Source of the DNA: Actinomycetota bacterium
GTDB lineage: Bacteria > Actinomycetota > Geothermincolia > Geothermincolales > RBG-13-55-18
Assembly (NCBI GenBank): GCA_028697145.1
Contig: JAQVFR010000018.1
Coordinates: forward strand, 1-60,979
Direction: 5' to 3'
DNA length: 60,979 bases
Position numbers and translations under genes: made by a program. Positions 1 through 60,979 of this stretch are shown piece by piece. Below the pieces are notes generated by a model, which was not told the origin of the DNA, ran no database searches, and was given only the letters and a program-made list of their open reading frames with translations. The stretch's first letter is position 1, and each line of letters opens with the position of its first letter.

Positions 1-126
1 CAACGCGGGGAAGAACAGCAGCCACCTCTGGCTCATACCTTGGGGTCACATCTTGCATGAGAGTTATAAAACCCCAGTTGCCAACAGGCAACATACCGCG
101 GTATGCAAAAAACAAGACCTGACCCC
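1..126 (-). repeat. Repeat family A, copy 1, with flank
   Basis: Core at 42-126, bounded by GGGGTCA (42-48) and TGACCCC (120-126). It holds a perfect 12-bp palindrome ATACCGCGGTAT (93-104) and the inverted pair GTTGCC/GGCAAC. The whole of 1-126 matches the reverse complement of 53443-53568 with one mismatch by my reading. Position 1 is the window edge, so the copy may extend further left. A second GGGGTCAG-type end, read on the minus strand, lies at 217-224. Confidence 0.85.
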
Positions 127-135
127 ACATCGGAA

Positions 136-159
136 GGAGCCGGGAAGGATCCCGGCTCC
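136..159 (-). terminator. Hairpin downstream of the pyrophosphatase gene
   Basis: A perfect 10-bp stem, GGAGCCGGGA / TCCCGGCTCC, closes a 4-nt loop about 85 bases beyond the stop of the minus-strand pyrophosphatase gene. On the minus strand only TTCC follows, so it is not a textbook rho-independent terminator; on the plus strand GGTTTATT follows. A transcription stop or an mRNA 3' stabiliser is the likeliest role. Confidence 0.45.
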
Positions 160-242
160 GGTTTATTCGCCCTGCAACTTAGTCAGCAACGCTAATGAAA
201 TGATGAATGTTAAGGGCTGACCCCCTTGTTCCTCCCTTGTTC

Positions 243-2354
<2,112 letters not shown>

Positions 2355-2538
2355 ATCACGCTCCTTCCCGTTCTAGGCGCATACCAGGGCTGCTCTTACC
2401 ATGCTCTACGGGCAAGGGCTGCTGCCGTCGACCCGTACCTGCCATGATGCCCGGAAACTATACCGACAAATATACCACAGTGCCGGCGGGCCTCCCCGCT
2501 TTTTCCGATCCCCCGTTGCGGTGGATCGCGATCCGGTC

Positions 2539-2567
2539 TTGAAAATTCGGATTGGCGAAATTATAAT
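2539..2567 (+). promoter_or_regulatory. Strong sigma-70-type promoter of the DtxR-like gene
   Basis: TTGAAA (2539-2544), a 17-bp spacer, then a perfect TATAAT (2562-2567). The -10 box lies inside a perfect 12-bp palindrome AAATTATAATTT (2558-2569), and GATT/AATC arms flank it. Transcription would start near 2574, about 35 bases before the ATG, behind an ACGGAGG ribosome site. The palindrome over the -10 suggests autoregulation by the encoded regulator (inference). Confidence 0.7.
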
Positions 2568-2608
2568 TTGGGGTAATCTAAATTTCAAGCCCCTTTACGG
2601 AGGAAAAA

Positions 2609-3307
2609 ATGGGAGCATCGAAGGGGTCCGCAGGCAAGGCATCCAGGGGTACAACGGCCAAGGAGCAGTATGGAGAGTACTTGAAGCATATATTCCGCCT
2701 GGAGCAGATAGAGAGCCCGGTAACCACCTCGGCCCTCGCCGACTCCATGAAGGTAGCGCCATCCACCGTCACCGACATGCTCAAGCGGCTGGCCAAGGAA
2801 GGACTGATAAACTACGTGCCCTACCACGGCATAACCCTCACCCCGAGGGGAGAGAAACAGGCGGTAAAGGCCATCCGCAGGCACCGCATCGTGGAGAGGT
2901 TCCTCACCGACATGCTTGGGTTCGAATGGCACGAGGCGCACGAGGAGGCCCTCCACTTCGAGGGGGATATCTCGGACGAGGTGGAGTTCAGGCTCTTCTC
3001 GGCCCTCAACCGTCCCAAGGTCTGCCCCCACGGTTATCCCATCCCCAGCAAGGTCGAGGACATCAGGATCGAGGAAGTCAACCTCTATTCACTCGAGCCG
3101 GGAGAGCAGGCCGAGGTGATAAGCGTAAAGGACGACGACCCCGAGCTGCTCCGTTTCATGGCCTCCATGGGCATCAAGCCGGGGGTGAGGATACGGGTCG
3201 ATGCCAAGGATCCCTTCAAGGGGCCCCTGCAGGCGGTGGTGGGCAAGCAGAAACGCACCGTGGGCTGGCATCTCGCCAACGCCGTATTCGTGAAGAAGAC
3301 ACCCTAG
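2609..3307 (+). CDS. DtxR/MntR-family metal-dependent transcriptional regulator
   Basis: 232 aa with the three-part family layout. Residues about 20-80 form a winged helix (SPVTTSALADSMKVAPSTVT as recognition region), 85-140 the metal-binding and dimer domain, and 165-232 a FeoA/SH3-like tail. In a manual alignment to IdeR the first metal site is kept (His92, Glu96, His111). The second is changed: the Cys102 equivalent is Leu115 and the His106 equivalent is Gly119, with Glu118 retained. The N-terminus has about 15 extra Gly/Ser/Lys-rich residues. Start ATG has a strong ACGGAGG site. No metal transporter is adjacent, so the regulon is unknown. It ends 8 bases from the convergent translin-family gene. 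Confidence 0.9.
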   Translation: MGASKGSAGKASRGTTAKEQYGEYLKHIFRLEQIESPVTTSALADSMKVAPSTVTDMLKRLAKEGLINYVPYHGITLTPRGEKQAVKAIRRHRIVERFLTDMLGFEWHEAHEEALHFEGDISDEVEFRLFSALNRPKVCPHGYPIPSKVEDIRIEEVNLYSLEPGEQAEVISVKDDDPELLRFMASMGIKPGVRIRVDAKDPFKGPLQAVVGKQKRTVGWHLANAVFVKKTP

Positions 3308-3315
3308 CTCGGCCT

Positions 3316-3957
3316 CTATTTCTCGAGGGCCTCCCTGATGTTCTTCTCCAGCCCGTAGATGGCCTCCTTGAGCTTGCTCTGCCTGAGGGTGGTGGTGAGA
3401 TCCCCGCGCGTCCTCTCCATGATGGCTCGGGCCATGTCCGTGGTGCGGCGCAGCCCCCCGGTGATGGCGTCGGGGTAGTCGAAGGAGACCAGCAGGTAGT
3501 AGATGTCGTCCATGTAGGAGAGGAGTTCGTCGCCGCGCTCCAGGTGCCCCTCGCGGATGAGGTCGAGGATGGAACGGCGAAGCTCCCCCACTACCTCTCC
3601 CAGCCCGTTGAGGTAGGCCGGGTATTCCACCCCCAGTTCCTCCGGCTCGGGAAGGGGCTCTCCGTTGATGAGGGCGTAAGTGACCCTGGCCTCGGCGTAC
3701 TCCTTCTGCGCATCGTGTACGAAACCAGCGGTATAGACCTCGGGATGGTCCGCGGTCATGTGCGTGATGCTGGCCGAGAGCTGCGAAGCCTGCTCCATGA
3801 GTTGCAGGGCTTCATCCTTCTCCCCGCGGTGGACCGACCTGATGATGTAGCTGGAGGTCTGCACCAGCGACCGGCAGGCCTTGAGCACCTGCTCCCGGGT
3901 GGCGTTCTTCGTGTCGAAATCAGCTTTTATGCGGTTGCGCAGCGCATCCCAATCCAT
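3316..3957 (-). CDS. Translin-family protein
   Basis: 213 aa, all-helical in appearance. It carries the translin/TRAX family pattern: GEVVGELRR followed by a long helix, then FDYPDAITGGLRRTTDMAR and ARAIMERTRGDL near the C-terminus. Eukaryotic translin and TRAX form the C3PO RNA nuclease, archaeal homologues are known, and bacterial ones are sporadic. Whether this copy is a nuclease cannot be read reliably because acidic residues are scattered. ATG at 3957 is preferred because AAGGAG lies 5 bases upstream; an in-frame GTG at 3963 overlaps that site. It is convergent with the DtxR-like gene and divergent from the aminotransferase, so it has no operon partner. Confidence 0.8.
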   Translation of the reverse strand: MDWDALRNRIKADFDTKNATREQVLKACRSLVQTSSYIIRSVHRGEKDEALQLMEQASQLSASITHMTADHPEVYTAGFVHDAQKEYAEARVTYALINGEPLPEPEELGVEYPAYLNGLGEVVGELRRSILDLIREGHLERGDELLSYMDDIYYLLVSFDYPDAITGGLRRTTDMARAIMERTRGDLTTTLRQSKLKEAIYGLEKNIREALEK

Positions 3958-4060
3958 GACCACTCCTTCCAGGACCTCGAAAGCGTCGCTGCTCGATTGC
4001 CTCGATCACTCAAATAATAATATCCTGTTCTGATAATATTGCCATATACAAGGAGGACAG

Positions 4061-5224
4061 ATGATCGCCAGGCGCGGAGACCGCATCCCGCCCTTCATCG
4101 TCATGGAGGTCCTGGAGAAGGCCTTGCAGATGGAGCGCGAGGGGCACGATATAGTACACATGGAGGTGGGCGAGCCCGACTTCGACACCCCGCGTTGCAT
4201 CAAGGAGGCCGCGTACCGCGCCATGCTCGCGGGCGAGACCCATTATACCCACAGCCTCGGCCTGCACGAGCTGCGCGAGGCCATCTCCCGGCATTACGGC
4301 GAAAAGTACGGCGTCGAGGTGGACCCCGGACGCGTCATCGTGACCAGCGGCAGCTCGCCCGCCCTTCTCCTGCTATTCGCCGCCCTGCTCGACCCGGGAG
4401 ACGAGGTCATACTCTCCGACCCCTGCTACGCCTGCTACCCCAATATCGTGGAGTTCGTCGACGGCAAGCCGGTGGAGGTCCCGGTCTTCGAGGAGGACGG
4501 CTTCCAGTACCGGCCCCGGGACATCAGGAAGAACCTGGGCCCCCGCAGCAGGTCCATCATCATCAATTCCCCCTCCAACCCCACGGGCAACCTGCTGGAA
4601 CCGGAGGTCATGGGTGAGATAGCCGACCTATCCGGGCGGGGGCTGTACGTGATGAGCGACGAGGTCTACCACGGGTTGGTCTACGAGAGCCGCGAACATT
4701 CGATCCTGGAGTTCACCGACAACGCCTTCGTGCTGGGAGGTTTTTCCAAGTTATACGCCATGACCGGCTGGAGGTTGGGCTTCCTCATCGCGCCCGCGGA
4801 GTACGTAAGGCCCATCCAGAAGATGCAGCAGAACCTGTTCATTTCGGCCAACGCCTTCGTGCAGCGGGCGGGCATCGCCGCCCTCACCGAGGCGGGCGAA
4901 GAGGTGGCGGCCATGGTGCGCACCTATGACGAGCGGCGGCGCTTCATGCTGCCACGCCTGAGGGAGATCGGTTTCGGCGTCGCCGTGGAGCCCCACGGCG
5001 CCTTCTACATCCTGGCCAACGCCAGGCGGTTCACCGAGGACTCCTACTCTTTCGCGCTGGAACTGCTGGAGAGGGCCCACGTCGCCGTGACCCCGGGCAT
5101 AGATTTCGGCAGGGGCGGCGAGGGTTATATCCGCTTCAGCTACGCCAACCGCCTCGATAGCCTCGAGGAGGGCATGCGCAGGCTGGGCGATTACCTGGCC
5201 GGGCGCTCCGGGGTCTCCGGGTAA
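4061..5224 (+). CDS. Class I/II PLP-dependent aminotransferase
   Basis: 387 aa, typical of fold-type I aspartate/aromatic aminotransferases. N-terminal MEVGEPDFDTP is the usual substrate-pocket motif, INSPSNPTG is the conserved Asn-Pro segment, and YVMSDEVYHGL contains the Asp that binds the PLP ring nitrogen. Lys230 in GFSKLYAMTGWRLGF is the Schiff-base lysine, and FSYAN near the C-terminus precedes the final helices. Substrate cannot be told from sequence alone; aspartate, alanine or aromatic amino acids are all possible. An AAGGAGG site lies just upstream of the ATG. The 97-bp gap to the divergent translin gene is AT-rich and holds TAATAT-type -10 candidates for both. Confidence 0.93.
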   Translation: MIARRGDRIPPFIVMEVLEKALQMEREGHDIVHMEVGEPDFDTPRCIKEAAYRAMLAGETHYTHSLGLHELREAISRHYGEKYGVEVDPGRVIVTSGSSPALLLLFAALLDPGDEVILSDPCYACYPNIVEFVDGKPVEVPVFEEDGFQYRPRDIRKNLGPRSRSIIINSPSNPTGNLLEPEVMGEIADLSGRGLYVMSDEVYHGLVYESREHSILEFTDNAFVLGGFSKLYAMTGWRLGFLIAPAEYVRPIQKMQQNLFISANAFVQRAGIAALTEAGEEVAAMVRTYDERRRFMLPRLREIGFGVAVEPHGAFYILANARRFTEDSYSFALELLERAHVAVTPGIDFGRGGEGYIRFSYANRLDSLEEGMRRLGDYLAGRSGVSG

Positions 5225-5383
5225 GCGCGCCCCGCTCCGCCAGCGCCCCGGTCCGTGCCTGCGAGACAAAGATGCACCGCTGCTGAAACATCCGGGGCGG
5301 AACGGGCGTCAAAGCCGCAGTCAGTGGGTAAGAATATAATTGGGCCGGCCGCAAACGCGGGCGCTCCCGCCCTGGCCGCTCGT

Positions 5384-5402
5384 GCGCTATATAATATAGC
5401 GC
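5384..5402. promoter_or_regulatory. 19-bp palindrome over a TATAAT box upstream of the subtilase
   Basis: GCGCTATATAATATAGCGC has perfect 9-bp arms around a central A. It contains TATAAT (5390-5395), which would start transcription about 30 bases before the subtilase ATG. No good -35 is seen 17 bases upstream. Another TATAAT lies near 5334-5339. A palindrome covering the -10 is what an operator for a repressor or activator of the secreted-protein operon would look like (inference). Confidence 0.45.
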
Positions 5403-5431
5403 GGGCACGTCGGACGAAGAGCGGAGGAGAT

Positions 5432-7378
5432 ATGGGATCTGGTAAGCAAAGGGTCGCCTGGCGGAGGACCCTCGCGGCCATGCTGTTGGCGACCTTGTTC
5501 TGTACCGCTTTCGCCCTTCCGGCCTCGGGAGGCGAGGACCCGGGGGTCGAGGCCGACGCCGCACGGGCATTCATCCTCAAGCCCGAGCGCGGCAAGGCGG
5601 CGCTGGCGATAATAAGCGCCCTTTGCGGGGACATGCGCCTGGAGAAAGCCCTGCCCGGCGGCATGCTCCTCGCCGAGGTCCCGCGGGGCACCGGCGCGGC
5701 CGCGATCGAAGACCTGCCGGGCATTGCGTGGGCGGAGCCGGACATCACCTTCACCGCCACCGAGACCCCGAACGACCCCGACTACCCCAGGCAGTGGAAC
5801 CTGGACAAGATAAACGCGCCCGCCGCCTGGGATATAGCGGCGGGAGGGCGCGAGTCCGTGGTGGTGGCGGTGCTGGATTCCGGCGTGGCCTACCGCGACG
5901 CGGGCGACTTCACCCGCGCGCCCGATTTCGCCGCGACCAGTTTCGTGCCCGGCTACGATTTCATCGCCGACGACGATTCTCCCGACGACGAATACGGGCA
6001 CGGCACCCACGTGGCGGCGATCATCGCCTCCTCGTTCGGCAATTCCTTCCGCGCCGCGGGCCTGGCCTACGACTGCTCCATCATGCCCGTGCGGGTACTG
6101 GGGAGCGACGGCGCCGGCACGGCTTCCGCGGTGGCCTCGGGAATCTACTATGCCGCGGACAACGGGGCCAGGGTCATCAACCTCAGCCTGTCGTCGCCCC
6201 GCCACAGCACGGCCGTGGGTGAGGCCGTGAGGTACGCCCACGAACGCGGGATCATCTGCGTGGCCGCCGCGGGGAACGAGGGTTCCGACCCCGGCTATCC
6301 AGGGGGCATGGGTTGCCCCGCGGATGAGGGCATGTACGTGCTCGCGGTCGGCGCCACGGATTACCGCGACGTGCGCGCCCATTACTCCAACTACGGTACG
6401 GGTCTGGACCTGGTGGCCCCGGGCGGCGACCTCACCCGGGACGACAACGGAGACGGTCATGGTGACGGCATCCCCCAGGAATCGTACCGCGTTGCCGGCA
6501 ACTACCAGTCCGGCTACGAGCTGGTGTGGGGAGAGGGCACGAGCATGGCCGTCCCCCAGGTCTCCGCGGCCGCCGCCCTCATGCTCTCGATGGATCCCAA
6601 GCTCACCCCGGCCGATGCCGCTGACATCATCACCTCCAGCTGCGCCGACCTCGGCACCGCCGGATGGGACCCGTACTACGGCCATGGCCTGCTGGACGTC
6701 GCCGGCGCGTTGAGCGGGCTCAAGCGCAGCAACTGGTACTTCGCCGAGGGCACCACGCGCGCCGGCTTCGAGGAATGGCTGTGCGTGCTCAATCCCGGCG
6801 ATGTCGATGCCCTGGTCGATTTCACCTTTCTCATGCCGGGAGGCAGGACCCGCCAGGCCTCCTTCACCGTTCCCGCCAGGACCCGTTTCTCCCTCAGCGT
6901 AAACGCCCAGGTAGGCCCGGAAGAGGACGTCGCGGCCACCGTCGGCAGCGGGCAGCGCATATTCGTGGAGCGCGCCATGTACTTCGACTACCACGGCAAG
7001 TGGCAAGGGGGCTCGTCCACCATGGGAGCTCGCCATCCCGCCACCTCGTGGTATTTCGCCGAGGGCACCACGCGCCCCGGTTTCGAGGAGTGGCTCACCC
7101 TGGCCAACCCCGGAGACTCAGGCGCCCTGGTCACGGTGCTGTACATGCTGGGGGAGGGCCAGGGAGACAACGTGACCGAGGTGTGGGAGGTGCCCGCCCA
7201 TTCCCGCGTCACCGCCAGCGTCAACCAGGCGGTGGGGGCGGACAAGGACGTCTCCATGCACGTCACCTCCGACCGGGCGATAGTGGCCGAGAGGCCCATG
7301 TATTTCGATTACGGCGGCGCGGCATGGGCGGGTGGCAGCTGCGAGATTGGCTACGACGCCATCAACGGCGTCTTCTGA
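5432..7378 (+). CDS. Secreted subtilisin-like serine protease (S8) with two C-terminal WYxAEG repeats
   Basis: 648 aa. Residues 1-33 form a signal peptide with an RR pair and a hydrophobic core. About 40-110 resemble an inhibitor-type propeptide, then the S8 catalytic domain has Asp149 (VVVAVLDSGV), His190 (YGHGTHVAAI) and Ser371 (EGTSMAVPQ), so the triad is complete. Two roughly 105-residue repeats start at 435 and 540 (WYFAEGTTR..FEEWL, ending VERAMYF). They resemble the DUF5719-type repeats in the next protein. A longer in-frame ORF exists, but ATG 5432 is chosen because GGAGGAGA precedes it and the signal peptide follows. The next gene starts 25 bases downstream, so the two are probably one transcript. 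Confidence 0.9.
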   Translation: MGSGKQRVAWRRTLAAMLLATLFCTAFALPASGGEDPGVEADAARAFILKPERGKAALAIISALCGDMRLEKALPGGMLLAEVPRGTGAAAIEDLPGIAWAEPDITFTATETPNDPDYPRQWNLDKINAPAAWDIAAGGRESVVVAVLDSGVAYRDAGDFTRAPDFAATSFVPGYDFIADDDSPDDEYGHGTHVAAIIASSFGNSFRAAGLAYDCSIMPVRVLGSDGAGTASAVASGIYYAADNGARVINLSLSSPRHSTAVGEAVRYAHERGIICVAAAGNEGSDPGYPGGMGCPADEGMYVLAVGATDYRDVRAHYSNYGTGLDLVAPGGDLTRDDNGDGHGDGIPQESYRVAGNYQSGYELVWGEGTSMAVPQVSAAAALMLSMDPKLTPADAADIITSSCADLGTAGWDPYYGHGLLDVAGALSGLKRSNWYFAEGTTRAGFEEWLCVLNPGDVDALVDFTFLMPGGRTRQASFTVPARTRFSLSVNAQVGPEEDVAATVGSGQRIFVERAMYFDYHGKWQGGSSTMGARHPATSWYFAEGTTRPGFEEWLTLANPGDSGALVTVLYMLGEGQGDNVTEVWEVPAHSRVTASVNQAVGADKDVSMHVTSDRAIVAERPMYFDYGGAAWAGGSCEIGYDAINGVF

Positions 7379-7403
7379 GATAGGCCTGAGAGGGGTGTCG
7401 ACT

Positions 7404-10400
7404 ATGAGGAAGAGCGAGGAACGCAGGCTCCCGGGAATACGGCTCCTGGCGCCGCTGCTGGTGCTGGTCCTGCTTTTCTCCTTACTGCCCGAGGCGGCGG
7501 GCGCGGCGGCAGACGTGGACCGCATCATCGTGGAGCTGCAGGGCTCGTCCTCTCTGACCTATCACGCCGACCGCGCTATCGGCGGGACCAACAACGTCAC
7601 CAGGCAAGCGTACAAGTACAAGCAGGAACGGTGGGGAAAGGACTTCCACTACGTCCTGAGCGGGCTCTCGCGCTCCAACTACTTCGTGGAGTTCAGTTTC
7701 TTCGAGCCCGTCTATCCCGTGGGGTCCCGTATCTTCAGCGTGTACGCCAACGCATCCACCACCCCCCTGCCCGGCCTGAATAACCTGGACATAGCCTCCA
7801 AGGTGGGACTCAACCACGCCTACCAGGTGACGGTGCCCGTACCCACCATCGTAGATGCCGTTACGGGAAAACGGCGCCTGGACCTGCGCTTCAACGCCTC
7901 CAAGCTGGAGGCCACCATCTGCAATATCAGGCTCATCGCCGCCGGCCAGACGGCGGCCGAGATAAACGTGACGGAGACCCGCCACTGGAGCGCCTTCCCA
8001 CTGCGTTTCGTGAACCGCGCCGGCCAGGACGTGCAGGAGGTCATCCTGGGCCGCTTCGGCTCGCGTTTCATGATCAACCCCGTGCCCCAGCTCCTCGCCT
8101 TCCGCCAGTCGCCCCTGGGCACCTGGACGGAGGAGCTCTCGGAGCTGGTGCTGGCCTTCAAGGACGCGCAGGACGACATCCGCTGCCTCCCCTTCACCGA
8201 CCGTTACCCCGTGTTCACGAGCATGGACCAGGAGCTGACCCTCACCGGGGTGTCCTACGAGTGCCGCGACCCGTCGCTCGGGTTCGAGGCCACCGTTACC
8301 TTCACGGCGCCCTTCTATCCCGAGGACGTCAAGCTTTCCTCCGCTCCCTTCTTCTACGCGAAGATCGCTGTCACAAACTCGGGCTCACTTCCCGTCAACG
8401 GAGAGTTCATCCTGGTCAGGCCGCATAAGGACGCTTCCGTCCCGCAAGCCCTGGGCGACAGCCTGAACGGCTATAAATACCAGACCGAGTACTCCTACGC
8501 TGAGGAGAGCCGTAGGGACGCCGGCGCGCCGTACAGCGTGAACTTCTGGGAGGGCCTGGCCGTGGACGACATCACGGACGTGGAACTCAAATATGACGAC
8601 ATCACGGACACCGGCTGGATATGGGACTCCCCGGACGGTTACCCCCTGCCCTTCGACCATGAGGTCTACACCTTCGAGCCTAAGGGATACTCCGGCCTGC
8701 ACTGGACCTTCTCCCTCGGCGCCGGGGGAGAAGACACTCTGACCGCCGTCCTCGCCAGCCACACCACCGAGGCCGTGCTCAGGGTCCGTAAGGGGACGGT
8801 CAACGTGTCGCACTACTTCCTCTACCGCAAGGCGGCCGGTCTCGACCTGGCCGCCATCGAGGGCGTTGTCGGCTACGCGCTTGGCGACATGGCTTCCATC
8901 AAGGAGAAATCTTCCTTCTTCGACGGCATACTGTCGGATGCCTATCTCTCGCCCCTGCCGCAGTCCGCCCGGGACCTCGCCGCGCACGCCCTGCAGAGCT
9001 TCATCATCAACGCCTGGTGGGTCTACGACGGCAGCGGGGAGGAATGGTTCAGCGTGTGGGAGGGCACGCCATGCATGTTCCATTCCACCATCGACGTGGA
9101 ATACAACGACGCCTGGTTTTACCTGTCCTTCTGGCCGGACCTCCTGGGCAAGCTGCTGCAGGAGTGGCCAAACCCGCCCTTCGAGAAGTCCAACGCCCAG
9201 GGCAAGTTCCTCTCCCACGACATGGGGGTAATGCATGATGTCACCGGCATGGCCTATCCCCACGACATGCCCGTGGAGGAGAACGCCAATTACATCCTCC
9301 TCCTCTACTCGTACTGGAAGACCACCGGCGACGACGCCCTCATGAGAGGCCTTTTCGGGAAGGCGAGGTCCTACACCCGTTTCATATTCAACTGCGACAG
9401 CGACGGGGACGGCCTCCCGGACCTGAATGTCGCCAACACCATAGACCAGGGTTCGCCCGCGGTGCAGAACGCCCGCAACCAGACCTACCTGGGGGTGAAG
9501 GCCCTGGCCGCCTACCGCGCGGCGGCGGAGATGGCGCGGGCCCAGACCCAGCCCGACGATTACTTCATCGCAGCGTGCGAGGCGCGGGTCAGGCTCATAA
9601 ACCTCACCCTGGAGGAAGACCTCTGGCTGGACGACCACTTCGCGGTATGCTCCGACCCCGGCATATCCAGGGCGGAGCGCGAGGCATATTCCATCTACGC
9701 CTCCAACGGGCTGCTCTACCTGCTGGCGGCGGGACTGGACTGCGGGCTGACGTCAGACAACCTGGAGCGGTTCAGGCAGGACATATCGTCCGCCGCGGCC
9801 AAGACCTCCCGCAGGTACGGTTACGTTCATACCAGCGTGGGCAACGAGAACCAGTGGGTATCGCAGAACCTCTGGCGTGACGCCCTGGGCTACTGGCTGG
9901 GGGTGGAGGGATGGCCGAGCAAGCAGGCGGAACGGCTTACGCGCTACTGGGACCTGCAGAGCTACTATGCCCGCAAGAAGAACGGCGGCTTCTGGGACGT
10001 GGTGGATTACCGCGACTACTATTTCCTGGGAACGAGCGAGGCCGTGGGGCTGGGCTTTGCCGGCACGGAACAAGCCGCATCCTACCTGGATGAAGCGCTG
10101 CTGGAGGCGGGAGGCGCAAGGGGGGCTTACGCCCTGGACTCAGCCTACCAGCAATCGCTGGGATATTATCCCAGGGGGACGGCCTTCTTCAGTTATATAA
10201 ACGCCATGGCCCGCCTCCGCCTCGACAGCGGCTCGGGCTATCTCCTGTATGACCCCGCCCATGCCCCGGGGCGCGTTCCCGTGTTCTCCCGCGCGAAATG
10301 GGAGGAGGACGAGCCCGGCAAGCGCATTCCGGTGCTCGTTTTCGACGGCGCGGGCAACCTGCAAACAACGATCAACAGGGGCCTGCTCCCCGCGGCCATC

Positions 10401-11957
10401 AGCCGATCTCGGTACCAACCCATAAGCAACCTGGGGGTCATGCCCTTCTCCTGCTCCCCGGGCACCGGCAGCCAGCGCCAGCAGGTGAGCGTGTCCTACA
10501 GCGCGCCGGCTGGCTCCATCAGGAAGGCCCTGGTCATGACCGGCTCCAGTGCCGTAAGGGAGCTGTCGCCCGGCCCCTCCGGGCTGACCTGGGACGGCCT
10601 GGACGCGGAGGGACGACCCGTCCCCGACGGTGTCTACACGCTTTACCTTGAAACGTCGCCCTCAAGCCCCGCCGTCCTGACTCCACCAGCGACCGTGCAG
10701 GTGGGGGTGAACACCAACCTTCCCTCGCCCTCCACCACATGGTATCTCGCGGAGGGATATACGGGCAGCAATCCCACGGGAGGGGAGTTCGACACCTGGG
10801 TGCTCATCCAGAACCCGGGCGAGGAGGAGGCGGCGGTGAAGGCGACCTTCATGCAGCCAGGGGGGGTGAACACCGAGCGTTCATATTCCGTTCTCCCCCA
10901 TTCACGCTTCACCATCCACGTCGACAACATCCTGCCCGCTGCCGAGGTATCGACCCTGATCGAGTCGAACCAGCCGGTGGTGGCGGAAAGGGCGGTGTAT
11001 TTCAACGGCGGGCTGGCCGGGCACGACACCGTCGGGGCGAACTTCCCGTCGCAGGAGTGGTACCTGGCGGAGGGTTATACCGGCGGGGACTTCGACGAAT
11101 GGGTGCTCATCCAGAACCCGGGAGATACGGAGGCCGCGCTCAACGTGCAGTTCCAGACCCAGGACCAGGGGGTGGTGATGAGCGAATATACCCTGGCCCC
11201 GCGCTCGCGCTTCACTATCCACGTGGATAACATCCTCGCCGACGCCCAGGTGAGCACCTACCTGAGCTCGAACCAGCCGGTCGTGGTAGAACGGGCCCAA
11301 TATCTCAACTCCATGCGCAGCGGCTCGTGCTCCATCGGTGCGCGTTCCCCCTCCTACACCTGGTTCTTCGCCGAGGGTTACACGGCGGGGGGCTTCGAGG
11401 AATGGCTGCTGGTGCAGAACCCGCAGGACTCGTCGACGCAGGTGGACCTGACCTTCATGGAGCTCGACGGCACCAACACCTCCATGCATATCGACGTGCC
11501 GGCGCGCAGCCGTTATACCGTTCCCGTGCACGATGTGATCCCGGATGCCCAGCTCTCCGTGAGCGTCTCATCGCAGCAGCCGGTGATCGCCGAGCGCGCG
11601 ATGTACTGGAAGGGCCGCAGCGACGGCCACGCGACCCTGGGCACGCCAACTCCCGAGTACACCTGGTTCTTCGCCGAGGGATACACGGCGGAAGGATACG
11701 AGGAATGGCTGCTCATCCAGAATCCCTGGGACGAGAAGGCCACGGCCAGGCTCGATTTCATGATGCCCGGCGGCGACACCCGGAGCATTACGGTGGTCGT
11801 GGAGGAGCGTTCGCGTTTCACCATCGACGTGGGCGCTGAGATAGGCGCCACGGAGGTGAGCACAAGGCTCTCGGCCGACCTTCCGGTCGTGGCCGAAAGG
11901 GCCATGTATTTCCGGGAGCGCTCCGGCGGCCACTGCTCCATAGGCGCCATCGAATGA
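7404..11957 (+). CDS. Giant secreted malectin/glycosidase-like protein with four C-terminal repeats
   Basis: 1517 aa. Residues 1-35 are a signal peptide. About 36-195 resemble a malectin-like carbohydrate-binding fold (KDFHYVLSGL, GSRIFSVYAN, LNNLDIAS). About 500-960 resemble an (alpha/alpha)6-barrel glycosidase of the DUF4965/GH116 type: a SHDMG..DMPVEENANY segment, then CDSDGDGLPDLNVANTIDQG and ARNQTYLGVKALAAYRAA. About 1025-1100 look like a FlgD-type Ig domain (LTWDGLDAEGRPVPDGVYTL). Four repeats starting WYLAEG/WFFAEG at 1113, 1219, 1320 and 1421 end the protein and match those of the upstream protease. ATG 7404 is chosen over an earlier in-frame codon because the signal peptide follows. 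Substrate and catalytic residues are not identified; a polysaccharide or glycoconjugate target is inferred. Confidence 0.85.
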   Translation: MRKSEERRLPGIRLLAPLLVLVLLFSLLPEAAGAAADVDRIIVELQGSSSLTYHADRAIGGTNNVTRQAYKYKQERWGKDFHYVLSGLSRSNYFVEFSFFEPVYPVGSRIFSVYANASTTPLPGLNNLDIASKVGLNHAYQVTVPVPTIVDAVTGKRRLDLRFNASKLEATICNIRLIAAGQTAAEINVTETRHWSAFPLRFVNRAGQDVQEVILGRFGSRFMINPVPQLLAFRQSPLGTWTEELSELVLAFKDAQDDIRCLPFTDRYPVFTSMDQELTLTGVSYECRDPSLGFEATVTFTAPFYPEDVKLSSAPFFYAKIAVTNSGSLPVNGEFILVRPHKDASVPQALGDSLNGYKYQTEYSYAEESRRDAGAPYSVNFWEGLAVDDITDVELKYDDITDTGWIWDSPDGYPLPFDHEVYTFEPKGYSGLHWTFSLGAGGEDTLTAVLASHTTEAVLRVRKGTVNVSHYFLYRKAAGLDLAAIEGVVGYALGDMASIKEKSSFFDGILSDAYLSPLPQSARDLAAHALQSFIINAWWVYDGSGEEWFSVWEGTPCMFHSTIDVEYNDAWFYLSFWPDLLGKLLQEWPNPPFEKSNAQGKFLSHDMGVMHDVTGMAYPHDMPVEENANYILLLYSYWKTTGDDALMRGLFGKARSYTRFIFNCDSDGDGLPDLNVANTIDQGSPAVQNARNQTYLGVKALAAYRAAAEMARAQTQPDDYFIAACEARVRLINLTLEEDLWLDDHFAVCSDPGISRAEREAYSIYASNGLLYLLAAGLDCGLTSDNLERFRQDISSAAAKTSRRYGYVHTSVGNENQWVSQNLWRDALGYWLGVEGWPSKQAERLTRYWDLQSYYARKKNGGFWDVVDYRDYYFLGTSEAVGLGFAGTEQAASYLDEALLEAGGARGAYALDSAYQQSLGYYPRGTAFFSYINAMARLRLDSGSGYLLYDPAHAPGRVPVFSRAKWEEDEPGKRIPVLVFDGAGNLQTTINRGLLPAAISRSRYQPISNLGVMPFSCSPGTGSQRQQVSVSYSAPAGSIRKALVMTGSSAVRELSPGPSGLTWDGLDAEGRPVPDGVYTLYLETSPSSPAVLTPPATVQVGVNTNLPSPSTTWYLAEGYTGSNPTGGEFDTWVLIQNPGEEEAAVKATFMQPGGVNTERSYSVLPHSRFTIHVDNILPAAEVSTLIESNQPVVAERAVYFNGGLAGHDTVGANFPSQEWYLAEGYTGGDFDEWVLIQNPGDTEAALNVQFQTQDQGVVMSEYTLAPRSRFTIHVDNILADAQVSTYLSSNQPVVVERAQYLNSMRSGSCSIGARSPSYTWFFAEGYTAGGFEEWLLVQNPQDSSTQVDLTFMELDGTNTSMHIDVPARSRYTVPVHDVIPDAQLSVSVSSQQPVIAERAMYWKGRSDGHATLGTPTPEYTWFFAEGYTAEGYEEWLLIQNPWDEKATARLDFMMPGGDTRSITVVVEERSRFTIDVGAEIGATEVSTRLSADLPVVAERAMYFRERSGGHCSIGAIE

Positions 11958-11994
11958 CCGAGCACGAAGGACAGTCTGTACCGCGTAAGCGACA

Positions 11995-12092
11995 GCGCCG
12001 TCTTCGGCGCGACGGTGCCAGCGCCTTAACGCTTCTGAGCGTTATGGCCTGGCACGCGTGATCTGCGCACCAACGCTTCGGACCGACCCCCG
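11995..12092. repeat. Repeat family C, copy 1, followed by a family D end
   Basis: Hairpin GCGCCG/CGGCGC (11995-12010) comes first. A two-tier stem follows: GTGCCAG (12015-12021) pairs with CTGGCAC (12049-12055) and encloses AACGCT/AGCGTT (12028-12043). Then comes GCGTGATCTGCGC (ending 12068). The same arrangement recurs at 41239-41318 with paired changes in the inner stem. CGCTTCGGACCGACCCCCG (12074-12092) is a family D end in reverse orientation. The block fills most of the 284-bp gap between the two large secreted-protein genes. A palindromic CTATATATAG lies near 12216-12225 just before the next gene. Confidence 0.7.
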
Positions 12093-12241
12093 TTCCCTGG
12101 CCGTAGTAGAAACCTAAGACGCCCGGGCGAGCCTGATGTCATCACCTCTACCCATGCAGTCATTGTCGATTAAAGGCGCCATCGCATCCAGACGATGAAT
12201 GGGGATGCCGGTATATCTATATATAGAGGAAAAGAAAGCTC

Positions 12242-15211
12242 ATGGAAGAGAGTGCCGGGAAGCAGAGCGGGCCGGTGGAAACGCGAAAGCTGGGAGTAAT
12301 CCTCATCATCATCGGGATGATGGCCCTCTACCCCGTTTTCATCGTGAGCGGCAGCAGTTGGGGCAGCGATAGCACTGAGTCCATCGCCGACCTCTCCTAC
12401 CGCGGCGGCATGATCGTCGAGCTGCAGGGGAATTCCTGGTCGGTCTCCCTGGAGGGGCGCGACGTCCAGGACCTCGACGACCGGAACCGCCATGCCCACA
12501 AGTTCCTGAACGTCCGCGAGGGTGAGGATTTCCATTACCTCGTAGCCGGATTGACGCAGGAGGCCTATGACCTGGAGCTCAGCTTCGTGGAATACGCCCA
12601 CTCCTCGCCCGGAGGCCGCGTGTTCAACGTATCGTGCAATGACGTCATGCTCCCCGGCCTGGTCTCGCTCGACCTCTGCGCGCGGGCGGGCAAGGAGCGT
12701 GCCTACCAGGTCACCGTGCCGGGGGTGGAGGCGCCCGGCGGCATCATGGACCTGCGCTTCCAGGCGGACAAAGGCCTGGCCCTGGTGAGCGGCATCCGCC
12801 TCAGCGCCCCGGGTGAAAAGGACATCGAGATCGATCCCGCCGAGTCGCGCCACTGGACGACTTTCCCGCTGCGCTTCTCGGGTTCCCCCGACCAGGACGT
12901 TTACGAGACCATCCTGGGGCGCTTCGGCTCGCGCTTCATGGTCAACCCCTCCCCTCAGCTCCTGGGCTGGAAACAGTCGCCCCTGGGCACGTGGACGGAG
13001 GACCTCTCCGAGCTGGTGCTGGCCTTCCGTGACGCGGAGGGAGACGTCCGCTGCCTCCCCTTCACCGACCGCTACCCCGTGTTCTCCGCCATCGACCAGC
13101 AGCTGTCCCTGACCGGGGTCTCATATGCATGCCGCGACGAATCGCTCCCCTTCGAGGTCACCGTGACCTTGACCGCGCCCTTCTATCCCGGGGACGTCAA
13201 GCTCTCCAGCGCGCCCTTTTTCTACCTGGACATAGGCCTGGAGAACAGGGGAGAGAGTGCGGTGAGCGGCGAGATACTCCTGGCGCGAGCCCACAAGGAC
13301 TTCAACACGGGGAAAGACGCCCCGCGTTTCCTCAAGGGATCCTGGGGCTATAGATACTCCAGCCACTACACCTACGGCCCGGAGTCGCACGTGCGCGACG
13401 AGAACAACTCGGGCTATTTCACCTTCTGGGAATCCCTGGCGGTGGATGAGCCGTCGCGGGTGAACTGGCATTTCCGGGATATCACCGCAACCTCGTGGCT
13501 GTGGGAATCCCCCGCCGGGTATCCACAGGCCCGGCCCCTGCCCCTGTATACCTTCATACCCCGCGGCTATTCGGGCTTCGACTCCTCCTTCACGCTGGAC
13601 CCTTACGGTGCCGACTCCCTCACCGCCGTCCTCGCATGTCACAGCGGTGACAACGTGCTCCAGGTCGAGGATGACAAGGGTTACCGCTTCATCTACAACC
13701 AGCCCGGTGGCCCGGACCTGGATAGCGTGGACAAGGTGGTGGAATACGCCCTGGGTCCCGAGCGTTCCTCCATAGTATCCAAGACCTCCTTCTTCGACGA
13801 CGTCTTCTCCGAGGCCTATCTCTCCTCCCTGCCCCAGGCCGGGCGCGACCTCGCCGCCTGCGCCCTCCAGAGCTTCATCATCAACGCCTGGTTGGGATAC
13901 AGCGGCGAGGGCAGGCGGTGGTTCAGCGTCTGGGAGGGCAATCCCTACATGTACCATTCCACGCTCGACGTGGAATACAGCAATGCTTTCTTCTACCTCT
14001 CGTTCTGGCCGGACCTGCTCAAGACCCAGCTCGAGGAGTGGGCCGTGTTCGAAAAGGAATCTGAGCTGGGCAAATTCATGAGCCACGACATGGGGGTCGA
14101 GCACTGGGTCACGGGCATGGCCTACATCCACGACATGCCGGTGGAGGAAAACGCCGACTACCTGCTCCTGCTCTATTCATACTGGAAGACCACCGGGGAC
14201 ACCGCTTTCATCCAAGAGGTTTTCCAGCGCGTGAGGGACTATACGCAGTTCCTCTTCAACTGCGACAGCGACGGTGACGGGCTGCCCGACATCAATGTCG
14301 CCAACACCATAGACCAGGGCTCACCCACCCTGCAGCACGCGCGCAACCAGACCTACCTGGGGGTGAAGACCCTGGCCGCCTACCGCGCGGCGGCGCAGAT
14401 GGCACGGGCCCAGGCATCACCAGACGCCGGTTTCATCTTCGCCTGCGAGGACATGGTGGGGTTGATAAACCGCACCCTCGAACAGAAGCTGTGGCTGGGC
14501 GACCACTTCGCACTGTGCAACGACCCCGGCGTGCCCCAAGCCGAGCGCGAGGCATATTCGATCTATGCGTCCAACGGCCTGCTCTACCTGCTCGCGGCGG
14601 GGCTCGACCCCGCGCTTACCCCGGCCAATCTGGAGAGGTTCCGCCAGGACCTCGCCTCGGCGGCAGCCGCTACGGCGCGCAGGTACGGCTCGGTGCACAC
14701 CAGCGTGAACAACGAGAGCCAGTGGGTGTCCCAGAACATGTGGCGGGACGCCATCGGTTACTGGCTGGGGACGGCTGGGTGGCCGCAGGGCCATGCGGAC
14801 CGCCTGACCCGCTACTGGGAACTCGAACACTACTTCGCCAGCAAGAAGAACGGCTCGTTCTGGGATGTTTGCGTGTATAACCCAGGTCGCGAGGAGAGAT
14901 ACGGCGCCGTGCAGGGCGCTTTCCTGCCTTCCTACGCCCTCGATCAGTGCCTGGGCTACTACAGCCGCGGGGTCGCCCTGCTCACCCTGCCCGCCGCCAT
15001 GGGGCGCCTGAGGCTGGACCGAGGCGCGGACACCCTGCTCTACAACCCCGCGCACGCCCCCGGTCGCGTTCCCGTATTCGCCTGCGCCGACTGGAGGGCC
15101 GAGGATCCCGATGAGCGTATCCCGGTACTGGTCTTCGATGCGGGAGGGAACCTGCAGGAGGTCCTCAACCGCCACCTGCTCCCCGCCAACCTGCAGCGCT
15201 CGCCGTATTAA
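12242..15211 (+). CDS. Second giant malectin/glycosidase-like extracellular protein, lacking the repeat tail
   Basis: 989 aa and a co-linear paralogue of the previous protein from the malectin-like region to the end of the helical barrel. Shared landmarks include LGRFGSRF, QSPLGTWTE, LPFTDRYPVFS, SHDMGVEHWVTGMAYIHDMP, CDSDGDGLPDINVANTIDQG and AHAPGRVPVFA. It stops at IPVLVFDAGGNLQ..LLPAN, exactly where its neighbour continues into the Ig domain and repeats. Residues 18-36 form one hydrophobic segment after a charged N-terminus, so it may be a signal anchor rather than a cleaved peptide. GAGG lies about 12 bases before the ATG, a loose ribosome site. Probably an extracellular or membrane-tethered glycosidase; substrate unknown. 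Confidence 0.82.
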   Translation: MEESAGKQSGPVETRKLGVILIIIGMMALYPVFIVSGSSWGSDSTESIADLSYRGGMIVELQGNSWSVSLEGRDVQDLDDRNRHAHKFLNVREGEDFHYLVAGLTQEAYDLELSFVEYAHSSPGGRVFNVSCNDVMLPGLVSLDLCARAGKERAYQVTVPGVEAPGGIMDLRFQADKGLALVSGIRLSAPGEKDIEIDPAESRHWTTFPLRFSGSPDQDVYETILGRFGSRFMVNPSPQLLGWKQSPLGTWTEDLSELVLAFRDAEGDVRCLPFTDRYPVFSAIDQQLSLTGVSYACRDESLPFEVTVTLTAPFYPGDVKLSSAPFFYLDIGLENRGESAVSGEILLARAHKDFNTGKDAPRFLKGSWGYRYSSHYTYGPESHVRDENNSGYFTFWESLAVDEPSRVNWHFRDITATSWLWESPAGYPQARPLPLYTFIPRGYSGFDSSFTLDPYGADSLTAVLACHSGDNVLQVEDDKGYRFIYNQPGGPDLDSVDKVVEYALGPERSSIVSKTSFFDDVFSEAYLSSLPQAGRDLAACALQSFIINAWLGYSGEGRRWFSVWEGNPYMYHSTLDVEYSNAFFYLSFWPDLLKTQLEEWAVFEKESELGKFMSHDMGVEHWVTGMAYIHDMPVEENADYLLLLYSYWKTTGDTAFIQEVFQRVRDYTQFLFNCDSDGDGLPDINVANTIDQGSPTLQHARNQTYLGVKTLAAYRAAAQMARAQASPDAGFIFACEDMVGLINRTLEQKLWLGDHFALCNDPGVPQAEREAYSIYASNGLLYLLAAGLDPALTPANLERFRQDLASAAAATARRYGSVHTSVNNESQWVSQNMWRDAIGYWLGTAGWPQGHADRLTRYWELEHYFASKKNGSFWDVCVYNPGREERYGAVQGAFLPSYALDQCLGYYSRGVALLTLPAAMGRLRLDRGADTLLYNPAHAPGRVPVFACADWRAEDPDERIPVLVFDAGGNLQEVLNRHLLPANLQRSPY

Positions 15212-15529
15212 ATCCCCTACTTCTCGGGGTCATGTTCATACTTGAACTCGACACGAAAGAACTCACTTCCCACACACCCCAAAGACCGTTCTCTGGTAAT
15301 TTCTGAACGGGCGGGGAAAGAAGTTGCTAAATGGGGGCGACGATCCAAATTGCTCCAGGTAAATGTGCCGTTTGAACGCATCCCTGTGGGATTTAAGGCG
15401 AGGTGCTCATTCTGATCTGGATGTACCGTAAACTTTATACATCTATGGGTTATCCTAATCCTCATAGGCACGCCCCCCCGAGGAACCTTTCTCCACCATT
15501 TAATCATGGATTTCCACGCAAGCAGCCAT
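15212..15529. other. Lower-GC region without a confident gene
   Basis: This stretch is clearly less GC-rich than its surroundings. A 96-codon minus-strand frame (15217-15507) ends in GSEFFRVEFKYEHDPEK, which looks protein-like, but it has no recognisable domain and overlaps the paralogue 3' end by spacing only. With the gene remnant immediately upstream it may be decayed or recently acquired DNA. I see no RNA gene or mobile element in it. Confidence 0.4.
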
Positions 15530-15763
15530 TCATAGAGTTTGGTTTATCCCGAGGATTTCTCCAGTTACGCCATCTATTTCGAACACGTACCCCTTGACAC
15601 CAATCCTGTTCTCGTCATTTGCTTCGGATAGCTTCGGATAGTATTCATATGTTATCTGGACCCTCTCTATAAGGCGGTATTCTCCATCGATATTCATATA
15701 AACATATTCAATATTCTCTGTGACATTAGCCCTTACATTCCGGAAACCACCTCCCTCGAGCCA
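15530..15763 (-). pseudogene. Remnant of a PepSY-like protein C-terminus
   Basis: On the minus strand a 77-codon frame opens directly after a TAA and has no plausible start. It reads GFRNVRANVTENIEYVYMNI near its beginning and ends VKGYVFEIDGVTGEILGINQ-TL-stop. The ending is typical of PepSY/YpeB-type domains, where a strand is followed by D..TGEIL. Codon use is AT-rich (AAT, ATA, TAT), unlike the neighbours. I read it as the tail of a truncated or degraded, probably acquired, gene. A short intact gene with a rare start is less likely. Confidence 0.5.
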
Positions 15764-15930
15764 TTATCGCCCTAAGTGATGCTGGACCCCGCCCCTACGA
15801 GAATCGTAGCGCCTGAACCCCCCTGTCAATGTACGGTTGATGCATGTTACGCATGGACGGTATAGTACTTATCCCCATGATCATAGAGCTTCAGAACTGG
15901 GGTGGGGCTGAGATGCTGAGATATCTAGAA

Positions 15931-15956
15931 CAGAAAAATTCAGGCTCCGGAGCCTG
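15931..15956 (-). terminator. Rho-independent terminator of the PaaK-like gene
   Basis: CAGGCTCCGGAGCCTG (15941-15956) is a perfect 16-base palindrome. Read on the minus strand it is followed by AATTTTTCTG. It lies 15 bases beyond the stop of the ligase gene, in the right orientation for an intrinsic terminator. Confidence 0.8.
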
Positions 15957-15970
15957 GTCCCAAGGGTGAA

Positions 15971-17401
15971 TCAGCGTTTGTCGAGGAAGCGGGTGGCCTT
16001 GAGGGCCAGGGTGGGATCGTAGATCTCCGGGGACTGCACGAACTCCACACGGGGGACGATGCCGGTAGCCCCGTGCACGCGGCCGATGATCTCTTCCTTC
16101 AGGTCATCGCGCATCCTCCCCGCCACGGAGAGGCGGATGATGAGGCGGTCGGGGCTGAAGGGATTGTCGGGCTCCTCCTTCTCCACCACCAGCTGGTATT
16201 CGACCATGCCCTTCACCCCGACCAACTGGTTGTGCACCGCCTCGGGGTTGACCAGCTTGCCGCCTACGCGGATGACCTCCTCGGCGCGCGCCGCGTAAGT
16301 GGAGCCCATGCGCACCACCAGCCGGCTGCCGCTGCGCCCACAGTGCGGACATATCCCGGACTCGCATGCAGCCAGGTCCCCCACGACGTAGCGCAGCAGT
16401 GCCGTTCCCCTGCGATCTAGATGGGTAACGGCGAGCAGGCCGACCTCTCCGTCCGGAAGAGGCTTCAGGCTGTCGGGATCGAGTATCTCGATATGGTAGA
16501 TATTGGGGGCCGGGTTATGGTTTCCACCGAACTCGCAACACTCCACGAAAGAGCCCTGGCATTCGGTGAGTATATAACCGTTGTTCACGAATACCTGCCG
16601 CGCCGTTCCTTCCGGCAGGTGCTCGCGAATCTCGTCGCGCATTCCCTCCGGAACCGTGTCTCCCAGGGCCATGATGGTGCGCAGCGATGACAGGTCGCTG
16701 CCGAGCTGCTCGCCGCGCAGGATAAGCCTGCGCGCGTAGCGTCCCGTTCCCGCGAACACGCTGGCCCGATGCGTCTCGGCCAGCTCGAGCGCCTCGTCCA
16801 CGGAGCGGTGCAACTCGAAACCGGGCTCGTCCTTTCCGACCAGGGCGTTCACCAGCTTCATCCCGACCGTGGAGGCAAAATGGATGGTGCGGTAGAAACC
16901 GATATGAGGCAGACTCCCGTAAGGGAAGAGGTTCAGCACCGTATCCGCGGGAGTCATCCAGCTTATCTCGGCCATGCGGCGCAGCTGCAGGCTTATGTTG
17001 AACATGTCGTAGGCGGTATTGAAAAACGGAGCGGGAGCGCCGGTGGTGGTCCCCGAAGTATAGGTGATCTCGTAGGTCACATCCAGGGGCTGCGGAGGAT
17101 CGACCACCAGCAGGAAGGCCAGGGGGTTCGTAAGGTAGCATTCCTTCGAGGTCACGGGGATGCGCTCCAGGTCGCGCAGGGTGCGGATGCCGTCCACGTC
17201 GATCTTCTCGCGTTTGAACAGCTCGCGATAATAAGGGCTTACTGCCGCCACCAGTTCCAGTTGCCTGCGCAGTCTGTTTTCCTGCAGGGCCCGCAGCGAG
17301 TCATTGTCCATCCAGAGCGGATTTTCCCGGTCGCGGGAATAGATGGGCCAGCTTGCCACGAACTCCCTGGCCTGCTGCGGCGATATGTCCCCGATCTTCA
17401 C
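15971..17401 (-). CDS. Phenylacetate-CoA ligase-like adenylate-forming enzyme
   Basis: 476 aa, the PaaK length. TYTSGTTTGAPAPFF (about residues 113-127) is the ATP/AMP-binding P-loop of the acyl-adenylate family. ILTECQGSF is the adenine-site region, and GTALLRYVVGDLAAC carries the conserved Asp that binds ribose. An ICPHCGR motif follows, as in PaaK relatives, then the small C-terminal lid domain. The expected reaction is activation of a carboxylic acid to its CoA thioester through an acyl-AMP; an aryl acid is only a guess. The start is GTG at 17401 (no ATG near). A TATAAT on the minus strand (17443-17448) could be its -10. An intrinsic terminator follows, so it appears to be a single-gene unit. 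Confidence 0.87.
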   Translation of the reverse strand: MKIGDISPQQAREFVASWPIYSRDRENPLWMDNDSLRALQENRLRRQLELVAAVSPYYRELFKREKIDVDGIRTLRDLERIPVTSKECYLTNPLAFLLVVDPPQPLDVTYEITYTSGTTTGAPAPFFNTAYDMFNISLQLRRMAEISWMTPADTVLNLFPYGSLPHIGFYRTIHFASTVGMKLVNALVGKDEPGFELHRSVDEALELAETHRASVFAGTGRYARRLILRGEQLGSDLSSLRTIMALGDTVPEGMRDEIREHLPEGTARQVFVNNGYILTECQGSFVECCEFGGNHNPAPNIYHIEILDPDSLKPLPDGEVGLLAVTHLDRRGTALLRYVVGDLAACESGICPHCGRSGSRLVVRMGSTYAARAEEVIRVGGKLVNPEAVHNQLVGVKGMVEYQLVVEKEEPDNPFSPDRLIIRLSVAGRMRDDLKEEIIGRVHGATGIVPRVEFVQSPEIYDPTLALKATRFLDKR

Positions 17402-17540
17402 CTCTCTCGCGCCCCTTTCGCTGCCTGACGACTCTCTCGCCCATTATATAAGGTCCTCGCAGGTTTCATATAGCTCGCTCAAGGAAACATGCACATAGGT
17501 TGTTATGGATAAGGGGACTCGCTCGGGTGTCGACTGTTTC

Positions 17541-17648
17541 CCGAGATCCGTGGGTTGGGCCGAAGCGACCTTCGCGAGCAGTATAGAGAGAAAGGCTGCA
17601 TTAGCGATATGCAACCTGCGAGTGCGGAGCGAGGACCGTTACCCCCGG
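17541..17648. repeat. Repeat family D, copy 2
   Basis: Begins CCGAGATCCGTGGGTTGGGCC, continues CGAAGCGACCTTCGCGAGCA, and ends GCGGAGCGAGGACCGTTACC plus CCCGG. Both inner blocks recur in the copy at 21749-21866. The two ends are imperfect inverted repeats, so the element can fold on itself. It lies 11 bases beyond the stop of the phosphatase gene and may serve as its 3' structure. Confidence 0.7.
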
Positions 17649-17659
17649 TCCCTGGAACC

Positions 17660-20293
17660 CTAGCGCTTCTTTATGTCGCACAGAAGGATGGTGAAGTCGT
17701 CCTCCATCTTGCCGCCGCAGAAACCCTTGAGGGAATCGACCAGGCCTTCTATAAAGCCCTTCGGCGCCCTTGATCCCGCTTTCCTGAGATATCGCCGCAG
17801 GCGGTTCTCTCCATACATGCGCCGCCGGGAATCCCGGCATTCGGTCACCCCGTCGGTGTAGATGAAAATGCGGTCTCCCGGCTCCAGCTGGATCTCCTCC
17901 ACGTCGAGGTCGGGTTTCTCGAAGATGCCGAGTATGCTCCGCTTCTCGGATTCAAGGGTTATGAGCTCGCTGCCGCCCCGGATGAGCAGGGGGTCGTTGT
18001 GTCCCGCGTTTACATATTGCAGCTTGAGGGTTTTCAGGTCCAGTTCGCTGTAGAAGACGGTGATGAAGCGGTCCTCGAGGCGGTTGGGCACGATGGCCCG
18101 GTTGGCCTTGGTCACCACGCCCAGGATATCCTCGCGGTACTTTCCCTCCGCCCGGATGGCGCTCATGGCCAGGGTGGCCAGGAGGGCGGCCGGGATCCCG
18201 CTCCCCGTCGCGTCACCCACCACCATAACGAGGCGGTCTCCATCCTCCCAGAAGTCGTACCAGTCGCCCCCTACGATACGGGCCTGTTCCTGGTGGACCA
18301 GCACCCGCGCAGTGCGGTTTTCCAGGGGCCCTTCCGGCAGCAGCGCGCTCTGTATGTGCGAGGCAATATCCAGCTCCCTGTCCACCAGGGCCAGGTGCTG
18401 CAGCCTCTTCTGCTCGCTGACGTCACGGAACACGCACACGACGTTCTGGATCTGGCGCTTGCGATTCCGTATCACCGAGAACGACCCCGCGATCCATACC
18501 TTGCTGCCGTCCCGGCGTTCGTGCTCCATCTCCTTGATCTTCCCTTTTTCGCCGCGGAAAGCGGCGTCCACCGGGCAGTCCTCCAGCGAGCAGGTCCCCG
18601 GCTCCAATCCCGCTTCGTTAAAGATTATCTCGTGCACGTGCCTGCCAACCGCCTCCTCCTCCCGCCAACCGAAGAGATCGGCGGCGGCAGGGTTGAACAG
18701 GGTGATGTTACGATCCCGGTCGACCAGGAAGATCGCCTCCGGGCTGGCGGAGATGATGGCCTCGCTGCGTTCCCTCTCGATGAAGACGCGTTCGCTGGCC
18801 TCCAGCTCCCGCAGCCTTCTCTCCCTCTCGTACACGCGCTCCCGCAGCCTTACCTGCTCGACGGCCAGGGTCACCTGGTCCAGGATAACGGTGATCATCT
18901 CCAGGTCCGCCTCCTCGAAGAAACCGGCCTTGGTGTTGCTGCCGATGGCCAGCACGCCGCTCACCTTTCCACCGTATATCAACGGCGCTATGATGCACGC
19001 TCTCACCTTGAGGAAACGGGCATACTCGGGGTTGATCCTGGGGTCGTTGAGCGCGTCCTCGGTCGTGATCACTTCCTGCTTGTTGATGACCAGGCTGGTG
19101 GCTTTATCCAGGCTTTCCAGGTCCCAGCTCGCGGTCTGCAGATACTTGATCATGCCCGCGGTCAAACCGTAACCGCGGGCGAACTCCAGTCTCTTCTTGT
19201 CGGAGTCGTAGAAGAACAGAAGACACTTGTCCGCACCGGCGATCATCACCAGGCTGCGTACCAGGATGCCCGTGGCCTGCTTGAAGGACATCGCCCCGGC
19301 TATAGCCTCGGCCAGCTCCTTGAGCTCCACCGTCTGGCGCCGCCTTTTTCTCTCCAGCTCAAAGAGCCTGGCGTTCTCTATGGCCACCCCCGCCTGGGGC
19401 GCGAATGCGGCCAGGAGCGCCATGTCCAGGCGGTTGTAGTTGCGCGCTTCCACGTCGTATAGCTCCAGGCCGCCTATGGGACGGTCGTCCTTGAGGATCG
19501 GGCAGGAGAGCACGGAACGCACCCGTCCCCCCCTCGCGGGGATCGGCAGGTTCAAACCGCGCAGGCGGGTATCCAGAGCCGTGACGGGAGCTTTCTCCTC
19601 CATCGCCTGGGAGAGGAGCGAACGGGCGAGGAAGACGCGGCGTCCCTTCACCCAGGGGGCACCCAGTCCGACCTGGGCCACCAGCTGCAGCTCCTCCCTA
19701 TCTTTGTCAAGCAGGTAGACGGCGCCCATGGGGTTCTGCATAATGCCCGTTGCTACCTCCAGGATCTGCAGGAAGACGAGGTCGAGGTCCATGGTGGAGG
19801 TGATCGTCCTGCCCACCTCCAGAAGGCCGTGCAGCTCCTTGAGCTGGCGGTTGATCATCTCGTCCCTGGTCTCGAAGTAAGCGGCCGAGAGCGCCGCGAT
19901 GAGATTGAAGTTGAGCTTGCTCTGGGTGTTGAGCATTCTCTTCAGCTCCCGCGGTTCGAGCTGCATCTGTTCCACTTCGGGAAGGACCTGGTCCCAGATG
20001 ATCGATTCCACCAGGTAGATAGCCCTGACAAGGTCGGCGAAGGGTATGGTCTGCAGGGCGCGGTTGCGCCCGATGGTGCGCGCGAATGCGTAGAGGTCGC
20101 CGCGCTCCATTCCTTTATCTGCCATGAACTGCGTGGTACGCAAGGCCAGCTTTTTCACCATGTCCCGGATATCGCTCTTGGCATGCGGGGAAAGGCCGGC
20201 GTAGGTGGGAAGATTGGCCTCGAAGGCCGCCTGCATCTCCTCTACCAGGTCCTCGAGACGCTTGGAGATGGTATCCGATATCTGCTTTAGCAT
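17660..20293 (-). CDS. GAF-GAF-PAS-PP2C (SpoIIE/RsbU-type) serine phosphatase
   Basis: 877 aa, cytoplasmic. About 1-150 form a helical sensor-like region, GAF domains lie near 165-315 and 345-485, and a PAS domain near 505-625 (SPEAIFLVDRDRNITLFNPA, then a PAC-like FRDVSEQKR). The last 215 residues are a PP2C-type phosphatase. Metal-binding acidic residues are present in GGDWYDFW, VVGDATGSGIPAAL, YTDGVTE and DDFTILL, so it should be active. This family dephosphorylates anti-sigma-factor antagonists in response to small molecules, light or redox; no such partner is adjacent. ATG 20293 is preceded by AAGGTGGCGGGG. A repeat-A copy lies in its upstream region. Confidence 0.9.
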   Translation of the reverse strand: MLKQISDTISKRLEDLVEEMQAAFEANLPTYAGLSPHAKSDIRDMVKKLALRTTQFMADKGMERGDLYAFARTIGRNRALQTIPFADLVRAIYLVESIIWDQVLPEVEQMQLEPRELKRMLNTQSKLNFNLIAALSAAYFETRDEMINRQLKELHGLLEVGRTITSTMDLDLVFLQILEVATGIMQNPMGAVYLLDKDREELQLVAQVGLGAPWVKGRRVFLARSLLSQAMEEKAPVTALDTRLRGLNLPIPARGGRVRSVLSCPILKDDRPIGGLELYDVEARNYNRLDMALLAAFAPQAGVAIENARLFELERKRRRQTVELKELAEAIAGAMSFKQATGILVRSLVMIAGADKCLLFFYDSDKKRLEFARGYGLTAGMIKYLQTASWDLESLDKATSLVINKQEVITTEDALNDPRINPEYARFLKVRACIIAPLIYGGKVSGVLAIGSNTKAGFFEEADLEMITVILDQVTLAVEQVRLRERVYERERRLRELEASERVFIERERSEAIISASPEAIFLVDRDRNITLFNPAAADLFGWREEEAVGRHVHEIIFNEAGLEPGTCSLEDCPVDAAFRGEKGKIKEMEHERRDGSKVWIAGSFSVIRNRKRQIQNVVCVFRDVSEQKRLQHLALVDRELDIASHIQSALLPEGPLENRTARVLVHQEQARIVGGDWYDFWEDGDRLVMVVGDATGSGIPAALLATLAMSAIRAEGKYREDILGVVTKANRAIVPNRLEDRFITVFYSELDLKTLKLQYVNAGHNDPLLIRGGSELITLESEKRSILGIFEKPDLDVEEIQLEPGDRIFIYTDGVTECRDSRRRMYGENRLRRYLRKAGSRAPKGFIEGLVDSLKGFCGGKMEDDFTILLCDIKKR

Positions 20294-20355
20294 GACCCCG
20301 CCACCTTGAAGACAAACCGCTCCTCTATGAAGTATATCTCATGCGAGTCAACCAT

Positions 20356-20439
20356 GGGGTCAGGTCTTGTTCTTTGCATACCGTGGTATGTTGCCTGTTG
20401 GCAACTGGGGTTTTATCGCTTGTATGCAAGACGTGACCC
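20356..20439 (+). repeat. Repeat family A, copy 2
   Basis: GGGGTCAGGTCTTG starts the element. A near-palindrome ATACCGTGGTAT, the pair GTTGCC/GGCAAC and GGGGTTTTAT follow, and it ends TGACCC with the last base changed. It sits between two divergent genes (340-bp gap), so it is upstream of both. Compared with other copies it is diverged: one centre base of the palindrome is changed. Confidence 0.8.
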
Positions 20440-20560
20440 TCTGTATGCGTCCGGGGCGGTTCATGCTCTTGCCCGCGTTGTCAATGTCGCCAAGGACCGG
20501 CACGTGAGCGTTTGAAAATCAAGAAAAGCGACATTTACCTGCAAGCCGGGAATAATATTC

Positions 20561-20593
20561 AAGGAGGTTATGACCGGATCCGTGATCGCATGA
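20561..20593 (+). other. Possible leader peptide with strong ribosome site
   Basis: A full AAGGAGGT (20561-20568) is followed at once by ATG (20570) and a 7-codon frame MTGSVIA ending in TGA at 20591-20593. The spacing is only 1 base, which is tight. It lies 40 bases before the hydrolase start and could couple or attenuate its translation. It may also be a chance match. Confidence 0.2.
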
Positions 20594-20633
20594 GCACGGG
20601 TGGGATAAATGGTTTCAAGGGCGGGAGATGCAT

Positions 20634-21434
20634 ATGCGTAGCGACGGAAATGAGCTGTCTGTGGGAGGTTTCCGCATCTTTTTCGAGCGTAAAGGCAAGG
20701 GGCCGCCGCTCGTACTACTTCACGGAGCGTTGGGAGACAGCAGGGACTGGCGCAGGCAGCTGGATGGGTTATGCGACGATTTCGACGTAGTGGCCTGGGA
20801 TGCTCCGGGCTGCGGCCGTTCATCGGACCCGCCCGAGACCTATCGCCTGTCGGACTTTGCGGACACCCTGGTGGCTTTCATACGGGAGATCGGGCTTGAA
20901 CGGCCTCATGTGCTCGGCCTGTCCTTCGGCAGCAGCCTCGTATTGGAGTTCTACCGCCGCTATCCGGAGATCCCGAAGAAGCTCGTGCTGGCCTCGGCAT
21001 ATGCCGGATGGGCCGGGTCCCTTCCACCCGAGGTCGTTGCGGCAAGGCTGGAGGTGGCGCTGGCGGATGCCGAGAGGCCGCCCGAACAGGTCGTCGAGGC
21101 ATGGATGCCGAGCATGTTCCCGGAAACTGCGCCGGCCGAATTGATCGCGGAGACCGCCGCTATCATGTCTGACTTTCATCCCGCCGGCATGCGGGCGATG
21201 GCCCGCTCATTGGCCGAAGCGGACCTGCGCAGCGTGCTTCCTCTTATTGCTGTGCCGACTCTGCTGCTCTACGGCGAGCTTGACGAGCGTTCTCCGCTTC
21301 ATGTCGCCAGGGAGCTCAACTCCCTGATCCCCGCATCCCGCCTGGTGGTCATCCCCGGGGTCGGACATCTGGCCAACGTGGAGGCTCCGGAAACCTTCAA
21401 CTCCTCCGTGCGCGATTTCCTTCTCACGCCCTGA
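20634..21434 (+). CDS. Alpha/beta-hydrolase fold protein
   Basis: 266 aa. LVLLHGALGDSRDW holds the oxyanion-hole HG. Ser97 in GLSFGSS is the nucleophile. The acid is expected in LLLYGELDERSP and the histidine is in GVGHLANVEAPETF near the end, so the triad is complete. No signal peptide, so cytoplasmic. It resembles esterases, C-C hydrolases and haloperoxidase-type proteins; the substrate is unknown. ATG 20634 is chosen because GGGAG lies 6 bases before it, while the in-frame ATG at 20628 overlaps that site. It converges with the ATPase operon across a 416-bp gap holding two family D elements. Confidence 0.88.
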   Translation: MRSDGNELSVGGFRIFFERKGKGPPLVLLHGALGDSRDWRRQLDGLCDDFDVVAWDAPGCGRSSDPPETYRLSDFADTLVAFIREIGLERPHVLGLSFGSSLVLEFYRRYPEIPKKLVLASAYAGWAGSLPPEVVAARLEVALADAERPPEQVVEAWMPSMFPETAPAELIAETAAIMSDFHPAGMRAMARSLAEADLRSVLPLIAVPTLLLYGELDERSPLHVARELNSLIPASRLVVIPGVGHLANVEAPETFNSSVRDFLLTP

Positions 21435-21460
21435 CGTGTCCCCATATCAATCCAACCTGA

Positions 21461-21512
21461 CCGAGAACCGGGGGTCGGTCCGAAGCGACCCGAGGAGCAA
21501 CTCCTCGCAACG
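21461..21512. repeat. Repeat family D, copy 3 (short)
   Basis: CCGAGAACC then GGGGGTCGGTCCGAAGCGAC match the start of copy 4. A perfect hairpin CGAGGAG-CAA-CTCCTCG (21491-21507) follows where copy 4 continues differently. It lies 27 bases after the hydrolase stop. The rest of the gap to 21748 has no gene; it holds a CTGCTTGACCGTCGCCAGCC block (21630-21649) that recurs with one change near 54126-54145. Confidence 0.6.
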
Positions 21513-21748
21513 GACGACGAAAGAGATGCGTGCATTTAAAGCGGCTAAAGGGGGATGCAATCCAGCCCGGGTGTCACCCTATACCCTCCCCCAGGCCCGC
21601 GCTTCAGCGGAAGCGGGCGAGCCTCCCATCTGCTTGACCGTCGCCAGCCCTTAAAAGAAGCGGCATGGCGAGCAGAAAAAGAAACGGGCATTGAAAGTGG
21701 CTAAAAAAGGAAAGGCTCGAGCGTGTGTTCTTATATTACCCAACCAGC

Positions 21749-21866
21749 CCGAGAACCGGGGGTCGGTCCGAAGCGACCTTCGCGAGCAGTATGTCCGCTA
21801 GAATGTAGACCGCTGGAACTGTAAGACCTGCGAGTGCGGAGCGAGGACCGTTACCCCCGGGCTCGG
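21749..21866. repeat. Repeat family D, copy 4
   Basis: The ends are an imperfect inverted repeat of about 20 bases: CCGAGAACCGGGGGTCGGTCC at the left and GGACCGTTACCCCCGGGCTC plus GG at the right. The inside shares CGAAGCGACCTTCGCGAGCA and CTGCGAGTGCGGAGCGAGGA with copy 2. The right end contains the stop codon and last codons of the minus-strand ATPase D-subunit gene, so element and gene end are merged. Confidence 0.7.
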
Positions 21867-22489
21867 ACTTCCTCATCCTGCATGGACTTGATCTTCATGA
21901 GCTGCGTGCGGTAGGAGCGCTCCATCTCGTCGAGCTTCATGGTTATATAGGTGACGGTCTCCTCGAGAGAGGGTATGAGCACGTACTCCAGGGCGTTGAC
22001 GCGGCGGCGGGTCTTCTCGATCTCGATGGCCAGCAGGCGGATATTGTTCTCGATCTCCGCCAGGGCGATGAGCATGGGCAGGAGCTCGCGGTAATGCTGC
22101 AGGGCGGCGTCGAAGGCCATGGGGGTGGTGGCGAGCCCGTAGCAATCGTAGCCGCCGCTGAACTCGATCTCGAAGTGCGGCACCTTCACCCCCATGATGC
22201 GTTCGTCCTTCACCTTCAGGTCAAGGGTGGCGGAGGGCACCGCCAACGCTTCCTCGACCTCTTCGGTCGTGACCTCCGAGCGCGCGATGGAGAAAACCGT
22301 GTATGCCTCCGCAAGCTTTTTCTCCACGCCGTCCCGCAGGCTTCCGCTCTCCCGGATAAGCCCCATGAACTGCTTCATCAGCTCGTCGAGCTTGTCCTTG
22401 AGCAGCTTATGGCCGCGCTTGGCGATAGCCGTGCGCCGGCGGAGCTTCAGCAGCTCCATGCGGTTGGGGTTTACGTTGATGCGCGCCAA
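21851..22489 (-). CDS. atpD: V/A-type ATPase subunit D
   Basis: 212 aa, the central-stalk rotor subunit of the V/A-ATPase. The N-terminus INVNPNRMELLKLRRRTAIA followed by KRGHKLLKDKLDEL is diagnostic, and two long coiled-coil helices at both ends make the shaft. Subunit D turns inside the A3B3 head and joins subunit F and the C subunit to the ring. TTG start at 22489 directly abuts the TAG of the B-subunit gene, and GGGGGTGAG precedes it, so translation is probably coupled. It is the last gene of the operon, and its stop lies inside a family D repeat that may serve as the 3' structure. Confidence 0.95.
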   Translation of the reverse strand: MARINVNPNRMELLKLRRRTAIAKRGHKLLKDKLDELMKQFMGLIRESGSLRDGVEKKLAEAYTVFSIARSEVTTEEVEEALAVPSATLDLKVKDERIMGVKVPHFEIEFSGGYDCYGLATTPMAFDAALQHYRELLPMLIALAEIENNIRLLAIEIEKTRRRVNALEYVLIPSLEETVTYITMKLDEMERSYRTQLMKIKSMQDEEVRARG

Positions 22490-23872
22490 CTAGCGGCTCA
22501 CCCCCGCTTCCATGTACTTCTTTATCTGCTCCTCCTTGACACGCTTCAGCTCGGAGCGGGGAAGTATCTTCAGCAATTCCCACCCTATGGAGAGGGTCTC
22601 CTCGATGGAACGGTTCTCGTATTCGCCCTGCCTGATAAACCTCTCCTCGAAGGCGTCGGAAAACTTCACGTAAAGCTTGTCCTCCTCCGAAAGGGCCGCC
22701 TCTCCCAGGATTACGGCCAGCTCCCTGGCCTCCTTTCCCCTGGCGTATGCGGAGAAGAGCTGGTTGGAGAGGCCGGAGTGGTCCTCCCTCGTCTTGCCCT
22801 CGCCTATGCCCTTTTCCTTGAGGCGTGAGAGGGAGGGCAGCACGTCCAGCGGGGGATAGACGCCCCGGCGCTGCAGTTCGCGCGAGAGGATGATCTGTCC
22901 CTCGGTGATGTACCCGGTGAGGTCGGGGATAGGGTGAGTCTTGTCGTCGTCAGGCATGGAGAGCACCGGTATCTGGGTGATGGAGCCCTTGGCGCCCTTT
23001 ATCCTCCCCGCCCGCTCGTAGATGCTGGCGAGGTCGGTGTAGAGATACCCGGGGTAGCCGCGGCGCCCCGGCACCTCCTTGCGCGCCGCCGATATCTCGC
23101 GCAGGGCTTCGCAGTAATAGGTCATGTCCGTGAGCAGCACCAGCACCTGCATGTTCTGCTCGTAGGCCAGGTACTCCGCGGCAGTGAGGGCCATGCGCGG
23201 GGTTGCGATGCGCTCGATGGCCGGGTCGTCGGCGAGGTTGATGAAGAGCACGGCGCGCTCCAGGGCGGCCTGGGTGCGGAACTCGCGGATGAAGAAGTCC
23301 GCCTCCTCGAAGGTGATGCCCATGGTGGCGAAGACCACGGCGAAGTCCTCCGTCTCGCCCAGCACGCCGGACTGGCGGGCGATCTGCGCCGCGATGCGGT
23401 TGTGGGGAAGGCCGGCCCCCGAGAAGATGGGAAGCTTCTGGCCGCGCACCAGGGGGTTGAGGCCGTCTATGGCCGAGATGCCGGTCTGGATGAAGTCGGT
23501 GGGGTAATCGCGCGCGAAGGGATTGATGGGGCTGCCGTTGATGTCCAGTTTCTTCTCCGGGATGACGCGGGGACCCTTGTCCATGGGTCGCCCCAGGCCG
23601 TCGAAAACCCTGCCCAGGATGTCCTTGCATACCGGGAGCTCCAGGCTGCGCCCGGTGAACCGCACCCTCGTCTCCGCGATGTTCAGGCCGCTGGTCGTCT
23701 CGAAGGACTGCAGGAGCACCACGTCCTCCTCCACCTCAAGGACATTCCCCAGGCCGATGGAGCCATCGGGGAATTCCACCTCCACCAGCTCGTTGTATTT
23801 CGCTCCCTCCACCCCCTGCAGGAGGATGAGGGGCCCTACTATCTCCTTGACCGTGAGATATTCTTTGACCAT
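22490..23872 (-). CDS. atpB: V/A-type ATPase subunit B
   Basis: 460 aa, the regulatory nucleotide-binding subunit of the A3B3 head. It starts [20 protein letters not shown]. It has [20 protein letters not shown], where the catalytic subunit would have its P-loop, and [20 protein letters not shown]. It carries the conserved arginine region but no functional Walker A, as usual for B. Length matches the family. ATG 23872 is 2 bases from the end of the A gene, with AAGGAG inside the A-gene tail. The A-B-D block is tightly packed, which fits the stoichiometric assembly of the soluble head. Confidence 0.96.
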
Positions 23873-23874
23873 CT

Positions 23875-25686
23875 TCAGGCTCCTTCCGCAGCCGTCTCGA
23901 CCGCCGTAGACGGCTCGTGTATCCTTGCTTGCGGCACTTCCACTCGTGCGGTCAACTGTCTGACCAGCTCCTCCTCGAGTTCGTCGAACCCTCCCAACTG
24001 GTCCTCGGGCATGAACTTCGCCCGGGCTATCTCTTCCTGTATGGGCAAATCCAACAATTCCTCCACGCCCCTCCCTTTCTCGAGTTCCTGGTTGGCCACG
24101 GCATGGAATCTCATGATCAACCTGAGGAGCAGGAACTGCTTGCGCAGCGAAGTGAAAGCGTCCGCGTCGTCGAAGGCATTCTGCTGCAGGAAGTCTTCCC
24201 GCAGGGATTTCGCCGTCTCCATGAGCAGTCTCTCCTGGTCCGAGAGGGCTTCCACGCCGATAAGACGCACGATCTCCTGCAACTCAGCCTCGCGCTGCAG
24301 GATGGACATGGCTTCCTCGCGCAACGCCGCGTATGTGGCGTCAACCTCGTCGCCCCAGTATTCCTCGGTCTGGTCAAGGTAGAGGCTGTAGCTGTTCATC
24401 CAGCTGATAGCGGGGAAATGACGGGCGAAGGCCAGGCGGTCTTCCAGGGCCCAGAAGACCTTGACCACGCGCAGGGTGGCCTGGGTCACCGGCTCGGAGA
24501 GGTCGCCGCCGGGCGGGGATACCGACCCGATGGAACAGATCGACCCCTCCCTGCGGTCCTTGCCCAGGCAGACCACACGCCCCGACCTCTCGTAGAAGGC
24601 CGCCAGGCGCGTCCCCAGGTAGGCGGGGTAGCCCTCCTCGCCGGGCATCTCCTCCAGGCGCCCGGAGATCTCCCGCAGGGCCTCCGCCCAGCGGGAGGTC
24701 GAGTCGGCCTGCAGGGTCACGTCGTACCCCATGTCGCGGTAGTATTCCGCCAGGGTTATGCCCGTATAGACCGACGCCTCGCGGGCGGCCACCGGCATGT
24801 TGGAGGTGTTGGCGATGAGTACGGTGCGCAGCATCAGCGGTTCGCCCGAGTAGGGGTCGGTAAGCTCGGGGAATTCCTGCAGCACGTCGGTCATCTCGTT
24901 TCCCCGCTCCCCGCAACCCACGAAGATCACGATCTGCGAATTGGCCCATTTCGCTATGGCGTGCTGGAGCACGGTCTTGCCTGAACCGAAGGGCCCCGGC
25001 ACGCACGCCGTGCCCCCCTTGGCGATGGGGAAGAAGGTATCGACGATGCGCTGCCCGGTGACCAGGGGCTCAACGGGAGGCCTCTTCTCCACGTACAGTC
25101 GCGCCTTGCGCACCGGCCACTTCTGCATCATGCTCACCTGCACATCGCCACCCCCGCTATCCACCACCGCAATCGTGTCCTCGACGGTGAATTCTCCCTC
25201 GCGTATATGGGTGATCTTGCCCTCGACGCCCGCCGGCACCATGATGCGATGTGTGATTACCTTGGTCTCCGGCACCGTGCCCAGGACATCCCCGGGCTCC
25301 ACGGCGTCCCCCACTTTCACCAGCGCACGGAAATTCCATTTGCGCGTGCGCGACAGTCCCGGCTCTTCCACGCCGCGGGTGATATAATTGCCATATTTAT
25401 CCATAATAGTGTCGAGGGGCCTCTGTACTCCGTCATAGATGGAAGTAAGCAGGCCCGGCCCCAGCTCCACGCTCAGCGGCTCCCCGGTGCTGATCACCAC
25501 GTCGCCCGGCCCGATGCCTGAGGTCTCCTCGTAGACCTGTATGGAGGCGCGGTCGCCGCGCAGCTCGATGATCTCTCCCATCAGCCGGTCTTCACCCACC
25601 TTTACCAGGTCGTACATCTTGGGATCCGGGAGACCACTGGCGACGACCAGCGGGCCTGCCACCTTTACCACGTAGCCCTCTTTCAT
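23875..25686 (-). CDS. atpA: V/A-type ATPase catalytic subunit A
   Basis: 603 aa from ATG 25686 (an upstream in-frame extension lacks a ribosome site, whereas GAGGAG lies 6 bases before this ATG). The Walker [12 protein letters not shown] has Lys237. The catalytic-glutamate segment [15 protein letters not shown] and the non-homologous bulge region at about 110-190 are typical of V/A-type A subunits and absent from F-type beta. [17 protein letters not shown] is a further family block. It performs the ATP hydrolysis or synthesis step coupled to ion flow through the I/K membrane part. Operon position between F and B is the common bacterial/archaeal order. Confidence 0.96.
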
Positions 25687-25754
25687 TCCTTGCTCCTCAC
25701 CTCTGTTCTCTCTCTCGCGGCCGGCTCTCACGGTGGACCGCGCGCCGCGGGCGG

Positions 25755-26087
25755 CTATTCCTCGTTTTGCCCCTCTATCACGGACCCCAGTGCCTTCTCC
25801 ACCCTCTTCTTGATGCCGGCCCTGCCCAGGCCGATAGAGCCGCTTACGGCTGGTATCGCCAGCACCACCGGCAGGTCCTCCAGGGCTGGGAAGTCCGGCA
25901 CCCTCTCCAGCAGGACCTCGTAAACGGGCTCGGTGATCATGACCACAGCGTAACGCTCACGCGGCAGCGCTTCCCACACCGCCGGCCCGTCCTGGGGCGA
26001 TGCGACGACGTAGGAGTCCACCCCCACGGCTTTGAAACCCGCCACCGAGGTGAAGCCTCCTATCATCGCCAGTTTCATCTCGTCCAC
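25755..26087 (-). CDS. atpF: V/A-type ATPase subunit F
   Basis: 110 aa, a Rossmann-like small subunit that binds the rotor subunit D. MKLAMIGGFTSVAGFKAVGV and YAVVMITEPVYEVL are characteristic. The start is GTG at 26087; an in-frame ATG lies three codons later. Position between C and A agrees with the usual operon. The C-terminal tail VEKALGSVIEGQNEE is the mobile end that in other systems regulates rotation. Confidence 0.92.
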   Translation of the reverse strand: MDEMKLAMIGGFTSVAGFKAVGVDSYVVASPQDGPAVWEALPRERYAVVMITEPVYEVLLERVPDFPALEDLPVVLAIPAVSGSIGLGRAGIKKRVEKALGSVIEGQNEE

Positions 26088-26123
26088 GCTTTTCTTTTCC
26101 TCCGTTCCACGGACGCACCGGCG

Positions 26124-27236
26124 TCAATCTATGTACAGTTTCCTCAGCGATCTGTCTATGGCATCGGGCGGGATATTATGGAGCTTGGCGATGAGGATCA
26201 TCCGCACTATCAGCACCTCGTTTTCGCGCGCCCGCAGGTATGCGAAGATGGGCTCCACACCAACCGAGATCCTCTTCATCCCGCGCACCATGTCCATGAG
26301 CTGGTCCTCGCCCTTGCGGTCGAAATCGGTGAGCCTCACCACCTGGTCCTCGCTCTCCGCGATCTCCATCAGTCTGGAATAATAGATATTCGCCTCCAGC
26401 TTCCTCGCCATCATCTCCGGGGGGTCCCCGAAGAGGTCCAGGAGGTTGACGGCGGGGACGAATCCCCCCCTGACGATCATGGCGTCCAGGAACTCCCTCT
26501 CCTTCGACAGCAGGCGCGCCCTGATCACCAGCTTGAGGTTTGCGAGGTCGATGGAAGCACGCGCGAAATCGATGATGAACGGGCTGTCCTCCCGCCCGGC
26601 CAGGAACAGCCGGTAAGCGAGGTAGTGCTTTTCCACCAGCGTATCCAGTTCCTGCGGCGAGGTCCGCTGAACCGCCTCTTCCATGGCCTCCCTGTAGGGC
26701 GAGGGCATCGCGGCGGGATTCTCCACTCCCCTCCGCAGTGCATCCAGTCCCACCATGCCCAGCCCTTCCAGCAGGCCCTGCGGCTCCTTTTCCTCCATGG
26801 CGGCCTTGAGCAATACCTTGAGGTTGTGAAAATCGTAACGGCAGAGGAAGAACTCCATTATGAGGGAGCCCCTGGGCAGGGCTTCCTCCATCGAGGCGTA
26901 GACATCGCGAAGGTAAGCGGTGAGCCCCTCGTCTACTTCCAGCGCCAGCGTGGCGCCGGCCAGGTAGTCCCCCACGGGGATCTCGTCGAGGATGTTGAGG
27001 GCACTCTCGAAATCGGCCTCGACCAGTCTCTCGAGGCGCTGGGTATTAAGCATCTTCGTCTCCAGCACCCGGATCCTGCCTACGGCATAGCCGTAGCGCG
27101 TGACGTCACTGAAGGGCTTTATACGCTTGCGGTCGATGCTGAGGAAAGGGGGCAGCTTCATCACTTTTCCCTCCCGCAAGGCAGGGGAAGCGCCTGCCTT
27201 GACGGGATTGATGCCCGCTGCTCCCGTTCCGCTCAT
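26124..27236 (-). CDS. atpC: V/A-type ATPase subunit C
   Basis: 370 aa, homologous to bacterial/archaeal AtpC and eukaryotic subunit d. It is the funnel-shaped adaptor joining the rotor D/F to the membrane K ring. Recognised by YGYAVGRIRVLETKML near residue 45, its all-helical three-fold repeat and operon position. The first 25 residues are a loose extension. Its ATG overlaps the E-subunit stop by 4 bases, so the two are translationally coupled. Confidence 0.92.
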   Translation of the reverse strand: MSGTGAAGINPVKAGASPALREGKVMKLPPFLSIDRKRIKPFSDVTRYGYAVGRIRVLETKMLNTQRLERLVEADFESALNILDEIPVGDYLAGATLALEVDEGLTAYLRDVYASMEEALPRGSLIMEFFLCRYDFHNLKVLLKAAMEEKEPQGLLEGLGMVGLDALRRGVENPAAMPSPYREAMEEAVQRTSPQELDTLVEKHYLAYRLFLAGREDSPFIIDFARASIDLANLKLVIRARLLSKEREFLDAMIVRGGFVPAVNLLDLFGDPPEMMARKLEANIYYSRLMEIAESEDQVVRLTDFDRKGEDQLMDMVRGMKRISVGVEPIFAYLRARENEVLIVRMILIAKLHNIPPDAIDRSLRKLYID

Positions 27237-27856
27237 CTGCTGGCACCCCTCACGTCCACCTCACCGAAGAGCATCTTCAGCACCTGCTCCTCGTGGCGGT
27301 CCCTTACCTCGCGCATGAGGGTCTCGAGCGAGAGGTTGTTGACGAAGTTGCCGCTCCTGAGCATAACGCCACGGCTGAACCCCGCCTCCTCCGCGGACAG
27401 GCTCAAGGCCGTCTCGCCGCCCCTTTCCTTTATGGCCTCGTTTATCTCCTCCAGCAGCCCGTCGGCCAGCAGACGCCGGTCGTATGGTGCGGCGACTATC
27501 TCCTCCGGCTTCCCGGATACGTTGTTCACGATGGTGCGTTTCAGCCAGGCGCGGTAGCGCTCCTCCGGCAGGTCCTCGAACAGGCGCATGGCCTCCGTGA
27601 AAGCCTCCTCGAACAGCTTGTCCTGGGCGGAGAGGAAGGCGGCGCGGCTCTCCGCCAGGGCTTCGCTCATGATCTTGGTCCTCTCCCTCCTGCCCCGTTC
27701 GCGGAAAGAAGCCCGGATGGCCTCCGCCGCGCGGCGGGCCTCCTCCCTGCCCTCCTCCATGATGCGCTCCACCTCGGCCTTCGCGGTGTCGACGATTCCG
27801 CGCCCTTCCTCCCGGGCGTCCAGCTCGATCTTCTCCAGCAGTCTCTCCAGGGACAT
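27233..27856 (-). CDS. atpE: V/A-type ATPase subunit E
   Basis: 207 aa, peripheral-stalk subunit. Residues 1-110 are a long charged helix with heptad character (EARRAAEAIRASFRERGRRE), and the C-terminal 90 residues form the head-binding globular domain. Its partner in the stalk should be the 110-aa coiled-coil subunit at the start of the operon. Spaced 36 bases from the K gene. No odd features. Confidence 0.93.
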   Translation of the reverse strand: MSLERLLEKIELDAREEGRGIVDTAKAEVERIMEEGREEARRAAEAIRASFRERGRRERTKIMSEALAESRAAFLSAQDKLFEEAFTEAMRLFEDLPEERYRAWLKRTIVNNVSGKPEEIVAAPYDRRLLADGLLEEINEAIKERGGETALSLSAEEAGFSRGVMLRSGNFVNNLSLETLMREVRDRHEEQVLKMLFGEVDVRGASR

Positions 27857-27892
27857 CCTACGTTACCCTTCCTCTCATTTAGACCAATGCTG

Positions 27893-28405
27893 TCAGCTTG
27901 CCAGTTTCGATATCTCGGGCGAGATAACGATGAAGAACATGAGGATGGTGACGATGAGGGAGAGCACGGCATAGGTCTCAACCAGGGCGGGGAGCACCAG
28001 CGAGCGCCCCATCTCCTCGCGCCGCTTGGCCACCATCCCCGCCGCCCCGGCCGCGGTCAACCCCTGGTAGGCGCCGGTGACGAAGCACACGAAGGCCACC
28101 GGCAGACAGGCCAGGAAGATCTGGAAACCCAGTGCACCGGGCAGGGCGGCCCAGCCCGCGCTGGGTTCCATGATGAATATGACCAGTACCCCCGTGATAA
28201 AGCCGTATATGCCCTGCGTGCCCGGGATGACCACCAGGGGCAGCAGGGGACCGAAGCGCTCCGGCATCTCCGTGAGAATGCCTCCCGCCACGTTGGCGAC
28301 GTAGGTGATGCCCATGCCGGAGCCGGCGCCCCCCCCGATCACCGCAACCGCCGCCCCCAGCAGGGCCCAGTGCAGGCCGGACAAACCTCCAAATGCTTCA
28401 ACCAT
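27893..28405 (-). CDS. atpK: V/A-type ATPase ring subunit K (double-hairpin c subunit)
   Basis: 170 aa with four membrane helices, that is two fused hairpins, as in the Enterococcus hirae Na+-ATPase ring. Only helix 4 has the ion-binding carboxylate, Glu143 in PALVETYAVL; the matching place in helix 2 is Gln64 in PGTQGIYGF. By manual alignment Thr63, Gln64, Gln114 (GAYQGL) and Glu143 match the residues that hold Na+ in E. hirae NtpK (T64, Q65, Q110, E139). A Na+-translocating ring is therefore likely (inference). A GAGGAGGTCAGC ribosome site precedes the ATG. Confidence 0.94.
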   Translation of the reverse strand: MVEAFGGLSGLHWALLGAAVAVIGGGAGSGMGITYVANVAGGILTEMPERFGPLLPLVVIPGTQGIYGFITGVLVIFIMEPSAGWAALPGALGFQIFLACLPVAFVCFVTGAYQGLTAAGAAGMVAKRREEMGRSLVLPALVETYAVLSLIVTILMFFIVISPEISKLAS

Positions 28406-28419
28406 GCTGACCTCCTCTA

Positions 28420-30414
28420 TTACTTATCTATCACGGTCTTGCGCGTCTCCAGGGCGAGGGGTGTGAACGGCACCCCGCCGTCCTCGTAGAACTTGCCGAA
28501 GAACTCCACGTACTGCAGCCTCAGGGGATGCACGAAAGCGCTGAGAAAACTCACGGCCATGTTGAAGATATGGCCCCCCAGGAGTATGACCAGGAGGGCT
28601 ATTATCCCCAGGACGGGTATCCCCCACACCAGGCTGGCCATGATGTTGACCACCATGCCTATGGCGATGGTGGCCAGTCCCAGGGCGTAGAGGCGCAGGT
28701 AGGAAGCCACGTCGCCGATGGTGCTGGCGAAGAGGCCGTAGAAGTTGTAAAGGCCCCCGAAGAACTTCCCCGCCAGGTTCTTGCTCTTGACGTTGGACAG
28801 GAGGATCACCGATGCTACCCCAGCCGCGGCGATATATATTCCCGCCTGGCCGAGGGGCTTCACGCCGATGCCGAAACCGATGGCGGCAACGGCGATCCCG
28901 AGCCAGAACAGGAGCGTGGTGCCCTGCTCGCACAATCCGATCCACAGAGAATTATGCTTGATGTTGTCCCGCATCTCGATGGCCACGCCGATGGAGATAT
29001 GGATGAGCCCCAGGGCAAGGCAAATGATCATGAAGGGTATCGGCTCGTACAGCAGGTCCATGGTGCCCGGGAATTTCATGAAAGCGGGGAGGGATTTCCC
29101 CTCGACGCCGAGGTAGCCATCTATGCCGAAATAGCCGCGTGTGATCACTCCCATAAATATTGAGGCCAGGCCGCAATACATGAAAAGGCGCAGGAACCTC
29201 CTGACGTTCTCGCTCACGTCCAGTTTCTTCAGCGCCAGCCAGAAAGCGCCTGCCATGATCAGCCCGTAGCCCACGTCGCCGATGCACATGCCGAAGAACA
29301 ATATGAAGAAGGGGGCCACGAAGGGGGTGGGGTCCGTCTCCTCGTGGTTGGGGATGCCGAAGAGTTCGATGAGGGTCTCGGCGGGGCGGATGCGGCGGCG
29401 GTTGACCATGAGGGTGGGCGGCTCGTCGCCATCTTCCGGCGGGGAGAAGACCACATCGGTGCTCGTTCCGAGGGTCTCGATCTCCTCGTGCACTTCCTCG
29501 GTGCGGCTCTCCTCGATCCATCCCTCCAGGGCCACCACGCTGCGCGTGTGCACGAAGCGCCTCTTTACCTCTTCCTTGGCGAGCTGGTTGTGCAGGAAGT
29601 CGTTCAAGGCCAGGACCTGTGGCTTGAGGGGCAGCTTGCCCCTTATGCCCTCCTCGACCCTGGACCTGTTCTCCATTTCGGCCTCGAGTTCCGCCCTGGA
29701 TCTGCTCATCTCCTCGGCGACGGTCCCCGCCTTTCCCTCCAGCCGCGCTGTTTCGAAGCCGTATTCAGCGGAAATGGTGTCGAATTCCTCCAGGTCCTCC
29801 CGGTGCACTATCACAGCTACGTACACCCTGTCCCTCTCGCGGCCGGCCTCCTCACGGGTCGAACGGGGACAGCGGGAATCCACTTCCTTTTCCCATGCCG
29901 CGAAGGCGGCGGCACTGGCGATGAGCGGCCTGAAGGACGCGCTTTCGAGACCGTAAGCCTCGCCCAGGGGGCAGTCCAGCCCTTCCCAGGGCAGCATCGC
30001 ATCGATGTCTTCCTCCAGCGCGGTTACCGCGCTCTCGATCCGTCTGAGCTCGATGTCCAGTGCCTCGAGCTCGCGGTATGCGGACTCCAAATCGAAATCC
30101 CGCTCTATCTCAAGAAATTCATCGAGACCGAGGTGCACGCGCTCCTTGAGAAATCCCGAGACGAGCCCGCCCTTGGCGTCCTCGAGCCTCTCGAGCAGAT
30201 CGATGATGAAATCCGTCCTGGCGATGGAGAGGCGCAGGCCCCTTGTCTCGGGCTCGAACGGGACGTGATAGGCCCGCAGTTCCTCGTCTTCCACGGACGC
30301 GGAGGCGACGTCGTTCACGTGCACGGCTCCCAGGCCGTGCAGCCGGTCCACCAGTTCCTCCCTCATGGCCCGGGGGGCCAGTATGGAGACCTTGGTCATC
30401 CTCGCAACGGACAT
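28420..30414 (-). CDS. atpI: V/A-type ATPase subunit I (a subunit)
   Basis: 664 aa. The soluble N-terminal half (1-330) contains coiled coils (LEALDIELRRIESAVTALEE), and the C-terminal half has seven or eight membrane helices. Arg574 in YLRLYALGLATIAIG is the conserved arginine that faces the ring carboxylate and releases the ion. FVAPFFILFFGMCIGDVGYG marks the start of the membrane part. It forms the ion half-channels with the K ring. ATG 30414 has GGGAG 6 bases upstream. Length is normal for bacterial and archaeal I subunits. Confidence 0.95.
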   Translation of the reverse strand: MSVARMTKVSILAPRAMREELVDRLHGLGAVHVNDVASASVEDEELRAYHVPFEPETRGLRLSIARTDFIIDLLERLEDAKGGLVSGFLKERVHLGLDEFLEIERDFDLESAYRELEALDIELRRIESAVTALEEDIDAMLPWEGLDCPLGEAYGLESASFRPLIASAAAFAAWEKEVDSRCPRSTREEAGRERDRVYVAVIVHREDLEEFDTISAEYGFETARLEGKAGTVAEEMSRSRAELEAEMENRSRVEEGIRGKLPLKPQVLALNDFLHNQLAKEEVKRRFVHTRSVVALEGWIEESRTEEVHEEIETLGTSTDVVFSPPEDGDEPPTLMVNRRRIRPAETLIELFGIPNHEETDPTPFVAPFFILFFGMCIGDVGYGLIMAGAFWLALKKLDVSENVRRFLRLFMYCGLASIFMGVITRGYFGIDGYLGVEGKSLPAFMKFPGTMDLLYEPIPFMIICLALGLIHISIGVAIEMRDNIKHNSLWIGLCEQGTTLLFWLGIAVAAIGFGIGVKPLGQAGIYIAAAGVASVILLSNVKSKNLAGKFFGGLYNFYGLFASTIGDVASYLRLYALGLATIAIGMVVNIMASLVWGIPVLGIIALLVILLGGHIFNMAVSFLSAFVHPLRLQYVEFFGKFYEDGGVPFTPLALETRKTVIDK

Positions 30415-30444
30415 CCTTCACTCCCGCGTCTTCGTCCGGCCGGC

Positions 30445-30777
30445 CTAATCGCCTTCCTCCAACCTCTCCACTAGAAAGGAAACGGCGTCTTTTCGCCTTT
30501 CCACCACCACGGCCAGCAATCTCATCCTGTCGTACATGTATTCTACCCGGAGCTCCTCGGCCTCTCTCGCACCGTTCTCGACGATCTCGCGCATCTCTAT
30601 CTCGCCTTCCTCCCGGGCCTTCTCCTCCTCCTCCCGCTTGAGCTTGTCGACCTCGGCCTGAGCGGCGGCGATGGATTCCTCGGCCATCTTGCGGTAATAG
30701 TCGATGGCCTGCTCGCTCTTGATCTCGGCCTCCCTGACCAGCCCCAGTTTCTCAGCCATCGAAGTCATCGCTCTCAT
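30445..30777 (-). CDS. V/A-type ATPase peripheral-stalk subunit H/G
   Basis: 110 aa, almost wholly charged helix with heptads (SIAAAQAEVDKLKREEEEKA), typical of AhaH/subunit G. It should pair with subunit E as a right-handed coiled coil that holds the head still. It is the first gene of the operon, behind a promoter-like site at 30861-30866. ATG 30777 follows GGAGG closely (2-base gap); ATG 30768 is a possible alternative. Confidence 0.85.
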   Translation of the reverse strand: MRAMTSMAEKLGLVREAEIKSEQAIDYYRKMAEESIAAAQAEVDKLKREEEEKAREEGEIEMREIVENGAREAEELRVEYMYDRMRLLAVVVERRKDAVSFLVERLEEGD

Positions 30778-30860
30778 AACCTCCAGAGTACGGGGCCTCG
30801 ATCGTATGCCCGACCCTCCGGCGGACCGGAGAGTCGGCTTCGCGGCCTACGGTTTCGATT

Positions 30861-30944
30861 ATTATAAACTGCATTTTTCGAGCCTTGAAAAATTATTTTA
30901 GGCAACCCCAATTTTATGTTTTTCCATTGTAGTTTTCAAGGCTC
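30861..30944 (-). promoter_or_regulatory. ATPase operon promoter with inverted repeat
   Basis: On the minus strand, TTTCAA, 18 bases, then a perfect TATAAT (plus-strand 30861-30866). A 12-bp perfect inverted repeat, GAGCCTTGAAAA (30880-30891) and TTTTCAAGGCTC (30933-30944), is separated by 41 AT-rich bases. The near arm overlaps the -35 box. It may be an operator or DNA-loop site for the ATPase operon, or the end structure of the TrkA operon, which stops at 30992; no T-run favours the terminator. Confidence 0.5.
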
Positions 30945-30991
30945 AAGGCCGGAGTTTCCGCCGCCGGCGCTCCCGGCCGCAGGCGGGAGGC

Positions 30992-31639
30992 TCAATCGGT
31001 CAGCACCCGTTTCAGGTCTGCCTCTTTCTCCGGCTCGGTAACCGCTATGATCGTGTCTCCGGGCTGAAGGGTCGACCCCCCCTGCGGGATGATGACCTCC
31101 TCGCCCCTGACTATTGATACCAGCACGCAGCCCCGGGGGAGCCCCAGGTCGCGCAGCGGTACCTCGCAGGAGCGGCAGCGGTCCTCGGGAAGGTCCAGCT
31201 CCACTACTGCCAGCTTGCCCTTTTTCAAAGTGTGCAGGGTTATGATGTCGCCTACCGTGGTGCGTTCCTCTATAAGCTCGGCGATGACCGTGGTGCTGGA
31301 TATGGCATCGACGCCCAGCTTGTTGAAGATAGGCTCGTTCTTGGGGTTGTTTACCCTTGCTACCGTGCGCGGCACCTGGAAATAGGTCTTTGCCAGCTGG
31401 CAGGCGACGAGGTTGTCGTCATCGTCCCCGGTGACGGCGGCGAAGACGTCCGATTCCCCGACTTCTGCTTCCTCCTGGTAACGCAGGTCGCAGCCATCTC
31501 CGTGGATCACCACCGCTGAAGTAGTGGCCGCAAGGCGCTCGCACAGTTCCTTGCTGCGCTCTATCACCGCCACGCTGTGGCCCTTATCGTCCAGCGCATC
31601 GGCCAGGAACGCCCCGACCTTACCGCCGCCCATGATCAC
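30992..31639 (-). CDS. TrkA-family K+ channel/transporter regulator (RCK), copy 4
   Basis: 215 aa: N-terminal Rossmann NAD-binding RCK_N (MGGGKVGAFLADALDDKGHS, GDGCD, VTGDDDDNLV) and C-terminal RCK_C (about 135-215). RCK proteins bind NAD(H), ATP/ADP or c-di-AMP and gate K+ transporters such as TrkH or KtrB. The start is uncertain: the first in-frame codon usable here is GTG 31639, and a stop codon lies 5 codons upstream, so the first strand is unusually short. Last of four successive RCK genes, 66 bases after copy 3. No membrane partner gene is in the window. Confidence 0.88.
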   Translation of the reverse strand: MIMGGGKVGAFLADALDDKGHSVAVIERSKELCERLAATTSAVVIHGDGCDLRYQEEAEVGESDVFAAVTGDDDDNLVACQLAKTYFQVPRTVARVNNPKNEPIFNKLGVDAISSTTVIAELIEERTTVGDIITLHTLKKGKLAVVELDLPEDRCRSCEVPLRDLGLPRGCVLVSIVRGEEVIIPQGGSTLQPGDTIIAVTEPEKEADLKRVLTD

Positions 31640-31705
31640 GATCCTGATGGCTTATTCACCCGCCTTTCGTCCTCTGGCATGACACTCATAATACCGCATA
31701 TGCGG

Positions 31706-33118
31706 TCATGAGGCGGCCATACCCTCGCGCTTCGCCCTTATCCTGAAGGCCTGTCCCCCCTCCACCATCCTCCTTACCCGGCGTTCCCGTCCGGCGAGCA
31801 CCGCCGCGATTATCCTGTCCCCGCGGTGCATGGTGGTCCCCTTGGTGGCCACCGCGGTGCGGCCCTGGTGGGAGACCAGGCCGACCCGCAGCAGCTCCTC
31901 CCGCTCCAGCTTGCTCACCTGCTTGCCGGAGAATCGATGCGGGCACTCGAACTCCGCCAGCAGGACTTGGTTGTTGGCCGCCCACGCCAGTATCTTCATC
32001 CTGTCGCTCACCAGCCTCTGCATGAACTGTTCGGCAAGGATGACGGTGCCGCATATATAATCTATATCCAGCGCCTGGAACGTCTTATCCTTGTCGGGGT
32101 TGAAAAGCCTGGCGAACACCTTCCCGGTATCGTAAATGCTCCTGGCCACCTCCGCGGCCATGAGATTGGTGTTGTCGTAGTTGGTCAAAGCGGCGAAAAC
32201 GTCTGCCTCCTCGATGCCCGCTCTCTCGAGGGTCTCGAGATCGAAGGCCACTCCCTCATGCGCCTCACCCTGAAACGTCTTGCTTAATCTGTCGAACGAG
32301 TTCCTGTCCTTGTCGATCACGGTTACCTGGAAACCGTCGAGGGAGAGCATCTCCGAGAGCTGCGCCCCCACCCGTCCGCATCCGGCCACGATCACCCGCC
32401 ACCCCTGCCTGCCGCGCCGGGTTTCGACCGCCGCCGGTCCGCCCGCAACCCCGCTGCGCATGGGCCGCCCGAGCCCGGCGGCCATGATCTTTTCCATGTA
32501 CCGGCGGTTGCTGGTTTCCGCCGCCAGGATCAGGCGGTCTCCCCGCGCAAGCCGCGTGTCGCGCGAGAAGAACACCGGCAGCCCGCCCCTCTTCAACGCC
32601 AGCAATCTGCCGTCTCCCGGACTCCTCAGGTCGCTTACCGCCATCCCCTCTCTGTCCGCTCCCACTTCCACCTCGAGGACCTGCAGGCCTCCACCGAAAT
32701 CGGCGTGCACCAGGGTCCCCCTTGCCGTGACCGCGCGGTGGAAGATCTCGGCCAGCACGGTGCTCCCGCAGATATAGTCGATGCCCATGGTGCGGTAGGT
32801 CGCCTCCTTGTCGGGGTTATACACCCTGGCCGTCACCATCGGCACCCCGAAGATGCTGGCCGCGACCTCCGCGGCCATGAGATTGGTGTTGTCGTAGTTG
32901 GTTATGGCGACAAAGGCGTCAGTGCTCTCGATCCCCGCTTCCTTGAGCAGGGCCTCATCGAAGGCTATGCCCGTGAGGGTAACGCCGTTGAAGGACATCC
33001 CCAGGCGGTGAAAGGCCTGCGCGTCCCGGTCGATGATAACGACGTTATGGCCCTCGTTTGAAAGCAAGAGGGCCAGCTGCGAGCCCACCCTTCCACAGCC
33101 TGCGATTATGACCTGCAT
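31706..33118 (-). CDS. TrkA-type protein with two RCK units, copy 3
   Basis: 470 aa, the length of E. coli TrkA, made of two RCK_N-RCK_C units. Rossmann motifs are AGCGRVGSQLALLLSNEG (about 6-23) and AGCGRVGAQLSEMLSLDG (about 245-262). Both halves keep the TNYDNTNLMAAEVA block, showing an internal duplication. A charged linker of about 25 residues with GPAAVETRRGRQGWR joins them. It should gate a K+ uptake system as part of a cytoplasmic ring. Start ATG 33118, 13 bases after copy 2. Confidence 0.92.
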   Translation of the reverse strand: MQVIIAGCGRVGSQLALLLSNEGHNVVIIDRDAQAFHRLGMSFNGVTLTGIAFDEALLKEAGIESTDAFVAITNYDNTNLMAAEVAASIFGVPMVTARVYNPDKEATYRTMGIDYICGSTVLAEIFHRAVTARGTLVHADFGGGLQVLEVEVGADREGMAVSDLRSPGDGRLLALKRGGLPVFFSRDTRLARGDRLILAAETSNRRYMEKIMAAGLGRPMRSGVAGGPAAVETRRGRQGWRVIVAGCGRVGAQLSEMLSLDGFQVTVIDKDRNSFDRLSKTFQGEAHEGVAFDLETLERAGIEEADVFAALTNYDNTNLMAAEVARSIYDTGKVFARLFNPDKDKTFQALDIDYICGTVILAEQFMQRLVSDRMKILAWAANNQVLLAEFECPHRFSGKQVSKLEREELLRVGLVSHQGRTAVATKGTTMHRGDRIIAAVLAGRERRVRRMVEGGQAFRIRAKREGMAAS

Positions 33119-33131
33119 GACATCCCGGTCC

Positions 33132-33794
33132 TCAATCCAGGCCTAATACGCCTCTGAGTATGTCGACCTTATCCGGATCGGTAACGAAAAGGACTTTGTC
33201 CCCGGCCATGAGCGTGAGGTCGCCCCTGGGTATGAGATTGCTGCTCTCGCGCAGGACGGTGGCTACCAGCGTCTCTTCCGGCAGGGACATGTCCTTGATG
33301 GCCTTTCCAACCACCGGGCTTCCCGCGTCGAGCTGCACCTCCTCTATCACCAGTCTTTCGCGACGCAGCTTGAGCAGGGTGACCATCTCCCCCAGGGTCA
33401 GCTCCTCCCGCACCATCTGAACGATGATGGAGGCGCTGCACACCGCCTCGTCCACGCCCCAGTCCGCGGTGAATAACCACTCGTTCTTGGGATTGTTCAC
33501 CCGCGCAAAGACGAGGGGCACCCCGTATTCGAACTTGGACAGGTACGAGATCACCAGGTTGTCCTCGTCGTCCCCGGTGACAGCGGCCACCACGTCCGCC
33601 CCCGCGACTCTGGCCGCATCCAGCACCGAGGGCTCGCAGGCGTCACCGTGGAGGATGTCCGCTTCGGGGAACTTCTCTTTCAGCTCCCCCACTCTCTCCA
33701 GGCGCTTTTCCACCACCACCACCTGGTGATCGTCACGCAGGGAAACGAGCATATGAAGCCCGACCATGCCTCCGCCCAGCACTATGATGCGCAT
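33132..33794 (-). CDS. TrkA-family RCK protein, copy 2
   Basis: 220 aa, single RCK_N (RIIVLGGGMVGLHMLVSL, HGDACEPSVLDAA, AVTGDDEDNLV) plus RCK_C. ATG 33794 is preferred over ATG 33800 because the GAGGGG site sits directly against the first. It begins 10 bases after the stop of copy 1. The GGGMVG and GDDEDNLV motifs indicate nucleotide binding is kept. Confidence 0.9.
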   Translation of the reverse strand: MRIIVLGGGMVGLHMLVSLRDDHQVVVVEKRLERVGELKEKFPEADILHGDACEPSVLDAARVAGADVVAAVTGDDEDNLVISYLSKFEYGVPLVFARVNNPKNEWLFTADWGVDEAVCSASIIVQMVREELTLGEMVTLLKLRRERLVIEEVQLDAGSPVVGKAIKDMSLPEETLVATVLRESSNLIPRGDLTLMAGDKVLFVTDPDKVDILRGVLGLD

Positions 33795-33804
33795 GTCCAT
33801 CCCC

Positions 33805-34455
33805 TCACTTCAGCCCCAGCAGGCGCTCGAGCTTTCCCTGGCTTTCCCTGGCGACCGCTATGTATAGTATGTCTCCACCCTTGAAGACCGTACCCTGCGT
33901 CGCCATTTGCGCGCTGGCCCCGCGCACGATGCAGACCACCTGCACCTCCATGGGCACATTGAGGTCGGCCGCGCTCCTTCCTGTCAGCTGCGACGGCAGC
34001 TCAAGCCTCACCAGGTCCACTTCGCCGTTCCCGAACTGGTACTGGCTGTCGAGCTCCCCGTGGGAGAGGTAGCTGAGCATGCGGTGTCCCGCCCAGGCCA
34101 CGCTGGCGATGGTGGGGATATTCAAGCGGCGATATATCTCCGCGCGGCGCGGATCATAGATGCGGGTAATGACCCTGGGGACGCGGAAATGCTCCTTGGC
34201 GAGGCGAGCGCTGACGATGTTGCTGTTGTCGCCGCTGGTCACCGAGGCAAAGGCGTCCGCCCTGTCGATGCCGGCCTCAATCAGGGCGTCGTGGTCGAAG
34301 ACCACCCCTCTCACCTTCCTTCCCGAGAACCCCTCCCACAGGTTCTCGAAGGACTCCGGGTCCTTGTCGATGACGGCCACGGAATGCCCCTCGCGCTCCA
34401 GCATGTAGGCAAGGTATGAGCCGACCCTTCCGCACCCGCCTATGACCACGTGCAT
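33805..34455 (-). CDS. TrkA-family RCK protein, copy 1
   Basis: 216 aa from ATG 34455 (HVVIGGCGRVGSYLAYMLER starts right after it; longer in-frame sequence upstream lacks family similarity). RCK_N is followed by an RCK_C of divergent sequence near 130-210. Rather than the GDDDDN loop it has TSGDNSNIVSARLA. It contains AGHRMLSYLSHGELDSQYQF, unlike its siblings. First of four RCK genes, 149 bases downstream of the P-type ATPase gene, with which it may share a transcript. Confidence 0.88.
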   Translation of the reverse strand: MHVVIGGCGRVGSYLAYMLEREGHSVAVIDKDPESFENLWEGFSGRKVRGVVFDHDALIEAGIDRADAFASVTSGDNSNIVSARLAKEHFRVPRVITRIYDPRRAEIYRRLNIPTIASVAWAGHRMLSYLSHGELDSQYQFGNGEVDLVRLELPSQLTGRSAADLNVPMEVQVVCIVRGASAQMATQGTVFKGGDILYIAVARESQGKLERLLGLK

Positions 34456-34604
34456 TCTCTCACCCCCAACGTCGCGGGAACCATGTCCGCGGGGCCAAGT
34501 TCCATGTTCAATTCTCCACCTCACCAGCGTCTCCAACCGGATCGTCCGGTTCCCTAAAACGATAGTAGCACCTATGGCGCGCAAACCACAGGAACATGTG
34601 GACC

Positions 34605-37394
34605 TCACCCCTCTCGACCTTTTTTGCGCCGCTTCAGGTAGCTGCGCAGCATGAGCTTACGGATCTCGTCCGCCACCAGGCAGATGGGGATGAACGGCAC
34701 CAGGAACAGCCAGTCGGACCAGGCTATGGGCGCGGTCTCGAAGGCTTTGTTGAGGAAGGGCACGTAGACTATCAGCACCTGCAGGGACAGTTCGGTGGCG
34801 ATGCCCAGGAGATAGAGGCGGTTGCTGAGAAAGCCCACCTTGAAGATGGACTCCAGGTTGGTGCGGCAGGCGAAACCGTTCCCGATCTGGGTCATGACGA
34901 TCCCGGTGAGCGACATGGTCGTCGCCTTGACGTATATGATCGGGTCGGCTTCCTTGATCCTCCACAGCTCCTCGCCCCATTTCCAGCCGAACACGTAAAG
35001 ATAGCCCAGCATGCATACCAGGGCCTGCAGGGGCCCGAGGAAACCGTAAGCGCGCAGCAATACCCTCATGTTCAGCAACTTCTCCTGGCTGGAGCGGGGT
35101 GGGCGCGACATGATGCCCGGCTCCGGCCTCTCCGTACCCAGGGCCAGCGCCGGGAGCAGATCGGTCCCAAGGTCGATGGCCAGGATCTGGATGATGGTCA
35201 GGGGCAGCGGGATCTTGAACATGACGAAGAGGATGAAGGGCACGATCTCCGGGATATTGGACGCCAGGATGTAGGTGATGAACCTGCGGATGTTGTCGAA
35301 GATGGCACGGCCCTCCTCCACCGCGGCCACGATGGAGGCGAAGTTGTCGTCCACCAGTATCATCTCCGCCGCCTCCCTGGCCACGTCCGTGCCGGTGATG
35401 CCCATGGCCACGCCGATGTCCGCGGCCTTGAGGGCGGGGGCGTCGTTGACGCCGTCGCCGGTCATGGCCACCACCTCCCCCATGCCCTTGAGCACCTGGG
35501 CGATGCGCATCTTGTGCTCGGGGGAGACGCGCGCGAAGAGGACTTCCTCGCCTGCGAGATGAGAGGACAGCTCCTCGTCTGACATGCTCTCGAGGTCGGG
35601 ACCGGTTATGATGCGGGCCTGGCCCTCCACCAGGCCAATGCGCCTGGCGATGGATTCGGCCGTCAGCCCGTAATCCCCGGTGATCATGATCACCCTGATG
35701 CCCGCGGTGTGGCACTTCCCGATGGCCTCCTCCACCTCGGGACGCGGCGGATCCATCATGGCGGCAAGGCCGGCGAAGGTGAGGTCCATCTCGGTGGCTT
35801 CGATCTCGTAGCGCTTGAATTCCGGCGGAAGTTCGCGGAAGGCCAGGGCCAGGACGCGCAGGGCGGAGCGTGCATAAGCGTCGTTTGCGCCCCTGATACG
35901 GTCCCTGTCCTCCGGTCGCATCTCCCTGACTCCATCCGCGGTGAGGATATGCGAGCAGCGCTCCAGGACCACGTTGGGGGCGCCCTTGCAGTACGCGGTC
36001 CTGCCCTGATCTTCCTCGCATATGACCGTCATCATCTTGCGCGTGGAGTCGAAGGGGAGTTCGGCGACGCGTCTGCTCTCCTCCGCGGCCACGGCGGACC
36101 CCACCCCGCCCTTCTCTCCCAGCACCAGCAGCGCGCCCTCGGTGGGGTCGCCGATGATCTTGTACGACCCCTCCTTATCCCCTCGGGCCAGGCGCGAACT
36201 GTTGCAGAGCACGGCCGTCTTCAAGGTCGTCTTCAACTTCGTCATCTCCTGCGCGGAGAGCTTTCTCTGTCTGCCGCCGCTGCCGTTCCCGGCGTGGAGG
36301 AATTTTCCCTCCGGCGCATAGCCGACCCCGGAAACGGACACCTCCATCCAGGGCGTCCACAGGCTGCGCACCGTCATCTCGTTCTGGGTGAGTGTGCCGG
36401 TCTTGTCGGTGCAGATGACCGTGGTGGAGCCGAGGGTCTCCACGCTGGAGAGTTTCTTGACCAAGGCGTTGCGCTTTGCCATGCGCTGGGTGGCCATGGC
36501 CAGTGACAGGGTTACCGTCGGCAGCAGTCCCTCGGGCACGTTGGCCACGATGATGCCGATGGCGAAGATCATGTTATCGGCAAAAGGCAGTTTCACCACG
36601 AACTGTCCCAGGAGGAAGAAGAGCACACCCAGGCCCAGAGCGATGACCGCCACGAACCTGGTTATCCTTGCCATCTGCAGCTGGATGGGCGATTCCTCCT
36701 CCTCGACCGCCTGGGTCATCGCCGCTATCTTCCCAAACTCCGTGTTCATCCCCGTGGCGAAGGCGAGTGCCCGGCCGGAACCGATGGCCACCGCGGTGCC
36801 CGTGAACACCAGGTTCAGGCGGTCGGTCAGGGAGACGTCCTCCTCAAGGACTGGGTTGGCATTGCGCCGCACCGGCTCGGACTCCCCGGTGAGGGCGGAG
36901 TTGTTGGTGCGCAACTCGGCGCTGCTGATAAGGCGCGCGTCCGCGGATATATGGTCACCTTCCCTGAGGACCATGAGGTCGCCCGGTACCAGGTGGGCGG
37001 CCTCGACCTCCATCTCCTCTCCGTCCCGTATCACCGTGGCCATGGGCGGGAGCAACTTCTGCAGGGCCTCGGTGGCCTTCTCCGCCTTGTACTCCTGGAC
37101 AAAGGTGAAGATGGCGTTGATGAAGATGACGGCGATGATGGCGTACCCCAGGGCGGCCTGGTCGGCGATGAAGGAGAGGACGCCGCCGACCCACAGCAGT
37201 ATGGCGAAGAAGTGCGTGAAGTGGGAGACGAACTTCTTCCACAGGGGGATGCCCTTCATCTTGGTTATCTCGTTGGGGCCGTAGCGCTCCAGGCGGGCCC
37301 TGGCCTCTTCCGCGCTCAATCCCTGGGGGGATGTCTCCAGCAGCTCGTATACCTCTTCGGCGTTGAGCCTGTGTATTTCCGCGATTTCCCGCAT
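34605..37394 (-). CDS. P-type cation ATPase resembling the Na+,K+-ATPase alpha subunit
   Basis: 929 aa, type II P-ATPase with about ten membrane helices. TGES lies in the actuator domain, and Asp330 in ICTDKTGTLTQ is phosphorylated; TGDGVNDAPALK is the hinge. The ion site matches animal Na+,K+-ATPase rather than Ca2+ pumps: VANVPEGLL (Glu288), YILASNIPEI (Tyr708, Ser712, Asn713, Glu716) and IDLGTD (Asp741, Asp745), all at the same spacings as E327, Y771, S775, N776, E779, D804 and D808. The site-III aspartate (D926) is replaced by Asn in TQIGNGFAC. No beta-subunit gene is nearby. Na+ extrusion and/or K+ uptake is inferred. RCK genes follow. ATG 37394 has AGAGGT upstream. Confidence 0.92.
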   Translation of the reverse strand: MREIAEIHRLNAEEVYELLETSPQGLSAEEARARLERYGPNEITKMKGIPLWKKFVSHFTHFFAILLWVGGVLSFIADQAALGYAIIAVIFINAIFTFVQEYKAEKATEALQKLLPPMATVIRDGEEMEVEAAHLVPGDLMVLREGDHISADARLISSAELRTNNSALTGESEPVRRNANPVLEEDVSLTDRLNLVFTGTAVAIGSGRALAFATGMNTEFGKIAAMTQAVEEEESPIQLQMARITRFVAVIALGLGVLFFLLGQFVVKLPFADNMIFAIGIIVANVPEGLLPTVTLSLAMATQRMAKRNALVKKLSSVETLGSTTVICTDKTGTLTQNEMTVRSLWTPWMEVSVSGVGYAPEGKFLHAGNGSGGRQRKLSAQEMTKLKTTLKTAVLCNSSRLARGDKEGSYKIIGDPTEGALLVLGEKGGVGSAVAAEESRRVAELPFDSTRKMMTVICEEDQGRTAYCKGAPNVVLERCSHILTADGVREMRPEDRDRIRGANDAYARSALRVLALAFRELPPEFKRYEIEATEMDLTFAGLAAMMDPPRPEVEEAIGKCHTAGIRVIMITGDYGLTAESIARRIGLVEGQARIITGPDLESMSDEELSSHLAGEEVLFARVSPEHKMRIAQVLKGMGEVVAMTGDGVNDAPALKAADIGVAMGITGTDVAREAAEMILVDDNFASIVAAVEEGRAIFDNIRRFITYILASNIPEIVPFILFVMFKIPLPLTIIQILAIDLGTDLLPALALGTERPEPGIMSRPPRSSQEKLLNMRVLLRAYGFLGPLQALVCMLGYLYVFGWKWGEELWRIKEADPIIYVKATTMSLTGIVMTQIGNGFACRTNLESIFKVGFLSNRLYLLGIATELSLQVLIVYVPFLNKAFETAPIAWSDWLFLVPFIPICLVADEIRKLMLRSYLKRRKKGREG

Positions 37395-37478
37395 TACCGA
37401 CCTCTAGATCCGGGACGTTTCGTCCTCTTCCGGGGTGACTCAATCATGCCGGAGACAGATATCACGCTTTAAACATGG

Positions 37479-37507
37479 AGGTTAGCGGCGGAACCGCGAG
37501 GTGTCAA
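37479..37507 (-). promoter_or_regulatory. Probable promoter of the P-type ATPase gene
   Basis: Read on the minus strand: perfect TTGACA (plus 37502-37507), 17-bp spacer, TAACCT (37479-37484). Transcription would start near 37472, giving a leader of about 77 bases before the ATG. I found no recognisable c-di-AMP or metal riboswitch in that leader. Confidence 0.55.
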
Positions 37508-37829
37508 CAGGTGGGAAAGCCCCAGCCCATCCCTCTCTCCTCGCCGCCGGCTTCTACCCCGTCACCCGCCAGCAAGCGCGGATCCATTTCCCGGCGCAGT
37601 TGACGGCCATGTCTCTCGAGGGCCAGGATGCTGGGCGGCGCGGTTAAAGCGCTTATTAGAATCTCTTACTCCTACCCGGACCCGCTGTCAATCTGCGTTC
37701 GCCTGTCGTGCTCTTTGTGGCTAGACCCGTCGCGGGGGATGGGGGTGCGGGTGCCTGCTGGAGTGATCGCTCCGGCATCCAGGCGTCGCTAAACCCGTGG
37801 GATCCTCTTTCGGGATGAGGGGGACGCCC
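37508..37829. other. Intergenic region without a gene
   Basis: No coding frame stands out. Near 37753-37785 an imperfect stem GCCTG..GGAG/CTCC..CAGGC is present, 45 bases downstream of the stop of the minus-strand activase-like gene, but no T-run follows. The rest shows nothing I can name. Confidence 0.4.
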
Positions 37830-38942
37830 TCAGAAGGCCGGCTGCAGGGTAAGCTGCGGATCGCGCCCGCTCGCCCTGCGCCGGAAGCGCGCCAGGTCGG
37901 TAAAGGCCTCCAGGCGCGTGGCCACGCCCGCCCTTCCGGTCATCTCGTCGATGACCAGGGAGAGCACCGGTATCCCCAGGTCGCGGGATACCAGGGGCAG
38001 GATGCTCTTGGCGATGGTCTCGGGCATGCACGTGAAGGGCATGAGCTGCACCACCCCGTCGAATCCAAGGCGATTGTAGAGCACCGTGTCGCCGATACTA
38101 AAAATCCCCTCGCCCCCCACCTTGTGGGTGAGATACGGATTGGCCAGGCGTTCCGACGCGTGCTCGTGATGCCCCAGCACCGGCCTTTCTCCCGAGGGGC
38201 GCAGCCAGTCGGTGAGGTAGATGTTGCGCTCGACGAAGGCGCCCAGGTCCCCCAACTGTTCCTCGACGTTGAGGTTGAAGAAGGGCTCCAGCACCAGGTA
38301 GAACTCCCCCACGATGCCGATCTTTATCTCCTCCCGCTCGCCGCGGGGGACGGAGTGCAGCAGCGCGAAGGCCTCCTCCTCCACCCTGGCGAGGTCGGCG
38401 TAGGTGCCCGCATCCCACACCAGGTCGTAGCAGCGCTTCATAGCCGCCGTAGTGGCGCCGCGCTCGCGATCCAGATAGCGCTGGTGCAGGACCTGCCGCT
38501 CCAGGCGGTCGATGAGATATGCCTTGCTCAAGGCGAACTTGATGGCGCGGTAGAGCGAGATCCAGGACTTCCCCTGCTTGAGGCGGTTCAGCCTGCGCAG
38601 GGTCGCGGGTATCTTGGAGGGCTCGAACTCGAGGGGGACCATCTCGAACTCGTAACCGGCATCGGCCAGGATGCGCCGCTGCGTCTCGGCGTAGAAACCG
38701 AAGCGGCAGGGCCCGCGCCCGGCGACCATGATCAGCGTATCCGCCCCATTCTCGATGGCCTCGATGAAATTGCCCAGGGTGGTCTTGAGGGGGAAACAGG
38801 CGAATTCCGGCCCGTGGCGTGCTCCCAGCTCCAGGGTGCGCTGCGAATTGGGGGGCGGCAGAACGTATTCCACGCCCATCTCCTCGAAGACGCTGCCCAT
38901 GACGAACTCCAGGCTGCCCATGTGCGGCCAGCTTATCTTCAT
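37830..38942 (-). CDS. HgdB/CoA-activase-like protein (2-hydroxyacyl-CoA dehydratase superfamily)
   Basis: 370 aa from ATG 38942, which overlaps the stop of the upstream gene by 4 bases; a longer frame upstream overlaps that gene and is rejected. Family blocks: ACFPLKTTLGNFIEAIENGA, MVAGRGPCRFGFYAETQRRI, VGEFYLVLEPFFN, LMPFTCMPETIAKSIL and the closing DEMTGRAGVATRLEAFTDL. Cysteines in FACFP, GPCRFG and FTCMPE are candidates for a [4Fe-4S] cluster. It corresponds to the C-terminal part of large acyl-CoA dehydratase activase-type proteins. The ATP-binding BadF/HgdC part is not in the window. Substrate and role are unknown. Confidence 0.8.
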   Translation of the reverse strand: MKISWPHMGSLEFVMGSVFEEMGVEYVLPPPNSQRTLELGARHGPEFACFPLKTTLGNFIEAIENGADTLIMVAGRGPCRFGFYAETQRRILADAGYEFEMVPLEFEPSKIPATLRRLNRLKQGKSWISLYRAIKFALSKAYLIDRLERQVLHQRYLDRERGATTAAMKRCYDLVWDAGTYADLARVEEEAFALLHSVPRGEREEIKIGIVGEFYLVLEPFFNLNVEEQLGDLGAFVERNIYLTDWLRPSGERPVLGHHEHASERLANPYLTHKVGGEGIFSIGDTVLYNRLGFDGVVQLMPFTCMPETIAKSILPLVSRDLGIPVLSLVIDEMTGRAGVATRLEAFTDLARFRRRASGRDPQLTLQPAF

Positions 38943-39928
38943 ACCGCCACCTTCTCCAGCGCCGCTTCCACCCGGTTCTTCTTGCGCCGCAGCATGTCTA
39001 CGAAGGCCTCGATGCGCGTGAGGAACCCCCCCTCGCCGGTGTGCTCGTCCATGATCAGGGTGAGCATGGGCACGTTTCCCATGGCCTTGTTCTCCTGTTC
39101 GCACAGGACGCGGACGATAGAGTCCGGGCCGCAGGGGAAGGAGATCATGAAGATGATGCCGTCCACCAGTTTTCTCCTGGTGCAGGCCAGGATGGCCCCC
39201 GCGACCTCCTGCTCGTAGCTCCAGTAGATGTCCTTGGGCAGGCGCTTCAGTTCCTCGTCCCGCATCTTCTCCGGCACCATATCCGCGGTCACCACGTCCA
39301 CCCCCATGGAGCCCAGGCGCTCGAGCAGGGACATGGTGGTGAAGGTATCGTAAACGTTATAGTGGTGGCCGATGACCCCGATGCGCAGCTCCCTGCCCTC
39401 GCATAGCATGCGGTCCGACTCCCCCTTCAGGGCTCCCTTGTGGTCGAGGCCGAGGGTCAGGCGCTCGAGGTAGAGGCGGTGATCGCGCCAGGCGGTTATC
39501 CCGGCGCCGATAATGCGCATGGGGTTGGAGGAGAACAGGCGCCCCAGCGAATACACGGCGCGGTAATTGTGCCAGAGGCCTGATTGGAAATCGATGGTAG
39601 GTGATATCACGGGCAGGGCGTCCCCTACCGCCGCCCGCGCCATGTCCGGCAGCCCGAGCATCTTCGGGCAGGTGTGGGTCCTCTTCTTCACGCTCACCAG
39701 GCGAGGCACGAACAGGGCGTCAACCTCGTCTTTGAGCGCCAGCACGTGCCCGTAGAAGACCTTGACCGGCAGGCAGCTCTCGTTCTCCGCCTTGCTCACG
39801 CCCGAGGTGAGGATGGAGCGGGTCGTCTCCCCCGACTCCACCACCTCCGCCCCCAGGGCTCGCAGGAAGGAGTTCCACAGTCTGCCGTAACGGTAATAGA
39901 GCAGCCCGCCCGGGATGCCGACTTTCAT
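38939..39928 (-). CDS. DUF2229/CoA-activase-like protein
   Basis: 329 aa, the partner of the following gene. It begins MKVGIPGGLLYYRYGRLWNS, and NESCLPVKVFYGHVLALKDE, VDALFVPRL and THTCPKMLGLPD are the DUF2229 hallmarks. The end (MDEHTGEGGFLTRIEAFVDM) parallels that of the next protein. Cysteines in NESCLP, HTCPK and SFPCGPDS may bind a cluster. In many anaerobes these modules are fused with a BadF ATPase in one protein; here they are split into two overlapping genes behind an acyl carrier protein gene. Confidence 0.8.
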   Translation of the reverse strand: MKVGIPGGLLYYRYGRLWNSFLRALGAEVVESGETTRSILTSGVSKAENESCLPVKVFYGHVLALKDEVDALFVPRLVSVKKRTHTCPKMLGLPDMARAAVGDALPVISPTIDFQSGLWHNYRAVYSLGRLFSSNPMRIIGAGITAWRDHRLYLERLTLGLDHKGALKGESDRMLCEGRELRIGVIGHHYNVYDTFTTMSLLERLGSMGVDVVTADMVPEKMRDEELKRLPKDIYWSYEQEVAGAILACTRRKLVDGIIFMISFPCGPDSIVRVLCEQENKAMGNVPMLTLIMDEHTGEGGFLTRIEAFVDMLRRKKNRVEAALEKVAV

Positions 39929-39958
39929 ATTTATACCTTGCTTGCCGGCTCAGCCGGC

Positions 39959-40204
39959 TCAGGCGGCGGCCTTGCGCATGATCAGATCCACCGCGTCCCC
40001 CACGGTCTCGATTTCCGCCGCTTCCTCGTCCGACACTTTGAACCCGTAACGCTGTTCCATCTCCAGGAGCAGCTCCACCAGGTCCAGGGAATCGGCTTCC
40101 AGGTCGTCCTCGAAGTGCGATTCCTCCGATATCTCCTCCTCCGGCAGCTCCAGCGCCTCCGCCAGGGCCGTCCGGACTATAGCCAGCACTTCTGTCCGGT
40201 CCAT
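39959..40204 (-). CDS. Acyl carrier protein
   Basis: 81 aa, acidic and four-helical. EADSLDLVELLLEME holds the serine (DSL) that takes 4'-phosphopantetheine. It carries acyl chains as thioesters for a synthase or modifying enzyme. Its place between the sigma-factor pair and two activase-like genes, with no fatty-acid synthesis genes around, suggests a specialised rather than housekeeping ACP (inference). Gap to the downstream activase is 30 bases. Confidence 0.93.
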   Translation of the reverse strand: MDRTEVLAIVRTALAEALELPEEEISEESHFEDDLEADSLDLVELLLEMEQRYGFKVSDEEAAEIETVGDAVDLIMRKAAA

Positions 40205-40228
40205 GCTCCCTCTCTGTTTTCCCGTTCC

Positions 40229-40543
40229 TCAGACTCCTACGGGCACGATCCTTCTCCGCAACAGGTGTTTCCTTATAGCATATGCCGCCACTCCGACGAA
40301 GGGAAGCGCGGAGAATATGGCACCGCCGATGATTATCCCCCTGTGGCCACCCTCCTCCCCGCCGATGCCTTCGTACCCGAAGAGTTCCCGGGCACCCATG
40401 CTCTCGCACAGCTCCTCCAGGCGGCTGGCGAAGCCCGGCTCCGGGTCCACCGGGCGAAGGCAGCTCTTCAGCAACCTCACCGTGTCCCTGTAGCGTGGTC
40501 TTATCCCGATCTCTCCGCTTCTCCTGGATTCCCTGTCGTTCAT
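40229..40543 (-). CDS. Small single-pass membrane protein next to an ECF sigma factor
   Basis: 104 aa with no family I recognise. A basic N-terminal half contains PEPGFASRLEELCESMG. A Gly-rich stretch and one hydrophobic helix follow (IIIGGAIFSALPFVGVAAYA, about residues 69-88), then a basic end (RKHLLRRR). The orientation looks cytoplasmic N-terminus, single span. Its ATG overlaps the sigma-factor stop (ATGA), so the two are coupled. By position it is the likely anti-sigma factor or membrane partner, but it lacks a zinc-binding HxxxCxxC motif. Confidence 0.65.
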   Translation of the reverse strand: MNDRESRRSGEIGIRPRYRDTVRLLKSCLRPVDPEPGFASRLEELCESMGARELFGYEGIGGEEGGHRGIIIGGAIFSALPFVGVAAYAIRKHLLRRRIVPVGV

Positions 40544-41118
40544 CGCCTGTCCTCCTTTTCGGAAAACCCCCGGTGCAGGCTGATCAATGAGCGATGTATG
40601 AGCACCTTGACGGCCCCGGCGCTCTTGCCCATCACCTCCCCGATCTCCTTGTGCTTCATGCCCTCGGCGTAACGCAGGATGAGGGCCTGCTGGCGCTCCT
40701 CGGGCAGTGTCTCCAGGAGCGCGAGTATCTGGCGCCTCTCCTCCTCGCTTTCCAAGGCCTCCTCCGGCGTCGGCGAGGTGTCTTGCAAAGGCTCCGCGGC
40801 ATCAAGGTCCACGACACGGCGCCGCTTTGAGTTGCGGTGCCAGTTGGCGACGAGGTTGTGTGCGATGCGCAGCAGCCAGGCAGAGAACGGTATACCGCGG
40901 TCCTGGTATCGATCGAGATGTATGAGGGCGTGCAGGAAGACGCTCTCCGTTATATCCTCCGCGTCCTCCACGTTTCCGATACGGTAAAACACGTAGGTGT
41001 AGACCTTCTTCAGGTACTTCACGTACAGGGCGTCGAAGGCCTCCCGCTCCTCCTTGGCTCGGCGCACCAGGGCACCGTCCTCGTGGTGGGTCTTCTCGCC
41101 CGGGTTTCCTCCCGACAA
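40540..41118 (-). CDS. ECF-type RNA polymerase sigma factor
   Basis: 192 aa. Region 2 includes FDALYVKYLKKVYTYVFYRI, DAEDITESVFLHALIHLDRY and the WLLRIAHNLVANWHR segment. Region 4 is LPEERQQALILRYAEGMKHK followed by an HTH (EIGEVMGKSAGAVKVLIHRS). It directs transcription of a small regulon. The start is TTG at 41118 with AAGGAGA about 7 bases upstream. The gene probably heads the operon sigma, membrane protein, ACP, activases. No GAACxx-type autoregulatory promoter was recognised upstream because repeats occupy the gap. Confidence 0.9.
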   Translation of the reverse strand: MSGGNPGEKTHHEDGALVRRAKEEREAFDALYVKYLKKVYTYVFYRIGNVEDAEDITESVFLHALIHLDRYQDRGIPFSAWLLRIAHNLVANWHRNSKRRRVVDLDAAEPLQDTSPTPEEALESEEERRQILALLETLPEERQQALILRYAEGMKHKEIGEVMGKSAGAVKVLIHRSLISLHRGFSEKEDRR

Positions 41119-41238
41119 CGCGATCTCCTTTTCTCGCGATCCTCCGCTTAACCGTAATTATAAACACACCGCACCCCTCGTTGTTACCCACCCGCCCGTC
41201 TGCGCGATTACCTTCGTGGATTGCATCGCGAAAGCGAT

Positions 41239-41318
41239 GTCGCCGTCCGGAGGGCGGCGACACAGTGCCAGTGCCTTCACGTTTCCGAACGTGCAGGCCT
41301 GGCACGCGTGATCTGCGC
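41239..41318. repeat. Repeat family C, copy 2
   Basis: Hairpin GTCGCCG (41239-41245) / CGGCGAC (41255-41261). Then GTGCCAG (41265-41271) and CTGGCAC (41299-41305) enclose CACGTT/AACGTG (41278-41293) with a TCCG loop. GCGTGATCTGCGC follows. Against copy 1 (11995-12068) the outer stem is identical and the inner stem differs at both sides of the same pairs, which points to selection for structure. The repeat lies in the 481-bp gap upstream of the sigma gene. Confidence 0.7.
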
Positions 41319-41339
41319 TAGCACGTGCAATTCGCAGCA

Positions 41340-41430
41340 CCCATTACCTCGAGACTCAGCGTATCGCTCTAAGGCCGCCCCCGGCGATTGAAACCACCGC
41401 CCCTTCCAGGGCAACGCAGGGAAGAACATG
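41340..41430 (-). repeat. Repeat family E, diverged copy
   Basis: Read on the minus strand it begins GTTCTTCCCTGCGTTGCCCT, continues GGAAGGGGCGGTGGT and ends CGAGGTAATGGG. It aligns with the first and last blocks of the family E units near 53551-53790; the middle is diverged. It is directly followed by a family A element, the same neighbour order as at 53443-53637. Confidence 0.55.
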
Positions 41431-41460
41431 AACCGACCACCCCCCAAGACCTCAAGGGAT

Positions 41461-41545
41461 GGGGTCACCTCTTGCGGGAAGGAGATAAAACCCCTGGTGC
41501 GAACAGGCAGCATACCGCGGTATGCAAAGAACAAGACCTGACCCC
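41461..41545 (-). repeat. Repeat family A, copy 3
   Basis: GGGGTCA (41461-41467) to TGACCCC (41539-41545), with the perfect palindrome ATACCGCGGTAT and AACAAGACCTGACCCC end. The left part is diverged from copies 1 and 4 (TCTTGCGGGAAGGAG). It ends 55 bases before the next gene and just upstream of its CATAAT-like -10. Confidence 0.85.
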
Positions 41546-41599
41546 ATTTCCCCATAATATGTTAGCATTGCCTTAAAGCCCTTTAACCAGGAGGTAAAG

Positions 41600-41845
41600 A
41601 TGGGAAACGTTCCCGGCGCGTATTGTCCTTTCCGCGTCTCGGCCATCACGGGGGCCCTGTCTCCCTGCAACGACGAATGCTCCCTGTACATTCCCACCTC
41701 CAAAATGCCCGCTCAGAAAAGCTGCGCCCTCTCTATCCTGGGGGTTTATGCACTGCAGAGGATAATCTTCAAGCAGCAGGGCGAGGCGGAGGCCGCGAGC
41801 CAGGACGCGGAAACGGCACCTGCGCCTCCCGCCGACACCCAGTAG
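41600..41845 (+). CDS. Small cysteine-containing protein
   Basis: 81 aa; no named family recognised. It has YCPF near the N-terminus, PCNDECSLYI and SCALSILGVYAL, an arrangement of Cys pairs reminiscent of short bacterial metal- or cluster-binding proteins of unknown function. An acidic, Ala/Pro-rich tail ends it. A strong CCAGGAGGT site sits before the ATG, and the gene runs 27 bases ahead of uppS in the same direction, so I consider it real. Confidence 0.7.
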   Translation: MGNVPGAYCPFRVSAITGALSPCNDECSLYIPTSKMPAQKSCALSILGVYALQRIIFKQQGEAEAASQDAETAPAPPADTQ

Positions 41846-41872
41846 GACCACAAGAGGCGGGGAGCAGGCGAG

Positions 41873-42610
41873 ATGAGCAAGTCTAGGGCACCCAGACCGC
41901 AGGGAAACCTGCCGCATCACGTGGCCATAATCATGGACGGCAACGGCAGGTGGGCGGAGCGCCGCAACCTCCCGCGCATCGCCGGACACAAGGCGGGGGA
42001 GGAATCGATAACGGAGATCGTGCGCACCGCATCTGAATGGGAACTCGGTGCGATAACCCTTTTCGCCTTCTCCACCGAGAACTGGAACCGCCCGGAAAAC
42101 GAGGTCGAGTTCCTGATGAGCTTCAACCGCAACCTGCTCAACAAGAGGGTAAACGAGTTCCACGAGCGCAATATACGCATCCGGCATATGGGGCGCAGGG
42201 AACGGATCCCCCGCTCTACCTTGCGGGCCATCGACAACGCCGTCGAAATGACGCGCAACAATACCGGCATGTCCCTGAATATCGCCTTTAATTACGGGGG
42301 AAGGGCTGAGATAGTCGACGCCGCCCGAGGCCTGTGCGAGGATATCTCCGCCGGCAGGCTGGAGCCGGGCGACGTGGACGAGGAAAGGTTCCGCTCCTTT
42401 CTCTACGTACCCGATGTCCCCGACCCGGATCTCCTGGTGCGTACCGCCGGAGAGATGCGCATCAGCAACTTCCTCATCTGGGAGCTGGCATATACGGAGA
42501 TCTACGTCACCGAGGTCCTGTGGCCGGATTTCCATGCGAAGGATCTCGCCGACGCCATCCATGAATACCAGTCCAGGGAAAGGCGATTCGGTAGCATCCG
42601 TAAGGGGTAA
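41873..42610 (+). CDS. uppS: Undecaprenyl diphosphate synthase (isoprenyl transferase)
   Basis: 245 aa, full length. HHVAIIMDGNGRWAERRNLP includes the catalytic Asp22. FAFSTENWNRPENEV and DPDLLVRTAGEMRISNFLIW are the cis-prenyltransferase motifs that bind allylic diphosphate and IPP. It makes the C55 lipid carrier for peptidoglycan and other wall polymers, at the inner membrane face. It fits the envelope genes later in the window. A GGGGAG site precedes the ATG, and recO follows almost directly. Confidence 0.96.
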   Translation: MSKSRAPRPQGNLPHHVAIIMDGNGRWAERRNLPRIAGHKAGEESITEIVRTASEWELGAITLFAFSTENWNRPENEVEFLMSFNRNLLNKRVNEFHERNIRIRHMGRRERIPRSTLRAIDNAVEMTRNNTGMSLNIAFNYGGRAEIVDAARGLCEDISAGRLEPGDVDEERFRSFLYVPDVPDPDLLVRTAGEMRISNFLIWELAYTEIYVTEVLWPDFHAKDLADAIHEYQSRERRFGSIRKG

Positions 42611-42617
42611 TGCCTTC

Positions 42618-43373
42618 TTGGCCACCTACAAGGAAGAGGCGATCGTCCTGCGCGCCTACGACCTCGGCGAGGCGGACCGCATACTGTCCCTGATCACCGC
42701 CGGGCGCGGGCTGCGCCGCGCCGTGGCCAAGGGGATAAAGCGCACCAGGAGCAAATTCGGCGGGCGCCTGGAGCCATTCACCCGGCTGCATGCGGTCCTG
42801 CACGAGGGGAGAAATCTCGACACGGTGGTGCAGGCGGAAATCGTGCGCTCCCACGCGCCTTTGCGTGCCGATTTCGCCAAGTTCCTCTTCGGGGAGGCCA
42901 TGCTCGAGATGATCGAGAAATCCCTGCACGAGGACCAGAACATACCTCGCCTCTTTGACGCCCTCTGCGTCACCCTGGATATACTGGAAGGTGACGTCGA
43001 GGACCCCGCGCTGCTCCTGGCCGCGTTCGAACTGAAGGTTTGTGCCCTCATCGGTTACCATCCCCGCCTCGATCGCTGCCTGCATTGCGGAAGGAAGATC
43101 GAGGGCGAACGCGTGTGTATGGACCTGTGCGGAGGAGGCATAGCCTGCGACTCATGCTCCAGCAGCCTGGAGAGCCGGCTGGCCGTATCGCCTGAGAACC
43201 TCTCCCTCATGCGCAGCCTGTTGAACGAGGACATGGCGACCATAGCAAAACGCGGGGAAAGCCACCGCGCCAGCAGGGATGCGCTGGTAACCGCCTTCCG
43301 CTTTTCGGAGAGCTTCCTGGACCGCCCCCTGAAGACGCGCCAGGTTGTATTGCACTACCTGGACAGCAGATGA
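42618..43373 (+). CDS. recO: DNA repair protein RecO
   Basis: 251 aa. The N-terminal OB fold starts ATYKEEAIVLRAYDLGEADR, the standard RecO opening. The C-terminal helical part has a four-cysteine zinc site: CLHCGRKIEGERVC and CGGGIACDSC. RecO loads RecA with RecR during gap repair. The start must be TTG at 42618; the longer frame upstream lies inside uppS and is unlike RecO. An AAGGGG about 12 bases before is a weak site, so coupling to uppS is probable. uppS-recO pairing is common in Gram-positive genomes. Confidence 0.9.
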   Translation: MATYKEEAIVLRAYDLGEADRILSLITAGRGLRRAVAKGIKRTRSKFGGRLEPFTRLHAVLHEGRNLDTVVQAEIVRSHAPLRADFAKFLFGEAMLEMIEKSLHEDQNIPRLFDALCVTLDILEGDVEDPALLLAAFELKVCALIGYHPRLDRCLHCGRKIEGERVCMDLCGGGIACDSCSSSLESRLAVSPENLSLMRSLLNEDMATIAKRGESHRASRDALVTAFRFSESFLDRPLKTRQVVLHYLDSR

Positions 43374-43447
43374 CCCCTTGCCCCGGCAACTGCCCGAGAT
43401 CGTCTCTTGCGTTCCGTCAATCCCGCAAAATATCACGTAAATAGCTA

Positions 43448-43476
43448 TTGACGGACTAATACCAAAGTAGTAGTGT
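43448..43476 (+). promoter_or_regulatory. Promoter-like sequence ahead of element B
   Basis: TTGACG (43448-43453), 17-bp spacer, TAGTGT (43471-43476); TGTAAT (43474-43479) is an alternative -10 at 20 bp. The expected start, near 43483, coincides with the left end of element B. No protein gene on the plus strand lies downstream for more than 15 kb. Confidence 0.4.
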
Positions 43477-43481
43477 AATAG

Positions 43482-43610
43482 GTGACCCCAAGGAGCTGGA
43501 GGTAAGGTCGGCGGGGCGGACGGCGAGAATAACCGGAAGGTGAAAGCCGGAAGGGGAAGCTCGAAGGAAGTCTCGGAGAAAGTGCCAAAGGTTACTTGGG
43601 GTCACTTTTT
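43482..43610 (+). ncRNA. Element B: candidate small RNA closed by an 11-bp stem and T-run
   Basis: GTGACCCCAAG (43482-43492) and its exact reverse complement CTTGGGGTCAC (43595-43605) enclose about 100 purine-rich bases with several GGAGG/GGAAGG stretches and a CCGG..CCGG mini-stem (43533-43550). TTTTTAT follows the right arm at once, as in an intrinsic terminator, and a promoter-like site ends where the left arm begins. The arm sequence also occurs at the edge of family A copies 1 and 4, so a mobile palindromic repeat is the alternative reading. Confidence 0.35.
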
Positions 43611-43818
43611 ATACCCTGAATCTTCCGCAGCCCCAGCCCCTTTATCCTCCCAGCGCCGCAGAACACGTATCCGGACCACCCACAGGACCGGCGGTTATTA
43701 TCTGGCGACGACCGCCAGATCCGGATCAGCGGAACAAGCGATGCCTGACCGGGAGTGGCGATGATCGGTATGGGATTTCGAGCTTCCGATGACATTGCCG
43801 CAACCCCTCAACCAGCAG

Positions 43819-43934
43819 CCACGAAAAGGCTGGCGAGAAATACCATAGCCCATCTCATGAGGGACATCGCCCAGGCCCGCACCGGCTGGCGCATCACCAC
43901 GAAAAGGCTGGCGAGAAATACCATAGCCCACCTC
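43819..43934. repeat. Two direct 38-bp repeats, 78 bp apart
   Basis: CCACGAAAAGGCTGGCGAGA plus the next 18 bases occur at 43819-43856 and 43897-43934 with one difference. The spacer contains GGGACATCGCCCAGGCCCGC. The second copy ends 8 bases from the deoC stop. Frames through both strands are open and give repeated peptides, but they lack start sites and domain signals. The remaining gap (43611-43818) shows nothing further. Confidence 0.75.
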
Positions 43935-43942
43935 GCCCTTCG

Positions 43943-44677
43943 TCAGCCTTTGTTCCAGGGGAGGAGGCGCAGGTATTCGTGGAGGATCTCCGTGGCGGAG
44001 CTGGTACCGATGCGGCTCGCCCCGGCGCGCACCATCCTCATGACGCGGTCCAGGTCACGGATACCGCCGCTGGCTTTGACCCCGAAACCCGGACCGACCA
44101 CTTCGCGCAGGAAGGCAACGTCCCCCTCGTCGGCGCCCGCCGGGCCAAAACCGGTCGAGGTCTTTACAAAGTCCGCGCCGGCCTCCTTTGCCAACATGGC
44201 TCCCATGCGCATCTCCTGCCTGCTCAGATAGCAGGTCTCAAGGATGGCCTTCACGACTATGTGGCCCTCGCCCTTGCCCGTGTCGTAACGCCTGGCAAGC
44301 CCCACCACCGCCTCGATGTCCCCGCTTACCCTTTCATACCTGCGTGAACGCAGGGCCGACACGTTTATCACCATATCCAGTTCCCCGGCGCCCTGCTGCA
44401 GCGCGAAAACCGCCTCGGCCTTCTTGTCGTCGCTGGATATGTACCCGAAGGGAAAAGCGATGGGCGCTCCCAGGGCCACGCCGCTTCCCTCCAGTTCCAT
44501 GCGGGCCATGGGAAGATAATAGAGGGGGACGAATACGCACCTGAACCTGGATTCCGCCGCCTCCCTCAGGAACTCCAGGTATTCGCGCTCCGTCGCCTCG
44601 GGGCGCAGCATGGTGGCGTCCAGTATATGCAGGAGGTGGCCGACGGTGGGAAACATCTCCAGCGCTTCTTCAACCAT
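43943..44677 (-). CDS. deoC: Deoxyribose-phosphate aldolase
   Basis: 244 aa TIM-barrel class I aldolase. Lys in HIVVKAILETCYL and in DFVKTSTGFGPAGADEGDV are the catalytic pair, the latter forming the Schiff base. FVKTSTGF and GVKASGGIRD are diagnostic. It splits deoxyribose 5-phosphate into glyceraldehyde 3-phosphate and acetaldehyde. ATG 44677 with GGAG 7 bases upstream. It ends the minus-strand run from valS and lies 15 bases after mgtE. Confidence 0.93.
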   Translation of the reverse strand: MVEEALEMFPTVGHLLHILDATMLRPEATEREYLEFLREAAESRFRCVFVPLYYLPMARMELEGSGVALGAPIAFPFGYISSDDKKAEAVFALQQGAGELDMVINVSALRSRRYERVSGDIEAVVGLARRYDTGKGEGHIVVKAILETCYLSRQEMRMGAMLAKEAGADFVKTSTGFGPAGADEGDVAFLREVVGPGFGVKASGGIRDLDRVMRMVRAGASRIGTSSATEILHEYLRLLPWNKG

Positions 44678-44692
44678 ATCATGCTCCAGCCG

Positions 44693-46042
44693 TCAGATCA
44701 GCGACGTGCCCACCAGGAAGTAAACCGCCAGGCCCAGGATATCCATGGCCGTGGCCAGAAAGGGCTGGGAGGCCTTGGAGGGGTCCCTGCCCATGGCCTT
44801 GAGGATGAGGGGCAGCAGGGAACCGACCAGGGCCGCGAAGACCACCGTGCAGGCCATCGCCACCCCCACGACCAGCCCGAGCCGCGTGTTCTCGTGCATG
44901 AACCAGGCGAAAAGGGAGATCGCCAGGCCGCAGGCCAGGGCTATGCCTGTTCCGATAAGCAACTCACCCGCGATACTCCTCGCGTACCTGCGCCTCTCCC
45001 CTTCCTCTCCGAGCACGTCCAGAGACATGCGCGTCGCGCTCTGCAGCGAGACCGTCGCCCCCATGGAGAGGATGGCGGGTATGAAGAAAACGAGGGCTAT
45101 GTGTTCCTGCAGGGTGCGGGAAAAGGCGCGCAGTATGCCGCCGGCCACGAGCAACTCAAGGGTGAGAGCTATGAGTACCCAGGGCAGCCGCCCTATGACG
45201 GCGGCGAGAAAAGGGGGGCGTTCCCTGCTCTCCTCGGCTTCCCAGCTTCCCGCCAGGCTGTAGATATCCTCCCTGGCCTCCTCCTCCAGGACGTCCATGA
45301 CGTCATCGACGGTGACGATGCCGAGCAGTCTGCCTTCCCCGTCCACCACCGGAAGGGCGAGGAGGTCGTAGCGGTCGATGAGGGAGGCCACCTTCTCCTG
45401 GTCCTCGATGGGGTCAACGGTTATGAGGTTGCGGTGCATGATCTCCCTGACCGGCATTTCCGGATCGGCTATGATCAGCTCCCGCAGGGAGCAGACGCCG
45501 GTAAGGCGTTTCTTCTCGTCCTGGAAGTAGAGGTAATAGATCATCTCGACGTTCTCCGGAGCTTCCCGCAGCTCCTCCAGCACCTCGGCCACCGTGAGCT
45601 CCTCGCTGAGCCGCATGGCTTCCGGGGTCATCAGCCCTCCCGCCGTATCCTCGCCATGGGCGAGAAGGCGGCGCAACTGCCCCGCCTTGACGGGGCTCAT
45701 CCCCGCGAGGATCGCCCCGGAGGATTTCTCCGGCAGGTCGGCCAGCAGGTCGACGGCGTCGTCGGGAGGCATCTCCGAGATGATGCGCGTCGCCAGGTCG
45801 CGCGCGAGTCCCTGCATCACCTCTACCTGGCCGTCCTCGGACATCTCCAGGAGGGTCTCGGAAGATTCCTCGACGTCCCAGACTTTGAATATGCGCAGCC
45901 GCTCCTCGTAGGGCACGCTCTCCAGCACCTCGGCCGCATCGGCCGGCTGCAGCCCGTCGAGCAGGGCAAGGGCGGCGCCCGTCCTGCCCTGTTCGAGGAG
46001 ATCGCTCAGACTCTCCCCCAGAACCCGGTTGCGTTCTTCCAT
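44693..46042 (-). CDS. mgtE: MgtE-type magnesium transporter
   Basis: 449 aa. The N-terminal superhelical domain holds the MgtE pattern DAAEVLESVPYEERLRIFK and MPPDDAVDLLADLPE. Two CBS domains lie near 135-255 (VREIMHRNLITVDPIEDQEK, LLGIVTVDDVMDVLEEEA). Five membrane helices from about 280 form the channel (AVIGRLPWVLIALTLEL, STRMSLDVLGEEG-type loop). The acidic N and CBS domains act as the Mg2+ sensor that shuts the pore. ATG 46042 has an AGGAG-type site. Full length. Confidence 0.95.
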   Translation of the reverse strand: MEERNRVLGESLSDLLEQGRTGAALALLDGLQPADAAEVLESVPYEERLRIFKVWDVEESSETLLEMSEDGQVEVMQGLARDLATRIISEMPPDDAVDLLADLPEKSSGAILAGMSPVKAGQLRRLLAHGEDTAGGLMTPEAMRLSEELTVAEVLEELREAPENVEMIYYLYFQDEKKRLTGVCSLRELIIADPEMPVREIMHRNLITVDPIEDQEKVASLIDRYDLLALPVVDGEGRLLGIVTVDDVMDVLEEEAREDIYSLAGSWEAEESRERPPFLAAVIGRLPWVLIALTLELLVAGGILRAFSRTLQEHIALVFFIPAILSMGATVSLQSATRMSLDVLGEEGERRRYARSIAGELLIGTGIALACGLAISLFAWFMHENTRLGLVVGVAMACTVVFAALVGSLLPLILKAMGRDPSKASQPFLATAMDILGLAVYFLVGTSLI

Positions 46043-46103
46043 CTTCCTTTCTCCTGTGCCCGTCCGGCACGGGACCGTGCATGCGACGCCGCGCGCCGGC
46101 CCG

Positions 46104-47000
46104 CTAGTATCCCAGTCTCTTCAGCATCTCCGGGCTTTTCGCCCAGTCCTTCTCCACGGCCACCTGGAGCTTCAAGAACACCTTTTCGCCCAGAAGGGGC
46201 TCGATCTCCGCCCGCGCCCGGGTGCCGATCTCCCTGAGCATCCTGCCGCCCTTCCCGATGATGATGCCCTTCTGGGAATCGCGCTCCACGTAGATCACAG
46301 TCTCGATGTCCGTGAGGTCGCGGTCCTCCCTTGTCTCGATACTCTCCACGACGACGGCGACGCTGTGGGGTACCTCCTCGCGGGTCAGCTGCAGCACCTT
46401 CTCTCGTATGAGCTCCGCCACTATGAAGGCGGCGGGCTGGTCCGTGAAGACGTCCTCGGGATAGTACTTCGGCCCCTCGGGCAGCGTCTCCACGATGCTC
46501 TCGATGACGGCGTGCACGTTCTCCCCCGTCTTGGCGGAAACGGGGATCACGCCCGTGAAATCTCCGAGTTTCTCCGCCACGGCGGCCTGCGCCTCGATCT
46601 GATCCGGGGTGAGCCTGTCTATCTTGTTGAGCACCGCGACCGCGGGGGTGTCCAGCTCAGCCAGTTCCGAGGCTATGAACATGTCCCCTTTTCCTATGGT
46701 CTTGGTGCCGTCGAGGATGAAGACCACGGTGTCCACCTCCGAAAGGGTTTCGCGCACCGCGCGGTTCAAGCGCTCTCCCAACGCATTCTTGGGCTTGTGG
46801 AAGCCGGGGGTATCGACGAAGATGATCTGCGCATCGTCCCTGGTCAGCACGCACCTTATCTTGTTCCTGGTGGTCTGGGGCTTCTCGGAGATTATGGCCA
46901 GCTTGCGGTGCATGAGGTTGTTGAGGAGCGTCGATTTGCCCACGTTGGGTCGCCCGATTATGCCCGCAAAACCCGATCTGTATGCGTTTTCGGGCTCCAA
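46104..47000 (-). CDS. era: GTPase Era
   Basis: 298 aa. G motifs: GRPNVGKSTLLN (G1), the switch region TTRNKI (G2), DTPGFHKP (G3) and NKID (G4). The C-terminal KH domain carries VIYVERDSQKGIIIGKGGRM followed by LREIGTRARAEIE. Era binds 16S rRNA 3' ends during small-subunit assembly. The start is TTG at 47000, with AGGGGGG 5 bases upstream. It is 139 bases downstream of rodA and 61 bases upstream of mgtE. Confidence 0.95.
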   Translation of the reverse strand: MEPENAYRSGFAGIIGRPNVGKSTLLNNLMHRKLAIISEKPQTTRNKIRCVLTRDDAQIIFVDTPGFHKPKNALGERLNRAVRETLSEVDTVVFILDGTKTIGKGDMFIASELAELDTPAVAVLNKIDRLTPDQIEAQAAVAEKLGDFTGVIPVSAKTGENVHAVIESIVETLPEGPKYYPEDVFTDQPAAFIVAELIREKVLQLTREEVPHSVAVVVESIETREDRDLTDIETVIYVERDSQKGIIIGKGGRMLREIGTRARAEIEPLLGEKVFLKLQVAVEKDWAKSPEMLKRLGY

Positions 47001-47139
47001 CCCGACCCCCCTTTCGCGTCTCCATGCTTTTCCCGCGTCCGCCTTGCGGCGGCATCCCCGCGCGTATTCCTCCGCGGCGATTCTATTCTAGCATCGCCCG
47101 GGCAAGAACGCGGATAACCCAGCTATAACCAAGATATTC

Positions 47140-48315
47140 CTAAATCTGGGAGAAACGCCTCATATGAATATTGGTGAGCAGCCCGATCGCCGCCATGTTT
47201 ACGATAAGGCTGTTCCCGCCGTAACTGATGAGGGGGAGCGGGATGCCGGTTATGGGCAGGATCCCCAAGGTCATCCCTATGTTCACCACCACCTGGAAAA
47301 CGAACATGGTGACTATGCCGAAGGCGATCATGCTGCCGTAGAAATCGCGGGCGTTGTTGGCTATGCGCACGCCCCGCCACAACAGCAGGCAGAAGGCGCC
47401 GATGAGGATGAGCGCGCCGATGAGCCCCAGTTCCTCCCCTATTACCGCGAAGATAAAGTCGGTGTGGTGGGCGGGCAGGAAGTTGAGGTTGGTCTGGGAG
47501 CCCTGCATCAGTCCCTTGCCCACGAGCTGGCCGGAACCGATGGCGATCTTCGACTGCAGCAGATGGTAGCCTGCTTCCTGTATGTTCGACCCCTGCCTGA
47601 TAAAGGCCGTGAAGCGCTCCATCTGGTAGGGTTTGAAGATGTTGAAGACAAAGCCCATGGTGAAGGTCAGAGTCCCCGCGGCCACCAGGCCGATCCAGTA
47701 ACGCATGCGGCATCCGACCAGGAAGAGCATGCCCAGGAGGATGGCGCCCAGGACCAGGGTCGTGCCCAGGTCGGGCTGCAGGAAGACGAGGAGCATGTAA
47801 GGCGCCGCCCAGGCCAGGGGGATTATGAAGCTGCGCAGTGAATCCGGTTCGGCCTTGTTGTCGGAAAAGAAGTTGGCGAGGGCGAGGACGAGCACGAGCT
47901 TACAGTACTCGGAGGGCTGAAAGTCTATGGGCCCCAGGGATATCCAGCGCGCGGATCCCATGACCCTCTCCAGGAAGAGGACGATCACGAGCAGGACGAG
48001 AAACGCTCCGTAGACGAAGGGCGTGGCCACTTTGAGGCGCCGGTAATCGAAGCTGAGCATGAGCCCCATGAAGATGAGGCCGATGAACAGGCTGATGGAC
48101 GTCCTCAGCACGTAATAGGTAGGGTTTCCCGGGGTGTCGTGACGGGTCGCGCTGTACTGCATGAGCATCCCGAAGCCGATGAGAAACACCGTTATCGCCA
48201 GCAGGGTCCAGTCGATATGGCGCGTCGGCAACCCGCTGAGGCGGCGGGCCACCTCGTCGGTCTGCCTTCTTTCCGTGACCTTGGGTGCGAGCACTCTTCC
48301 CAATCGTTCCGGCAT
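47140..48315 (-). CDS. rodA: Rod-shape peptidoglycan polymerase RodA (SEDS family)
   Basis: 391 aa with about ten membrane helices. VFLQPDLGTTLVLGAI holds the SEDS catalytic-loop Asp region. GSGQLVGKGLMQGSQTNLNF, then LPAHHTDFIFAVIGEELGLI, is the conserved extracellular loop, and GIPLPLISYGGNSLIVNMAA is the C-terminal signature. With PBP2 it polymerises glycan strands for elongation. AGGGAG lies 6 bases before ATG 48315, 9 bases from the mrdA stop. The N-terminal 35 residues are charged. Confidence 0.95.
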   Translation of the reverse strand: MPERLGRVLAPKVTERRQTDEVARRLSGLPTRHIDWTLLAITVFLIGFGMLMQYSATRHDTPGNPTYYVLRTSISLFIGLIFMGLMLSFDYRRLKVATPFVYGAFLVLLVIVLFLERVMGSARWISLGPIDFQPSEYCKLVLVLALANFFSDNKAEPDSLRSFIIPLAWAAPYMLLVFLQPDLGTTLVLGAILLGMLFLVGCRMRYWIGLVAAGTLTFTMGFVFNIFKPYQMERFTAFIRQGSNIQEAGYHLLQSKIAIGSGQLVGKGLMQGSQTNLNFLPAHHTDFIFAVIGEELGLIGALILIGAFCLLLWRGVRIANNARDFYGSMIAFGIVTMFVFQVVVNIGMTLGILPITGIPLPLISYGGNSLIVNMAAIGLLTNIHMRRFSQI

Positions 48316-48324
48316 CTATACTCC

Positions 48325-50286
48325 CTAGTCTCCGACTATGCCGCCCTGCGCCTGCCCCGGCGGTATGCCGAATATGTGCTCGAGGATGCGCCGGGCCACC
48401 GGCGCCGCCATGGCGCCGCCGAACCCGCCCTCCTCTATCATCACCACCACCACGTACTGCGGGTCGCTGGACGGCGCGTAGCACGCAAACCACGCGCATG
48501 GCTGTTTGTCCTGCACCTCCGCCGTGCCGGTCTTGCCCGCCACGGGGTACTGCTGTAGGGGAAATCCGGCAAAGGCCCCCGCTGCGGTCCCGTTGCCCCA
48601 GGTGACCCCATTGAGGCCGGCTCGCACTATCTCGAGGTTCGCCCCGTCCACGTGTACACCCAGCTCGTTGTCGGCTGAGGTGATATCGCCGATCTGCTGC
48701 GGCTCTATGACCTCCACCGTCTCCCCCTGCCAGGTCAGTATCTCCTTGCCCACATGTGGCCGGTAAAAGGGGCCTCCGTTGGCGATGGCGGCGTAGACGC
48801 TGGCCAGCTGCAAGGGCGTGACCAGGATGTCGCCCTGCCCCACCGCCATGTTCACCGTGTCCCCGGGATACCAGCGCTGGTAATCCGGGTTGCCCTGGTT
48901 GAACTCCCACTTCCACTGCGGCGTCGGCACCCTGCCCTCGAACTCGTTGGGCAGGTCTACGCCGGTAAGCGATCCCAGGCCGGCCAGCACGGAGTAGTCC
49001 TGCAGGCGGGTTACCCAGCCGTCCCTCTCGCGGTTTTCGTAGAACGAGTAGCCCAAGTCGTAGAAGACCACGTCGCAGGACTGCACGATGGCGTTGATGA
49101 AGTCTATGTTGCCGTGGGTGCCCCAGCAGGTCTTGGGGAAGTCCTTGAACTCGCCGCGGTTGAAGACGTGGCTGCAGAAGAACGGGGAATAGGCGGTTAC
49201 GCCAAGGTCCTGCAGGGCCGCCATAGCGGTTATCACTTTGAAGGTGGATCCGCAGGGATACTGGCCCACGATGGCCCGGTTGTTGAGGGGGGCGTTGTTG
49301 GCGGGGTCGTTCAGTTCCGCCCATTCCTGTTCGTCTATACCCCCCACGAACATCTCCAGGTTGAAGGTGGGCTCGCTGGCCATGGCGAGGATCTCGCCGT
49401 TGTGCGGGTCGATCACCACCGCCGCGCCGGCCGGGGCGGTGTAGTTCTTGCCCCTCTCTTTGTCGTAGAAGGTGCGCGCCCGCGCCATGCCGTCTCGCAG
49501 GGCCTGCTCGACCACGTTCTGCAGCTCCTTGTCGAGAGTGAGCACCACGGTCTTGCCGGGATTGCGCTCCTCCTCTCCCAGCTTGCGCAGGGGCAGCCCC
49601 GAGGCGTCCACCTCCCAGATCTCCTTGCCGTCCACCCCGCGCAAGGTGTCCTCGTAGAAGGCCTCCACGCCGGAGGTTCCCACGATGTCACCGGCCTTGT
49701 ACCCCTTCTCCTTCAGGATGGCGAGCTGCTCCTCGGAGATCTCCCCCAGGTATCCGAGCACGTGCGCGGCCAGCGTCTCCTCACCCTCGGGATACTCCCT
49801 CACAGGCATCTCCTCAGCCTGCACCCAGGGGAAATCGACCTGCCTTTCCGCGATAAAGAGGTAGGTCTCGGGGTCGACGTCCTTTTTGATCAGCACCGGC
49901 TTGTGCGGCTGTACCTCCTCCCCCTGCACCTTGTCCAGGATCTCCTGCGGGTCCATGTCCAGCATCTCCGCCAGGCGCGCCACCTCCCCCTCCTTGTCCT
50001 CGAGTTTCTCGTATTCGGTGGGAAGCACGAACACGGACAGCGCCTGCCGGTTGGTCACGAGGGGGTCCTTGATGTCCCCACGCCTGTCGAGTATCTTGCC
50101 CCGCGACGCCTCCAGGGAGACCTCGCGGATGCGGTTTCCCTCCGCCATGGCGCTGTAGCTATCGCCCTGGACGACCTGCAGGAACCACAGCCGTACCACC
50201 AGTACGGCCACGAGGGCGCCCACGATCATCACGAAAAGCGTGAAGCGGTGGACCATCGTCCCCTTCTGCTGCGGGTTGATCGCCAT
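48325..50286 (-). CDS. mrdA: Penicillin-binding protein 2 (elongasome transpeptidase)
   Basis: 653 aa class B PBP. One N-terminal membrane helix (about 12-33), a dimerisation/pedestal domain with the EASRGKILDRRG motif, then the transpeptidase domain. Ser347 in YPCGSTFKV is the acylated serine with Lys350, and KTGTAEVQD is the third motif. It crosslinks peptidoglycan together with RodA. Position between mreD and rodA is the classic order. A Glu-rich insertion at about 95-175 is within family variation. Confidence 0.95.
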   Translation of the reverse strand: MAINPQQKGTMVHRFTLFVMIVGALVAVLVVRLWFLQVVQGDSYSAMAEGNRIREVSLEASRGKILDRRGDIKDPLVTNRQALSVFVLPTEYEKLEDKEGEVARLAEMLDMDPQEILDKVQGEEVQPHKPVLIKKDVDPETYLFIAERQVDFPWVQAEEMPVREYPEGEETLAAHVLGYLGEISEEQLAILKEKGYKAGDIVGTSGVEAFYEDTLRGVDGKEIWEVDASGLPLRKLGEEERNPGKTVVLTLDKELQNVVEQALRDGMARARTFYDKERGKNYTAPAGAAVVIDPHNGEILAMASEPTFNLEMFVGGIDEQEWAELNDPANNAPLNNRAIVGQYPCGSTFKVITAMAALQDLGVTAYSPFFCSHVFNRGEFKDFPKTCWGTHGNIDFINAIVQSCDVVFYDLGYSFYENRERDGWVTRLQDYSVLAGLGSLTGVDLPNEFEGRVPTPQWKWEFNQGNPDYQRWYPGDTVNMAVGQGDILVTPLQLASVYAAIANGGPFYRPHVGKEILTWQGETVEVIEPQQIGDITSADNELGVHVDGANLEIVRAGLNGVTWGNGTAAGAFAGFPLQQYPVAGKTGTAEVQDKQPCAWFACYAPSSDPQYVVVVMIEEGGFGGAMAAPVARRILEHIFGIPPGQAQGGIVGD

Positions 50287-50306
50287 ACAGATACCGCCTT
50301 ACCGTC

Positions 50307-50810
50307 TCACTGGAACATCAATGCCCTGTCTTCCAGGCCCGCGAAATGCCTGATGACCGGGTACACGACCAGCGTGATCAGGGAGTTGTAGAGAGCCAGT
50401 CCGGCGATGACGCCGAAACTGAACGGGGGCCGCTGCTCCAGGCCCACGATCGCCCACGTGGCGAACTTGATCAGTTCGTGGAGTATGGAGCCGAAGAACA
50501 CGATGATCATGGGCCAGACGACCGACTTGGAGATCACCCTCTGGCGCAGTTCCCCGCTGAAATATCCGATCAATATCTTGGCGAAGGCCGATACCCCGAG
50601 CACGGCGGTGGAGAAGATGTCCTCCAGCAATCCCGCGCTGAAACCGAACAGGGCTCCCTGGCCGGGGCCCTCGAACAGCGCCCAGCAGATGGTGGCCACG
50701 AGCAGGATATCGGGCTTTACCGAGCCGATGCCTATCTCCGGCGACACCGTGAGCTGGATGAGAAGCGCGACCACCAGCACCGCGAAGAAGGTCAGCCTGC
50801 GGTGCATCAC
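50307..50810 (-). CDS. mreD: Rod-shape protein MreD
   Basis: 167 aa with five or six membrane helices and little else. FEGPGQGALFGFSAGLLEDI is the MreD hallmark (G..FGF..GLLxD). It links MreC to the RodA/PBP2 complex. The start is GTG 50810 or the adjacent ATG 50807; the GGGGGATG site lies within the mreC end. Gap to mreC is 4 bases. Confidence 0.9.
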   Translation of the reverse strand: MMHRRLTFFAVLVVALLIQLTVSPEIGIGSVKPDILLVATICWALFEGPGQGALFGFSAGLLEDIFSTAVLGVSAFAKILIGYFSGELRQRVISKSVVWPMIIVFFGSILHELIKFATWAIVGLEQRPPFSFGVIAGLALYNSLITLVVYPVIRHFAGLEDRALMFQ

Positions 50811-50814
50811 GGCA

Positions 50815-51678
50815 TCATCCCCCTTCCTCCGCCTTGATGGGAGCCGTCCTCGGGAGCGGCGAGGTCACGACCATGACCCGGTCCAGGCGGGTGAGGCTCG
50901 CGCGCGGGGAGATGACGATGCCCACCGAGAGGTCGGCCCGCCGCTCGCTGATCTCGGTGATGGTCCCGACGGGGATCCCCGCCGGGCAGGTCCCTCCCAG
51001 TCCGGAGGTGACCACGACATCGCCCGTCTCCACCTCGGCGTCCTGGTTGAGCAGCTCCAGGCGCACCCCTCCCCGTCCCTCGCCCTTCACCACGCCCATC
51101 TCCGCGTTGTTCTGCAGCATGGCACCGACCGAGCTCCTTTCGTCGGTGATGAGCTGCACCAGCGACACCTCGGAGGTGCAGAGGGTTATGCGCCCTATCA
51201 GGCTGCCGTCCTCGCTCAGGACGGCCATGTACTCCTGAAGTCCGTTTGAGTACCCCGCGCCTATCTGGATGGTCTGCTCCCAGACATCAGGATTGGCCCC
51301 GATCACGTCCACCACCAGATACTCCAGGTCGGGGCGGCTCTCCTTCACTGCTATCATCTTCGTGAGGGTCTTGTTCTCGAGTTTCATTTCCTCCAGCTCA
51401 TCCACGACGTCCTGCAGGCTCTCTACCTCCTCCTTGAGCCGGTCCCGTTCGCTCTTCGCATCACCGAGGTCGGTCAGGTAACCTATGCCGTCCTTCACCG
51501 GGCTCAGGACCTTGCTCATCCCTTTCTGCAACGGGGAGACGATGTCGAGCGAGAACCGCTGCAGGCGGTGGAACAGCCCGTCCTTGCTCTCCCTTGAATA
51601 TACGGTAACCAGGAGTATGCATATGATTACCAGGGTGATGATCAATGCGCGCTGTCTGCGGTTCTGTCTTTCGACCAT
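50815..51678 (-). CDS. mreC: Rod-shape protein MreC
   Basis: 287 aa. One N-terminal membrane helix (LIITLVIICILLVTVY), a coiled coil at about 72-105 (AKSERDRLKEEVESLQDVVD), then the beta-rich MreC domain. In the latter VDVIGANPDVWEQTIQIGAG and VVTSGLGGTCPAGIPVGTI are characteristic. It is an extracytoplasmic scaffold of the elongasome. ATG 51678 has a weak ribosome site, but it follows mreB by 17 bases. Confidence 0.94.
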   Translation of the reverse strand: MVERQNRRQRALIITLVIICILLVTVYSRESKDGLFHRLQRFSLDIVSPLQKGMSKVLSPVKDGIGYLTDLGDAKSERDRLKEEVESLQDVVDELEEMKLENKTLTKMIAVKESRPDLEYLVVDVIGANPDVWEQTIQIGAGYSNGLQEYMAVLSEDGSLIGRITLCTSEVSLVQLITDERSSVGAMLQNNAEMGVVKGEGRGGVRLELLNQDAEVETGDVVVTSGLGGTCPAGIPVGTITEISERRADLSVGIVISPRASLTRLDRVMVVTSPLPRTAPIKAEEGG

Positions 51679-51695
51679 GATATCTCAGCCCCGGT

Positions 51696-52727
51696 TCAAT
51701 GCCGGGACGAGGAGATCAACACCTTCTTCATGATCTCGAACTCCTCGAGGCACTTCCCGGACCCGATGGCCACGTCAGATAGCGGCGAGCCGGTCACCTC
51801 GACCGGCATGGCCGTTTCGTGCCGGAGCCTCTCGTCCAGCCCGGTGAGCAGGGCCCCTCCTCCCGTCAGCATAATCCCCCGGTCCATGATGTCGGAAGCC
51901 AGCTCCGGGGGAGTCTTGTCCAGCGTGGTCTTGACCGCGTCGACGATGGCTGAGACGGGTTCCTCGATGGCCTCGCGTATTTCCTCTGCCAGGACTACGA
52001 TGGTCTTGGGGAGGCCGGTGACCAGGTCTCTTCCCCTGATCTCGGCGTTTATCTCGTCGCCCATGGGGAAAGCCGACCCGATCTGTATCTTGAGTTCCTC
52101 GGAGGTCCTCTCCCCGATCATGAGGTTGTATTCTCTCTTGATGTAAGTGATCACCGATTCGTCCATCTCGTCGCCGCCCACACGTATAGATTCGCTGGTC
52201 ACGATGCCTCCAAGGGAGATGACCGCCACCTCGGTGGTCCCTCCCCCGATATCAACGACCATGTTCCCCATGGGCTCGTGGATGGGAAGCCCCGCCCCTA
52301 TGGCCGCCGCCATGGGCTCCTCTATGATGAAGGCAGCCCTCGCGCCGGCCTGGATGGATGCCTCCTCCACGGCCTTCTGCTCCACCCCGGTGGTCCCCGA
52401 GGGCACGCATATCACCACTCGCGGCCGCGCGAAAAGCCTCCTCTTGTGCACCTTTTGGATGAAATAGCGCAGCATCTTCTCGGTGACGTCGAAATCCGCG
52501 ATGACCCCGTCACGCAGCGGGCGCACGGCCACGATATGACCGGGGGTGCGGCCGATCATCCTCTTGGCCTCCGCGCCCACGGCCAGGATGGCCCCGTTGG
52601 AGGTGTTTATGGCCACCACCGAGGGCTCATTGAGGACTATGCCCTTGCCTCGCACGTAAACGAGGGTGTTTGCCGTCCCCAGATCAACAGCCATGTCCCT
52701 TCCGAGCATTTCCCACGAAGAGAACAC
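51696..52727 (-). CDS. mreB: Rod-shape actin homologue MreB
   Basis: 343 aa, full length. [19 protein letters not shown] is phosphate loop 1. [20 protein letters not shown] is loop 2, and [18 protein letters not shown] is the adenosine loop. The polymer guides wall synthesis along the short axis. The start is GTG 52727, with AAGGTG 7 bases upstream; ATG 52709 lacks a site. The AT-rich 199-bp region upstream has TATGAT/TAAAAT -10 candidates near 52786-52797 on the minus strand, so the mre-mrd operon probably has its own promoter. Confidence 0.96.
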
Positions 52728-52926
52728 GCGTCTTCACCTTTCCATCAAATTTAACGGCCACGAGGGCCGCCTGTATGCTTCAAATCATTTTATCATACAA
52801 GATTCAACCGCCACGCAACCTGCAACAATATTCGCCGGCTTACTTTCCTTTACCTTTTCGCGCCGGGATTTTTCGCCGTGCGGGCGCCTTAACATAGACG
52901 GGGGCAGCTTTGACGTGGTTCCCCAG

Positions 52927-53337
52927 CTACAGTTCCGGGAAGAACAGCGACACTTCACGCACCGCGCTCTCCGGCCCATCGGAGCCGTGCACGATGTTCT
53001 CGGTTATCTCCAGCCCGTAGTCGCCCCTGATGGTGCCGGGCGGCGCGTCCGCGGGATCGGTGGGGCCCATGAGTTTGCGTACCGCGGCTATGGCGGATTT
53101 CCCTTCCAGGACCATGGCCACCACCTCACCCGAGGTGATGAAGGACACCAGTTCGGGGTAGAAGGGCTTGTCTGTGTGTTCCGCGTAATGGCGCGCGGCC
53201 AGTTCCTCGTCCACCAGGATCATCCGCATCGCGACTATCTTCATGCCGAGGCGCTCGAAGCGAGAGACGACCTCTCCGACCAGCCTCCTCCTCACGCCGT
53301 CCGGCTTCACCAGCACCAGCGTCCTCTCGCTTGCCAT
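52927..53337 (-). CDS. ndk: Nucleoside diphosphate kinase
   Basis: 136 aa, the usual bacterial length. [20 protein letters not shown] opens the fold, and [12 protein letters not shown] carries the phosphorylated histidine of the HGSD motif. It transfers the gamma-phosphate from ATP to other NDPs. GGAGG lies 6 bases before ATG 53337. It follows a repeat-filled gap of over 900 bases, so it probably starts a new transcript. A family A copy lies about 105 bases upstream of its start. Confidence 0.96.
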
Positions 53338-53442
53338 TTTATCCTCCGTCTCTTCGCTACCGCTAATCCGCTAAACCAGACTACATTGTCGCACCCTACA
53401 TCCCGCCTAACAAGGGGTTCGAACAAGGACAAGGGGGAACAA

Positions 53443-53527
53443 GGGGTCAGGTCTTGTTTTTTGCATACCGCGGTATGTTGCCTGTTGGCAACTGGGGTTT
53501 TATAACTCGCATGCAAGATGTGACCCC
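53443..53527 (+). repeat. Repeat family A, copy 4
   Basis: GGGGTCA (53443-53449) to TGACCCC (53521-53527), with palindrome ATACCGCGGTAT. It is nearly identical to the reverse complement of copy 1, and the likeness continues rightward to 53568. The preceding bases AACAAGGACAAGGGGGAACA resemble the minus-strand sequence just downstream of hppA (217-245). Confidence 0.85.
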
Positions 53528-53550
53528 AAGGTATGAGCCAGAGGTGGCTG

Positions 53551-54086
53551 CTGTTCTTCCCCGCGTTGCCCCGGGAGGGGCGTGGTCTCGAACGGTAGGG
53601 GTGGCTATGTATCGTTACGCCGGGCTTGAGGTAATGGGGGTCGGGGCCAGGATAAATCCTGTCCCGCAGCGCTTCGCGTCGCTGGCCTTGGGGGTGGGTG
53701 GTCCCTGTTCTTCCCGGCGTTGGTCTGGGAGGGGAGTGGTCTCGAACGATGGGGGTGGCTATGTATCGATACCCTTGTCTGAGGTAATGGCGACTGTTGT
53801 CAGGTCTTGTCATTTCACGCCTCCGGCTCCGCCTGCGGCGCAAAACGCAAGACCAGACCCCACCCTACGGGGAAAAGAACGAGCCGGGGCGGGCAGACGG
53901 ATGGGCGATTGAGCGAACGCCGGGTGCTCAGACCGGCAGGTTATGTATCGTTACGCCGGGCTTGAGGTAATGGGGGTTGGGGCCAGGATAAATCCTGTCC
54001 CGCAGCGCTTCGCGTCGCTGGCCTTGGGGGTGGGCAAGGCTCGGTCTTGTCATTCCTCGCCTGCGGCTCGGACGCAAAACCGAGCC
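53551..54086. repeat. Repeat cluster: family E units plus family A-like hairpins
   Basis: Unit 1 is 53551-53698 and unit 2 is 53704-53790; both begin CTGTTCTTCCC and carry GGAGGGG..GTGGTCTCGAACG. A 93-bp block at 53606-53698 recurs at 53942-54034 with one mismatch; it folds via GGCCAG/CTGGCC. Between and after lie two A-like hairpins. One is 53800-53861 (CAGGTCTTG..CAAGACC). The other is 54038-54086 (GGCTCGGT/ACCGAGCC). Further copies of the opening block lie at 41340-41430 and 1-20. No gene is visible in 53338-54273; 54087-54273 is GC-rich with a CTGCTTGACCGACGCCAGCC block shared with 21630. Confidence 0.8.
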
Positions 54087-54273
54087 CGTGTGGCGGATTA
54101 TGGAGAGGACGGAGGATGCTTCCGTCTGCTTGACCGACGCCAGCCCGGCGGGCAAGGTGCTCGCAGGAGCCTGCGACGACGACCAGCCTTGCCGCCGGGC
54201 GCCTGCGGAAGCGGGAGGAGACCCCGGAGGCCCGGGCCGCGAGCGAGCACCCGTAACCCGCCCCCGCACCCCC

Positions 54274-55587
54274 TTACTCCGGGCGCAATCCCAGTGCAGT
54301 GCGCGCCTCCCCCACGGTATAGAGCGATCCGGTCACGCACACCAGGTCCGATACCGCGGCGAGGGTGCGCGCGAACTTCACCGCCTCGGCCACATCCTCC
54401 ACCACCACGCAGTCGCGTTTCATCTCCTCGACCATGGACGCGAGCTTGCGGGCCGGCGTGGCACGCTCATCCCCGCTCTGCGTCGCCACCACCGTGGATG
54501 CCAGCGGCAGGAGCAGCTCGAGCATATGGCGCGCGTCTTTGTCCTGCAGTATCCCCACCACCAGGATGAGGTTCTCATAATCCAGGTCGTTCGCGATGAC
54601 ATGAGCCAGCCTGCTCGCCCCATCGGGGTTATGGGCCCCATCGAGCAGGACCAGGGGATCCAGCGAGACCACCTCGAGGCGTCCCGGGGACCTGACCCGC
54701 CGCAGGCCGGCCTCCACCTCCGTCGAAGACAGGTCCGAGAGAGAACCCGCCCAGGTCTCGCATACCGCCACGGCACAGGCGGCGTTGATCGCCTGATGTT
54801 CCCCCAGGAGGGGTACGAAGACTTCCGGGTACTCCCGCAGCAGTCCCTGGATGCCCACGGCCTGCCCGACCTTGCCGGTCTCTATACCGTAGGTCAGGTT
54901 ATACAGCAGCTGGAAATCCCGGCCCAGGAGCTTGAGGCTGCTTCCCTTTTCCTCGCAAGTGCGGGAGATGACTTCCAGGGCTTCTGTGTCACTAACGGCG
55001 GAGATGACGTAGCTGTCCTCCTTGATGATGCCCGCCTTCTCGAAGGCGATCTTCTCCACCGTCCCGCCCAGTTCGACCACGTGGTCGAGGGCCACGCCGG
55101 TGATCAGCTGCACGCGCGAATCCACCAGGTTGGTGGCGTCCCATCTCCCCCCCAGTCCCACCTCGATGACCCCTGCGTCCACCTTGCGCTTGGCGAAGTG
55201 CACGAAGGCCATGGCCGTGGTGATCTCGAAATAACTGAGCGGATCGCCGGTCTCCCTGTCCGTCTCCTTCACCTGCGGCAGGATCTCCTGCAGCAGGGCC
55301 GCGAAGTCCCGCTCCGACACCGGCCTTCCGTTTATACACATGCGCTCGGTCACGGATTGCATGTGCGGCGACGTATAGCGCGCCACCTTTCTCCCTCCCA
55401 CCTCGAGGATGGATGAGATCATGCGTGCGGTGGAGGTCTTGCCGTTGGTCCCGGTAATATGGATGGAGGGAAAAGCGAGCTGGGGGTCGCCCAGCTTGGA
55501 GCAGAGGATGCGGATGCGGTCCAGGCTGGGCTTGATCCCATGCCGGGCCGCCTGGTCCAGGTACTCCTCCGTCTCCTTGAAGTTCAC
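54274..55587 (-). CDS. folC: Folylpolyglutamate synthase / dihydrofolate synthase
   Basis: 437 aa Mur-ligase-family enzyme. The P-loop ITGTNGKTSTARMISSILEV lies near residue 50. SPHMQSVTERMCINGRPVSE and EVGLGGRWDATNLV are FolC-specific blocks, and LLDGAHNPDGASRLA starts the C-terminal domain. It adds glutamate to folates and possibly makes dihydrofolate. Start GTG 55587 is preferred because GAGAGG lies 6 bases upstream; TTG 55593 abuts that site. It starts 10 bases after valS, the common valS-folC pair. Confidence 0.94.
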   Translation of the reverse strand: MNFKETEEYLDQAARHGIKPSLDRIRILCSKLGDPQLAFPSIHITGTNGKTSTARMISSILEVGGRKVARYTSPHMQSVTERMCINGRPVSERDFAALLQEILPQVKETDRETGDPLSYFEITTAMAFVHFAKRKVDAGVIEVGLGGRWDATNLVDSRVQLITGVALDHVVELGGTVEKIAFEKAGIIKEDSYVISAVSDTEALEVISRTCEEKGSSLKLLGRDFQLLYNLTYGIETGKVGQAVGIQGLLREYPEVFVPLLGEHQAINAACAVAVCETWAGSLSDLSSTEVEAGLRRVRSPGRLEVVSLDPLVLLDGAHNPDGASRLAHVIANDLDYENLILVVGILQDKDARHMLELLLPLASTVVATQSGDERATPARKLASMVEEMKRDCVVVEDVAEAVKFARTLAAVSDLVCVTGSLYTVGEARTALGLRPE

Positions 55588-55597
55588 CCGCAACCTC

Positions 55598-58222
55598 TCA
55601 TCCGCCGAGGAGCTTCAACTGCTCCCGCAACTTCTCCACCTTGAGCAGGTTATCGGCGAGCTTTCGCCTCTCTTTACGCACCACCTCCGCCGGCGCCTTG
55701 GAGAGGAACTGGTCGTTGGAGAGCTTGGCCTGGAATCGCTGGGATTCCTGCTCCAGCTTGGCGATCTCCCTCTCTATCCTGGCCGTCTCCTCGGAGAAAT
55801 CGCCGCCTACGAGGGGGATGAACACCTCCACTCCCTCCGCCAGGCCGCGCGCATAGGAGGTGGGGTCGGCCACCTCATCCACTATCTCAAGGGAGGACAG
55901 GCGCGCCTGCGAGGTCACGTATTCGGCGTGCTCGGACAGCAGGCCGCGCCGCCCCTCGGCCAGGGGCACCACCAGCGCGGCCAGGCGCGCGTCGGGGCGC
56001 ACGCCCATCTCCGCACGCAGGCGGCGCATGCAGGTGATAACCTCACGCAGCGTGTTCATATCCTCCTCGGCCTTCTCGTCGCGCGCCTCGGGGCACGGGA
56101 CCGGCCAGGGGGCTACGGTAACGGCATCGCCCTCGTGCGGCAGGCGCTGCCAGATCTCCTCGGTGATGAAGGGCATGAATGGGTGCAGCAGGCGCAGGGC
56201 CTGCTCCAGCACGGTCCACAGCACGAAGCGCGCCGTGTTCATGCCTGCCTCGTCATCCCCGTAGAGGCGGAGCTTGGACAGCTCCACGTACCAGTCGCAG
56301 AAGTCGTTCCAGAAGAACTCGTAGAGGGCGCGGCAGGCCTCGCTGAAATTATATGCCTCGCAGTATTCGTCCATGGTGGTGATGAGTCCGCTCAAGGCCG
56401 AGAGTATCCAGCGGTCCGCCAGGGTATGTTCCAGCCTGCTCTCGTCCACCGCGCCCGGCTCGAAACCCTCCAGGTTCATAAGCGCGAAGCGGGACGCGTT
56501 CCAGATCTTGTTGCAGAAGTTGCGGCTGCCGGCGATGCGCTCCTCGGAGAGGAATACGTCGCGCCCGGGCACGGCGATATGGCCCAGGGTGAAGCGCAGG
56601 GCGTCGGCGCCGTATCTCTCGATGATGTCCAGGGGGTCGATGACGTTCCCCGATGATTTGCTCATCTTCTTTCCCGACTCGTCGCGGATGAGCGCGGTCA
56701 CGAAGACCTCGCGGAAGGGCACATCCCCCATGAAGTGGATGCCCAGGAACATCATGCGCGCCACCCAGAAAAAGATGATGTCGAAGGCGGTGACCAGCAC
56801 CGAGGTGGGATAGAAGTACGAGGTCTCGGGGACCTCGTCCGGCCATCCCAGGGTGGAGAAAGGCCACAGGCCCGACGAGAACCAGGTATCAAGCACGTCC
56901 GGGTCCTGCTCCAGTGCGCCCCCGCACGGGCATGCCGCCGGGTCCTCGCGCGAGACGATGACCTCGCCGCAGTCCCCGCAATACCAGGCGGGAATGCGGT
57001 GACCGAACCAGAGCTGCCGCGATATGCACCAGTCGCGTATGTTGTACATCCACTCGAAGTAGATCTTCTCCCAACGCGTGGGGACGAATTTCGTCCTCCC
57101 CTCCTCCACCGCCGCGATGGCCGGCTCCGCCAGTTCCTTCATGCTCACGAACCACTGCTTGGAAAGGTAGGGCTCGATGACGGTGTGGCAGCGGTAGCAG
57201 TGCCCGACGGCATGGAGGTGGGTTTCCACTTTCTGGATATAGTGTATCTTCTCCAGGTCGCGCACCACGGCGTTGCGCGCCTCGTAACGGTCGAGCCCGG
57301 CGTAGGGGCCGCCGTTTTCGTTGACCACCGCCTCGGGGGTGAGGACGTTTATCTCCTCCAGCCCATGGCGCCTGCCCATCTCGAAGTCATTGGGGTCGTG
57401 CGCCGGGGTCACCTTGACCATTCCCGTCCCGAACTCCGGGTCCACGAATTCGTCGGCGATGACCGGGATCTCCCGGCCCATCAGCGGCAGGATAACCGTC
57501 TTACCCACCAGACCGCGGTAGCGGTGATCGCGGGGATTCACCGCTACCGCCGTGTCCCCGAGCATGGTCTCGGGGCGGGTGGTGGCCACGTAGATGGGCT
57601 CGCCCGTCTCCTTGACGTCGTAGCGTATAAACCACAGCTTGCCCTCTACGTCCTCGTGCTCCACCTCGATGTCCGAGATGGCCGTGAGGCAGCGTGGGCA
57701 CCAGTTCACGATATAATACCCCTGGTAGATGAGGCCCTCCTCGTAGAGGCGTACGAATACCTCGCGCACCGCGCGCGAGCACCCTTCGTCCATGGTGAAG
57801 CGCTCGCGCTCCCAGTCGCAGGAGCACCCCATGCGTTTCAGCTGGGTGATGATGGTGCCGCCGTATTTCTCCACCCACTGCCACACCCGCTCCAGGAAGG
57901 CCTCACGCCCTATCTCCCAGCGGTTGGTGCCCTCCTTTGCCAGGTTGCGCTCAACCACCGCGTGGGTGGCGATGGCTGCGTGGTCGGTGCCCGGCAGCCA
58001 CAGCGTCTCGTATCCCTGCATGCGCCTGCGGCGGATGATGAAGTCCTGCAGGGAGTTATTGAGGGCGTGCCCCAGGTGCAGCGACCCCGTGACGTTGGGA
58101 GGGGGTATGACGATGGTGAAGGGCTCCCTCTCCGGGTTCACCTCCGCGTGAAAATACTTCTTTTCCTCCCAGAAGGCGTACCATTTGGTCTCGACGTCGG
58201 CGGGTTCGTACGCCCTGGCCAT
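55598..58222 (-). CDS. valS: Valyl-tRNA synthetase
   Basis: 874 aa class Ia synthetase. PPPNVTGSLHLGHALNNSLQ holds the HIGH-type signature (HLGH) and GKKMSKSSGNVIDP the KMSKS loop. The editing domain contains YVATTRPETMLGDTAVAVNP. A zinc-like CGDCGEVIVSREDPAACPCG and the C-terminal coiled-coil arm (ARIEREIAKLEQESQRFQAK) complete the protein. ATG 58222 is chosen: MARAYEPADVETKWYAFWEE is the normal ValRS start, and the 330-codon open frame upstream is not homologous. No T-box leader was found. It heads the minus-strand housekeeping run. Confidence 0.96.
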   Translation of the reverse strand: MARAYEPADVETKWYAFWEEKKYFHAEVNPEREPFTIVIPPPNVTGSLHLGHALNNSLQDFIIRRRRMQGYETLWLPGTDHAAIATHAVVERNLAKEGTNRWEIGREAFLERVWQWVEKYGGTIITQLKRMGCSCDWERERFTMDEGCSRAVREVFVRLYEEGLIYQGYYIVNWCPRCLTAISDIEVEHEDVEGKLWFIRYDVKETGEPIYVATTRPETMLGDTAVAVNPRDHRYRGLVGKTVILPLMGREIPVIADEFVDPEFGTGMVKVTPAHDPNDFEMGRRHGLEEINVLTPEAVVNENGGPYAGLDRYEARNAVVRDLEKIHYIQKVETHLHAVGHCYRCHTVIEPYLSKQWFVSMKELAEPAIAAVEEGRTKFVPTRWEKIYFEWMYNIRDWCISRQLWFGHRIPAWYCGDCGEVIVSREDPAACPCGGALEQDPDVLDTWFSSGLWPFSTLGWPDEVPETSYFYPTSVLVTAFDIIFFWVARMMFLGIHFMGDVPFREVFVTALIRDESGKKMSKSSGNVIDPLDIIERYGADALRFTLGHIAVPGRDVFLSEERIAGSRNFCNKIWNASRFALMNLEGFEPGAVDESRLEHTLADRWILSALSGLITTMDEYCEAYNFSEACRALYEFFWNDFCDWYVELSKLRLYGDDEAGMNTARFVLWTVLEQALRLLHPFMPFITEEIWQRLPHEGDAVTVAPWPVPCPEARDEKAEEDMNTLREVITCMRRLRAEMGVRPDARLAALVVPLAEGRRGLLSEHAEYVTSQARLSSLEIVDEVADPTSYARGLAEGVEVFIPLVGGDFSEETARIEREIAKLEQESQRFQAKLSNDQFLSKAPAEVVRKERRKLADNLLKVEKLREQLKLLGG

Positions 58223-58319
58223 ATCCCGTCCAGGCGTTTCCGCGCCTCCGCCGGCTGAACCTGTTCTCACTCCTGTTTCTCCTCGTCTTCCTGCTCGTTT
58301 GTAACGCGGGCTCCCATGC

Positions 58320-58348
58320 ATGGTAAAAAGCGGCCGTCCCTTTGTCAA
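58320..58348 (-). promoter_or_regulatory. Probable valS promoter
   Basis: On the minus strand: perfect TTGACA (plus 58343-58348), 17-bp spacer, TACCAT (58320-58325). It would give a leader of about 90 bases. A TATAAT on the same strand (58422-58427) is a weaker alternative without a good -35. Confidence 0.5.
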
Positions 58349-58610
58349 ACCCGCGCCGCCCCGGGCTTTTCCCCGCGTCGCGTGGAGCCAGCGTGGCCTT
58401 GTTGATGCGGCGATTGCAGTAATTATATGCCGTAGCCCTTCCCGCGAGAAGTGAGCGGTCGGCGCCGCTAGGGGATGGCCGGCGCTCCGGGGGCCGCCAC
58501 AACGCCCGCGTTTAAGGCGCCGATGAGGCCGCAGGCGCGGGGATGCCGATATGGGGCCCCCTGATCCTTCGCGAACCCGGGGCGGGTCCTCCGGGCGCCG
58601 GGGAGCGGGG

Positions 58611-58636
58611 CCACGGTGCGCATGCCGTGGTAGAAT
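58611..58636 (+). promoter_or_regulatory. Inverted repeat and -10 box upstream of the methyltransferase
   Basis: CCACGG (58611-58616), 8 bases, CCGTGG (58625-58630), then directly TAGAAT (58631-58636), a good -10. No clear -35 is visible. The inverted repeat occupies the -35/spacer area, as for an activator or repressor site. The rest of the 58223-58714 gap is GC-rich and shows nothing else. Confidence 0.35.
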
Positions 58637-58714
58637 ATTCCCCCAGGAGGCGCAAAAGCGCAGTGCACAGCTATCGGGCCGCCAAAGGACCGGGAAGGAG
58701 GGTTGACAGGGGCC

Positions 58715-59545
58715 ATGCCGGCGAATGCGAAAGACCATTACGACCACGTCACCGACTCCTGGAAAGAGTTCATGGGCGACAACCTCCATTTCGGCTACTT
58801 CGAGACCGAAGACATGGAGCTGCCGCGGGCCACCGAAAAGCTCATCGAGAAACTGCTGGAACTGAGCGACATCCACGGGAACAGCAGGGTCCTGGACGTG
58901 GGTTGCGGCATAGGCGGCCCCGCCCTCTTCGTATACGAGAAGTTCGGGTGCTCGATCGACGGCATATCCAACAGCGAGCGCGGCGTGCAGCTCGCCGCAG
59001 CAGCCGCAAGGGAGAAAGGCTACGATGACGTGCGCTTCAAGGTGGCGGATGGGCTCGCCAACGGGTTCCCGGACGGCACCTTCGACGTGGTGTGGATCAT
59101 GGAGGCCACGCACCTGTTCAGCGACAAGAGGGCGCTCTTCCGGGAATGCTGCCGCGTGCTCAAGGACGGCGGGACCCTGGCCCTCTGCGACGTGACCCAG
59201 TTGATGCTCCTGCCCATGCACAAGGGATTATGGCACTTCCTGAAGCACCTAAAGGAGTATTACCAGCTGATGAAGGCCTTCGGCCCCGCGCAGGTGATGA
59301 CGCTGGGAGATTACTGCAATCTCCTCATAGAGGCCGGCTTCAACGATGTGACCGCCGTCGACATCTCGCGCAAGACCCTTCCCACCATGACGCGCTGGAA
59401 GGAGAACGCCCAGCGCTACGCGAACAGCGAGGACGATTCCTTCGCAAAGAAAGACGTCGATGTCTTCATCCGCGGATGTGAGATCGACGAGGCGTTCATG
59501 AAACAGGGCATCTACGGTTACGGGATGGTGCGGGCGGCGAAGTAG
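58715..59545 (+). CDS. SAM-dependent methyltransferase
   Basis: 276 aa class I methyltransferase. VLDVGCGIGGPALFVYEKFG is motif I binding SAM, FDVVWIMEATHLF is motif IV, and LKDGGTLALCDV is post-motif. N-terminal HYDHVTDSWKEFMGDNLHFG resembles small-molecule methyltransferases of the tocopherol, sarcosine or sterol type. The substrate is unknown. ATG 58715 is used; TTG 58703 is in frame and lies 1 base after GGAGG, too close, so the start is uncertain by four codons. It stands divergent from valS, with two further plus-strand genes close behind. Confidence 0.88.
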   Translation: MPANAKDHYDHVTDSWKEFMGDNLHFGYFETEDMELPRATEKLIEKLLELSDIHGNSRVLDVGCGIGGPALFVYEKFGCSIDGISNSERGVQLAAAAAREKGYDDVRFKVADGLANGFPDGTFDVVWIMEATHLFSDKRALFRECCRVLKDGGTLALCDVTQLMLLPMHKGLWHFLKHLKEYYQLMKAFGPAQVMTLGDYCNLLIEAGFNDVTAVDISRKTLPTMTRWKENAQRYANSEDDSFAKKDVDVFIRGCEIDEAFMKQGIYGYGMVRAAK

Positions 59546-59562
59546 AGGGAGGGAGGTCGGGT

Positions 59563-59886
59563 TTGGACACGACGGCGCTGATCGTCTTCCTGGCCTCACT
59601 GGGCCTGGGGTTCCTGAGCCTGGTGGTGCTGGTCTATTCCGCCTTGCGTATCTACCGCACCGCCCGCTATGCCTACAAGGATTCCCAGCCCTGGATAGCG
59701 CTGTTCAAAGAATATGCCGAGAACCTGACGGGGGCCGCCAGGATCATGGAGGAGCGCATACAGGGTATCGGCGCGACCGGCCGGGAGATAAGGGAGAACG
59801 TAGACGATATCCGGGACGCCCTGGAGGAGATGCGCTCCCATCCCCTGTTGCGCACTGCCCGTTTCGCCGCCCGCTTCCGCGGTTAG
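59563..59886 (+). CDS. Small membrane protein with a coiled-coil tail
   Basis: 107 aa. One N-terminal helix (IVFLASLGLGFLSLVVLVYS, about 7-26) is followed by a soluble charged region predicted to be helical (ENVDDIRDALEEMRSH). It resembles DUF948-type proteins in layout only, and I cannot assign a function. Start is TTG 59563 behind GGGAGG. It lies 17 bases after the methyltransferase, so it is probably in the same operon. Confidence 0.65.
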   Translation: MDTTALIVFLASLGLGFLSLVVLVYSALRIYRTARYAYKDSQPWIALFKEYAENLTGAARIMEERIQGIGATGREIRENVDDIRDALEEMRSHPLLRTARFAARFRG

Positions 59887-59963
59887 AGAAGGCCGCGGGG
59901 GGTTGCCGGGTGTCAAAGCCCGATATATATCTGTTCCCTTGCAGAGACCGACGGGGCGCCGAG

Positions 59964-60857
59964 ATGATAAAGGTCGCCGAAGGCATATACCTGCTCGACT
60001 GTCTCTTCGCCGGTCTTCCGGGCCAGTGCGGGGTCTTTCTCCTCCGCGGCCGGGAGAGCGCCCTTATAGACTGTGGCCCCTCCCTGGGGGTCGGGCACGT
60101 CATCGCCGGCCTGGAGAGCGCGGGGATCGCGAGGGGGGATATTCGTTACATCCTGCTCACGCACACCCACATGGACCACGCGGGGGGGGCGTCCCTTTTC
60201 CTCGAGCATTACCCCGGCGCGCAGGTCCTGGTGGATGAAAAGACCTCCTGGCAGCTCGCCGATCCCGCCCGGCTCGTGAGGAGCGCGAGCCGGGCGCTGG
60301 GGGACATCGCCCCCTATTACGGCACCATGAGCCCCATACCCGCGGAGCGGATGATCCCCCTGGGCGACGGCCAAGTCCTCGAGATCGGCGGAGAAAGGTC
60401 GCTGCGGGCGTTGCACACGCCCGGACATTCCTCCGGCCATTTCGCCTTTTTCGAGGAGGGTGCGGGAGCCCTCTTCTGCGGGGATGCCCTCGGCCACCTC
60501 ATCATGGACAGCGGCCATATCTTCCCCGCTACGCCGGCGCCCGAGTTCGACCTGGAGCTCTCCATGGCCAGCGCCGAAAGGCTGGCCGCCCTCGCGCCCC
60601 GCCTCCTGCTCTTCCCCCATTTCGGCGCGACCGGCCGTGCGGCAGAGGTCTTCGACCGCTTCGCCGCACAGCTGAAGCTGTCCCGCAGCCTGGCGGAGGG
60701 GTTTCGCGACGAAGAGGAGGCGCCTGTGCTGCTCGCCGCTGCCCTGCTGCAGGAGATGCCGCCGCTGAAGGAGGGAGAAGAGCGGCTTATCCCGGGGATC
60801 CTGAAGGTGAACGCCGGTGGCGTGCTGCATCACCTCAGGAAGCTTGAAAAGGGTTAG
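59964..60857 (+). CDS. Metallo-beta-lactamase-fold hydrolase
   Basis: 297 aa. THTHMDHAGG is the HxHxDH metal motif. A further ligand histidine is in ALHTPGHSSGHF, an Asp in ALFCGDALGHL and a His in LLLFPHFG, so a two-metal site seems intact. IKVAEGIYLLDCLFAGLPGQ is the standard opening strand after ATG 59964. An in-frame GTG at 59910 would add 18 residues, and neither start has a strong ribosome site. The C-terminal 80 residues form a helical extension seen in some thioesterase- or lactonase-like members. Substrate unknown. Confidence 0.87.
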   Translation: MIKVAEGIYLLDCLFAGLPGQCGVFLLRGRESALIDCGPSLGVGHVIAGLESAGIARGDIRYILLTHTHMDHAGGASLFLEHYPGAQVLVDEKTSWQLADPARLVRSASRALGDIAPYYGTMSPIPAERMIPLGDGQVLEIGGERSLRALHTPGHSSGHFAFFEEGAGALFCGDALGHLIMDSGHIFPATPAPEFDLELSMASAERLAALAPRLLLFPHFGATGRAAEVFDRFAAQLKLSRSLAEGFRDEEEAPVLLAAALLQEMPPLKEGEERLIPGILKVNAGGVLHHLRKLEKG

Positions 60858-60932
60858 AGCAAGGTCCCCGCGCGGACAACGCCGGACAGAGGCTGGAAAT
60901 CCGGATGACGGGAACTGCAGGAACGGCAGCGG

Positions 60933-60979
60933 TCAGGCGCTCTCCTCGTCCTTGTACTCAGCCCCGGAGGTGACCAGGG
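60933..60979 (-). CDS. C-terminal end of a further gene (partial)
   Basis: On the minus strand a frame runs in from the window edge and ends LVTSGAEYKDEESA-stop (TGA, 60933-60935). The acidic tail and clean frame look like a protein end convergent with the hydrolase gene. Only 14 codons are visible, so the product cannot be named. Confidence 0.35.
   Translation of the reverse strand, partial: LVTSGAEYKDEESA

Follow-up and report, generated by a model that had tools for sequence, protein, structure and literature searches.

A gene for a Na,K-ATPase-like pump, followed by genes for two RCK proteins (RCK1 and RCK2), forms a unit that recurs across bacterial phyla. We consider it likely that RCK1 and RCK2 constitute a two-subunit, nucleotide-binding regulator of the adjacent pump, and that two further RCK genes at the locus studied here (RCK3 and RCK4) encode TrkH gating subunits that have become separated from TrkH itself. 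RCK domains are textbook regulators of potassium channels and secondary transporters. Our search of the open-access literature found no description of RCK or TrkA proteins in association with P-type ATPases.

In the window (the whole stretch of 60,979 nucleotides that was analyzed), the pump gene is followed on the minus strand by RCK1, RCK2, RCK3, and RCK4, all in the same direction, the four RCK genes holding five RCK units (Table 1). Open reading frames and Pfam domains agree on this arrangement, which the earlier note had also described, and the gaps of 10, 13, and 66 bases that it gave among the RCK genes are correct for the starts used there. RCK2 begins at ATG 33800 or 33794, and RCK4 at GTG 31639 or possibly, as judged by the upstream sequence and the reading frame, at an ATC codon at 31648. 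A spacing of 214 bp separates RCK4 from a V/A-type ATPase operon. No RNA families were found within the window.

Table 1. Features of the pump–RCK locus and of the ATPase operon downstream of it
Feature	Position	Strand	Evidence
Na,K-ATPase-like P2-type pump, 929 aa	34605..37394	-	Pfam E1-E2_ATPase, Cation_ATPase_N, Cation_ATPase_C
RCK1, single RCK, pump-linked (CeoB-like)	33805..34455	-	TrkA_N 82 bits; start ATG 34455
RCK2, single RCK, pump-linked (CeoC-like)	33132..33800	-	TrkA_N 82 bits, TrkA_C 51 bits
RCK3, double RCK (units 3A, 3B), TrkH-linked type	31706..33118	-	two TrkA_N stretches, Pfam E 9e-50
RCK4, single RCK, TrkH-linked type	30992..31639	-	TrkA_N 93 bits; clade placement
V/A-ATPase subunit H, first gene of the operon	30445..30777	-	NCBIfam AhaH, E 8e-5, under curated cut-off
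V/A-ATPase subunit I	28420..30414	-	Pfam V_ATPase_I
V/A-ATPase subunit K, sodium-type ion site	27893..28405	-	NCBIfam subunit K, above cut-off
V/A-ATPase subunits E, C, F, A; operon continues	23875..27856	-	C by NCBIfam; gene order common to relatives
ORFs of the E, C, F, A stretch	27856-27233, 27236-26124, 26087-25755, 25731-23875	-	

The pump and its RCK pair across phyla

The best match of the pump among solved structures in the PDB is the Na,K-ATPase alpha-3 subunit (E 9e-178), and like the alpha subunits of the Na,K-ATPases (P2C) it keeps the cation-site residues of M4, M5, M6, M8, and M9. These are E288 (M4), S712, N713, and E716 (M5), D741, T744, and D745 (M6), Q836 (M8), and E868 (M9), which we take to be equivalent to E327, S775, N776, E779, D804, T807, D808, Q923, and E954 of Na,K-ATPase. 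All 53 of the linked pumps have E288, E716, D741, and Q836; the Ca2+-type outgroup differs, having N at 741 and, in most cases, E at 836 and S at 868. With TIGR01106, the Na,K/H,K model, the pump scores 676 bits where 946 are required, and with the PMR1 model 679 bits, again under the cut-off (798). Because it lies below the curated Na,K/H,K cut-off, we call it Na,K-ATPase-like and not Na,K-ATPase. Unlike the alpha subunit, it is 929 residues long, has N at the position of D926 of Na,K-ATPase, and has RCK genes downstream of it. No gene for a beta subunit lies near the pump, the two RCK genes being its only conserved neighbors.

A scan with the pump alignment, in which one genome was used per species, returned at least 80 loci. 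Among the matches listed, the order pump–RCK1–RCK2 occurs in at least four phyla: the Actinomycetota (carriers include Olsenella and Collinsella), the Bacillota (Thermoanaerobacterium, Bacillus marasmi, Paenibacillaceae, and Clostridia), the Chloroflexota (Flexilinea and Anaerolinea), and the Thermodesulfobacteriota (Geomonas, Geobacteraceae, and Desulfomicrobium). A tree of 104 pumps places the linked ones in one clade of 59 rows, of which 51 are linked, six are unlinked, and two are at contig ends; thus, 51 of the 57 informative rows are linked, two of them duplicating others, and one of the six unlinked rows is a pump in G032 that has a second pump in tandem behind it. None of 500 shuffles of the labels was as clustered as the linked pumps, and one linked pair (L129 and L137) falls outside the main clade. 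The survey of related genomes that the earlier note had proposed therefore revealed a strongly conserved linkage, for RCK1–RCK2. That note had set against its reading the combination of a TrkH locus free of RCK genes and no conservation of the pump–RCK linkage among relatives; the former exists, as described below, whereas the latter is contradicted by the conservation seen here.

The gaps within the unit are often −4 to +2 bp, and a 4-bp overlap between the pump gene and RCK1 is frequent. In the window their spacing is 149 bp, which we count against control of the pump. No further conserved family of neighbors was found around the unit, and we accordingly rejected the idea of a hidden, conserved third partner in the operon. 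Distances in the pump tree correlate with those of RCK1 (r 0.85) and RCK2 (r 0.92), which indicates joint transmission of the three genes but does not by itself show interaction. Five pumps of the clade have no RCK gene within reach (those of Bifidobacterium tibiigranuli, Streptococcus ratti, Wirthbacterium, a Planctomycete MAG, and a Deltaproteobacterium MAG), and in B. tibiigranuli and S. ratti the search found one or two RCK units, which adjoin TrkH. The pump can thus evidently work without the pair, whose role would be modulatory and not obligate.

Two RCK modules and their partners

The genome from which the window derives (2.98 Mb, 97.6% complete) has two tandem TrkH genes on contig C43, where they adjoin tig (trigger factor) and clpX and have no RCK genes beside them. 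Thus, the absence of a potassium channel subunit to which the earlier note had drawn attention holds for the window but not for the genome: the Trk/Ktr membrane subunit is present at an RCK-free locus, which led us to reject the notion of a genome lacking channel subunits altogether. Searches for a KimA-like permease, KUP, and KdpA found none of them in this genome. Its other RCK units are a strong one in a 373-residue open frame on contig C38 that probably encodes a separate channel, and, on contig C14, a weak one.

We mapped the loci of some 30 relatives and distinguish two modules. Module A is pump–RCK1–RCK2, whose order and direction are constant in relatives across the class and the phylum, and module B combines TrkH with RCK4 and with RCK3, the latter either a double gene or two single ones. 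The two adjoin in four genomes (G003, G009, G019, and G020), are about 120 kb apart in G021, and are on separate contigs in five others (G018, G022, G026, G028, and G049); two genomes in which no TrkH was found, G032 and G047, have module A. Six genomes of the family to which the window belongs (G000, G005, G007, G010, G011, and G014) have an RCK-free TrkH at tig–clpX, with RCK3–RCK4 behind RCK2. Where TrkH has RCK3/4 genes of its own (G002, G006, and G009), the pump-side copies are eroded, RCK3 being halved in G002 and absent in G006 and G009, and RCK1–RCK2 are intact, which indicates that RCK3–RCK4 serve TrkH and that RCK1–RCK2 do not.

Trees of the RCK units agree with this division. RCK1 and RCK2 of the window fall into clades of pump-linked or KimA-linked RCK units, with support (SH) of 97–98 for the RCK1-type clade and of 95 and 94, in the two trees, for the RCK2-type clade. 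With the exception of one pair at the start of a contig, the members of these clades lie directly behind a pump or beside a KimA-like potassium symporter (so identified by its match to PDB 6s3k, E 5e-123), and never beside TrkH. Hence this type of RCK pair has two kinds of partner gene, the KimA-like symporter and the Na,K-like pump. RCK1–RCK2 pairs are, then, not exclusive to pumps, and their closest relatives pair with KimA-like permeases. In having a potassium transporter gene next to them and in sharing the RCK1 and RCK2 clades, they resemble the CeoB/CeoC-type pairs beside KimA-like symporters in Actinomycetota, but the partner in those cases is not a pump; it is a secondary transporter with 12 TM segments and belongs to the APC/KUP superfamily. 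The KimA-adjacent pairs presumably correspond to CeoBC of M. tuberculosis.

RCK3A, RCK3B, and RCK4 of the window were placed in TrkH-linked clades. Since these clades adjoin TrkH in relatives, RCK3–RCK4 most likely gate the relocated TrkH. They would be the RCK gating subunits of a TrkH system of the TrkH–TrkA/KtrAB kind, such as is found in G003, G004, G009, G016, and G019–G021, except that TrkH in the present genome is unlinked, its genes having apparently moved in this family to the tig–clpX locus. In the explanation given at the outset, which we consider likely as a whole, the four-gene array would be a junction of two regulator modules from different potassium systems.

The earlier note had instead raised the possibility that the array forms hetero-oligomeric rings with different ligands; on this view, all five RCK units would make up a single assembly acting on the distant TrkH. 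The genes are indeed adjacent and co-directional, and the TrkH genes of this genome have no RCK genes of their own, but RCK1–RCK2 and RCK3–RCK4 are separate in most relatives and their clades differ by partner. A five-unit array serving one partner was rejected on these grounds, and we consider it very improbable.

Potassium importers and sodium handling in carriers of the unit

RCK1–RCK2 could share an operon with the pump only through a common role in K+/Na+ balance and gate a distant TrkH, KUP, or KimA-like permease. Favoring this alternative are the known action of RCK proteins on channels and secondary transporters, the KimA-like permeases that adjoin the nearest relatives of RCK1–RCK2, the two TrkH genes of the present genome, and the presence of KUP in Olsenella and Collinsella. 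However, of 26 genomes or MAGs surveyed, 13 keep the unit and yielded no TrkH (several are MAGs, which may be incomplete), and in four of these carriers (G032, which is 95% complete, G064, G073, and G075) neither TrkH nor KimA, KUP, or KdpA was found. The pump is the only recognizable potassium importer found in these four, some of which are MAGs that may be incomplete. Moreover, TrkH has its own, separate RCK3–RCK4 or KtrA-type gene in many carriers, and in Flexilinea and an Acidimicrobiaceae MAG KimA has another RCK pair, apart from the one behind the pump. The genome of Olsenella sp. An290 has no RCK units besides the two in the pump operon; TrkH, KimA, and KdpA were not found there, and KUP is present. 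On balance, we regard a distant transporter as an unlikely target of the pair. The suggestion of the earlier note that RCK proteins might control the pump is accordingly retained for RCK1–RCK2, whose unit spans phyla and is kept in genomes where no TrkH was found, and dropped for RCK3–RCK4, which most likely belong to the TrkH system.

The operon downstream of RCK4 also bears on the ions at the locus. Subunit K, when aligned to the rotor of the Na+ V-ATPase of E. hirae (2bl2), keeps the motifs PGTQGxYG, QG, and VETYA; the equivalents of T64, Q65, Y68, Q110, and E139 are kept, with I for L61, these being the residues that we take to form the Na+ site of 2bl2. These rotor motifs, by which the locus resembles that of the Ntp V-ATPase of E. 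hirae, are in keeping with a sodium-handling locus. Three relatives (G015, G016, and G022) have TrkH immediately upstream of the V-ATPase. The E. hirae ntp operon includes a KtrB-type gene, ntpJ, and is not known to have a pump or an RCK pair.

A proposed RCK ring on the pump

TrkA_N is present in all five RCK units (82–168 bits against a Pfam cut-off of 23.8), whereas TrkA_C is above its cut-off in RCK2, the first unit of RCK3, and RCK4, one bit under it in RCK1, and not reported by Pfam in the second unit of RCK3. The proteins have the architecture of the RCK family, a TrkA_N Rossmann domain with GxGxxG and an acidic residue followed by TrkA_C, and the GxGxxG...D/E pocket is kept in nearly all pump-linked units. 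The published signature of c-di-AMP-binding RCK_C domains, (I/L)(I/L)X2DX1RX5N(I/L)(I/L) (PMC10117811), had no match in any of the five RCK groups, and c-di-AMP was rejected as a ligand on that basis. Near the operon in 13 linked loci, no riboswitches of the K+, Na+, or c-di-AMP families were found.

RCK1 and RCK2 both match in sequence TM1088A and TM1088B of T. maritima, two small RCK proteins with overlapping genes that form a ring of four plus four subunits, found with AMP bound (PMC4380455). The hetero-octamer is a property of TM1088, the likeness of RCK1–RCK2 consisting in the sequence match and the paired genes, and the partner of TM1088 is a TrkH homolog (TM1089), whereas the adjacent conserved partner gene of RCK1–RCK2 encodes a P-type ATPase. 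In TrkA, ADP closes TrkH and ATP opens it (PMC6987127).

In the mechanism that we infer, from the transported ions to the ring, its ligand, its direct binding to the pump, and the resulting regulation, the pump would spend ATP to move Na+ out and K+ in. RCK1 and RCK2 would assemble into a mixed ring, with four of each by analogy to TM1088A/B, and the ring would bind adenine nucleotides in the conserved Rossmann pocket. By touching the cytosolic side of the pump, it would adjust the activity of the pump to energy state or to the demand for ions, much as TrkA does for TrkH. We lean, with less assurance than for the explanation as a whole, toward a heteromeric RCK ring that directly controls the pump, is gated by adenine nucleotides, and serves the main route of potassium uptake in some lineages. 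A ring on a pump that is thought to be monomeric would entail a symmetry mismatch for which we know of no precedent.

RCK1–RCK2 might instead act on the pump indirectly, as cytosolic sensors of nucleotides or redox state or through control of expression, and form no complex with it. RCK domains are general nucleotide-binding folds, and linkage is all that the genomes show. Arguing against indirect action are the frequent 4-bp overlaps of the pump and RCK1 genes, which suggest coupled translation of the kind typical of complexes, and the absence of a DNA-binding domain from the RCK proteins in a Pfam domain search. Among characterized relatives, moreover, TrkA acts by contact with the membrane transporter TrkH (PMC6987127), and TM1088 is built for such contact (PMC4380455). 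We therefore give indirect action very little weight.

Finally, the conserved unit suggests that an animal-like ion pump is under RCK control in bacteria. To our knowledge, such control has so far been known only from channels and secondary transporters. If the proposed regulation is correct, RCK control would reach primary active transport, and prokaryotes would have a parallel to the way in which accessory subunits regulate Na,K-ATPase; a P-type pump with a dedicated RCK pair would also lend itself well to experiments. Potassium uptake in bacteria that lack TrkH or other known potassium importers would likewise be explained.

Gene arrangements around the pumps

In two genomes (G019 and G020), the Na,K-ATPase-like pump gene is immediately preceded by, and abuts, an extra double-RCK gene of the RCK3 type. 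A third genome, G032, has pump genes in tandem, and searches of it for TrkH, KimA, KUP and KdpA found none of these K+ transporter proteins. The pumps at L129 and L137, which are of the Acidimicrobiaceae type and fall outside the main clade of the pump tree, are also followed by an RCK1–RCK2 pair, possibly gained independently. In many relatives, the two CoA-enzyme-activase-like genes and the sigma factor gene found upstream of the window pump likewise lie near the pump or a TrkH cluster.

Coordinates of the features
Locus	Position	Feature	Context
L041 (G019/G020 pair of loci)	9238-10617	additional double-RCK gene, RCK3 type	abuts pump, upstream side
L042 (G019/G020 pair of loci)	3176-4555	additional double-RCK gene, RCK3 type	abuts pump, upstream side
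L053 (G032)	5980-11601	two tandem pump genes, then single RCK1–RCK2 pair	
Window	37830-40400	two CoA-enzyme-activase-like genes (DUF2229, HGD-D) and sigma factor	upstream of pump
L061 (G000:C43)	6453-7058 and 4105-4700 region	exported-protein gene after TrkH	gene order next to TrkH
L174, L043, L046, L076, L041, L038, L032, L026, L027, L165, L170, L058		exported-protein gene after TrkH	

The start of RCK4

As judged by the upstream sequence and reading frame, RCK4 (window 31639-31648) lacks a usual start codon that would take in its first beta strand. Either the ATC codon at 31648, which has a good ribosome site, is the natural start, or the assembly is in error at 31639-31648.

An exported protein encoded next to TrkH

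After nearly every TrkH gene examined in the class Geothermincolia lies a gene for an exported protein of about 200 residues. The protein has a hydrophobic helix at both its N- and C-terminal ends, and a Pfam search returned no family above the cut-off. Its predicted model (pLDDT 88) contains an OB-fold, with matches to OB-folds in the PDB. We consider this protein a candidate accessory subunit of TrkH.
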